Assembly (NCBI GenBank): GCA_018303105.1
Contig: JAGVYU010000052.1
Span: 1-39,290, forward strand
From: Candidatus Woesearchaeota archaeon
GTDB taxonomy: Archaea; Nanobdellota; Nanobdellia; Woesearchaeales; JAGVYU01
Direction: 5' to 3'
DNA length: 39,290 bases
Shown in pieces: positions 1 to 39,290 of the stretch. The position numbers and the translations under genes are program-made. Each line of letters opens with the position of its first letter. Position 1 is the first letter of the stretch. The notes beneath the pieces were generated by a model, which worked only from the letters and a program-made list of their open reading frames with translations, ran no database searches and was not told where the DNA came from.

Positions 1-114
1 AGGTATAGCGCTCAACACAAGCACTGTTGGCAGGGCCATGTGGGGAATAGTGTAGCGCAATCTCTACATTTCTAAACAATCAAGATTAAATACTGCACAA
101 CAAAAACCCCATCT

Positions 115-690
115 ATGAAAATCCTTCTTGGCTCAACAAATCCGACAAAAGTGCAGGCGGTGCACGGTGCTTTCAGTCATTTTGGAATCCCTGTGGAAGT
201 TGAGGGTCGGGAAGTTGAGTCTGGAGTTCATGAGCAGCCACAGAGCATCGATGCAACCGTACAAGGAGCGATCAATCGTGCGATGCGGGCTTCTAACGGC
301 ACGAATCTTAGTATTGGTCTAGAGTCCGGTGTTCAGCATGTCGAACTCCCCACGATTGCCACGGAATTTAACTTCTGCGCTTGCGCTATATACCCGGCAA
401 AACATATTGGAGAATTTGTATACCTGGGAGTATCTCCTGGATTTGTAATTCCGGGCCAGGTCATCGCTCTCATGGTCCTTCAAGGGATCGAGATGGAGCG
501 CGCGGTTCACGAATCAGGAATGAGCCCAAAGAAAAACATCGGAGAGGAAGAAGGGATTATTGGCCACATGTCAAGAGGAGTTATCCCGAGAAGCGCATAC
601 ATGCAGCCGGCAGTAGAGATGGCCTTAGTGCATTTACTTCATGATCATCCAGAATCCTGGGACTTATCCTCGATACCCCGCCCAGATTAG
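115..690 (+). CDS. Inosine/xanthosine triphosphatase-like NTPase (YjjX/DUF84 family)
   Basis: 191-aa ORF. N-terminus MKILLGSTNPTKVQAV and IGLESGV...G..SPGFVIP are typical of the DUF84/YjjX fold. Confidence 0.88.
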   Translation: MKILLGSTNPTKVQAVHGAFSHFGIPVEVEGREVESGVHEQPQSIDATVQGAINRAMRASNGTNLSIGLESGVQHVELPTIATEFNFCACAIYPAKHIGEFVYLGVSPGFVIPGQVIALMVLQGIEMERAVHESGMSPKKNIGEEEGIIGHMSRGVIPRSAYMQPAVEMALVHLLHDHPESWDLSSIPRPD

Positions 691-1575
691 TGGCAAAGCA
701 ATCGTCGCATCGCACACGACATTGACAAACCGCGCCTTGTCATGCATTTTTCCCCATGAGATTCCTTCTTTAAGCTCAGCTCCTGAGCTTCCTCCTGGCT
801 CTGGCCTATCCATCGTGATTTGAATACCATACTCCGCCTTGTTCGGGCAGAATTGCATCGCCTGCTGGATATAATTCTTCGGCATTCCGCCACCAATGTA
901 AAAAACAGCTGCATGCTTCGCATCCCATGCAAGAGATAATATCTCTTTTAAATCATCAAACAATCCGGCTTTTACAGTTTTGCCTTTCGCGAGCTGCCCC
1001 CAGAACATTAATCCTAATCCCGAGTCCGCAAGTCCGGGGCAAAAGATAGGTATTTTTCGCTCAGCGCACACGCGGAGCAATGATCGCTTATTTTTCGGTA
1101 ACCGTAGTCCAAGAGTATATAGAATCTCTCTGCTTGTTTTGCATTCTTTGAGCGCATCGAAATGCTCTTTAATGAATTCCTCAAGCTTCTCATACACCGT
1201 ATTCGGCATATAACAATCGTACATGCGGTCGTATCCTTGCTTATGCAGCTCCTTGTCATCAGCGTATTCTGAACCCTGATAATGATGATAACCGAGCGCT
1301 TCAACCGCGTCATGCGTGAGATTCGCCCCTGTTGAAACTAGCACATCAATGAATCCCTGCTCAATCATGTCAATAAGAATTTCTTTCATTCCCGCGGGCA
1401 CCATCGCTCCCGCAAGCCCTACAAAAACCGTGCACTTTTTCTTCTTCATCTCCTTTGCGATAGAAACCGCGTCCGCTATTTTTCCCGCGCCCATGACCCC
1501 TGCTGCGTCGAATGCAGTAATCAGCTCAGAAACTTTCATTCCCTTCTGAATCCGAATGGGCTCAACCGTTTTCAT
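664..1575 (-). CDS. dys: Deoxyhypusine synthase
   Basis: 303 aa with the family-typical blocks FVGLAGAMVPAGM, VLVSTGANLTHD and FYIGGGMPKNYIQQ. A TATA-like TTTTTAAA (minus strand, ~1598-1605) sits about 26 nt upstream of the ATG, suggesting leaderless transcription. The 3' end overlaps the convergent DUF84 gene by 27 bp. Confidence 0.95.
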   Translation of the reverse strand: MKTVEPIRIQKGMKVSELITAFDAAGVMGAGKIADAVSIAKEMKKKKCTVFVGLAGAMVPAGMKEILIDMIEQGFIDVLVSTGANLTHDAVEALGYHHYQGSEYADDKELHKQGYDRMYDCYMPNTVYEKLEEFIKEHFDALKECKTSREILYTLGLRLPKNKRSLLRVCAERKIPIFCPGLADSGLGLMFWGQLAKGKTVKAGLFDDLKEILSLAWDAKHAAVFYIGGGMPKNYIQQAMQFCPNKAEYGIQITMDRPEPGGSSGAELKEGISWGKMHDKARFVNVVCDATIALPLIWAGYRG

Positions 1576-1644
1576 GGAGCAACAAAATGGATGACGGTTT
1601 AAAAACCTTGCTCAATGCCGAGGTCAATGGAATCTAGTGTCGTA

Positions 1645-1736
1645 GAATCGGCCTTGGCGCTGGTCGGACTGGGGAGGGGCCCTCCGGGCTGTCCGACGAG
1701 CTCCGAAGGAGCAACAGCCGCCAAGGAGGCCGAATG
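1645..1736. ncRNA. Candidate structured RNA (three-way junction); strand unresolved
   Basis: GC-rich island between genes with nested inverted repeats. Outer helix: CGGCC/GGCCG and TTGGCG/CGCCAA. P2: GTCGGAC (1663-1669)/GTCCGAC (1691-1697). P3: GCTCC-GAA-GGAGC (1700-1712). Confidence 0.45.
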
Positions 1737-1776
1737 GTGCGGAACAACAACAAACACACCGCAATAGAATTAATCC

Positions 1777-2883
1777 TTAACGCTCCACATGCGAGCAATT
1801 CCCCTCGCAGAAGATAGTACGGGGCGTTTTGCGCTCTTCAAGATAGTCCAGGACGATGCGAACAAGCATGATCCCGAGGAGGATACCTGCGAGCATGTCA
1901 GCAGCAAACACAAGAGCTCCGGATAGTCCGAGCTCAGCAAAATCATCATTCGCGAGGACGATGCCCAGCGCGAAGATCACACCAGAGAGATTCTGTATAA
2001 ATCCGCTTCCAACGACGTAGAACATGAGCGCGAATGCTGTCGTGATGATGAATCCAGAGACTAAGATCATGCCTTTCGACGAAGTGTCCGCGCATTGAAC
2101 AGAAGTGTGCGGCCAAAGCCCTTGCTCGTGGAAGACGATGCGATGCTCGCAATCAAAGCGCTGTGCAAGCACGGCATGGGCAGTCTCATGAACGGCGAGC
2201 GCGCCAAAGAAAATAAATACGGTGAGCCCAAACATAAAAAGGCCGAACTTCAGAATCTGCACAACCCCGGGAAGTTTAGCGACAGCCTGATGAGGCGCGC
2301 TTTCGCACAATTTCATGTGCTCTGGAAAGAGGATTAAAACGATAAGAAGCAGTGCGTCCGGAATAAAGAGCCATAACGGCTGGCCGAGCAACGTGAGCAG
2401 GCTGACCAGAATCAAACCGAGCCCATACGCCGCCCCCACAATGCCAATCGTGCGTAGGATGTCATGCTGCACGAACGCGAGTTCTAAAAAAAGCAGAACG
2501 AGAAATACGGAGGAGAGCCAAAGGGCGGTCAGGGGGAGTCTGAGCGCGATGAGCAGCGCGAGGAACCCGACAACATAAAATGAAAGCAAGATGAGGACAT
2601 GCATCTTTCCTGAAATAGTGTGCACAAAGAGCGCGAGCAGGAGCACCGTAATGCTCAGGGAAAGGGTCGTGAGCCACACTTGATCGGCGAGCGAGTAGGA
2701 AAAGCTTCCGAACAACCAGGACCAATGCACGATCGCAAGAGGCGCGAAAAAAATCCCGAGGAGCCCAAGAAGCCTCGCTAAGGGACAGTGTTTCTCTGTG
2801 AATCCGCGGAGCAGCGTGGAAATGCCGTATGCGACGACAAGGCCTTCCACAAGTCCGTTCAGTAAAAAAATCCACGCACTCAT
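1777..2883 (-). CDS. Polytopic membrane protein with HExxH motif (putative M50/site-2-protease-like metallopeptidase)
   Basis: Start taken at MSAWIFLLNG (ATG 2883) rather than the track's 3003. Many TM segments; GALAVHETAHAVLAQRF gives HETAH at ~2176-2190. ATGA overlap with the upstream lipoprotein gene. Confidence 0.65.
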   Translation of the reverse strand: MSAWIFLLNGLVEGLVVAYGISTLLRGFTEKHCPLARLLGLLGIFFAPLAIVHWSWLFGSFSYSLADQVWLTTLSLSITVLLLALFVHTISGKMHVLILLSFYVVGFLALLIALRLPLTALWLSSVFLVLLFLELAFVQHDILRTIGIVGAAYGLGLILVSLLTLLGQPLWLFIPDALLLIVLILFPEHMKLCESAPHQAVAKLPGVVQILKFGLFMFGLTVFIFFGALAVHETAHAVLAQRFDCEHRIVFHEQGLWPHTSVQCADTSSKGMILVSGFIITTAFALMFYVVGSGFIQNLSGVIFALGIVLANDDFAELGLSGALVFAADMLAGILLGIMLVRIVLDYLEERKTPRTIFCEGNCSHVER

Positions 2884-3215
2884 GTCAGCGTCCTGAGTTT
2901 TGAAGGCTCGACTGCGCCTGTTTTCGCGTCCACGGCAACAACCATGCGGCTTTTCTTTTCTGTACCCGTAGCATTGGAGCGCGCCTCGATCTCTACATAC
3001 CAATACCCCTGTTGCTTGTACGCCTGAAGAACCTGCAATGAGACACGTTCAAGATTCGTAGCAGATTCATTCTCCCGCGCGTAAAACTTTACGCCGGAAT
3101 TGACGAAATCCTGTGTCGCCTGGATGGCTTGCTCCTGTGAGATTTCGTTCTCGCAGCCAAGCAGCAGGAGCAGGAGTGCAATGCTAGCGATTCGCAAGAA
3201 GTTCTGTGACTTCAT
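2880..3215 (-). CDS. Lipoprotein with PepSY-like C-terminal half
   Basis: Signal peptide and lipobox LLLLLGC. GYWYVEIEAR...VVAVDAKTGAVE resembles PepSY domains. Confidence 0.6.
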   Translation of the reverse strand: MKSQNFLRIASIALLLLLLGCENEISQEQAIQATQDFVNSGVKFYARENESATNLERVSLQVLQAYKQQGYWYVEIEARSNATGTEKKSRMVVAVDAKTGAVEPSKLRTLT

Positions 3216-3330
3216 CGTCCACCTCCGCCTGCGTAAGCACGCCTTCCTTGCTGAGAATCTTAATAAGCGCCTGGACTCTCGCCTCCTGAATCTTCAATGC
3301 GCCTTTCAATTCGATAAGCTCTCGATCCAT
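3184..3330 (-). CDS. Small 48-aa protein, unknown function
   Basis: Not in the ORF track. MDRELIELKGALKIQEARVQALIKILSKEGVLTQAEVDDEVTELLANR, preceded by AGGTGAT; overlaps the start of the downstream lipoprotein gene. Confidence 0.65.
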   Translation of the reverse strand: MDRELIELKGALKIQEARVQALIKILSKEGVLTQAEVDDEVTELLANR

Positions 3331-3339
3331 CGTATCACC

Positions 3340-4155
3340 TCAAAAGATCATGGGGGAAACAAAGACCTCAAGGACGGCAGCGCCGAAGAGGATAAGCAAT
3401 GATCCCACAATCAGGTCAACGCTGTCCACAAGGATGCGTTTGAATTTGTTCGTGTTAATGTCGTGCCGGACAATAGCGATAGAGATAATTCCTCCCGCGA
3501 GCCCAGCCATGAAGTATGCTGCGATTTCAGGGATGCCATGCACCGAGTATTTTAACAGGATGAGGGGAACAAGGCCAAATGAACTGTTCGCGAGTTCCTT
3601 GATCAAGCCGCCAATCACGACGCCGATGATAGAGGCATTCCATGTCAGGATGAATATGGCGCCAAACCCATAGAAAAAAGAGAAGAGCAGGCAGAACGCA
3701 AGAACTTTCGCGTTGTTCAGGAAAATCGCTGCAAGTGTGGATGTTAGGGCGAAAGCGTTTCCCGTAGCGGGCCCGTTAATGCTCTCAATAGTCCGTAACT
3801 GCGCCTCAAAAAGCATATGGTTTGTTCCCATAGGCAAGAGCACAAACCAGCCGATATACGCAGCTGTGAATCCAAAAAACAAAAACATGAAAAAAGAAAG
3901 GACTTTGCCGTGTTCCCTGAGCAGTGTGCGCTCCTCAGCTATCTCAAGATCCTTTTTTTCCTCAAGTTTGATCGCTCCGTAGACGAGGGGGACACTCACA
4001 AGCGCCGTGAGGGACACAATGACCATGCTCGCGTATTCCTTGAAAAGAAATAATCCAAGCACTACAGCGAAGCTCGCAAACACGACGCCTACGATAAACG
4101 CCTTCCAGGGGCGCTGCGCCGCGCGGATCGGATCAATGAGGCTTTCGATGACCAT
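3340..4155 (-). CDS. Stage II sporulation protein M (SpoIIM/DUF95) family membrane protein
   Basis: 271-aa polytopic protein. NNAKVLAFCLLFSFFYGFGAIFILTWNASIIGVVIG and the LKYSVHGIPEIAAYFMAGLAGG block are typical of SpoIIM-family proteins. Confidence 0.85.
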   Translation of the reverse strand: MVIESLIDPIRAAQRPWKAFIVGVVFASFAVVLGLFLFKEYASMVIVSLTALVSVPLVYGAIKLEEKKDLEIAEERTLLREHGKVLSFFMFLFFGFTAAYIGWFVLLPMGTNHMLFEAQLRTIESINGPATGNAFALTSTLAAIFLNNAKVLAFCLLFSFFYGFGAIFILTWNASIIGVVIGGLIKELANSSFGLVPLILLKYSVHGIPEIAAYFMAGLAGGIISIAIVRHDINTNKFKRILVDSVDLIVGSLLILFGAAVLEVFVSPMIF

Positions 4156-5818
4156 GGTTGAGTTCGTTCATGAGTTCAATGTAGAGCGCCGCGCTGGGCG
4201 CGTAGCTCCAGCAGCCCTCGCTTCTGCAATGGGACGCGCTCGAAATCTGAGCATGATGCCCAAGTGCCCCGGAATGCAGGAGTTCTTCTGTGGACGCAGT
4301 GTGTATGGCATCAATGTACTTCTTAAATCTTTTGGCGTTCACGCGGTGCAGAGCGAGCGCCGTAAGGTTATTTATCCAATACCAGCTGTCCCCATGAAAG
4401 TGGCTTGTCGTAACCTCCCCAGAATGTGTTGAGCAGAATAACGGATGACCAGTGCTGAGCGTCGAGATTCCTCCCCATGGGAGCCACAGTTCTGAGAGCG
4501 CACTATCGAATGCCTCCTCCCAGAGGGGCCCAGGATAAAGGTGCGGGCACAGATACGCAGCGACGAATATGTTGGGAGTAGCGTGGCGGAGAGAAAGCGA
4601 GCTGACAGGGATTGTAAAGCGTTCACGAACTCCCGCAAGAAAGCGATGGCGCGCTTCAGCATACGCATCGTTGCCCGTGATTTTGTGAAGCAGTTCGAGG
4701 AAGCAGGCATAGAGCGCCTGATGATCAAGCCGTGGACTAGGAAGGTCAGGCATCCACGGATCGTCGTCTGCATGGATAAGCCCGTCATGGATATACTGCT
4801 GCTGAACGCTATCGTGCAGTGCTTCCAGCCGTGCCGTGATCTCCTTGATTTCATCAGGAGAGAAATACTCCGGCAATCGGTGATTTCTGCTTAGGAATTC
4901 AAAAACGCTGTGCCACGCGAACGCATGCCATCCAAGCACTGACCACGGAGTCTGGATTTCCTGCATCAACTGCTCGTAGAGCATGAATTTGACATCCTCA
5001 ATCTGAGTATCAAGCAAAAGCGCACGGGCACACTGGGCATCTGCCAACGCGTTTGGCGCGAACGCCCACGGGTATCCGGGAAGAACATTTTTTTTCCTGC
5101 CTGACTTCACGAGATGCTCTGACAAGTTTGCCGAGGCGGGGGACATGCCCTGGAAATAGGATTTGCGCAGCCGCTCAAGTGTGAGATGCTGCTGAGTAAT
5201 ACGCTCCGCGAGTGCGCATGCGGCGTCTTTGTCGTCGGAAACAGCAAGGATAATCCTCCGGGCGACGAGTTGAACTGCTTTGAAAACAGATCCGTCATAT
5301 GGGGGCGAATGCCGTTGCTCGTCAAGGGGATAATAATACGGAATCCACTCCTCAATCTTTTTGAAATGGAGGTCCTCATCACCCTCGATCACGAGAAACA
5401 GATGATACTCCTCCCCGGAGAGCGTATCCTGGTCTCGGGCATCATGTGTTTTCGTGAATTGAATGATGAGTTTCCCGCGCTCATGCGTTATGCTGTATGA
5501 TTTGCCCCACCGCCGATTATCGTACGGCTGACGGACATCAAGCACGAGCTCGAACGGCACGTGTTGATCAAGAGAATAGACGAGCGCGGATGCGTGCAGG
5601 GGCAGCAGCATGCGTTCATGAGCATGCTCGCGAATGCGGTGCACATATCCCGCATCCTGATAATAGTGCTGTATCTTTCCCGCAACATGGATGTCATGGA
5701 AAATTTTATACAGCGTTCCCTGAACGGGAGCATACCATCCTGCATATCTGCTGTCAACGCCCAGGCAGAGAAATCCTCCCGCCTTATTCGCTGTAATCAC
5801 AAATTGACGTGTATCCAC
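4133..5818 (-). CDS. Glycogen debranching enzyme-like / amylo-alpha-1,6-glucosidase-family protein
   Basis: 561 aa. C-terminal GGISTLSTGHPLF...HFHGDSWYWINNLTALALHRV resembles archaeal amylo-alpha-1,6-glucosidase. GTG start with a GGGGGAG SD and an upstream TATATA element. Confidence 0.75.
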   Translation of the reverse strand: MDTRQFVITANKAGGFLCLGVDSRYAGWYAPVQGTLYKIFHDIHVAGKIQHYYQDAGYVHRIREHAHERMLLPLHASALVYSLDQHVPFELVLDVRQPYDNRRWGKSYSITHERGKLIIQFTKTHDARDQDTLSGEEYHLFLVIEGDEDLHFKKIEEWIPYYYPLDEQRHSPPYDGSVFKAVQLVARRIILAVSDDKDAACALAERITQQHLTLERLRKSYFQGMSPASANLSEHLVKSGRKKNVLPGYPWAFAPNALADAQCARALLLDTQIEDVKFMLYEQLMQEIQTPWSVLGWHAFAWHSVFEFLSRNHRLPEYFSPDEIKEITARLEALHDSVQQQYIHDGLIHADDDPWMPDLPSPRLDHQALYACFLELLHKITGNDAYAEARHRFLAGVRERFTIPVSSLSLRHATPNIFVAAYLCPHLYPGPLWEEAFDSALSELWLPWGGISTLSTGHPLFCSTHSGEVTTSHFHGDSWYWINNLTALALHRVNAKRFKKYIDAIHTASTEELLHSGALGHHAQISSASHCRSEGCWSYAPSAALYIELMNELNHGHRKPH

Positions 5819-5955
5819 GGCTCCCCCGTGCTCTCTGAAGTCCCGGCATATATAAGAGTAGCGGTCTTCCTAAATTGCCACATCTGGCCATGATATAAAA
5901 GAATAGTGTTAGCACGCACATAATATTTATAAAGATCGAGTCCGTGCGCAGGTAT

Positions 5956-6648
5956 GTGAAGGGTGAGCAAAATCTTGAGGGTGGCGCATTTATCATAAAA
6001 GAAGCGTATCAAGATAAGGCGTTCGCGGTATTTTCTGGACTCTTGATTAATGGGTATAAAGGATTGTGCTTGTCGCGCGCTCCGCCTGACGAGATAAAGC
6101 GGAAGTATAATATCGACGCGCAGATGCTATGGATGACGACGCAGAAGGATCAAAAGGGAGATGTCGCAATGACGTTAGCGGCGATTCGATCACGCGCAAA
6201 GGAGTTTATGAAGAGAAACAAGAAATCTGCAGTGCTCCTGGATCGCATGGACTACCTTGTGAGTATGTTTGGGTTCAATGCGGTCATGAAACTTATATAT
6301 GAGCTCAGCGATGATGCGCAGGTGTATCAAGCCTGCATGATGGTGAATGTGCATCCGAGCACACTCTCGGCGCAGGAGCTCAGCGTTCTCGAGCAGGAGC
6401 TGAAACAGCTCAAAGGCCCTGCTGTACCCATGGCGCACGAGCTTCCGGATGACTTGCATGAGATCATAGCATACCTCGCGAACTCGGAGCGCGTATCATT
6501 TAAGGAAGTCAGCAAGAAGTTTGGCATAACAAAAACGACAACGAGAAAACGCATTCAGGGGCTTCTTGACAAGGGACTCGTTGTTGTGAAGAAGAATGGC
6601 AGGAATAAGATCATACGGCTCACGGAAGGGGCGCAGGTCTATATGTAA
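5956..6648 (+). CDS. DUF835 + winged-helix regulator
   Basis: FSGLLINGYKGLCLSRAPPDEIK...DRMDYLVSMFGFNAVMKLIYELSD (DUF835), then an HTH (VSFKEVSKKFGITKTTTRKRIQGLLDKGLV). TTTATAAA at 5926-5933 favours GTG 5956 over GTG 5944 as the start. Confidence 0.82.
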   Translation: MKGEQNLEGGAFIIKEAYQDKAFAVFSGLLINGYKGLCLSRAPPDEIKRKYNIDAQMLWMTTQKDQKGDVAMTLAAIRSRAKEFMKRNKKSAVLLDRMDYLVSMFGFNAVMKLIYELSDDAQVYQACMMVNVHPSTLSAQELSVLEQELKQLKGPAVPMAHELPDDLHEIIAYLANSERVSFKEVSKKFGITKTTTRKRIQGLLDKGLVVVKKNGRNKIIRLTEGAQVYM

Positions 6649-6661
6649 GGGCCGGATGTAA

Positions 6662-8050
6662 TTACGAAAATTCAATTGAAGATACGTTGAATGCCGTTCC
6701 TTCTTCGATGTGGAACACGAACTCAACCTGCTCAGGATTGAGAGCGGTGGGGAATGCGCATGTATCCTTGCATTCACGCGTGACTTCACTACGCGGTTTG
6801 AGTTCTGGATTCGATTGCTCAAAGAGGGCTCGGGAGCTCGCGTTCTCAACAATCTGAAAGTTGACTTTGAGCGATGGCAAACTGGGAAACGAGACGGAGG
6901 CTTCCTCTAACGCTTTGGCATACACCTGAGTCCCATCATCCAAAGCGAGGCTGGAGAAACCGCGCGCCGCGAGTGAAGATGCGCTTCCCTCCTGCAGAGC
7001 TGCAGCTGTGGCGTTGCCCGCTATTGCTCCCGGAGTTCCTTGACGAGCGCCTTGGGTAGTCCCGGGAGAAGTGCCTGCTCCCGTATCAGAAGATGCGCGG
7101 GTTACACTTCTTTGTTTTTTTTCAAGAGAAAATTGAAGTTTTCCCTCCTCCTCTTCAATATAGCTCTCCTTAACTCCAGAGAGATCAAGGAAGATCTTAA
7201 CAAACCGGTCATCACCGAGGCGGAAGCCCGGTAAGTAATCATTGTAATAGAGTTCAATCAAAATCTGTTTGTCCTCAATGGATCTGTCAAACCTAAACTC
7301 GTCAAAGATGCGCGTCTCCATGTACGGGATCGCCTGGCCCCATGCCGTCAACTGAGCGCCGGAGGGCTGAGCTCCAAGGGGGGTGCCTGCGCGATTAAAC
7401 CCCCAGAAATCATCGCCATTAAGCCGAATTCCCTGAATGTGCTCACCATTATTTGGAATCCATGACACGCGGATCTTTTCAAGGTACATGCCATTCTCGT
7501 TGCCCACGCTTTTCAAAGCAATGCCGGACAGGATATTGTCCTCGTCTCCGATGATCTTCATGTCTTTGAGGCCGACAATAAGATGGGACTTCCCATCCGA
7601 AGCGAGCGATTCTGCGGTCTCATCAGAATACACTGCAAATCCAGTGATGAGCGGTGATTGGAACGGCACGGGCTCATTGGAGTAGACGAGTGAATCCTTG
7701 CCATCCACGCGCATGAAAACCTGGACAGAGCCATTGCCAACGATGGTCCCTGAGACTTTCGCGCTCGTTACTGGAATCTGCGCGTTCTCGCCAGAAAGAA
7801 TGAATTGGGATCCTGTGAATGCCAATTCGCGGAGCATGACGTGATTCACATCAAGGCTCACATAGGCAACGATGCCGGACCCGTAGAATTTCATGAAAAA
7901 GAATGTGATCCCAAGCACGAGCACGACAACGCCGAGTATGATGAGGACTTCTTTTTTTGTCTTTTGAGGTCCAAGCGCAAAGTCCTGTATGCTGTCGTCC
8001 GGGTATTGCGGGTCTAAGTATGAGATCGGATCACCTGAGAACGATGCTAT
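6662..8050 (-). CDS. Membrane-anchored extracellular protein; 5' end uncertain
   Basis: The track begins at GTG 7924, inside a TM helix. The frame continues upstream as SGDPISYLDPQYPDDSIQDFALGPQKTKKEVLIILGVVVLVLGITFFF with no ATG/GTG/TTG before an in-frame stop; ATA at 8048-8050 is the farthest plausible codon. Confidence 0.6.
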   Translation of the reverse strand: MASFSGDPISYLDPQYPDDSIQDFALGPQKTKKEVLIILGVVVLVLGITFFFMKFYGSGIVAYVSLDVNHVMLRELAFTGSQFILSGENAQIPVTSAKVSGTIVGNGSVQVFMRVDGKDSLVYSNEPVPFQSPLITGFAVYSDETAESLASDGKSHLIVGLKDMKIIGDEDNILSGIALKSVGNENGMYLEKIRVSWIPNNGEHIQGIRLNGDDFWGFNRAGTPLGAQPSGAQLTAWGQAIPYMETRIFDEFRFDRSIEDKQILIELYYNDYLPGFRLGDDRFVKIFLDLSGVKESYIEEEEGKLQFSLEKKQRSVTRASSDTGAGTSPGTTQGARQGTPGAIAGNATAAALQEGSASSLAARGFSSLALDDGTQVYAKALEEASVSFPSLPSLKVNFQIVENASSRALFEQSNPELKPRSEVTRECKDTCAFPTALNPEQVEFVFHIEEGTAFNVSSIEFS

Positions 8051-8077
8051 GGAGACTGATTAATATAGTTTTCTGAG

Positions 8078-8842
8078 TCAGAGGGCGATCTGTGGGTGAT
8101 CTTGGGAAGATGTGGCTTTGCGGAGGCGCTCTCGGCAATCATTCTGAGCCCGCACACATGCAATGTGATCCTGCGCACCGATTTCCTCATGGTACGGAGG
8201 ATACGCCTTCGTGAGGAGCAGCGCGTATGCAACATATTTGAGATAGAGGATCTCATCCTCCCAGCATGCTTCTTGCACACTTCGCCGTGAAGGTGTGCCA
8301 AGCGCAGAGTGCAGGCTCGCGTTCATAAACGATAGCCACGAGAGGTCTATTTTCATGTCCGATGCTCCTGCAGCTGCAGCTCTCCAGCTGTGCGTCACAA
8401 CATCGTCAGGTGTTGGAAATGCTTGCTTGCAATAATGCACGCTGCGTCCGTGCCCTGCGAGAATGCTTGTGAGGCGGAGGGCGTGGACATCCCCAATGAT
8501 GACAAGAGCATCATGCGCCTCATGGCGGAGAATGACCTCAGCCATGTATTCCTCTTCTACGAGTTGCTGCGCGTATTTGACCAAGAGTTTGCTCGAGGCG
8601 TGGCTCGGCATGGTTGCCGGATTGAGGGGAACAATGCGAGCATCCATCTGCTTGCAAAACGTAAGGATACCTGAAAAAAAGCCTGCGATTGCTGGGTGAT
8701 GGTAGTCCTGGATTCCGAGGAGCAGATTTTTCTTGGGTTCGAGAAAAACAATAGTGCCCTTGTGGAGAGCTAACCGCCTGAGGCGTGAGAGCGTTTCATT
8801 AAGATTCGCCTGGATGTGGCTGACACCGATAATGTGGATCAT
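8078..8842 (-). CDS. Hypothetical protein (weak resemblance to TraB/PrgY-like folds)
   Basis: 254 aa; MIHIIGVSHIQANL...TIVFLEPKK...ALVIIGDVHALRLTSIL. Confidence 0.55.
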   Translation of the reverse strand: MIHIIGVSHIQANLNETLSRLRRLALHKGTIVFLEPKKNLLLGIQDYHHPAIAGFFSGILTFCKQMDARIVPLNPATMPSHASSKLLVKYAQQLVEEEYMAEVILRHEAHDALVIIGDVHALRLTSILAGHGRSVHYCKQAFPTPDDVVTHSWRAAAAGASDMKIDLSWLSFMNASLHSALGTPSRRSVQEACWEDEILYLKYVAYALLLTKAYPPYHEEIGAQDHIACVRAQNDCRERLRKATSSQDHPQIAL

Positions 8843-8901
8843 ACGACCCCCCCTTAACTTTTAACTATTTAGAAGTAGTAATTGCTTAAGGATTTATAAA
8901 G

Positions 8902-9240
8902 TTACGGGCTCGCGACCTCGAATACGTCAAGCATATACGATGTCGTTTCCTCAGGGCACACGGGAATCCATGCCCACTGGCTGCGCTTAGGAAGTGTCAG
9001 GATTTCTGAGTCGTTGCGCGCGATTGTTGAATTCTTGGGACCAAAGCAGATAGTCGTCACGTTAAGGACATGGTCCTCAATGTCAAAATTCTGAATGTCA
9101 ATGATATCCCGCTGATACTTTTCACTAAAATACCAGTCACTAAAACGGATGCCCTCGATCGCCCGATCCTGCTGAGGCTGCGCATTGTTCGAGCTACAGC
9201 TGACAGCCAATATGAGGAGAACAACCACCCAAAGCCGCAT
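8902..9240 (-). CDS. Putative lipoprotein
   Basis: 112 aa; signal peptide with lipobox LAVSC. Confidence 0.65.
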   Translation of the reverse strand: MRLWVVVLLILAVSCSSNNAQPQQDRAIEGIRFSDWYFSEKYQRDIIDIQNFDIEDHVLNVTTICFGPKNSTIARNDSEILTLPKRSQWAWIPVCPEETTSYMLDVFEVASP

Positions 9241-9336
9241 AGAGACATATAGAAAAAATCAGCTATATAAAGATTGTGGAGAAAATCCTCGCGCTCAATC
9301 GTTAACTTTTTATGTGCAGGCGTTTAGGATAGAGAC

Positions 9337-9780
9337 ATGGTCGTTATTCCGATGCCTCACGATGAAGAATATGAGCAGAAGCTCCAGCAGTGTGATGAGG
9401 AATTTCAGGATTTAAAAGCGAAGATGAGCATTCTGAGGAAAGCGGAGAAAGACACGGAGATCGCCGAGCTTCTTGCGCTGGACTTCATGCCTCTCGTCAG
9501 AATGGCGCGCACAACGTTGGCTCAGGAAGATCTGGCAAGAGTGCGATCGCTGCTGCAGCAGATCCGCAGCGAGTTAAAGGAATCTGAGGAAGGCACCGTG
9601 TTTCAGCAGTCTATCCAGGTTATCGAGCGGGCGTATGCCTCGCTGCGGGAAGGGGATCTTCACGGGGCTCGGGACGCCTACTCTCAATTAATAACGCTAT
9701 ACAAAGAGCTGCCCCCTGATTTTAAGAGGTCCTTGTATGATGCTTCTCTTGAATTGTTAAAGCGTATTGAAATGGCATGA
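9337..9780 (+). CDS. Soluble helical protein with a C-terminal 'YKELPP' module
   Basis: 147 aa. The C-terminus ARDAYSQLITLYKELPPDFKRSLYDASLELLKRI matches the cytoplasmic tail of the giant surface protein at 10528-14985. Confidence 0.75.
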   Translation: MVVIPMPHDEEYEQKLQQCDEEFQDLKAKMSILRKAEKDTEIAELLALDFMPLVRMARTTLAQEDLARVRSLLQQIRSELKESEEGTVFQQSIQVIERAYASLREGDLHGARDAYSQLITLYKELPPDFKRSLYDASLELLKRIEMA

Positions 9781-9781
9781 C

Positions 9782-10516
9782 ATGGAAGACGAAGAACTTG
9801 AGCTGTGGTTTGATGACCAGAAGGAAACCGTAACAAGCGTGTACTTCAAAAAGCTCGAGCAGTCAAGAGTCAAGGAAATCCCGCAAACGCCCAAACAGAT
9901 TGAGGAAGAGTTTCTCACGGCCATGCGCAACATTCGAACGGAGTATCAATTGCGCTATGAGCGCATGCGCGCAACTAAAGAGAAGCAAGTCCGGCGAAAA
10001 AAGAAAAAGGCGCGAGTGATGTCGAAATGCGCTGTCCTTTTTATGATCGTGGGAGCGGCATGGCGTGTGCTCCACCGAGCAATCACGGGCATATTCATAG
10101 GCGTTCGTTTTGTCGTGAAAGGGTCTGGTGCCGCAATAACGAAGGGCGTCTATGCGCTAAGGCAGTGGTACACGTTTCACGCCAAGAGGCCGCTGCAGCC
10201 GCTCCTGGGGCCTTTGAAAAAAGTTCTGCGCTGGTTGCTGCGCCCCCTTTCCACGGCGTGGATTAGTCTTCTGGACGCGAAGAAGCACGTTACGGAAACA
10301 CTCATCAAGAAGTCGAAGAAACTTTTTGACATCACGCTGAAATATGCAAAAATAGTTGCGGGAGTGCTTCAAAAAAACCTCACAAAATTAGCCAAAGTTC
10401 TCGCCGCGGTTTTCAAAGTCGTTAACAAATTTGTAGGGATATTTATCAAGCCCGTGTTTGGTCTTCTTTTTGGCTGGATTGGAAAGCTCGCGAAGAAGAA
10501 GGAAGAGGAAGAATGA
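9782..10516 (+). CDS. Lys/Arg-rich membrane-associated protein, unknown function
   Basis: Start taken at MEDEELELW (ATG 9782), 1 nt after the upstream stop. Acidic N-terminus, basic linker, amphipathic/hydrophobic helices. Confidence 0.65.
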   Translation: MEDEELELWFDDQKETVTSVYFKKLEQSRVKEIPQTPKQIEEEFLTAMRNIRTEYQLRYERMRATKEKQVRRKKKKARVMSKCAVLFMIVGAAWRVLHRAITGIFIGVRFVVKGSGAAITKGVYALRQWYTFHAKRPLQPLLGPLKKVLRWLLRPLSTAWISLLDAKKHVTETLIKKSKKLFDITLKYAKIVAGVLQKNLTKLAKVLAAVFKVVNKFVGIFIKPVFGLLFGWIGKLAKKKEEEE

Positions 10517-10527
10517 GCGCGGCGGGA

Positions 10528-13500
10528 TTACGCTTGATTCAGGCGTTCAAAAAGCAGCGTGCATCGTTCTTTCACTGTTGCCCGTAGCTCTGGAGGTAAT
10601 TCCTTATACCATGTTTGAATCTCTTCATATTTCTCCCGCGCTTCATTCACATGGTTTTCTTGCACAAGCGCGAGCGCCGCATGCAGTCCTTCCTGAACCT
10701 TTGCGTGAATAATTTTGTGGTACGTCGCCTTTGTTTCCTGGATCACCTTCGGTTTTTTCGCCGCGGGAAGTTTTTTATATGCTTCCATAAGGTCCTGATA
10801 CGTCAGCATCGCATTATCCAGCTCATTGTTTGCAATAGCCACATGGATATCATGGATAATGTCATAGATTGCCTTTATCTCCTGACTGCGCATGATCAGC
10901 GCACGCTGCACCCCCTGCATAAGGTCAAACTCATAAAGCACATACGCCAGCAGGAGGATAACAATGATCGTGACTTCAAATGCAACAAGAGGATTGTCAA
11001 TGCTCGTGATCTTTGAAAAAATGGCGAGTCCCGTGATCGAGGCTCCTTTGCCGTCAACGGTTTGCGTGGGGAGCAACGCCAACGCTATGTTTTTCGCCTC
11101 ATCAGGATCAATCGTCGTGCGGGTGTAATACATGATATCCGTTGCCTCCGTGAGGTCAAACGCGATGAGGGGATCCGACTGAACGACAGTATAGGGTGTC
11201 AGGAATGTGATGTCCTTTGCATCCTCAGCGATCGTTTTGGGGATGTCGATAACAAGTTCTGTGTGCTGGACGTCTCCGAATGTCGATGCGACATGCTTAA
11301 CAAGCGTGATATCTGAGAGAGCGCCATCAAGCGTCGTGATCCGCCCAGACTGAACAACAGTTGAGATTGTCACGAGATTCTGGATCTCGTCCAAGCTGCT
11401 GAGATAACTTTTCGTGTCTTTAATATGCGCTTTTTCTTTGATGTACCGCTGAGCAATATCTTCAATTTGCTCGGGGCTCGCGTACTTCGCGAACTCCTCG
11501 GGGGATTCCGCGGTCACGGCCATGATTGTCTTCTTTCTGAGCTCATCAAGGCTCTCCTCGAGATCAGCAACGCGGTCATTATACGCCTCCTGATCAAGGC
11601 CTGCCCGATTTTGTTTGAGATTGAATAGATCTCGGTTAATCCGCGCCACGTTTTCTTTCGCCCGCTCCAGGCCTTCTCGGACTCTTAAAGTATCCGCAAG
11701 CTTGCGCTGATCGCTGCTGTAGCTATCGATACTTTCGAGCGCCGTGAGGAGCACGTCCTCGAGTTCAGAGTCCTCAAATTCTATTACGGGGGGAGTTCCT
11801 TCCTCAGTGTTCTGTGGCTCCTCGCTCTTTTCCTCCTCAAAAGGCTCTGCAACATCTTTGGTCAGGACCGCAGTATAGGTAGTCTCCTGATTCACAAGGA
11901 TCGTGCCATAAAACACATCATACCCATCTGCCCTGATGAGGAATTCGTATTCCCCAACAAAGAGCGTGTATGCCGCGTCCCCGTTTCCATCTGTTTTTAC
12001 TTCATCAACTCCGACATTAACTTTGGCGTTTTGTATTGCATTATCTGTGTCGCCGTCACGCACCTGAATCTTGACGGGAAACTTTTCCTTAACGGTAATC
12101 GTCACGGAGGCTGTCGCAGTATTCCCTTTGCCGTCTTTGACCGTAAGCTTGACGACATAATTCTTCAGATCAGGGAATGTATGGCTTACCGTTTTCTCCG
12201 TGGCTGAGGTTCCGTCATCGAAGTCCCAATTGTACGTCACATCGCCGAGTCCCCCTCCATGCGCTCCCGTGAATGCCACGCTGCCTCCTTTCTCGATCGT
12301 TTCCTTGTCAACAGTGATCGCCGCGGAGATGCTGCTCGTTACGGAATATGTGGTTGTTGTTTGTTTGATGGCTCCGTTGAAATTGAGGAATCCGTCAAGG
12401 ATGTACTGTCCACCATAGTCGTTGAAGTTTATAGTATCCAGCGTCGGATACGGGCCTTCAAAAAATCTGGTGATCGTCGTTTTCAGCGGTGTTGTGATGA
12501 TGAGCGTGACTTTGCTGCCCAACGGGGCTGTAACCCAATACACTCCGCCCTCTCCTAATGCGTACGAGAGTTTATTCGTTATGATGCTGAAATTTCGCTT
12601 CGTGTCAATATAGAACAGCTTCGATGCTGTGACATTTTGGTTTCCTGCTTTGTCAGCGCAGCCAACGTTCCATGTGTACGTTCCATTTTCGAGCTCGCTT
12701 AAGGATATCTGCTGGAGCGTGCCGCTGGGCGCGACAAGTCCCGTCATGTTGAGCACGTCGTTCAAATAGAGGCTGCACGTGAGCGACGCTGCATATACAT
12801 CCGTGGCTGTGTAGTTCAACGTCACAGAATCCCGGAGGCTGAGCTCTGGGTCAGGATTATGCAATTCAATCGCTGGCGGGCTCACATCAACAACGAAAGA
12901 CTGCGGCGCGGTGAGCGCAGATGGAGTGCCCTCGCCTGCGCACGCTACCTGCCAGTTGTGGATACCTTCATCTAACGTAAGGAGGGCAGTCGTCTGATTT
13001 GTTGCGGCGGGTATGCTCTCAAACTTGAGAGCGCTATCAACGGTGAGATTGCAGAGTACTTTCGTGTAGCTTGCGTTGTAATTAACCGTGAATCCAAAAG
13101 GGATTGGACTATCCTTAAAGTGACTGTTCGGCGCTGGCGACGTGGGGATGATACTGATTTCATGCTCAAATGGACTTGACGTCGCTGTCAGCGTGACGAC
13201 GATCACGAATTCCTGGCTGCTGAGGTGGGGGGTGATCCAGCTGATCTGGTCAACAAGGCCGTTGTGATTTGTATCATAAAATGTCACATTGAATGTCTCA
13301 TAATGTGTGACATCTACTTCCTCACCGTTCACGCGCCAGTAAAGCTGGATGTTTTCGGAAGCGCTTTCTTTTACGGTGGCGTAGCTCAAAACATTCGTAT
13401 ATTGAAACGCCCCTTCATATTCTGGATTGCTTGAGATCACGATCTCTTTTTCCCAGGATTCATCCGTGACGATGGGTTTGCTCTCGATTTTTTGTGCGGG

Positions 13501-14985
13501 ATCCGTCTCGAATGTAACCACATATTCTTTTTCCTCTCCCTCGTCCAGGGTATCCACAATGATGACGTCAGCGCCATCGGTTTCTGATTGTACGATCTCC
13601 TCTGTCTGCTTTTCCTGAACCCCTATCAGCTCAGCGGATTCTGGAATCGCAACCTGAACTTCAACGTCCAGGGGAGATGACTCCGTATTTTCTATCTTCA
13701 CGGTTTTTTGCCATTCTACAGGTTGCCCAATGACGATAGGATCATGGGTGAGCGCAGACCCAGAGAGAGTGTCTTGGGGAGGTGATTCTACTGGGATCTC
13801 TGCGGGGTGATCCGCTGCTTGCCCTTCTTCAGTCGTATCTTCCTCCGACACTGTTTCAGATTCTAGAGGGGGTGTTTGCTCAACAACATTTGATTGAATA
13901 TGGCCTACTGCTGGATCCGATGGATCCTCGCTGGGAAGAGTCTCTTCTTCATCACGCGCTGAGGATGCATGCTCTGAAACGGTGAATGACGTATCTGACT
14001 TGAGTATGATTCCTGAATAGAATATTGCTGCCCTGATCGTGTACGATCCTTCATCGAGCGTCTCGGGGATGGGCAGCGGGAAGTCTAAGGGATATCCTTT
14101 CTCGCGCGGGATTTTTATGTAGTGATCGAAGCCATTGTATGAAAAATACAGTTCAACATCAGCCTCAGCGGGGGCACTAATCGTCATCCAGACATCCTCT
14201 CCGGATGCATACTCTGGTTGCTTTGTTTGAATCCCAAATCGAGTTCCGGGATATTGGTTGAGCAGGATGTACTTCATGAGTTCGGGAGTGATTTCCATTA
14301 CAGAGCCCGGGATTTTTGGCTGCGGGATTGTCTGTGTTGTATTTTCTAATCCACAGCTGGGAATCGCTGCGTGCTTGCATGCGCTGTCGCTGCAGGAGTC
14401 TAACGTGCAGGGATCGCTATCATCACAGCTCATGGATACGCATGTGTCTGCGGGAGGCTCGGGAATGTCATCTGGTTCAGGCTCTGTGGGATCCGGCTCC
14501 TCTGGTGGATCCTGCGGCGTATCCTCGGGCTCGTCATCCGCTGGTTCCTCGGTATCCTCTGGCGGAGTCTCCGAATCAACGGGAGGCTCGTCCGGAGCTG
14601 TGTCTGTGTCATCTTCGGGGGGCGTTGCGTTCGTGTCGCCTTCTGTCGGCTCATCTGCAGGCGGTTCTGTGCTTCCTTCATCCGTTATATCCTCAGCTCC
14701 GTCTGTTGCCGTATCACTCTCTCCCGCTTCCTGTGATGCCTCAGGCGATGGGCTAGATTCATCTGTAGATGTTGTGTCCGATGTTTCAGAAGGACTGCTT
14801 GGCGATTCTGATGACTCTGATGCTCCCGCGTCTGATGACTCAGAAGCCTCTGATCCAGAAGACTCCGATCCTGAATCAGAGATTGGCGATGCTCCAGCAG
14901 CGTCGGATTGCGCGATGAGAAGCGGAGCTAGCAGGACAAGGCATACGAGCGCTGCTGCCATCCAAACATTATTCTTTTTTGCCAT
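10528..14985 (-). CDS. Giant cell-surface protein: signal peptide, acidic Ser/Pro/Glu stalk, Cys-rich motif, Ig-like/PKD and CarboxypepD_reg-like domains, coiled coil, TM, two cytoplasmic YKELP repeats
   Basis: Start taken at MAKKNNVWMAAALVCLVLLAPLLIAQ (ATG 14985). PKD-like YNWDFDDGTSATEKTVSHTFPDLKNYVVKLTVKDGKGN; TM segment VAFEVTIIVILLLAYVLYEF near the C-terminus. Confidence 0.85.
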   Translation of the reverse strand: MAKKNNVWMAAALVCLVLLAPLLIAQSDAAGASPISDSGSESSGSEASESSDAGASESSESPSSPSETSDTTSTDESSPSPEASQEAGESDTATDGAEDITDEGSTEPPADEPTEGDTNATPPEDDTDTAPDEPPVDSETPPEDTEEPADDEPEDTPQDPPEEPDPTEPEPDDIPEPPADTCVSMSCDDSDPCTLDSCSDSACKHAAIPSCGLENTTQTIPQPKIPGSVMEITPELMKYILLNQYPGTRFGIQTKQPEYASGEDVWMTISAPAEADVELYFSYNGFDHYIKIPREKGYPLDFPLPIPETLDEGSYTIRAAIFYSGIILKSDTSFTVSEHASSARDEEETLPSEDPSDPAVGHIQSNVVEQTPPLESETVSEEDTTEEGQAADHPAEIPVESPPQDTLSGSALTHDPIVIGQPVEWQKTVKIENTESSPLDVEVQVAIPESAELIGVQEKQTEEIVQSETDGADVIIVDTLDEGEEKEYVVTFETDPAQKIESKPIVTDESWEKEIVISSNPEYEGAFQYTNVLSYATVKESASENIQLYWRVNGEEVDVTHYETFNVTFYDTNHNGLVDQISWITPHLSSQEFVIVVTLTATSSPFEHEISIIPTSPAPNSHFKDSPIPFGFTVNYNASYTKVLCNLTVDSALKFESIPAATNQTTALLTLDEGIHNWQVACAGEGTPSALTAPQSFVVDVSPPAIELHNPDPELSLRDSVTLNYTATDVYAASLTCSLYLNDVLNMTGLVAPSGTLQQISLSELENGTYTWNVGCADKAGNQNVTASKLFYIDTKRNFSIITNKLSYALGEGGVYWVTAPLGSKVTLIITTPLKTTITRFFEGPYPTLDTINFNDYGGQYILDGFLNFNGAIKQTTTTYSVTSSISAAITVDKETIEKGGSVAFTGAHGGGLGDVTYNWDFDDGTSATEKTVSHTFPDLKNYVVKLTVKDGKGNTATASVTITVKEKFPVKIQVRDGDTDNAIQNAKVNVGVDEVKTDGNGDAAYTLFVGEYEFLIRADGYDVFYGTILVNQETTYTAVLTKDVAEPFEEEKSEEPQNTEEGTPPVIEFEDSELEDVLLTALESIDSYSSDQRKLADTLRVREGLERAKENVARINRDLFNLKQNRAGLDQEAYNDRVADLEESLDELRKKTIMAVTAESPEEFAKYASPEQIEDIAQRYIKEKAHIKDTKSYLSSLDEIQNLVTISTVVQSGRITTLDGALSDITLVKHVASTFGDVQHTELVIDIPKTIAEDAKDITFLTPYTVVQSDPLIAFDLTEATDIMYYTRTTIDPDEAKNIALALLPTQTVDGKGASITGLAIFSKITSIDNPLVAFEVTIIVILLLAYVLYEFDLMQGVQRALIMRSQEIKAIYDIIHDIHVAIANNELDNAMLTYQDLMEAYKKLPAAKKPKVIQETKATYHKIIHAKVQEGLHAALALVQENHVNEAREKYEEIQTWYKELPPELRATVKERCTLLFERLNQA

Positions 14986-15235
14986 GAGTGATGTTGTCCC
15001 GTATTTTTTCAAGCTCTTTGATGAGTTCTTCCTGCTTTCGCTGGTTGAGATTTTCTGAGATTTCTTTTCGAAGATGCTGAAGATGAAATGCGAACGGATC
15101 CCTGTGCTTCATCCATTCGTCGCGGACAATGCTGCGCACGGCCTCGCTAATGTCAAGGTAATGGTCCTCTTTTGCGGCATCCCTTAGCTCCTTAATCATG
15201 CGTGCGGGAATCCGAACAGAAATCATGTTAGCCAT
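14969..15235 (-). CDS. Ribbon-helix-helix (CopG/RHH) protein with helical C-terminal extension
   Basis: MANMISVRIPARMIKELRDAAKEDHYLDISEAVRSIVRDEW; overlaps the start of the giant surface gene. Confidence 0.75.
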   Translation of the reverse strand: MANMISVRIPARMIKELRDAAKEDHYLDISEAVRSIVRDEWMKHRDPFAFHLQHLRKEISENLNQRKQEELIKELEKIRDNITHGKKE

Positions 15236-15395
15236 TGCGCCGCTTCCTCACGTACTCACGTATGAAATCGCGAACGGCTTCGGATCTGCTGCCGTATATG
15301 TGCGCAGCAACAAGCGAGTCGAGCCAAGTTAGGATCTCTTCAGGGAGCCTGACATTTAGAATGTGGATGTCATCCTGTCCTTTTTTCTCAGGCAT
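15228..15395 (-). CDS. Small ribbon-helix-helix protein (55 aa)
   Basis: Not in the ORF track. MPEKKGQDDIHILNVRLPEEILTWLDSLVAAHIYGSRSEAVRDFIREYVRKRRNG; stop overlaps the ATG of the next RHH gene. Confidence 0.8.
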   Translation of the reverse strand: MPEKKGQDDIHILNVRLPEEILTWLDSLVAAHIYGSRSEAVRDFIREYVRKRRNG

Positions 15396-15410
15396 GGTAA
15401 CAGTAATCCT

Positions 15411-15430
15411 TTTGTATTATACTTGTATGC
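15411..15430. promoter_or_regulatory. Candidate RHH operator (copy 1)
   Basis: TTTGTATTATACTTGTATGC: TTGTAT half-sites 11 bp apart, placed near the predicted start of transcription downstream of TATTTAAATATA (~15449-15460). Confidence 0.45.
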
Positions 15431-15670
15431 TAGTCTGGAAAAACGTATATTTAAATATGCGGTAAAAAGAGGCCACCTAATTGGGTCAAAAAGGGCTAAA
15501 AGCAATATAACTCCCCGTTATAGTATACTTTTTCATAAATGGAGATAAATATGCGTTTGAGTGCAAAAAATAACAGTTGTATTCTGTATGTATGCTTATT
15601 GTATTTCTAATCGGTTATATCTATATGACAAAATGAACAAAAAACATGTACTGTCATCATAAATATGCTA

Positions 15671-15690
15671 TTTGTATGATGCTTGTATTA
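15671..15690. promoter_or_regulatory. Candidate RHH operator (copy 2)
   Basis: TTTGTATGATGCTTGTATTA matches copy 1 at 16/20 positions; immediately downstream of the surface-protein stop codon. Confidence 0.35.
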
Positions 15691-15691
15691 T

Positions 15692-16504
15692 TTATTGAAG
15701 TTCAACATAGAAGTAATATGTAATTGGCGTAACATCCCCCTCATGACCGTTTTCTCCCACAATCATTTCAAAGTCCCAGCGCTGCGTGTCATATCCGATA
15801 ACGCTCTGGTTAATGATTGCGGTGTAAATCACGCCATCATTCGAAGCGCCGGTTCCATCATGGTAGAGAATCACTTCCTGGAATGTGCCCTGCCCCGTGC
15901 TATTGTAAAGTCTCGTGATCGGGCAGCTTGGCCCCAGGGAGCCATTGATGAGCTGCGAGCCAACATAAAAACTTGCATGCATTCCTAATCCCGGGGCCGT
16001 AAACGTCTCATTAACCCCATCAGGATCATCCGCAAGCGCTCCGATTCCACCGTACACATTTGGGGCTCCGTCACCCGCTGCCGGATTTGTCTCAAGTTCC
16101 ACAAGTTGTAAATAGGATGCAACGGTATGTGTCCAGTTCCAGCACTGCACATTGCCAAGGCTCCAATCAACAGTCTGCAAATATGTTGCGTATATCTCGC
16201 CCTCGGGATCTGCGGCCTGCCAGTCATACAGCGTATTATTTCTGCTGTCATCGAGCGTGATCGTTCCCGTGATGTTTCCGACAAAGCCCTGCCAGCTTTG
16301 CGTGACCGTATTTGCTGCAATATTGAGGTGTGTCACATTTCCAGCTGTCGCCTGCAGTGATGACGATGGTGCGGGTGTTCTTCTCGAGGAGTTGACGACG
16401 GTGAGCGTCTGGGGACCTTCAGGAGTTGTCGTCGCCAAAACAAAGGGAATGGAGAGTATGCTAAGTATCAAGACCAGGATAATAAGGGCGTGAACTCGTT
16501 TCAT
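15692..16504 (-). CDS. Secreted surface protein, type A
   Basis: Signal peptide, many N-x-S/T sequons, TVTQSWQGFVGNITGTITLDD ... YYFYVELQ; close paralog of 22894-23712. Confidence 0.82.
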   Translation of the reverse strand: MKRVHALIILVLILSILSIPFVLATTTPEGPQTLTVVNSSRRTPAPSSSLQATAGNVTHLNIAANTVTQSWQGFVGNITGTITLDDSRNNTLYDWQAADPEGEIYATYLQTVDWSLGNVQCWNWTHTVASYLQLVELETNPAAGDGAPNVYGGIGALADDPDGVNETFTAPGLGMHASFYVGSQLINGSLGPSCPITRLYNSTGQGTFQEVILYHDGTGASNDGVIYTAIINQSVIGYDTQRWDFEMIVGENGHEGDVTPITYYFYVELQ

Positions 16505-17221
16505 TTAGATCAGCTCGATGTAAAAATAATAGGGAGTTGACGGTTGAGATCCCTGAAGGGCGTTCTCTGCCACGATCATTTGGAAGTCATACGTCTGGTT
16601 GTTGAAGCCATACGTTGCGTTTTCCAGCAGCGACGTGTAAATGAGATTCCCCCGATCCGAGAGCAGAATCTCCTGGAAATAATTGGACTGCTGCGTGTTG
16701 TTGACATTGAGTGCAGTTGCCCTGCACGTGTTTGCGGCGATTTGCGTTATGCCGATATAGAATCCGCGATGCGTCGTTCCGCTGAACGTGGTATTGATGC
16801 TGTCGACATCCGTCGTCGTGATATTCAGCGCCTCCTGCTCTGCCGCGATCACGGAATTGTTTGCGCATTGCACGGCGCTCCATGTAATCAGCGTCGAGTT
16901 CCTAGTCGCATAGAGCTCCCCCGTGATCGTCTGCACGTTCCATGTTACAAGCCGGTTTAGGGCGCTGTCAAGGAGCGCGAGCTCTCCTGTCACATTTCCC
17001 ACAAAACCTTTCCATCGGTAATTCTGGGTCGTCGCGTTGATATCGAGCGTGAGGATGCTTCCTCCCGTTGAGTTCATCACCGCTCCCGGGCTGGGAGTTG
17101 TCGTCATAGTTGAAACATTCTGTATTGCCGTGGGAGCGCTCGGATCAGATTGCGCGACAATAATGCCTCCTAGGAGAATTAACATCAAGATCCAAAGTCC
17201 ATTGATGAGCACTTGCTTCAT
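16505..17221 (-). CDS. Secreted surface protein, type B
   Basis: Signal peptide; YRWKGFVGNVTGELALLDS ... YDFQMIVAEN ... YYFYIELI; paralog of 21994-22890. ATGA overlap with the upstream HTH gene. Confidence 0.82.
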   Translation of the reverse strand: MKQVLINGLWILMLILLGGIIVAQSDPSAPTAIQNVSTMTTTPSPGAVMNSTGGSILTLDINATTQNYRWKGFVGNVTGELALLDSALNRLVTWNVQTITGELYATRNSTLITWSAVQCANNSVIAAEQEALNITTTDVDSINTTFSGTTHRGFYIGITQIAANTCRATALNVNNTQQSNYFQEILLSDRGNLIYTSLLENATYGFNNQTYDFQMIVAENALQGSQPSTPYYFYIELI

Positions 17222-17697
17222 GGCCGTTTTGCTTTTCCCCGCTTGTATATCGTCCAGATCGTCCTGTCATCACGGTTGAGCAGCCGCGCGATATCGCAGT
17301 ATCGCATGCGCTGAACTTCTTTCAGGAAACGCACGAGACATTCCAGGATGCTGAGCGTGTCAGACTGAAAAACGGGAAGAGGAATGCGCAAGCCGTCATG
17401 TATCTTGAGAGGAGTGAGGAGTTTATTCCGCGCGTTGCGGTACGTGACCCCGATCGGATCGCGATTTCGCTTGAGATGCTGGGCGATGCGCGCATACGTC
17501 ATCCCATGCTCTTCTCGGAGGTATACAACAAGCGCCTCGAGCGGTCCAAGGGTGTGCTGGGAGAAAATGCATATGGGAATAGCGAGAGAACGCTCTTCGA
17601 TCAGGCGCACGGCCTCGTGAGGAGGCATATGATGCGAGCGTTCAAGCTCGCTCAGCACCTGCTCGAGGCGTTTCAACAGCATTGCACGTGACGTCAC
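17218..17697 (-). CDS. Tandem-HTH regulator (cassette 1)
   Basis: Two copies of the module IP..F....L..LE.LV.(Y/F)L.E...M.Y..IA..L.R......TY; second copy YCDIARLLNRDDRTIWTIYKRGK. GTG start. Confidence 0.75.
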   Translation of the reverse strand: MTSRAMLLKRLEQVLSELERSHHMPPHEAVRLIEERSLAIPICIFSQHTLGPLEALVVYLREEHGMTYARIAQHLKRNRDPIGVTYRNARNKLLTPLKIHDGLRIPLPVFQSDTLSILECLVRFLKEVQRMRYCDIARLLNRDDRTIWTIYKRGKAKRP

Positions 17698-17707
17698 TAT
17701 AGTTATC

Positions 17708-17759
17708 TTGTAAGTGTTTTTATATATAAATATACCGCCTAATAGATATTATGTAAGTA
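17708..17759 (-). promoter_or_regulatory. Candidate regulator operator, cassette 1
   Basis: On the minus strand, TTTACTTACATAAT and ACACTTACAAGAT flank the TATA region TTTATATATAAA; repeat units 43 bp apart. Confidence 0.45.
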
Positions 17760-17814
17760 AACATGAGGAAAGGGCGCCGCACAGTTTAAATACGGGCGCA
17801 AGCCAGAGAGTGAT

Positions 17815-18225
17815 ATGAAAAAAGAGACGATTCAGAATGTCATTGTTGTTGTGGTTGTTGTGCTCTGCATTCACATCTTTCTTCTCAGTTCGGGCATTCT
17901 CGAGAAGTCTGTTGGTTTTGTCGTGAAAAAAGAAGCGCCTCTGAGAGTGGAATCCGCGCGCGTAAGCCAGAAAACAGTCTCCGAGCCGTTGAACGTGCGA
18001 GAGAACTCATTTTCAAAAAATTTCCGCACGGGCATGTTTGTCCTGAATCTCACGAATGTGGACACGCTTCCAGGAAAAGTCACTGCCACAGTCTCCTGCC
18101 CGGGATTCAGCGCGAACCAGACAAAATCCGCGCAGCCCGGCGAACACTTCATTTTTGAGTTTGAAGAGCCGCCGTGCGATCCTGAACATACGTTTATTTC
18201 AGAATTAGTGACGAGAGAGAAATAA
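17815..18225 (+). CDS. Membrane-anchored hypothetical protein
   Basis: 136 aa; N-terminal TM NVIVVVVVVLCIHIFLLSSGIL. Confidence 0.6.
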   Translation: MKKETIQNVIVVVVVVLCIHIFLLSSGILEKSVGFVVKKEAPLRVESARVSQKTVSEPLNVRENSFSKNFRTGMFVLNLTNVDTLPGKVTATVSCPGFSANQTKSAQPGEHFIFEFEEPPCDPEHTFISELVTREK

Positions 18226-18253
18226 TTGGGCTGGACGCAATGCCGGTTCTCAG

Positions 18254-19918
18254 TCAGGAATGATGTTTCTTCTTCCTCTTTCTCCTCCACAGGATCAGGA
18301 AGATTAAGAGGAGTATGATGATGATCGGCAAGTAGATGAGCACATCAAATGTGGAGATGATGAGATCGAACTCCCCTTCGAGGATCTTTACGAGAGCGTT
18401 TTCCCGCTGTCCATAATATGCCCGTACTTTAATGCGGGGATTGCTGTCAAAGTCTTCTTCCGCGAGATCCGCGGGTACAACCGAATTCTTCTTCGCCCCT
18501 GGACTGATTTTAATGACTTCCTTCGCCGCGAACGTCTGGCGCTCTCCCGCAACCAGGACATCATGGAGTTCTGTGTCCACATACACGTCCAGGGCTCCGA
18601 TGTTTTCAACCGAAATAAGGAAAGATCCTCTGCTTTTCTGATATACGACTTTCTCGATGCTGATCGCGGTATCATCAAGCACTTCCACGCGCTTCACGGC
18701 GATTTCCCCTTGCAGCGTGCGCTCCAGTGCATCTTTTGACTCACCGAAGATAACGAATACCCGCGCAATGATCTCGTCTCCTGAGATAGGATCAACGTCA
18801 TAAACGACCGTCTTCGTATCGCTACCGTCAATAAAGACGGGCTCCGTATCGCCGACGGTCTGCTGCTGGTCCCCGCTGATGACCGTGTATGTTCCCTTAA
18901 AGTACGTCGCGATTTCGACATTGTTCTTGAACGTGACTTCCAGCTGATTCGTGAGGGAATTGTACGTGATTCCTTCAATGCTTAGGCTGAGGTCAATGCT
19001 CGGGAGCCGAAAGATGTCAAGCCCTTCAACCTGGGCAATCGGGCCCTCTGACTGGCGGGCGCTTCTCGCAAATTTCACGAACGTGCTAATCCCTGTATCC
19101 CTCCTCACCGTCGTTGCTGTGCCTACAAGCTCATTGCCGATGAGGACTCCTACCTGGATATTGCTGTTGACAATGTAATCATGAATCTTAGGGGGAACAT
19201 TTTGGATTCCGATAAAAAGCACGGGAAATTGCCCGGACATGAGCTCTTGCTCGATGAATTCGCCGTTCGTGAGGATGACCTGCTGCGTTGGGCTGATCTC
19301 CATGAATTTTTTTACGATTTCAACATTGTTCGCGAAGCGATCCCCATCCATATTGATAATTTCAGGATTAAATGACGCGAGCCTGTCCTTGACCTCCCGA
19401 TCGACATGGCCATAAATGAGTACTATCCCGGGGTTGCGGCTCTCCAAGAAATTCTCCACTTCTCCGATGTTGTTGCGGTCAGCGAAGAGTACAAACGACT
19501 TGCTTGCGATGGCGTAGGGAGCTACGGCAATCGAATTGTATCCATACGAATCATCAATGATGATGTAATTGTTGATGTCGGAAAGCATTTCCGCAAGCTC
19601 AAGACTTAAGGAATTGAACTCAAGCTCATCAACAGTATATCCCTTGCCCGTGAGAAGCGAACCATAACCAACGACAAACGGGTTTTTGCGCGAGTTCAAC
19701 ACGGTCAAGGGCTGTTCCACAGGTAAATCACTAAGAATAATGGTCGAATGTTGTTCGCTTACGAGAAATTTTGGCTGCACGCCCGTGTGAAAACCATACT
19801 GCATCCCTGAATAGACATCTTTCCAGTCACGTGAGTTAATGAGAATATTATCGGCGCACACTGCAGGCAGCGCTAATGCGAGCAGCACTGCAATAATAAG
19901 GAATCCTCGGAATCTCAT
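18254..19918 (-). CDS. Secreted/TM surface protein with cell-wall-binding-repeat-2-like N-terminal domain
   Basis: Signal peptide; YIIIDDSYGYNSIAVAPYAIASKSFVLFADRNNIGEVENFLESRNPGIVLIYGHVD resembles CWB2-like domains. C-terminal TM followed by RRKRKKKHHS. Confidence 0.7.
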   Translation of the reverse strand: MRFRGFLIIAVLLALALPAVCADNILINSRDWKDVYSGMQYGFHTGVQPKFLVSEQHSTIILSDLPVEQPLTVLNSRKNPFVVGYGSLLTGKGYTVDELEFNSLSLELAEMLSDINNYIIIDDSYGYNSIAVAPYAIASKSFVLFADRNNIGEVENFLESRNPGIVLIYGHVDREVKDRLASFNPEIINMDGDRFANNVEIVKKFMEISPTQQVILTNGEFIEQELMSGQFPVLFIGIQNVPPKIHDYIVNSNIQVGVLIGNELVGTATTVRRDTGISTFVKFARSARQSEGPIAQVEGLDIFRLPSIDLSLSIEGITYNSLTNQLEVTFKNNVEIATYFKGTYTVISGDQQQTVGDTEPVFIDGSDTKTVVYDVDPISGDEIIARVFVIFGESKDALERTLQGEIAVKRVEVLDDTAISIEKVVYQKSRGSFLISVENIGALDVYVDTELHDVLVAGERQTFAAKEVIKISPGAKKNSVVPADLAEEDFDSNPRIKVRAYYGQRENALVKILEGEFDLIISTFDVLIYLPIIIILLLIFLILWRRKRKKKHHS

Positions 19919-19977
19919 CCCACACCGTATATGAGCAATGTGGTGGGATTTTTAAACATAGTGATAAACAGGGTCAA

Positions 19978-20448
19978 TTACGTCAGAATTTGAACGGCAC
20001 AGAGTTTGTGGACATCCTGAACAATGTGGATCCAGCGCCTCCGTTCTTCAGAGAGATGCATGGCAACGAAGAAAAATTTCTTAGACCGCTTGTCGTAAAC
20101 AAAATACTCAGGAACTCCTCCCATCGTGCGTGAGATCCGCACGAGCTTCTTGTACGCTCCCCTTCGGACAAGACTTCGGATCGTCGCAAGGCGCTCCGTA
20201 TTCTCTCGCAGCATCTGTTCATGAAACGGGATGCTTTCAATCACATGCTCCTGAAAATGACGCTCATTATTATCCGCTCCGGGCCGGGCTTTAAAGAATA
20301 AACGGGGTTTCTTTGCATGCTTCTTTAACGTTTTGAGATGCTGTCTGTGCCATTTGACTTCATACGGCAAATCAACATTAAAATAAGGACCCGCTGAAAA
20401 GACCCTATAGTCGGGAGTGCGAAATGCGTCAAGGCTTTTGGGATGCAT
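19978..20448 (-). CDS. Degenerate VRR-NUC-like protein
   Basis: GGVPEYFVYDKRSKKFFFVAMHLSEERRRWIHIVQ resembles the VRR-NUC PD...ExK core, but the ExK position reads AMH. Confidence 0.5.
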   Translation of the reverse strand: MHPKSLDAFRTPDYRVFSAGPYFNVDLPYEVKWHRQHLKTLKKHAKKPRLFFKARPGADNNERHFQEHVIESIPFHEQMLRENTERLATIRSLVRRGAYKKLVRISRTMGGVPEYFVYDKRSKKFFFVAMHLSEERRRWIHIVQDVHKLCAVQILT

Positions 20449-20487
20449 GAGAGAATGCAGGCATTGAGGTTATATAAAGATTTCCGA

Positions 20488-20838
20488 TTACGTCGCTTTC
20501 GGTGGCTCTTTAACTTTCTTGAAACGCTCGATTGTTCTGGCAAGGATGAACGCGAGGAGGGCAAGAGGAATCAGGACAAGCGGCGTGTAGACAAACCGCT
20601 TCGCCCATGCGGTGGATGATTGCTGGCACTCGCTCGGGCATGAGAACGCAAAGACTTGCGTTGGCGAGGAGAGCGTTGTTGTATTCGAGCACGTGAGCAC
20701 TGCAGAACACACCGTTGTTGTGCTACTGAGATACATTGCTTTGTGGTTCCAGAGGATGAGGAGAGCTCCAAGCATAAAACAGATCATAAACCACTTTCGG
20801 CGATACGCTTTTCGCTCAAAATACTCGTTCCAGTTCAT
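20488..20838 (-). CDS. Two-TM hypothetical membrane protein
   Basis: 116 aa; two hydrophobic segments flanking a Ser/Thr/Cys-rich loop. ATGA-type overlap with the upstream gene. Confidence 0.6.
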   Translation of the reverse strand: MNWNEYFERKAYRRKWFMICFMLGALLILWNHKAMYLSSTTTVCSAVLTCSNTTTLSSPTQVFAFSCPSECQQSSTAWAKRFVYTPLVLIPLALLAFILARTIERFKKVKEPPKAT

Positions 20839-21959
20839 GGTTTCTTCCTGCGTTTGGCACGTTGAAGGAGTGAATCTACAAGCGCTTTCTTTTTGATCCG
20901 ATGATAACGTCGCAGGACAATTGCCGCAAGCACGGCCGCGATCACAAGCAATCCAACCTGTACGGCTCGTTCTGTGTGGACGAGACAGCTGTGATGTTCT
21001 GCCTTCCTCAGGAAACCGCAGTCAAGGCTCTGGCATGTGAAGTTGAGGAGCGCCTCATGATCGGCGCAGTCAAGTGGCGTGCAGATATGATTCACGATTC
21101 CCTCGCCTGGATCGCAGTGGAGAGGCACGCAGGAGTGGTTGAGATAGCCTTCATTAAACGCGCAGTCGAGAGTCTGGCATGTGAAGTTAGAGATGTATTC
21201 ATTATATGAGCATAATGCTTCAACACACTGAAAATCGGATAGAATCTCCCCTTGATTGCATGGGATTTCTGCACATCCGTGATTAACGATGAATGTGGCA
21301 TTGCCACTGCAGGAAATCGGAGTGCATGCGTGTTCGACGCATGTTTCATCGCCCCCGCAATCTGTATCCGAGCAGCAGGCATAATCGATGCACACATGGT
21401 TTTCAGCGTATTGGCATGGTGAGCAGCCCAGCTCCTGGCACTCATGCTCCGAGCATTGCTGTTCTATAGGACAGTCTTCATTGCGGGTGCAGCCGAACAT
21501 TTCTATCGTATAGTTAGCGGGATAACAGTATTCGCTTTCGGGCCCTTTAAGAGCCCAATATTCCAGCGGTCTCCGGGTTGTCAGGCAGAGGAGGTAGTTT
21601 AAACCAGCAGGGCTGTTGCGGAGGGGTAATATTCCCTGGAGGCCAAGGCTGACTTGCTGCCCTTTAGCTATGGAAAGCGCCAAGGTCCTGTTTGATCCAG
21701 ATGCGTTGGGATCATTAGAGGTGAGCTCAAGCTTATCGGACTCAGCCAGCACAATCCTTCTCACAGCATCGAGGAATTTAACCTGAAGGACGACAAGATC
21801 ACTATCCCCTTGATTTCCAATCGTGACGTTCCATGCAACCGTGCGGTTATGAACACATTCATCTGGGCATGTATATGTGATATTGTAGAAAGCGAGCGTA
21901 GAGGGTATGAAGAACGCGATACAGACGATGAGAACGATAATGCTGCGCATGGGACTCAA
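20835..21959 (-). CDS. Cys-repeat cell-surface protein with C-terminal TM
   Basis: Signal peptide, CARDB-like N-terminal region, then repeats xxxExxxNxxCxxLxC with exact 16-aa spacing; TM AVQVGLLVIAAVLAAIVL. Confidence 0.78.
   Translation of the reverse strand: MSPMRSIIVLIVCIAFFIPSTLAFYNITYTCPDECVHNRTVAWNVTIGNQGDSDLVVLQVKFLDAVRRIVLAESDKLELTSNDPNASGSNRTLALSIAKGQQVSLGLQGILPLRNSPAGLNYLLCLTTRRPLEYWALKGPESEYCYPANYTIEMFGCTRNEDCPIEQQCSEHECQELGCSPCQYAENHVCIDYACCSDTDCGGDETCVEHACTPISCSGNATFIVNHGCAEIPCNQGEILSDFQCVEALCSYNEYISNFTCQTLDCAFNEGYLNHSCVPLHCDPGEGIVNHICTPLDCADHEALLNFTCQSLDCGFLRKAEHHSCLVHTERAVQVGLLVIAAVLAAIVLRRYHRIKKKALVDSLLQRAKRRKKP
20972..21308 (-). repeat. Protein-level tandem repeat, 16-aa (48-bp) period, about 6-7 units
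   Basis: Cys at residues 229, 245, 261, 277, 293, 309, 325 and 234, 250, 266, 282, 298, 314, by counting the given translation. Confidence 0.8.
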
Positions 21960-21993
21960 TCAGTTAAAATAAAAAAAAGAAAAAAGAAAAAAT

Positions 21994-22890
21994 TTAGATC
22001 AGCTCAACATAGAAGTAAAATGCTATGTTGCTCTGCGCTCCTGACAGTCCGGACTGTGGCAGCAACGTCTGGAAATCATATGTTGCTCCATTGTAGCCGA
22101 CGGTATCATTTTCGAGGAGGGATACGTACACAATATCGTACGCGTTGCTGTTCCCTGCCGCGTTTTCGAGTTGCTCCGTTCCATCCGTTGCCATGATCTC
22201 ATACCATCTTGCTGTCTGATCCGCGTTATTCTGGTTCAGGTTGATGCCGAAGCATGTTCCCGTCTGCCCAAGTCCAATGATGGAATCGGTCACTTGCCGC
22301 TCACCAGCATAGAATCCTGGATTCGCGAAGCCACTACCATTGATGAACGTTCGCACCAACGCGTCTTCCTGTGCCGTGTTTGCTGATCCAGCTGTGGACA
22401 CGTTCGTAAAGCTGTGGTTGAAGTACGCGCTTTCCTTCCTCACAAGCTCCCAGCCTGCGCAGGAGAGGTTTGACCAGATCGGAATGCCTCCTGCATACGG
22501 ATTCGTTACTTCTGTCGTTCCTGCCGTGATGAACGCGCCTTCCTTCGTGGCATACAGCTCACCTGTGATCGTCGCGATGGACCAATCATACAGTGCATTT
22601 CCGCTCGCATCCTGAAGGGCATACTCACCATTCACGTTACCAACATAGCCGACCCATTTTTGCGTTGGGGCAGACTCGTTGAGCTCTACCGTATAGATAT
22701 AGCCTCTCGTTCCGTTCAAGGCTGTAGCGTTGGGGTATAATGCCGTGGTGTTGCTTTGGATGTTCAGCGTTGAGGGTGCTGATGGCTGTGTTGATGCTTG
22801 GGCGTACACTACTGCTGCTGCAAGAGTCATCATGAGGAGCAGTAAGGTAATGTGAGCCATTCGTTGTGGGTTAGTAGTTTTCATTTTCAC
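21994..22890 (-). CDS. Secreted surface protein, type B
   Basis: Signal peptide; QKWVGYVGNVNGEYALQDASGNALYDW ... YDFQTLLPQ ... FYFYVELI. Confidence 0.82.
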   Translation of the reverse strand: MKMKTTNPQRMAHITLLLLMMTLAAAVVYAQASTQPSAPSTLNIQSNTTALYPNATALNGTRGYIYTVELNESAPTQKWVGYVGNVNGEYALQDASGNALYDWSIATITGELYATKEGAFITAGTTEVTNPYAGGIPIWSNLSCAGWELVRKESAYFNHSFTNVSTAGSANTAQEDALVRTFINGSGFANPGFYAGERQVTDSIIGLGQTGTCFGINLNQNNADQTARWYEIMATDGTEQLENAAGNSNAYDIVYVSLLENDTVGYNGATYDFQTLLPQSGLSGAQSNIAFYFYVELI

Positions 22891-22893
22891 ACC

Positions 22894-23712
22894 TCACTGG
22901 AGCTCCACATAAAAGTAGTACGTCGTTACCGCTACATTACCATTGTGGCCATCTTCTCCAACGATCATCTCAAAGTCATGTTTTGCAGCGTCATATCCTG
23001 TCGCGCTCTGGTTGAGGATGGATGTGTATATCACTCCATCGTTGTTTGCACCCGTACCGTCAGTGTACAAGAGGACTTCTTGGAATGCTCCTCCTCCAAC
23101 ATTATTGTACAACCTTGTTACGGGGCATGCGGAATCCGTTGCATTTACAGTGATTGCCTGAGGTCCGGCGAAGAAGTTCGAATGCGCTCCTGCGCCCGGT
23201 GCCGAGAACGTTTCATTAACGCCGTCCACGTCATCAATTGCTGCTCCAATGCCGCCATAAACGCTTGGTGCTCCGTCGCCTGCAGCTGGATTCGTTTCCA
23301 GTTCAGCGAGTTGCAAGTAGGATGCTGTTGCAATCGTCCAGTTCCAGCATAATACACTGCCCGCAGTCCAGTTGACTTGTGAAAGATACGTTGCGTAAAT
23401 TTCACCTTCGGGATCGGCTAATGACCAATCGTAGAGTGTGTTGTTGTTCGCATCATCTAATGTGATCGTACCTGTGATGTTTCCGACAAAGCCTTGCCAG
23501 CTTTGGGTCACGGTTTGACCTTGCACAATTAAGTGCGTTATGTTGCCTGCGGTCGCCTGCGTTGTTAAGGCAGAGCCTGCCAGTCTTCTGCTGCTATTGA
23601 CAACCGTTAAGGTCCCTGGACCTTCAGGCTGCGTCACAGCGAGAACGATGGCAGTCGCGCTTATTAAAAATAGCAACGGCAGGACAATCCTGATCTTTGC
23701 GCGCATATCCAT
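22894..23712 (-). CDS. Secreted surface protein, type A
   Basis: Shares long near-identical blocks with 15692-16504: TVTQSWQGFVGNITGTITLDD, NNTLYDW, ADPEGEIYATYL, YYFYVELQ. Confidence 0.82.
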   Translation of the reverse strand: MDMRAKIRIVLPLLFLISATAIVLAVTQPEGPGTLTVVNSSRRLAGSALTTQATAGNITHLIVQGQTVTQSWQGFVGNITGTITLDDANNNTLYDWSLADPEGEIYATYLSQVNWTAGSVLCWNWTIATASYLQLAELETNPAAGDGAPSVYGGIGAAIDDVDGVNETFSAPGAGAHSNFFAGPQAITVNATDSACPVTRLYNNVGGGAFQEVLLYTDGTGANNDGVIYTSILNQSATGYDAAKHDFEMIVGEDGHNGNVAVTTYYFYVELQ

Positions 23713-23715
23713 TGT

Positions 23716-23943
23716 TTAAACACCTCTTTCTCTTTCTTTGTGATTGTCCTTGATTTTGGACATTTTTTCTATATTCTTTGCATTGATAATAATCGTTCCA
23801 AGTTTTCCTGTTACTTTGACGAAGCCATCATTGACTTCCTCAAGTCGTCCCCGGGCAATTTTGAGTTGGCTCCCGTCCCGGTAAGGGGCTTTAACAAATT
23901 CTCCTATGAAGTCAGAGAAAGGCGTTTCAGATTTCGTCGTCAT
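23716..23943 (-). CDS. Small Sm-like/beta-barrel protein
   Basis: 75 aa; FIGEFVKAPYRDGSQLKIARGRLEEVNDGFVKVTGKLGTIIINAKNIEKM resembles Sm-like folds. Confidence 0.5.
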   Translation of the reverse strand: MTTKSETPFSDFIGEFVKAPYRDGSQLKIARGRLEEVNDGFVKVTGKLGTIIINAKNIEKMSKIKDNHKERERGV

Positions 23944-23988
23944 TTCGTGTCCTCCGCTTCCATTTCACTTTTCTCCTACTTTACGCTT

Positions 23989-24651
23989 TCAGTATAACTT
24001 AACGCTAACTAAGATACAAATATGTATACTGGTATATAAACATTGGGATAGATATGGGTTTTTAGCGTCGACAAGACGCTTAAGCTCGGCCGTGTTCTGC
24101 TGGATGGCAAACTCTTTCTCCTGCAACAGCAGCTTCTTCTTGTCGATTTCATCATGGAGCGCCCTCCATTCCTGCTCGAGCTGCTGCAAAGGATCGACGT
24201 GCGCCGCGATCATCTGTTCATACTGCTGCAGTTGCTGCTGTTGCTTATGGGATTCCCATTGTGTATGCATGCTCTCAAGCACTTCAGAGGTTGACGATGC
24301 GAGCAGATCCTGCTCCGCCTGCTCCCGAGTCTCTTTCGTGCTGAACCTTTTAATGAGCTCCATGAAATAAAGTCGCTCGCCATGCACGGATTGTGGCGCC
24401 GATTCCTGAGAGGGTTGCTGCGCTTGAGCAATAAGAGCCGACTGTGGAGTTTTTTGAACAGCCTGCGCACTCGATACTTGTGGAGCAGGCTTAAGTGGAG
24501 GGATCTCATTGGGCGCGAGTTGCTGAGAATTCTGCGGTTGAACTGGCTGCTGGACACTCGGTTTCCCGGGCAATGACGGAAGCTCATCAGGCACATCGAC
24601 CTTTGGCTGTTCCTGTCCTTTTTTCCCCTTTGCGATGTCTAATAAGCCCAT
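23989..24651 (-). CDS. Gln/Pro-rich protein with C-terminal coiled coil
   Basis: 220 aa; TATATATATAA promoter upstream. The atypical hydrophobic tail reads through the promoter region of the next gene. Confidence 0.65.
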   Translation of the reverse strand: MGLLDIAKGKKGQEQPKVDVPDELPSLPGKPSVQQPVQPQNSQQLAPNEIPPLKPAPQVSSAQAVQKTPQSALIAQAQQPSQESAPQSVHGERLYFMELIKRFSTKETREQAEQDLLASSTSEVLESMHTQWESHKQQQQLQQYEQMIAAHVDPLQQLEQEWRALHDEIDKKKLLLQEKEFAIQQNTAELKRLVDAKNPYLSQCLYTSIHICILVSVKLY

Positions 24652-24701
24652 GCTTGTATTTCCACTCGCTCACTTATATATATAAACCTTGTGCCATAGC
24701 G

Positions 24702-26312
24702 TTATCGAATCTCCGCGTAAATAGCGACCGTTGCTTCTGACGTGTCTGACGTGAGCGAATATCTTCGCAGATTCGCCGGAAAGCTGATCTCGTAATCATA
24801 CGTGCCATACTGGCCTTGCTTTTGCGGATTCACTTTTGCGATAAACACTACATCTTCCTTGTCCGTGGCGTCGAACTGCACATCATTGTCATCGCTCGAA
24901 TCCCATAATATCCCGGTGATAAAATTCGCGCTTGTCGAGCTATTGACGTACGAAACATTGCCCAGGGTGTTTCCAAAAATAATGAATGCTGTGAGGTGTC
25001 GTGACTGTCCATTCACCATGTATGTACTGTTAATATTCTGGCTTACATTCGTCATATTGAGCAAAACATCCAGTTCTGCGAAGTCATTCGCGACAAACGA
25101 TCCATTGCCCGGATATCGTCCAAGCGGCTTCAGGCTGTCGAAATTGATGGATGCATCGCTGTCCGCAACGAACACGTTGCTTCGGTTTGTGTTCGTGACT
25201 GCCCAGTTAACGAGTGTCGTTCCCAGCGCATCCTGAAGCGCAAGCCTTCCTGAGATATTGCCCACAATTTTCTGATACGGGCTTACAGTCACCGTTTGGT
25301 ATGCGTAATTGTTCGTCTCAATCGATTCCGCAATGGAGCCTCCGGAAGCTATGGGGGGATCCACGATGACATAGATATCCGTAGCTCCAAGAACAGCAAG
25401 CCACGTCTGTGAAAGGTTCACATTGCTCCCTGCTGCTATGTTGGCTGTTTGATTAGCTCCAATCTGGATATTGAGGCTGTAGTTTCCCTGGAAAAATTGG
25501 ATACCTACACTGTTCGCATCCACCGTGCCGATATTATGGACGGTTACATTTATTGTAACATTCTGGCCCTCTAAGGGTGTCGCGTTGCTCACAACAATGT
25601 CCGTCGACTGAATACGTAAATCGGGCATGGGCACCGTGTTATTGAATTGGACCGTTATCCGGGTTGTATTCCTCGCTCCTTTCGTCGTATTAGCGCTCAC
25701 ATACAAAAAGTACGTCCCATCCGCAAATTTAGAGCTATTAAAGGTATCATTGTAATCATGTGAAGTGAGCGCAGCATCCTTCGAGTAATTGCCAGATGAA
25801 TTGCCAATAAAATAAATCGCTTTATCAACAAAAAAACCCGTGAGGTTCGTGATTGTGGCGTTCACAACGCTGAGATTCTGGATTACGGACGCGTTTCCCG
25901 GAGCATTGATCACAACGGAAGGTGAAGCATTATACGTAAGCTCCATATTCGGAGCAGCGTCAACGCCTTCAGTTCCCCGCAAGAGGGCTACAGGCCCTGC
26001 AAGGTAATTCGAACCATTATTAAGCACCTGAACAGTCAAATTATCTGATGCGGCGCAGGCGGGGGAGAGCGCCTCGCAGTCGAGAACATAGTAATTGCCT
26101 TCATCGTTGTATACTCCTCCCGGCCCAATAATATCCGTAATCTGGTTTGAGGGCCCATCAGCGGTGCGATACAGCATGACCGTGAAGCCATTCGCGTCCT
26201 GGCCATCCGTGGCGTTCTCAACAAATCCTACGATAAAGTACGCCGCGTTTGCGTTGAATGATCCCCAGATTACAAAAAGCGCCAACAGCAGTAATATAAG
26301 AGGATACTTCAT
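24702..26312 (-). CDS. Modular secreted surface protein (CARDB-like and GFVGN-type modules)
   Basis: Signal peptide; PDLRIQSTDIVVSNATPLEGQNVTINVTVHNIGTVDAN (CARDB-like); C-terminal IVGNISGRLALQDALGTTLVNWAV resembles the type A/B core. Confidence 0.8.
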   Translation of the reverse strand: MKYPLILLLLALFVIWGSFNANAAYFIVGFVENATDGQDANGFTVMLYRTADGPSNQITDIIGPGGVYNDEGNYYVLDCEALSPACAASDNLTVQVLNNGSNYLAGPVALLRGTEGVDAAPNMELTYNASPSVVINAPGNASVIQNLSVVNATITNLTGFFVDKAIYFIGNSSGNYSKDAALTSHDYNDTFNSSKFADGTYFLYVSANTTKGARNTTRITVQFNNTVPMPDLRIQSTDIVVSNATPLEGQNVTINVTVHNIGTVDANSVGIQFFQGNYSLNIQIGANQTANIAAGSNVNLSQTWLAVLGATDIYVIVDPPIASGGSIAESIETNNYAYQTVTVSPYQKIVGNISGRLALQDALGTTLVNWAVTNTNRSNVFVADSDASINFDSLKPLGRYPGNGSFVANDFAELDVLLNMTNVSQNINSTYMVNGQSRHLTAFIIFGNTLGNVSYVNSSTSANFITGILWDSSDDNDVQFDATDKEDVVFIAKVNPQKQGQYGTYDYEISFPANLRRYSLTSDTSEATVAIYAEIR

Positions 26313-26731
26313 TGCACCACGACCGTGAGATTAGTTGGAGCAGTCATCCATACCCAGTATTTCTGATACGGAGCAAGTGCGAAATCCTTTCCAATAATCC
26401 TTCCATTCTTGAGCTTGATGACGGGAATCGTTTTCCCTGATTCGGGATCATCGTACGCGAGAATAGATAATGAAGATATGCTGCGTAGCAGCGCGTCCGC
26501 TGAAGTGATGTTTGATTTTGGGAGTATGATCGGGCGTTCGACAAGCGATCCCGTGAACGCATACACGACGCGGTCATATGTCACGTTGGATATGATTCCG
26601 AACGTGAATGAGGCAGGGAGCGCGGTGCTGTCATGAACGATTATTGTGGCGTTTTGGAGTGAATACGGAACCTGCGCGATCGCCGCACTCGCAAGGATTG
26701 AAAAAACGATTATCCAAATACTCATCTTCAT
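26309..26731 (-). CDS. Small secreted protein
   Basis: 140 aa; signal peptide; C-terminal GRIIGKDFALAPYQKYWVWM resembles the C-terminal module of 28172-31114. ATGA overlaps at both ends. Confidence 0.7.
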   Translation of the reverse strand: MKMSIWIIVFSILASAAIAQVPYSLQNATIIVHDSTALPASFTFGIISNVTYDRVVYAFTGSLVERPIILPKSNITSADALLRSISSLSILAYDDPESGKTIPVIKLKNGRIIGKDFALAPYQKYWVWMTAPTNLTVVVQ

Positions 26732-28194
26732 TTTTGTTCGCCTCCTTGGAACTCATCATACATGCGCTCGTCCATGAATGACTCAAGGTCCTCATACGGA
26801 TCTGATTCGTCAGGCGCGGCCGCGGGTTTTTTTGGTATTTGCTCTTGCTTCGAGCCTGTTGGAATCGCCTGCATAGGGGCCTTGGCTTTTTTCTTTTTAA
26901 ACCTTGACACGCAACGGTCTTTGAGAGTGGCAAGAGCTTTTGAAGCGGGAACATACACATATACTGATATCAGGATTAGGAAGAAGAGCGCGCTTCCGAT
27001 GTACACAAATTCCCATGCGACTTGTTTTATAACGAGCCTTCTCACTTGCTGCTCTCTCGGGTCTGCTACCGGAGCCTTGGGTGGCTCAGCGGGAGGCGAA
27101 AGAGGCAGTTCCACATAAGGCTGGTCTTGAGGTGGGGAAGACTCAGGCACTGGGAGTGCAAGGCTTACTGTCGTAAGGAAATTCGATGTTGCTTTGGACA
27201 TGCCCCCTTCGTTCACATAGGAAAGTTTTCTCCCTGACGCATCAATGAGAAGCGTACTTGTCTCGGGTTCAGCAAAATAATATTCAACCTTTGCCAGCGC
27301 TTGGTCATCAAAGGAACTCTCGACTTTCAAGGTCTCAAGAATCGTGAATGCTGCTTGCGAATCCTGCCCAATCGAAATTTTAACTTTCGCTTCCGGCGTG
27401 GGCGTCCGTGCCCAGAACATAATCTTAATGAACGATGAGTTTCGGAATGGGAGCGTAATAATATACGATTTTCCGGGGATAACCTGCGTGAATGACCATG
27501 TCCGTACAGGACTCATGTACCCTGCAGCCCCCGTTGAGGAAGCTGAAGAGGCAGCTGGTGTAGCTGTCACCGTCGTGCTTGGGAGAGTCACAGTAAATGC
27601 TCCTGCACTTGATCGAATCGTGCCTGAAGCATCATCCGCATAGACCCGGAGTGTGTAACTGCCATCTGTAAGGCCTGTGAGCGTTAGGTTATACGCAGCG
27701 CATCCCGTACACAAGGTCGTGTTTCCGGCACTGAGGGAATAGAAGATCGAGTTCGTGTACGGTGCTTTCACGCTGAGGTTAATCGTAAAATTGCTCACCG
27801 TGTATGATGAGCTCAGATTTCCAAGAGAAACGATGGGCTCAAGCCGCATCGTCGGGGCAGTATCGTATCCTTCTCCTGTTGTTGTAACATTCACAGGTCC
27901 CGCGACATATCCTGAGCTATCATCAGGCAATATGCTGTTGACCATCGATCCGATCGTCCAAGATGCGTTGAGGAGCTCAAGGTCGCAGCAGTATGCGTTA
28001 TCCTCCGATCCTACCTGGCAGCTCCTGTTTGCAGATATGCTTCCTTGGTAGATATAGACGGTTTTCCACGCCGCGCTAGTTCCATCCGCAGCATCATTGA
28101 CGGTTCCGCAGATGAAGTGCGCTCCCGCTACGAAAGGAAGAAGGCATATCATGCCCAATGCAATCATCCAGCTAATTCTGCGTCCAAGTGGCAT
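26728..28194 (-). CDS. Secreted/TM surface protein
   Basis: Signal peptide; N-terminal domain homologous to that of 24702-26312; TM FVYIGSALFFLILISVYVYV; basic/acidic cytoplasmic tail. Confidence 0.78.
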   Translation of the reverse strand: MPLGRRISWMIALGMICLLPFVAGAHFICGTVNDAADGTSAAWKTVYIYQGSISANRSCQVGSEDNAYCCDLELLNASWTIGSMVNSILPDDSSGYVAGPVNVTTTGEGYDTAPTMRLEPIVSLGNLSSSYTVSNFTINLSVKAPYTNSIFYSLSAGNTTLCTGCAAYNLTLTGLTDGSYTLRVYADDASGTIRSSAGAFTVTLPSTTVTATPAASSASSTGAAGYMSPVRTWSFTQVIPGKSYIITLPFRNSSFIKIMFWARTPTPEAKVKISIGQDSQAAFTILETLKVESSFDDQALAKVEYYFAEPETSTLLIDASGRKLSYVNEGGMSKATSNFLTTVSLALPVPESSPPQDQPYVELPLSPPAEPPKAPVADPREQQVRRLVIKQVAWEFVYIGSALFFLILISVYVYVPASKALATLKDRCVSRFKKKKAKAPMQAIPTGSKQEQIPKKPAAAPDESDPYEDLESFMDERMYDEFQGGEQK

Positions 28195-31114
28195 TCGTGT
28201 TCACCCACACCTCATATCCCTTCGATGCATCTGCTGCAAAGTTTTTGCCAATAAAAATGTTTCCTACAAAACGTATATATCCTTGTGCGATCTGGTTTTG
28301 ACTGTCCCAGATGCTGATCGTATTCAGAGAGGATCCAATATTTAATGCAATATCTCGTGCGGTTGTATATGTTGAGTTCGGCTTGATGCTGATCCAGTTT
28401 CTCGATCCTGATGCCTTTTTCACGAGCTGAACTTGCGTTCCCGGATAGATTTCTCCAGTCAGTGTGAGGTTTATGGCCGTTGCTCCAGATCCGTTGATCG
28501 TGACTTCATACATTTTTCCCGCCTGAAGCGCGAAGTTGCACGTCGTATCTGTGCACGTTGTTGGGCACGTCGCGTGATTGCACGTGACCGCTTGCTGCGC
28601 TGCGGCATCCCAGTATGAGACCGAAGTAATGCCCTGCTGCTCCAAAATATCCGCTGCCCTGAGATACGTGCTTGAATTTAGGGGTACAGATATCCAATTC
28701 TTTGTAGTCGAGCTCGTTTTTCTCTGGAGCGGAACCTGCCAGAATCCTACCGTATTGCTCTCGACAAGCCCAAGGGATGTGTTCGCAACGATCTTGTAAA
28801 ACCGTTTCTGGTATTGATCGAGCACATTTTCCGAATACATTGAAGTGTTACTCGTATTCGTTATGGTAAAGGCTCCGGTGGGTGTTGTTGCCATGTAAAC
28901 CGTGTAGTTGCTCGCGTTGGATACACTCGCCCAGCTGATGTTGAGGAGCACATTGCTCTGCGGCGTGATGTTTAAGAGCCGGATGTTTGTGTTATTCACC
29001 GTGAGATTCCAGCTGAAGCTGCTGCTGCCTTCGAGGTCAGACGCTACAAGTGTGATGTTATAACTGCCGGATTGGCTGTAATTGCCGAGCCAGAGCGTGG
29101 AGTTTTGATTATCACTGCTCAACATCCTGCTGCCGTTCTGATACCACACAAGGGAAGCGTCTCGTTCACGGTCATCTACGCTGACGTTGAGATACTGGTT
29201 CAGTGGTTCGGCAATCGTGAATGTTGCCCCGCCTGAGAGATTCGTGACAAACGATCCATTCGTGTGGGGATAGATCATCGTGATATTGGGTGCGAGGTTC
29301 GCATTTATGGTCAATGAAGCATTAGTTTCCGTTGTATTGGTTGAGATGTCACTAAACTTGACGCCGCACGTCCACTCATCCGAGATATTCGTAACCGTAT
29401 GATTTAATCCCGTAATGTTCGTCACTGCGCCACTTGATACAGATGTTGAGCCGCTGGAGTAGAGGATGCTGTTGTTATACCATCTCCAATACGCGGTGAG
29501 CGTTGTCGTGTCATCATCACTCACAGAGCCGTAACACGTAAGATTCGCGTGCGTTGTATTATAAGGATAGTCTGTAGTGTTGAGCGTGACTGAAACAGGA
29601 GTGGGCGCAGCGTTTGTTGTCATGAAGCACCACTGATCCGTCTGGTTCGAGCGTCCAGCGGTGTCATTTGCCGCGAATTTCCAACACACGGTTGAGCCGC
29701 CTTCAACACCAATAGTTTTCGTGATGGAGTGCACGCATGTTCCTGCGCCGTTGCAGCTCAGTGCCGTGTCATTCTGCACAGCTCCTGCTGCTGTGCCGTT
29801 CCAGGCGAATACGGATACATTCACCCCGCTTGCATCCGCCCACGTGACGTTAAACTGTACTGCCCGGTTTTTAAGCACGACTGTGGCATTGCTTGCGTTC
29901 AGGCTCCATGCGGGTGGCTTTGTATCAGAGACGTTAATCGTAATGTTGTTGCTCCTCGTCGTATTGATGCTGTCATTGGCCGTGAAGACGACCGTGTCAT
30001 TCCCCGTAAATCCAATTGGAGGTATCAATGTTGCAATGCCTGTGGCGTTATTTGTGTGCACAGTGACGTTTTGGTTCCCAAGACCGCTGAATGTGAGCAC
30101 ATCATCATCGCGGTCATAGAAATAATCGTTGAGATCTATAAGCGTCGTGTTCTCATTCATCTCGATCGAGACGTTGCGGATCTCCTGCGTGATATTGAGG
30201 GCTCCCAACTTTATAGACCCTTGGCTTGTCGTGTTGACAATGATGTCAACGAGGCATGCAAGGCCAGTGCTATGGCAGCCTGCGCACGTGCAATCAGGAA
30301 CTGCATTCCTCAGTACAAGGCTGAAGTTCGCAAACGTCTGCGTCGTATTGAGCATGCCCGGATAGCTCCATTCAACGCTGTTGTCGTTCCCGATGTCAAT
30401 CGTAATACCTTGCGGATACGTTCCATTGTAGATCTCTCCAGCAACAGTCATGGACGCATTTTGGACATTCACGGCCTTCGATACTCTGATAGCGGGGACC
30501 GCGCTGCCATTAACAATTTCATACACGCTGAATCCCGGAACGTCAAAGACAACATCATTCGCGCTGTAGCTGATGACCGTGCAGTTCACGCAGTTCGCTC
30601 CGTCCTTGAGGATGCGCACGTTCGAGTACTGCACTCCCCTGATGGTAATGCGCGCAGGACTGTTGAGCTCGGGGATCATTGTCTGATTAAGCTGCACGCG
30701 GCGCGCACTGATATTGACTTCGCTGTCCAGATTCAATGTCGCAACATGACTGAGATCGATCGCACTCGTGAAGTCAATCATGCCGTGCGTGTTGTTGATC
30801 ACAACGCTTGCCGCGCTCCACACGGGCTCGGTTGTGAACCACTTCAGCTTTGAGAGATTTCTCGTGTCTATAATCCTCAGCGGTATTAGGCTTGGGGTAA
30901 TGTCACTGATCGTATTTTGTTCTTCAAGAACTTGTGGCTGTGTTCCATGCCGAACGCTCGATGTAAACTGGATTCCTGTTTCGTTCAGGGTTCTCAGCGT
31001 TCCCTGATCAAGATTGAATCCTAAACTGACATTGCTTTCGTTTCTGAACGCCGCGAACGCGAGAGGCACGGCTACGAGGATCATCAACGTGAGGACGAAT
31101 AGTTTCTTATTCAT
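28172..31114 (-). CDS. Large secreted surface protein (Ig-like/cadherin-like modules)
   Basis: 980 aa; signal peptide; very sequon-rich; tandem C-terminal NWISVPLN/NWISIKPN modules. ATGA overlap with the upstream HTH gene. Confidence 0.82.
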   Translation of the reverse strand: MNKKLFVLTLMILVAVPLAFAAFRNESNVSLGFNLDQGTLRTLNETGIQFTSSVRHGTQPQVLEEQNTISDITPSLIPLRIIDTRNLSKLKWFTTEPVWSAASVVINNTHGMIDFTSAIDLSHVATLNLDSEVNISARRVQLNQTMIPELNSPARITIRGVQYSNVRILKDGANCVNCTVISYSANDVVFDVPGFSVYEIVNGSAVPAIRVSKAVNVQNASMTVAGEIYNGTYPQGITIDIGNDNSVEWSYPGMLNTTQTFANFSLVLRNAVPDCTCAGCHSTGLACLVDIIVNTTSQGSIKLGALNITQEIRNVSIEMNENTTLIDLNDYFYDRDDDVLTFSGLGNQNVTVHTNNATGIATLIPPIGFTGNDTVVFTANDSINTTRSNNITINVSDTKPPAWSLNASNATVVLKNRAVQFNVTWADASGVNVSVFAWNGTAAGAVQNDTALSCNGAGTCVHSITKTIGVEGGSTVCWKFAANDTAGRSNQTDQWCFMTTNAAPTPVSVTLNTTDYPYNTTHANLTCYGSVSDDDTTTLTAYWRWYNNSILYSSGSTSVSSGAVTNITGLNHTVTNISDEWTCGVKFSDISTNTTETNASLTINANLAPNITMIYPHTNGSFVTNLSGGATFTIAEPLNQYLNVSVDDRERDASLVWYQNGSRMLSSDNQNSTLWLGNYSQSGSYNITLVASDLEGSSSFSWNLTVNNTNIRLLNITPQSNVLLNISWASVSNASNYTVYMATTPTGAFTITNTSNTSMYSENVLDQYQKRFYKIVANTSLGLVESNTVGFWQVPLQRKTSSTTKNWISVPLNSSTYLRAADILEQQGITSVSYWDAAAQQAVTCNHATCPTTCTDTTCNFALQAGKMYEVTINGSGATAINLTLTGEIYPGTQVQLVKKASGSRNWISIKPNSTYTTARDIALNIGSSLNTISIWDSQNQIAQGYIRFVGNIFIGKNFAADASKGYEVWVNTNATWTQN

Positions 31115-31569
31115 CGTTTCCTCCTCGCGCGGTCATACGCCGTCCATATCGTGCGTTCATCTCTGTTCATGAGGTGTGCAATGTCGACGAATCGTAAATT
31201 CATTTCATCATGCAGATAGAAGACGACAAGCTCGAGAATGCTGCGCGTGCGGGAGCGCAGCTTTGTCATAGGAATTGAGTATGGGGAAGCGCGCGGCGAG
31301 CGAAAACGGCGCTTTCCATTTTGGTACGCCGTCCACACTGCGGGTATTTGTTTCTCAAGCTTTTTTGCAATCGCGGTGAACGAAAGGTTGTGGTGATCAT
31401 GCGTATACACGACAACTGCTTCTAGTGGGCTTAAATTGCGAAAAACACCGACGGGAACGAGCACTTCATGGTGCAAGAGAACGAGCGTGCGGTCTACGCT
31501 AACCTGATGCCGTGCTGCGTACTGCTCAATCCGCGCGCGCAGCGCTTCAAGTTCCTTTGATTTATACAT
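31111..31569 (-). CDS. Tandem-HTH regulator (cassette 2)
   Basis: Two modules: LSPLEAVVVYTHDHHNLSFTAIAKKLEKQIPAVWTAYQNGKRR and RSILELVVFYLHDEMNLRFVDIAHLMNRDERTIWTAYDRARRK. Confidence 0.78.
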   Translation of the reverse strand: MYKSKELEALRARIEQYAARHQVSVDRTLVLLHHEVLVPVGVFRNLSPLEAVVVYTHDHHNLSFTAIAKKLEKQIPAVWTAYQNGKRRFRSPRASPYSIPMTKLRSRTRSILELVVFYLHDEMNLRFVDIAHLMNRDERTIWTAYDRARRKR

Positions 31570-31600
31570 TTGTAAGTGCTATTCATATATTTGTAAGTAA
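31569..31600 (-). promoter_or_regulatory. Candidate regulator operator, cassette 2
   Basis: Minus strand: TTACTTACAAATAT and GCACTTACAAATG, 21 bp apart; the second overlaps the ATG. TATA-like TTTTTATA at 31605-31612. Confidence 0.5.
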
Positions 31601-31689
31601 TTAGTATAAAAAGGTGTCGGTAATTTCACAAAAGCCCAGTAATCCTTACAATAGAAATTCTTTTATAGTCCCAATATATCGAAGATTCT

Positions 31690-32520
31690 ATGAATCAAAC
31701 GGAGCTGCAAAATGCTCAACACGTATTTGATAAGACTCAGCAAGTCGTGCGCATATTTTCGCAGCTCTGGGAAGAACGACTAGCAATCCTATCATTGTTA
31801 TACCGTCAGCAGCAGAAGACATTTTTTCGCAGGAGAAGGCTCACACAAGAACAAATCCAGGATCTCCTCTCCCGCTTACATACGCTCAACGCACGAGAGC
31901 GTAAGATCATTGAGATTCTCAAAAAGTCGATCCCCGAAGCAATGCAGATCGTAGAAAGTGCATCAGCGCTTCCTGGCGGTATGCGCGCATTGTTATCATC
32001 ACAAGCGAGCAATTATGAGAAGAATATCGTTCAGTTACTCCCATTTTTAAGACGATATCAAAGACTGATCATGCTTCAGGAAGATATCTTGGATGCCGAG
32101 ACCTCTTTGATTAAGGAAGGCTTAGAAGCACAAGTGATGGATATCTACCTCAAGCGAATCGTTTTGTTTGAAGCGGAAGTTAATGCACTTATGCAACAGA
32201 TTGAGTCATTGAACGAGCGGGTCGTGTTTTTTCGCAAAATACAGCAAGACCTCGAAGTAATCCGCGCAAACTCGGGCAAGAAGAGCATTCGGGAGCTCCT
32301 ACTGCCCAGCAGCGTCTCTGCCGTGGTTCGTGTATTCGTCTCAAACATCATCGCTGCTGCAACGATTGGAAACCCCCTTGAGAATCCGTACTTCTGGGAC
32401 CTCACATGGAGAACGATGGTTTCCGTATGGTATGTAAATATGATAGATTACAAAACAAATGTGTTTACTGCTCTGTCAAATAAAATCACCCGTTTTATTA
32501 GGCTTGCAAAAAAGAAATAG
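31690..32520 (+). CDS. Coiled-coil protein, unknown function
   Basis: 276-aa helical protein with a hydrophobic segment near SVSAVVRVFVSNIIAAATIGNP. Confidence 0.65.
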   Translation: MNQTELQNAQHVFDKTQQVVRIFSQLWEERLAILSLLYRQQQKTFFRRRRLTQEQIQDLLSRLHTLNARERKIIEILKKSIPEAMQIVESASALPGGMRALLSSQASNYEKNIVQLLPFLRRYQRLIMLQEDILDAETSLIKEGLEAQVMDIYLKRIVLFEAEVNALMQQIESLNERVVFFRKIQQDLEVIRANSGKKSIRELLLPSSVSAVVRVFVSNIIAAATIGNPLENPYFWDLTWRTMVSVWYVNMIDYKTNVFTALSNKITRFIRLAKKK

Positions 32521-32685
32521 TGACTACTGCTTCACGGGCGTCCGCCCCGCTCCTGCAAACAAGGCTCTGTCCTGAGAGTGTCTTGCCACTATCTCTGAGC
32601 ACTTTTAGATCGTGAATGTTGTGAGCGGAGGGGCATGTCCCTTACGGGGAGGCACCGCTCGATATACTGCAAATCCCATAGTTTT

Positions 32686-33240
32686 ATGATGGAAAAACCC
32701 GATATTGCCTTTCCAAAATTGACGAGGAACGAGCAAACCGTACTCAAAAGGATTATTGAGCAGGCTAAAATTCCCGATTTGGAGATCGCCAAAAAAATGG
32801 GGCTTTCTCAACAGGCAATTTTTAAGATTAGGCACAAGCTCGAAGAAGTGGGGATTATCAAAGGGTATATGCCCATAATAGATTTTAAAAAGGTAGGTAT
32901 TGAAACATTGGTTGTTCTGGGGATCCGGTTCACTAAACAAGTCTGGGAAAAATACTCAGACGATCAAATTTCTGAAAGTATTAGAAAAATTCCACAGGTA
33001 ATCATTGCATATCGCATTCCTGAGTCAGGGATCTCCCATCTCCTGGTTATGGGGTTTAGGAATATGGAGCAAAAAGACAGATACCTTATGAAATTACAGA
33101 CAAAATACTCTAAGGAGATTGAGATCGTGAGGGTCTACCCGTTTGCAGTGGATAGAATCATTAAAGAAAGTAACGTGGGTCTGTTAAACATCATTCTTGA
33201 TAAGGAAGAAACCCCTACCGCCGAGTTTTTATTGGATTAA
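32686..33240 (+). CDS. Lrp/AsnC-like transcriptional regulator
   Basis: LTRNEQTVLKRIIEQAKIPDLEIAKKMGLSQQAIFKIRHKLEEVGIIKGYMPIIDFKKVGIE. Start MMEKP at 32686/32689 is preferred over 32635. Confidence 0.75.
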   Translation: MMEKPDIAFPKLTRNEQTVLKRIIEQAKIPDLEIAKKMGLSQQAIFKIRHKLEEVGIIKGYMPIIDFKKVGIETLVVLGIRFTKQVWEKYSDDQISESIRKIPQVIIAYRIPESGISHLLVMGFRNMEQKDRYLMKLQTKYSKEIEIVRVYPFAVDRIIKESNVGLLNIILDKEETPTAEFLLD

Positions 33241-33313
33241 TAACAACGATCTCCTACTGTTTGATTGATTTCTACTACCATACGCAGTTATAGCTGCCTC
33301 CATTAAAACAGGC

Positions 33314-33427
33314 ATGGTTAAAACAAAAGGGACCATATGCAAGCATTGTAAGAGGCAGATTATGGACAAGATAAAGCTTGTCGGGCTTACATGTGTATGC
33401 CCTTTTTGTGAAAAACCAAGCGAATAG
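33314..33427 (+). CDS. 37-aa zinc-ribbon-like microprotein
   Basis: Not in the ORF track. MVKTKGTICKHCKRQIMDKIKLVGLTCVCPFCEKPSE (CxxC...CxxC). Confidence 0.55.
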   Translation: MVKTKGTICKHCKRQIMDKIKLVGLTCVCPFCEKPSE

Positions 33428-33441
33428 AATACCTAGAAAAA

Positions 33442-33570
33442 ATGAAGCGAACCCACGTACATAAAGAATCCAAACAACCGCAGGGCAGGGACGGTGTCAT
33501 AGCGGACCTCCCTGCGCTTGCATTGAGAAGCAGAAAATCGGATGGAAACGAATCCGTCGTCATTAATTGA
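33442..33570 (+). CDS. 42-aa candidate microprotein
   Basis: MKRTHVHKESKQPQGRDGVIADLPALALRSRKSDGNESVVIN; weak upstream ribosome-binding signal. Confidence 0.35.
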   Translation: MKRTHVHKESKQPQGRDGVIADLPALALRSRKSDGNESVVIN

Positions 33571-33591
33571 AGAAGCACAAGAGGCGTGAAG

Positions 33592-33720
33592 ATGCATACA
33601 AAAACGGTGAATGAAGTTGAGCAAGAACTGTTGTTTAAAGACCTTAGAGTAACATTTTGGGAAAAGCACCATAGTATTCCCACCATGTACGACATAATGT
33701 GGGGAGAAATGGAGGCGTAA
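33592..33720 (+). CDS. 42-aa candidate microprotein
   Basis: MHTKTVNEVEQELLFKDLRVTFWEKHHSIPTMYDIMWGEMEA. Confidence 0.45.
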   Translation: MHTKTVNEVEQELLFKDLRVTFWEKHHSIPTMYDIMWGEMEA

Positions 33721-33722
33721 TC

Positions 33723-33848
33723 ATGAACTACAAAAACAACGGGTACAATCGGTTGTTAGTGGGAAATCTCTACAACTGGAGGTTAGACCGATTTGAGAGT
33801 CTCATAACCGAAGAAAACGCATACAGCCAAAATAAAATGAAGACTTAA
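33723..33848 (+). CDS. 41-aa candidate microprotein
   Basis: MNYKNNGYNRLLVGNLYNWRLDRFESLITEENAYSQNKMKT; GGAGG upstream; starts 2 nt after the previous stop. Confidence 0.45.
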   Translation: MNYKNNGYNRLLVGNLYNWRLDRFESLITEENAYSQNKMKT

Positions 33849-33861
33849 ATGGGGGAGCAGC

Positions 33862-33990
33862 ATGAGACGAAAACAAAACGGCAGAAGGCCCTATCGCTTT
33901 GAAACCGGTAATGAATTTGATGCGTTATTTGACCTGAATAGCGCTGTTGATGGAAGCAACCGTGAACAGCAAGAGAATATAGTGCGATGA
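33862..33990 (+). CDS. 42-aa candidate microprotein
   Basis: MRRKQNGRRPYRFETGNEFDALFDLNSAVDGSNREQQENIVR; GGGGGAG upstream of the ATG. Confidence 0.45.
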   Translation: MRRKQNGRRPYRFETGNEFDALFDLNSAVDGSNREQQENIVR

Positions 33991-34105
33991 GCGTGGGTTT
34001 TTAGAGCTTCTAGTAGTTTCTCAATCCACACATTTTAACACCGCCTCAATAAACCATCCAATCAGAATTATAAGCCCTGACTTTACGGGCATCATTCTTT
34101 TTGCT

Positions 34106-34354
34106 TTATTTGGCCCGCGCGCTTCGGCAGTGCTTGATCTGTTTTCTTTTTTTATCAGCCAGTTTTTTAAATCCTTTTTTCCCAATTTCAACTTCGGGAA
34201 AATAATTTGCGCTGTATCCGCAAGCGTTGCAAATTCTCGAATTAAAGCTGAATCCCGTCATGACAGTCAACGGGTTTGAATAGTCTGTTCCGACATCTGT
34301 GCTCTTGCACTTTGGACAAACGAGAATATAATCTTTCTTTGATCTATTGACCAT
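34106..34354 (-). CDS. Zinc-ribbon protein
   Basis: 82 aa; CPKC...CNAC pairs. Confidence 0.7.
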   Translation of the reverse strand: MVNRSKKDYILVCPKCKSTDVGTDYSNPLTVMTGFSFNSRICNACGYSANYFPEVEIGKKGFKKLADKKRKQIKHCRSARAK

Positions 34355-34365
34355 AGAGGGAGTTA

Positions 34366-35403
34366 CTACTTCACGGGCGTCATGCCTTCAACAAGCTTGG
34401 GGTCTGGAGCAGCTCCCTTTGCTTCCGCAGCGCTCGTGGTCGGTCCTCCGATGTGATCATGCAAATACTCCTGTAATTTTAATCCCTGAGCAAACACGGG
34501 ATTCTCTTCAAGCAAACGCTCAACGGCATGTGATAACAGCTCTGCTTTCTCAATCCGGAAGTTGAATTCCCCGCGCACTCTGGCTGCAAGCTCGGCAAAC
34601 CGTTCGTCGATTTTCTTATGAATCTCTTTGAGATCAGTGAGCGTTCTCTTCGCATCCTTGTCGGATTTTTCAATGATGGCCAGTTTTTCCGTAAACTCCG
34701 ATTTCTTCACGAAAGTCGCATTCGCAATCTCGAGCTTGTCCACTTTATTGCCGAGCTCTTTTAAGTCGGAGCGCAATGCCTCAAGCTTATCCGCGAATGT
34801 GTTGAACGCCTCAAAGCTTTTCTGCGATTCTATGAAGACATTCTCAACGCGATCTGCGTGCCGTTCAACCGTTGCGGTGATTTTTTTTACTTTCATGAGC
34901 TCATCTTTGACTTCCTCGTTGAGTTTTATAACCTGCTCAATGCCTCGATACAGCCCCATCTGATCCCTCATCCGTTTCAGCTGGTCCATGACATTTCTGA
35001 GCATCTCCTCTTTTGCCTCGAGAATTCCCCGCAATCCCTCAATCTTGCCATCTTCCTTCTGGAGCTGGATCATGAGCTTGTCAGGATGCACGCTCTCAAC
35101 AAGATCTGCCGCTTTCGTAGCCTTAACCTCAATCATGCCTACGGTACGCTGGGTGTCATTCACCTGGCCGCGAAGCTCTCCAATCTGCTCATTCATCGTG
35201 CCAAAGCGCTCCGTCGTGGATTTACGCATTTCCTTAAGAGACTCGAGCGTTCCCGTAATCTTGGTGATGTCTGCTTGAATCAACTCAACTTTCTGTCCAA
35301 GAGCCGCGTCTTGGGGGATTTGTTTTTCTCCCTCTTCCTCATCATCATCATCTGCAGCCTGCTTTGGCTGTTCCGCTGCTTTCTTTTTATGAAAAGGCCA
35401 CAT
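34366..35403 (-). CDS. Long coiled-coil protein
   Basis: 345 aa; MWPFHKKK start, acidic linker, continuous heptad-like helical region. Loosely reminiscent of archaellum accessory (ArlC-like) coiled coils; not asserted. Confidence 0.7.
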   Translation of the reverse strand: MWPFHKKKAAEQPKQAADDDDEEEGEKQIPQDAALGQKVELIQADITKITGTLESLKEMRKSTTERFGTMNEQIGELRGQVNDTQRTVGMIEVKATKAADLVESVHPDKLMIQLQKEDGKIEGLRGILEAKEEMLRNVMDQLKRMRDQMGLYRGIEQVIKLNEEVKDELMKVKKITATVERHADRVENVFIESQKSFEAFNTFADKLEALRSDLKELGNKVDKLEIANATFVKKSEFTEKLAIIEKSDKDAKRTLTDLKEIHKKIDERFAELAARVRGEFNFRIEKAELLSHAVERLLEENPVFAQGLKLQEYLHDHIGGPTTSAAEAKGAAPDPKLVEGMTPVK

Positions 35404-35484
35404 CCCATGATAATGCCTGGTTTGCTATTATTTAAAGGTTTGGACTTCGCAGCATTTAAATATCCGTGATGTCCAAAACAATGG

Positions 35485-36195
35485 ATGCACGCAATTCTCG
35501 CAGTCGATCAGGACATTCGCATTCTGGAAGACGTGAAGAGGGTCTTAACTCCGCTGCCAGCGAGCGTTACCGTAGCAATGAAGGGCGAGGATGCAATTGC
35601 GTTTCTCAAGACCGGAAAATTCGACATGCTCATCTCGGCGATTGACACGGGCGATATCGACGGGCTGCAGCTGATTCAGGAGGCGAAGAAGCGATTCATG
35701 GCGACGATGGTCGTGAGCGCGAGGAATGATGAGGACACGATCGGCATGATCACCGCGTATTACAAGCCCGACCGCTACTTGACAAAGCCCTTGAATGAGG
35801 ATGTGCTCCTGCACACGGTTCAGGATCTGCTGAAAACCGGAGCCTTGCCCGCTGCATTGCGCGAATCAGTCTTGAATGAGCTCTCGGCTCACTTTCCTGG
35901 AGGCATCGCTGTGTTGAACTCCGAGTGCGATATTCTCTGGGTGAACGAATATTTGGAAAGCAAGGGATTCTCTTTGAGGAATGTGTATGGGCAAAAATCG
36001 CATTTTGCCTTTGAGCACAGACATTCCCCTCAGGAGCCAACGATAAAAGCGCTGCAGACAGGAAAAACACACTCCGGCACACATAAAGGAGAGGATCAGC
36101 ATTCATACTCATTAACCTCTATTCCCCTTGTCGTGGATGGAAAAGTGAAGTATCTTCTTGAAGTTACGCTCGATCTCTCAGCGATGAGTCAGTAG
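35485..36195 (+). CDS. Receiver (REC)-PAS-like protein lacking the canonical phospho-acceptor Asp
   Basis: ILAVDQDIRILEDVK...FDMLISAIDTGDIDGLQLI...MVVSARND...RYLTKPL, followed by a PAS-like region GGIAVLNSECDILWVNEYLES. Confidence 0.75.
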   Translation: MHAILAVDQDIRILEDVKRVLTPLPASVTVAMKGEDAIAFLKTGKFDMLISAIDTGDIDGLQLIQEAKKRFMATMVVSARNDEDTIGMITAYYKPDRYLTKPLNEDVLLHTVQDLLKTGALPAALRESVLNELSAHFPGGIAVLNSECDILWVNEYLESKGFSLRNVYGQKSHFAFEHRHSPQEPTIKALQTGKTHSGTHKGEDQHSYSLTSIPLVVDGKVKYLLEVTLDLSAMSQ

Positions 36196-36196
36196 A

Positions 36197-36355
36197 CTTA
36201 TTTTATAAGAATATTATACATATTATATAAGATTAAATAATGATAAATTAGTATATAATAAGATATAAGGCTTATTTAATAAGACTAATTCTAAGGATAG
36301 GTTAAATTTATATACTAATATACTTATTTGATAAGAATACTTACTTATTAAGTAA
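36197..36355. promoter_or_regulatory. Cluster of four CTTAT(T)-type palindromes upstream of the cassette 3 regulator
   Basis: CTTATTTTATAAG (36197-36209), CTTATTTAATAAG (36271-36283), CTTATTTGATAAG (36323-36335), TTACTTATTAAGTAA (36341-36355). Confidence 0.6.
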
Positions 36356-36360
36356 ATACA

Positions 36361-36855
36361 TTGAAACTAGGGAACGCGGCGAGGAAACACGAAACAGCAA
36401 CCCCTCAACTAGATACCGTGCTCGCTGCGTTTCTCAAGCACCTTCGGGAGCAGCATAACCTTTCTGACGAACAAATAAATACGCTATTTGAGCAAAAAAC
36501 TTCCATTCCAGTCTCTGCATTCTCATCGCTCCTCAGCACGCTTGAAACCGTTGTGAAGTATCTCAAGGAAAACAAGCGTTTGAGAAATGGCGAAATCGCC
36601 ACGCTCCTCAATAGAGATCCAAGAACAATCTGGGCAACTTATCACAACGCCCTTAAAAAATTTCCTTCTTCACTGATTGTCGCGCAAACGCCTTACCATA
36701 TTCCTGCCGACGTTTTTCGTGACCGTAGCAAGTCCACATTGGAAGCGGCCATCATGCATCTCATAGTACATTACAAGCTTAGCCTGCACGAAATAGCCGT
36801 GCTGCTTAAGCGTGATGACAGCACCATTTGGATCACCGCGCACAGGAAAAAATGA
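36361..36855 (+). CDS. Tandem-HTH regulator (cassette 3)
   Basis: Two modules: STLETVVKYLKENKRLRNGEIATLLNRDPRTIWATYHNALKK and STLEAAIMHLIVHYKLSLHEIAVLLKRDDSTIWITAHRKK. TTG start. Confidence 0.78.
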   Translation: MKLGNAARKHETATPQLDTVLAAFLKHLREQHNLSDEQINTLFEQKTSIPVSAFSSLLSTLETVVKYLKENKRLRNGEIATLLNRDPRTIWATYHNALKKFPSSLIVAQTPYHIPADVFRDRSKSTLEAAIMHLIVHYKLSLHEIAVLLKRDDSTIWITAHRKK

Positions 36856-39290
36856 AACGCAAAGCAACAGTAGGGTATAAGGCAGTGTTTTTCCTAGCTG
36901 TGCTCTTACTGCTCGGCATTTCGCTGACAGGGCTCTTCCTTGTGAGAACATACACAGGATATCTGGGCCTCAGCCTCAACGCTTCTGCAGGAACGATTAG
37001 CACCGTGCTCATCACGTACACCGCCGCAACAACGTATTGGTCAGGCGCCGGTGGTATGTTCAGTCTTGACTTAAATAGCGATCTCCCTGCCATCACGATT
37101 AACGCAACGAAATCGAATATTACGATGAGAAATATGACGTTCGACTGCTTTGGGGGAACGGGAAACGATATATACTTTTCAACCACCTGGCATGAGAACG
37201 TCTCGTATCCTGTCGGCGCTGCTACCCTTGCTGATGTCAATAGCTATATTGGGACACTTGATACGAGTTTGAGCGCTCCAAACAATACGTTAACACGCAA
37301 CATCACCGTTAACTTTGGAGGAACCTCTATCACAACGATTGGAGCATACACGAGGCAGAAAAACCAGCCGGAATCAACTGACTTTGACCTGTTCGTGCTG
37401 AAAGACAATCTAGGCCGTCTGCTGTGGGGAACGCACGTGAATGCCCTCGCTACGGGATTTAACGGGCAGTTGTTTAATTATCAGGTCATGCTTCCCATCC
37501 CCGCAAATACCACAACCGTTCAATACTACGCATACGGAGATCCTCTTTCAGATCCCTTTGGCAATTGTACTGTCGTGAAGAATGTCGTCGTGGATGGATA
37601 TGTTCTCGATAATCAAACGGGTCTTCCACTGGAGAATGTGAGCGTTAAGGTTGGAGGAGCATGGTCGAGTATCACGAATTCTGCCGGATTTTACAGTCTC
37701 ATCGCCCAGGAGGGCACACACTTCCTCATCGGAGAAGCTAGTGGTTATCTGGATTACATTGACAGTGTCACACTCACATTTGGAACACCATTGCACTATA
37801 ACTTCTCCATGATTCCAACACTCGGGCAGGAGCCACCATCAGGATATGGATTTGTAAGAGGAGTCGTGCGCGACAACGACACGCAGCTTCCCATCCAGAA
37901 TGTTTCCATTCAAGTAGGAGGTCTGACACAGGTAACTGATGCAAATGGCAATTATACGATCGTCGCGCCAAATGGAAACAACACGCTTGTCGCATTAAGA
38001 ACCGGGTATAATACGCATGTTGCCTCCGTAACCGTAACAACGCTGCAATACACAACCCACAACATAAATCTGACGAGGCTCCCGACGGAAGCGGGCCTCA
38101 ACGGAACGCTCACAGGATTTGTCAAGGATACTTCAGGAGTAGCAATTGGAAACGTGAGCGTATACGTAAATGATATTATCGGAAGCACAAACACGGTTGG
38201 AAATTACAGTTTGAGCCTCTCTACGGGCACATACTGGGCTGTATTCCTGAAGCAGGGATATTTCCTCAACGCAACACAGGTATTCATTAACGTTAGTCAG
38301 ACAACGTATCTCAATATAACGTTAGTTACTTTTGCAGCTCCCGGACTTGGCCCAGGTCTTGGTCCTGGTCTCGGCCAGGGTGTGGGTCCTGGTCTCGGCC
38401 CGGGATTAGGCCCTGGTCAGGGAGCGAATGCCGTTCAGGAAGAACCGAGAGCCCTGGAAATCTATACGTCCCTAGATGCAATCAAGAAAAAGGTTCGCCA
38501 AGGGTCATTCGCTGAGGAGAGTATGACTATTTACAACTTCAAGAATATTCCTACACATCTTACTTTTTCCGTGTCAGGAAGCGTTGCTCCATATGTCAAA
38601 CTCAGCATGGAAGACGCAATTATCCAGCCTAACGCAAGTGCAAAGCTCAACATCCGTCTCTTAGGCGATGGCGTTCCGGGCCTCTATACGGGTATTCTCA
38701 AACTCGATGGAGATTTCCAGGCGCTTGTTCCCATAGAGCTTACAATCATTAAAGAGGGTAAAATCCCGGTGGAGGCCTTAATCATTAAGATTGACACGCT
38801 ACAGCAGGAAGCATATCGCGGCCAGGAATTCCGCTACAAAGTTGACTTAATCAATTTGTTGTCCGGCACAGAATTTGATGTCCATCTTAATTTTACACTC
38901 TATGATGTAAATAGGACAACGATCATACCTCTCGGAGAACAGACCACCTCCGTGCCAACGTTCATCTCCATCATAAGAAAGGCAGCGCTCCCTTCGGACG
39001 TCCCGTTAGGAGATTATATCCTCGCAGTTGATGCGAAGTATGTTGGCTTCAGCGCAAATGCCAACACGCTGTTCTTCATCAAGGATCCATTTTACAAATA
39101 CAATGTGTTTGGCATTTTTCCTGTCTGGATGCTCTCGCTCATTATGGCGCTCTTCTCAACCGGATTTTTCACGTACCTGATCATTAAACGCCAGCAGGAG
39201 AAGAAGAAGCGGTTTCATGTGAAAGTGGATTACAAACTCATCCCCACCGAGGGTGAGAGGAGCATCTTCATCGGCTACATCGCCGAAACC
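36852..39290 (+). CDS. Large surface protein, 3' end beyond window: signal/TM, GFVGN-like domain, three CarboxypepD_reg-like domains, PGLG linker, TM
   Basis: Not in the ORF track because it runs off the end. MKRKATVGYKAVFFLAVLLLLGISLTG..., open for 813 codons; TM GIFPVWMLSLIMALFSTGFFTYLII. ATGA overlap with the HTH gene. Confidence 0.85.
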   Translation, partial: MKRKATVGYKAVFFLAVLLLLGISLTGLFLVRTYTGYLGLSLNASAGTISTVLITYTAATTYWSGAGGMFSLDLNSDLPAITINATKSNITMRNMTFDCFGGTGNDIYFSTTWHENVSYPVGAATLADVNSYIGTLDTSLSAPNNTLTRNITVNFGGTSITTIGAYTRQKNQPESTDFDLFVLKDNLGRLLWGTHVNALATGFNGQLFNYQVMLPIPANTTTVQYYAYGDPLSDPFGNCTVVKNVVVDGYVLDNQTGLPLENVSVKVGGAWSSITNSAGFYSLIAQEGTHFLIGEASGYLDYIDSVTLTFGTPLHYNFSMIPTLGQEPPSGYGFVRGVVRDNDTQLPIQNVSIQVGGLTQVTDANGNYTIVAPNGNNTLVALRTGYNTHVASVTVTTLQYTTHNINLTRLPTEAGLNGTLTGFVKDTSGVAIGNVSVYVNDIIGSTNTVGNYSLSLSTGTYWAVFLKQGYFLNATQVFINVSQTTYLNITLVTFAAPGLGPGLGPGLGQGVGPGLGPGLGPGQGANAVQEEPRALEIYTSLDAIKKKVRQGSFAEESMTIYNFKNIPTHLTFSVSGSVAPYVKLSMEDAIIQPNASAKLNIRLLGDGVPGLYTGILKLDGDFQALVPIELTIIKEGKIPVEALIIKIDTLQQEAYRGQEFRYKVDLINLLSGTEFDVHLNFTLYDVNRTTIIPLGEQTTSVPTFISIIRKAALPSDVPLGDYILAVDAKYVGFSANANTLFFIKDPFYKYNVFGIFPVWMLSLIMALFSTGFFTYLIIKRQQEKKKRFHVKVDYKLIPTEGERSIFIGYIAET
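38340..38423 (+). repeat. PGLG low-complexity linker repeat
   Basis: PGLGPGLGPGLGQGVGPGLGPGLGPGQG encoded by imperfect 12-bp repeats (CCTGGTCTCGGC-like). Confidence 0.85.

Follow-up and report, generated by a model that had tools for sequence, protein, structure and literature searches.

The window, i.e., the whole stretch of 39,290 nucleotides that was analysed, comes from a tiny, uncultured archaeon, Candidatus Woesearchaeota archaeon (assembly GCA_018303105.1, contig JAGVYU010000052.1). Cultivated DPANN archaea rely on contact with other cells, and many DPANN surface proteins are unnamed. The window holds two loci with one gene each of two types, A and B (Table 1). In the direction of transcription, locus 1 consists of a tandem helix-turn-helix (HTH) gene, B1 and A1, while locus 2 consists of a small conserved gene, A2 and B2. 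All four A/B reading frames that an earlier note had claimed from the sequence are present on the minus strand, and the gene order that it gave is confirmed. Its matching of A1 to A2 and of B1 to B2 is likewise confirmed, and the motifs that it had quoted occur in the proteins. Its label of an Sm-like protein for the small gene upstream of A2 does not appear apt, given that no Sm or LSM match was obtained in Pfam or PDB, even with a five-member alignment.

Table 1. Positions of the A/B genes and their neighbours in the window
Feature	Position	Strand	Description
PKD protein	10528..15012	-	large surface protein containing PKD (Pfam)
88-aa gene	14969..15235	-	small gene between A1 and the PKD protein; position conserved, matches in L026, L027, L088, L090
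A1	15692..16504	-	270 aa; type A protein, predicted to be exported, locus 1; AlphaFold2 pLDDT 87
B1	16505..17221	-	238 aa; type B protein, locus 1; closest to the B-alpha subfamily
Tandem HTH gene	17218..17697	-	4-base ATGA overlap of its stop with the B1 start; two stretches match Pfam Sigma70_r4_2 (3.5e-8)
Putative membrane anchor	18254..19918	-	554 aa; hydrophobic N- and C-terminal segments, basic tail (alignment)
B2	21994..22890	-	298 aa; type B protein, locus 2; B-beta subfamily
A2	22894..23712	-	272 aa; type A protein, locus 2
Small conserved protein	23716..23943	-	75 aa; upstream of A2; 67-70% identical in L025, L030, L031, L087
Protein C	24702..26312	-	536 aa; CARDB (Pfam 1e-9); A/B-type domain at residues 339-535
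Tandem HTH gene	31111..31569	-	overlaps the 5' end of the gene for a secreted-looking protein (980 aa; 28172-31114)
Tandem HTH gene	36361..36855	+	overlaps the D start by 4 bases
Protein D	36828..39290	+	A/B-type domain at residues 48-236, then CarboxypepD_reg repeats (Pfam); truncated by the contig end

The domain shared by A, B, C and D

The four proteins are homologous. Codon-aligned identities are 67% for A1/A2, 43% for B1/B2, 37% for A1/B1 and 31% for A2/B2, and A and B are 27-37% identical overall. With A1 as the query in its own genome, A2 (E 1.6e-119), B1 (2.8e-26) and B2 (5.1e-20) were recovered at values far beyond chance. An iterated profile found two more copies of the domain in the window, one in the C-terminal part of protein C and one in the N-terminal part of protein D; this placement, last in C and first in D, is invariable. 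Two cysteines and a C-terminal end of the YYFYVEL type are conserved throughout the family. Sequons occur at 3-4 per 100 residues family-wide, about 2.4 times the shuffled expectation, whereas four presumed cytosolic proteins of the window have no such excess.

Searches with A and B gave no Pfam or NCBIfam match above the curated cut-off, no S_layer_N or S_layer_C domain of Pfam was found in them, and the profile had no sequence match in PDB. As a test for type IV pilins, we searched for a loose class III signal-peptide pattern, which occurs in only 13 short family members. The AlphaFold2 model of A1, made with 42 family members, has a pTM of 0.82 and consists of a helix at residues 2-17 followed mostly by strands that form a single beta-rich domain. 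The hydrophobic nature of this N-terminal helix suggests that A1 is exported. Foldseek returned no match of the model in PDB (best E 1.8, probability ≤0.06 among the matches listed) or in BFVD (best E 0.24). To probe the contact between A and B, we also folded the A2-B2 read-through, which is a single frame under translation table 4, as one chain. This model is poor (pLDDT 60, pTM 0.43) because few alignment rows covered the A half; its B half has the same strand order as A.

The two genes of each locus share a reading frame on the minus strand. At locus 2, B2 is in the frame of A2 (A2-TGA-GGT-GTG of B2), and at locus 1, A1 is in the frame of B1 (B1-TAA-ATG of A1), such that read-through at either locus would yield one chain. 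This sharing of frames is probably due to chance. In relatives, A/B-type domains also occur inside very long ORFs of 6826 aa (G006:C12:30523-30879), 3968 aa (G044:C6:33399-33899) and 3141 aa (G021:C24:73915-74409).

Ancestry of the two loci

A tree of 123 domains separates A from B, with many genomes represented in each group; judged by this tree, A and B are two old classes. A groups with A. The opposite outcome, A grouping with the B protein of its own locus, which the earlier note had named as refuting its proposal, was not found. Nevertheless, that proposal, in which the A-B pair was duplicated or rearranged as a unit, is not borne out: forcing B1 and B2 to be sisters costs 96 log-likelihood units and is rejected (AU test, p = 2e-39). 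B1 and B2 fall in different subfamilies, B-alpha, to which B1 is nearest, and B-beta, to which B2 belongs. Both subfamilies are present, with one copy each, in L030, L031 and L087. In L025, L030, L031, L044, L077, L087 and L092, an A gene is followed by a B-beta gene, and it is with these B-beta genes that B2 groups; B1 is near the B-alpha genes, each of which has an HTH gene before it. In a tree of B proteins only, the split of B1 from B-beta is more certain than the exact position that B1 takes between B-alpha and the remaining B genes.

A1 and A2 are sisters (support 94/80). Placing A1 with those A genes of relatives that have a like position, a group that was named after the first tree had been seen, is rejected (p = 7e-4). 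The two genes have a nucleotide identity of 63%, with saturated synonymous sites, and no conversion tract is visible between them; a recent copy is rejected on these grounds. The copying or homogenisation is therefore old. The two A genes of another genome, G122, are also sisters within that genome, and therefore homogenisation or replacement occurred at least twice.

The normal gene order is A then B, seen in 29 adjacent pairs, as against one case of B then A, which is that of the window. The earlier note had regarded A and B as partners, and the retention of their adjacency in many genomes is consistent with their working together. Five relatives (G015, G122, G134, G180 and G094) have an A-B-beta pair and also a separate, HTH-led A gene, and therefore both loci predate the lineage of the window. 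In the sampled stretch, the HTH-led A gene adjoins the PKD protein and D in 4 of these 5 genomes; synteny of the PKD protein with locus-1 A and D is seen in L026/L076, L086, L088 and L090. In relatives, one HTH gene belongs to B-alpha and another to locus-1 A, and in L026 and L027 the anchor gene separates B-alpha from the HTH-led A gene. The contact between B and A at locus 1, and with it their order, therefore looks like a secondary juxtaposition.

We propose that an old split of A from B, an old split of B-alpha from B-beta and a lineage-specific copy or homogenisation of A beside a B-alpha type gene would underlie the two loci. The A-B pair would then not have been copied as a unit in the lineage of the window. 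A unit duplication within this lineage, with one copy reshuffled to B-A, would account for the presence of one A and one B at each locus and for the sister relationship of A1 and A2. However, the cost of joining B1 to B2 and the existence of relatives in which B-alpha and B-beta coexist and the two loci are apart make it extremely improbable. A very old unit duplication may have taken place, followed by homogenisation of A. As to A1 itself, we see about an even chance that it was inherited vertically as the A gene of locus 1 and had its sequence replaced by that of A2 in gene conversion, as opposed to having arisen as a fresh copy. Its neighbourhood, with a B-alpha type gene on one side and the 88-aa gene and PKD protein on the other, resembles that of L026, L088 and L090, and the A genes of G122 provide a parallel; however, the degree of divergence and the lack of a visible tract mean that any such conversion would have been an old event.

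Partner genes and distribution of the family

Homologues of the putative anchor adjoin A/B genes in DPANN archaea and in Methanoperedens, and there is usually one match per genome. Among the 288 genomes of the window's own order, 97 have both the anchor and the A/B family, 11 have A/B only, 4 have the anchor only and 176 have neither. Certain taxonomic families (e.g., f4, f9, f27 and f31) mix fully positive genomes with genomes that have neither. Therefore, while the co-occurrence is partly due to shared ancestry, ancestry alone is insufficient to explain it. Protein C is located near A-B in relatives. In Methanoperedens (L040, L112-L120), we observed a compact cassette that comprises C, one short A-like protein, an anchor homologue and usually D; tandem-HTH genes are absent from these cassettes. 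Downstream of B2, the window encodes a cysteine-rich protein with a C-terminal hydrophobic segment (20835-21959), relatives of which are found near A/B loci in L025, L027/L043 and L085. A small plus-strand ORF (9337-9780) resembles part of the PKD protein (E 4e-4), perhaps its C-terminal helical region.

Tandem-HTH genes have a strict placement before surface genes. In the window's own genome, a search that was not biased to family loci found 5 such genes, and all 5 are directly upstream of B1 or of a gene encoding a large secreted-looking protein; in most cases the two genes share the 4 bases ATGA. Besides the three copies of Table 1, the 5 comprise those at G000:C7:6293-6733 and G000:C66:18840-19199. 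The HTH-led 980-aa protein of the window appears, as judged by eye, to have a paralogue on contig C66 (L102:5209-7788, 859 aa), which is also HTH-led. In related loci, we counted 33 distinct tandem-HTH ORFs that are followed by another gene, in a sample that is biased towards A/B family loci; the gene behind them belongs to the A/B/D family in 30 cases and encodes another secreted-looking protein in 3. The overlap with the next start takes the form ATGA or TGATG for 23 of these 33 ORFs and is 8 or 11 bases long for 7 others. We infer that the HTH genes regulate the surface genes that follow them, with similarity to sigma-factor region 4 as the only hint, and their placement points to an unstudied class of regulator.

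The A/B family was found in 108 of the 288 genomes of the order (42-row alignment, E 1e-6 or better), with 1-9 matches per genome. In a sample of the phylum, 82 of 371 genomes carry it, all of them listed as belonging to the same order or class as the window. Relatives that carry the family are named as Woesearchaeota, Pacearchaeota, Nanoarchaeota and one Methanoperedens. The contig of Methanoperedens is not attributable to misbinning, since 11 of 34 Methanoperedenaceae genomes carry the family; a wider sample of the phylum of Methanoperedens has it in 3 of 247 genomes, G473 itself counted. A viral origin was rejected, in that no viral contig encodes a relative and BFVD holds no matching fold. 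In literature searched for the family, for its hosts and for comparable surface systems, titles and abstracts contained no prior description of the family, although an earlier description is possible.

In sum, Methanoperedens and about a third of the genomes of one DPANN order share a family that is absent from Pfam and PDB and that comes with a fixed group of partners. Its presence in both raises the testable question of whether surface machinery was transferred between archaea.

Possible roles of A and B, and known systems

Based on sequence comparisons and gene neighbourhoods, A and B probably form part of a structure at the cell surface that is as yet undescribed. We propose that both would be exported and probably N-glycosylated, each subunit contributing a single domain to an accessory assembly, i.e., a filament or a coat. 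The domain would be used in three ways, namely alone in A and B, as the C-terminus of the adhesin-like C and as the N-terminus of the long D. That C ends and D begins with this domain suggests, by inference, the logic of end proteins: A and B would make up the assembly, and C and D would be inserted in it or cap it. The 18254-19918 protein would be the membrane anchor of this assembly. The observations that lead us to favour a surface assembly include the fixed A-then-B order (29 versus 1), the co-occurrence with the anchor, the Methanoperedens cassette, the placement of the domain in C and D, the excess of sequons, and the conserved cysteine pair and C-terminal motif. Against it, 11 of the 108 genomes with A/B have no detected anchor. 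Taken jointly, with an accessory filament or coat apart from the S-layer, C and D plugging or capping it, a dedicated anchor and no unit duplication, this account seems to us about equally likely to be right or wrong.

It is important to consider what else A and B might be. The earlier note had suggested subunits of a surface layer or filament, and a two-component S-layer lattice would suit a conserved, multi-copy pair of proteins that appear to be exported and are rich in sequons. However, the surface-layer part of that suggestion is weakened by an S_layer_C match in an 881-aa frame on another contig of the same genome. S_layer_C proteins occur in 55 of 60 relatives, with or without A/B (S_layer_N was found in 0 of the 60 genomes searched), while A/B are present in only 108 of 288 genomes. 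Because S_layer_C proteins are separate both in the window's genome and in these relatives, A and B are more likely accessory, and we consider it improbable that they form the S-layer itself. Less remote, though still unlikely, is that A and B act individually, without a polymer, as secreted adhesins or ligands that vary between copies. The range of copy numbers, the variable gene order at each locus and the CARDB, PKD and Ig-like domains of neighbouring proteins all speak for such a role, but it fits poorly with the fixed order of A before B, with the link to one nearly single-copy anchor family and with the fusion of the same domain at opposite ends of C and D.

We return to the accessory assembly as our preferred reading. 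A broader version of it holds that the A/B subunits, the C and D ends and the anchor together make a filament or coat of a class new to archaeal surfaces, with a fold not seen before, distributed over DPANN and Methanoperedens, possibly by transfer, with the HTH regulators added in DPANN. We advance this version tentatively and regard it as somewhat doubtful. In any case, a short list of genes is now available to express, image and test.

Similarities to known systems are partial. In the anchor family, a weak similarity to CWB2 (PF04122) was seen in 5 of 15 members (best E 0.0013). However, the window's member has no CWB2 match, and the family differs in having a C-terminal hydrophobic segment and, in 7 of the 15 members, a zinc-ribbon tail. 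Methanococcales-type S-layer proteins (S_layer_C, PF05124) are, like the predicted state of A and B, exported archaeal surface proteins, but A and B do not match this domain, which is encoded by separate genes. The donor-strand fibres of TasA in Bacillus biofilms also combine an exported beta-rich subunit with an accessory partner; with neither a fold match nor a sequence match, they serve as a model of assembly only. According to its model, the fold of A is unmatched among solved structures, including threads, TasA-like fibres, S-layer domains and pilins.

The nearest functional analogue is the thread of Sulfolobus acidocaldarius. The thread is described as an exported (Sec/SPI-type signal), glycosylated, beta-rich, donor-strand filament, and its subunit, Saci_0406, has a putative cap, Saci_0405, encoded next door (PMC9715654). 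To that extent, threads and A/B proteins in their predicted form are alike in being archaeal, exported, glycosylated and beta-rich, with the gene of a putative partner adjoining. However, the lineages are different, there is no sequence match and A1 has no Foldseek match to the thread; because the fold is not shared by this test, we do not file A and B as threads. A further difference from the thread is that A and B are homologous to each other, and that C and D share their domain.
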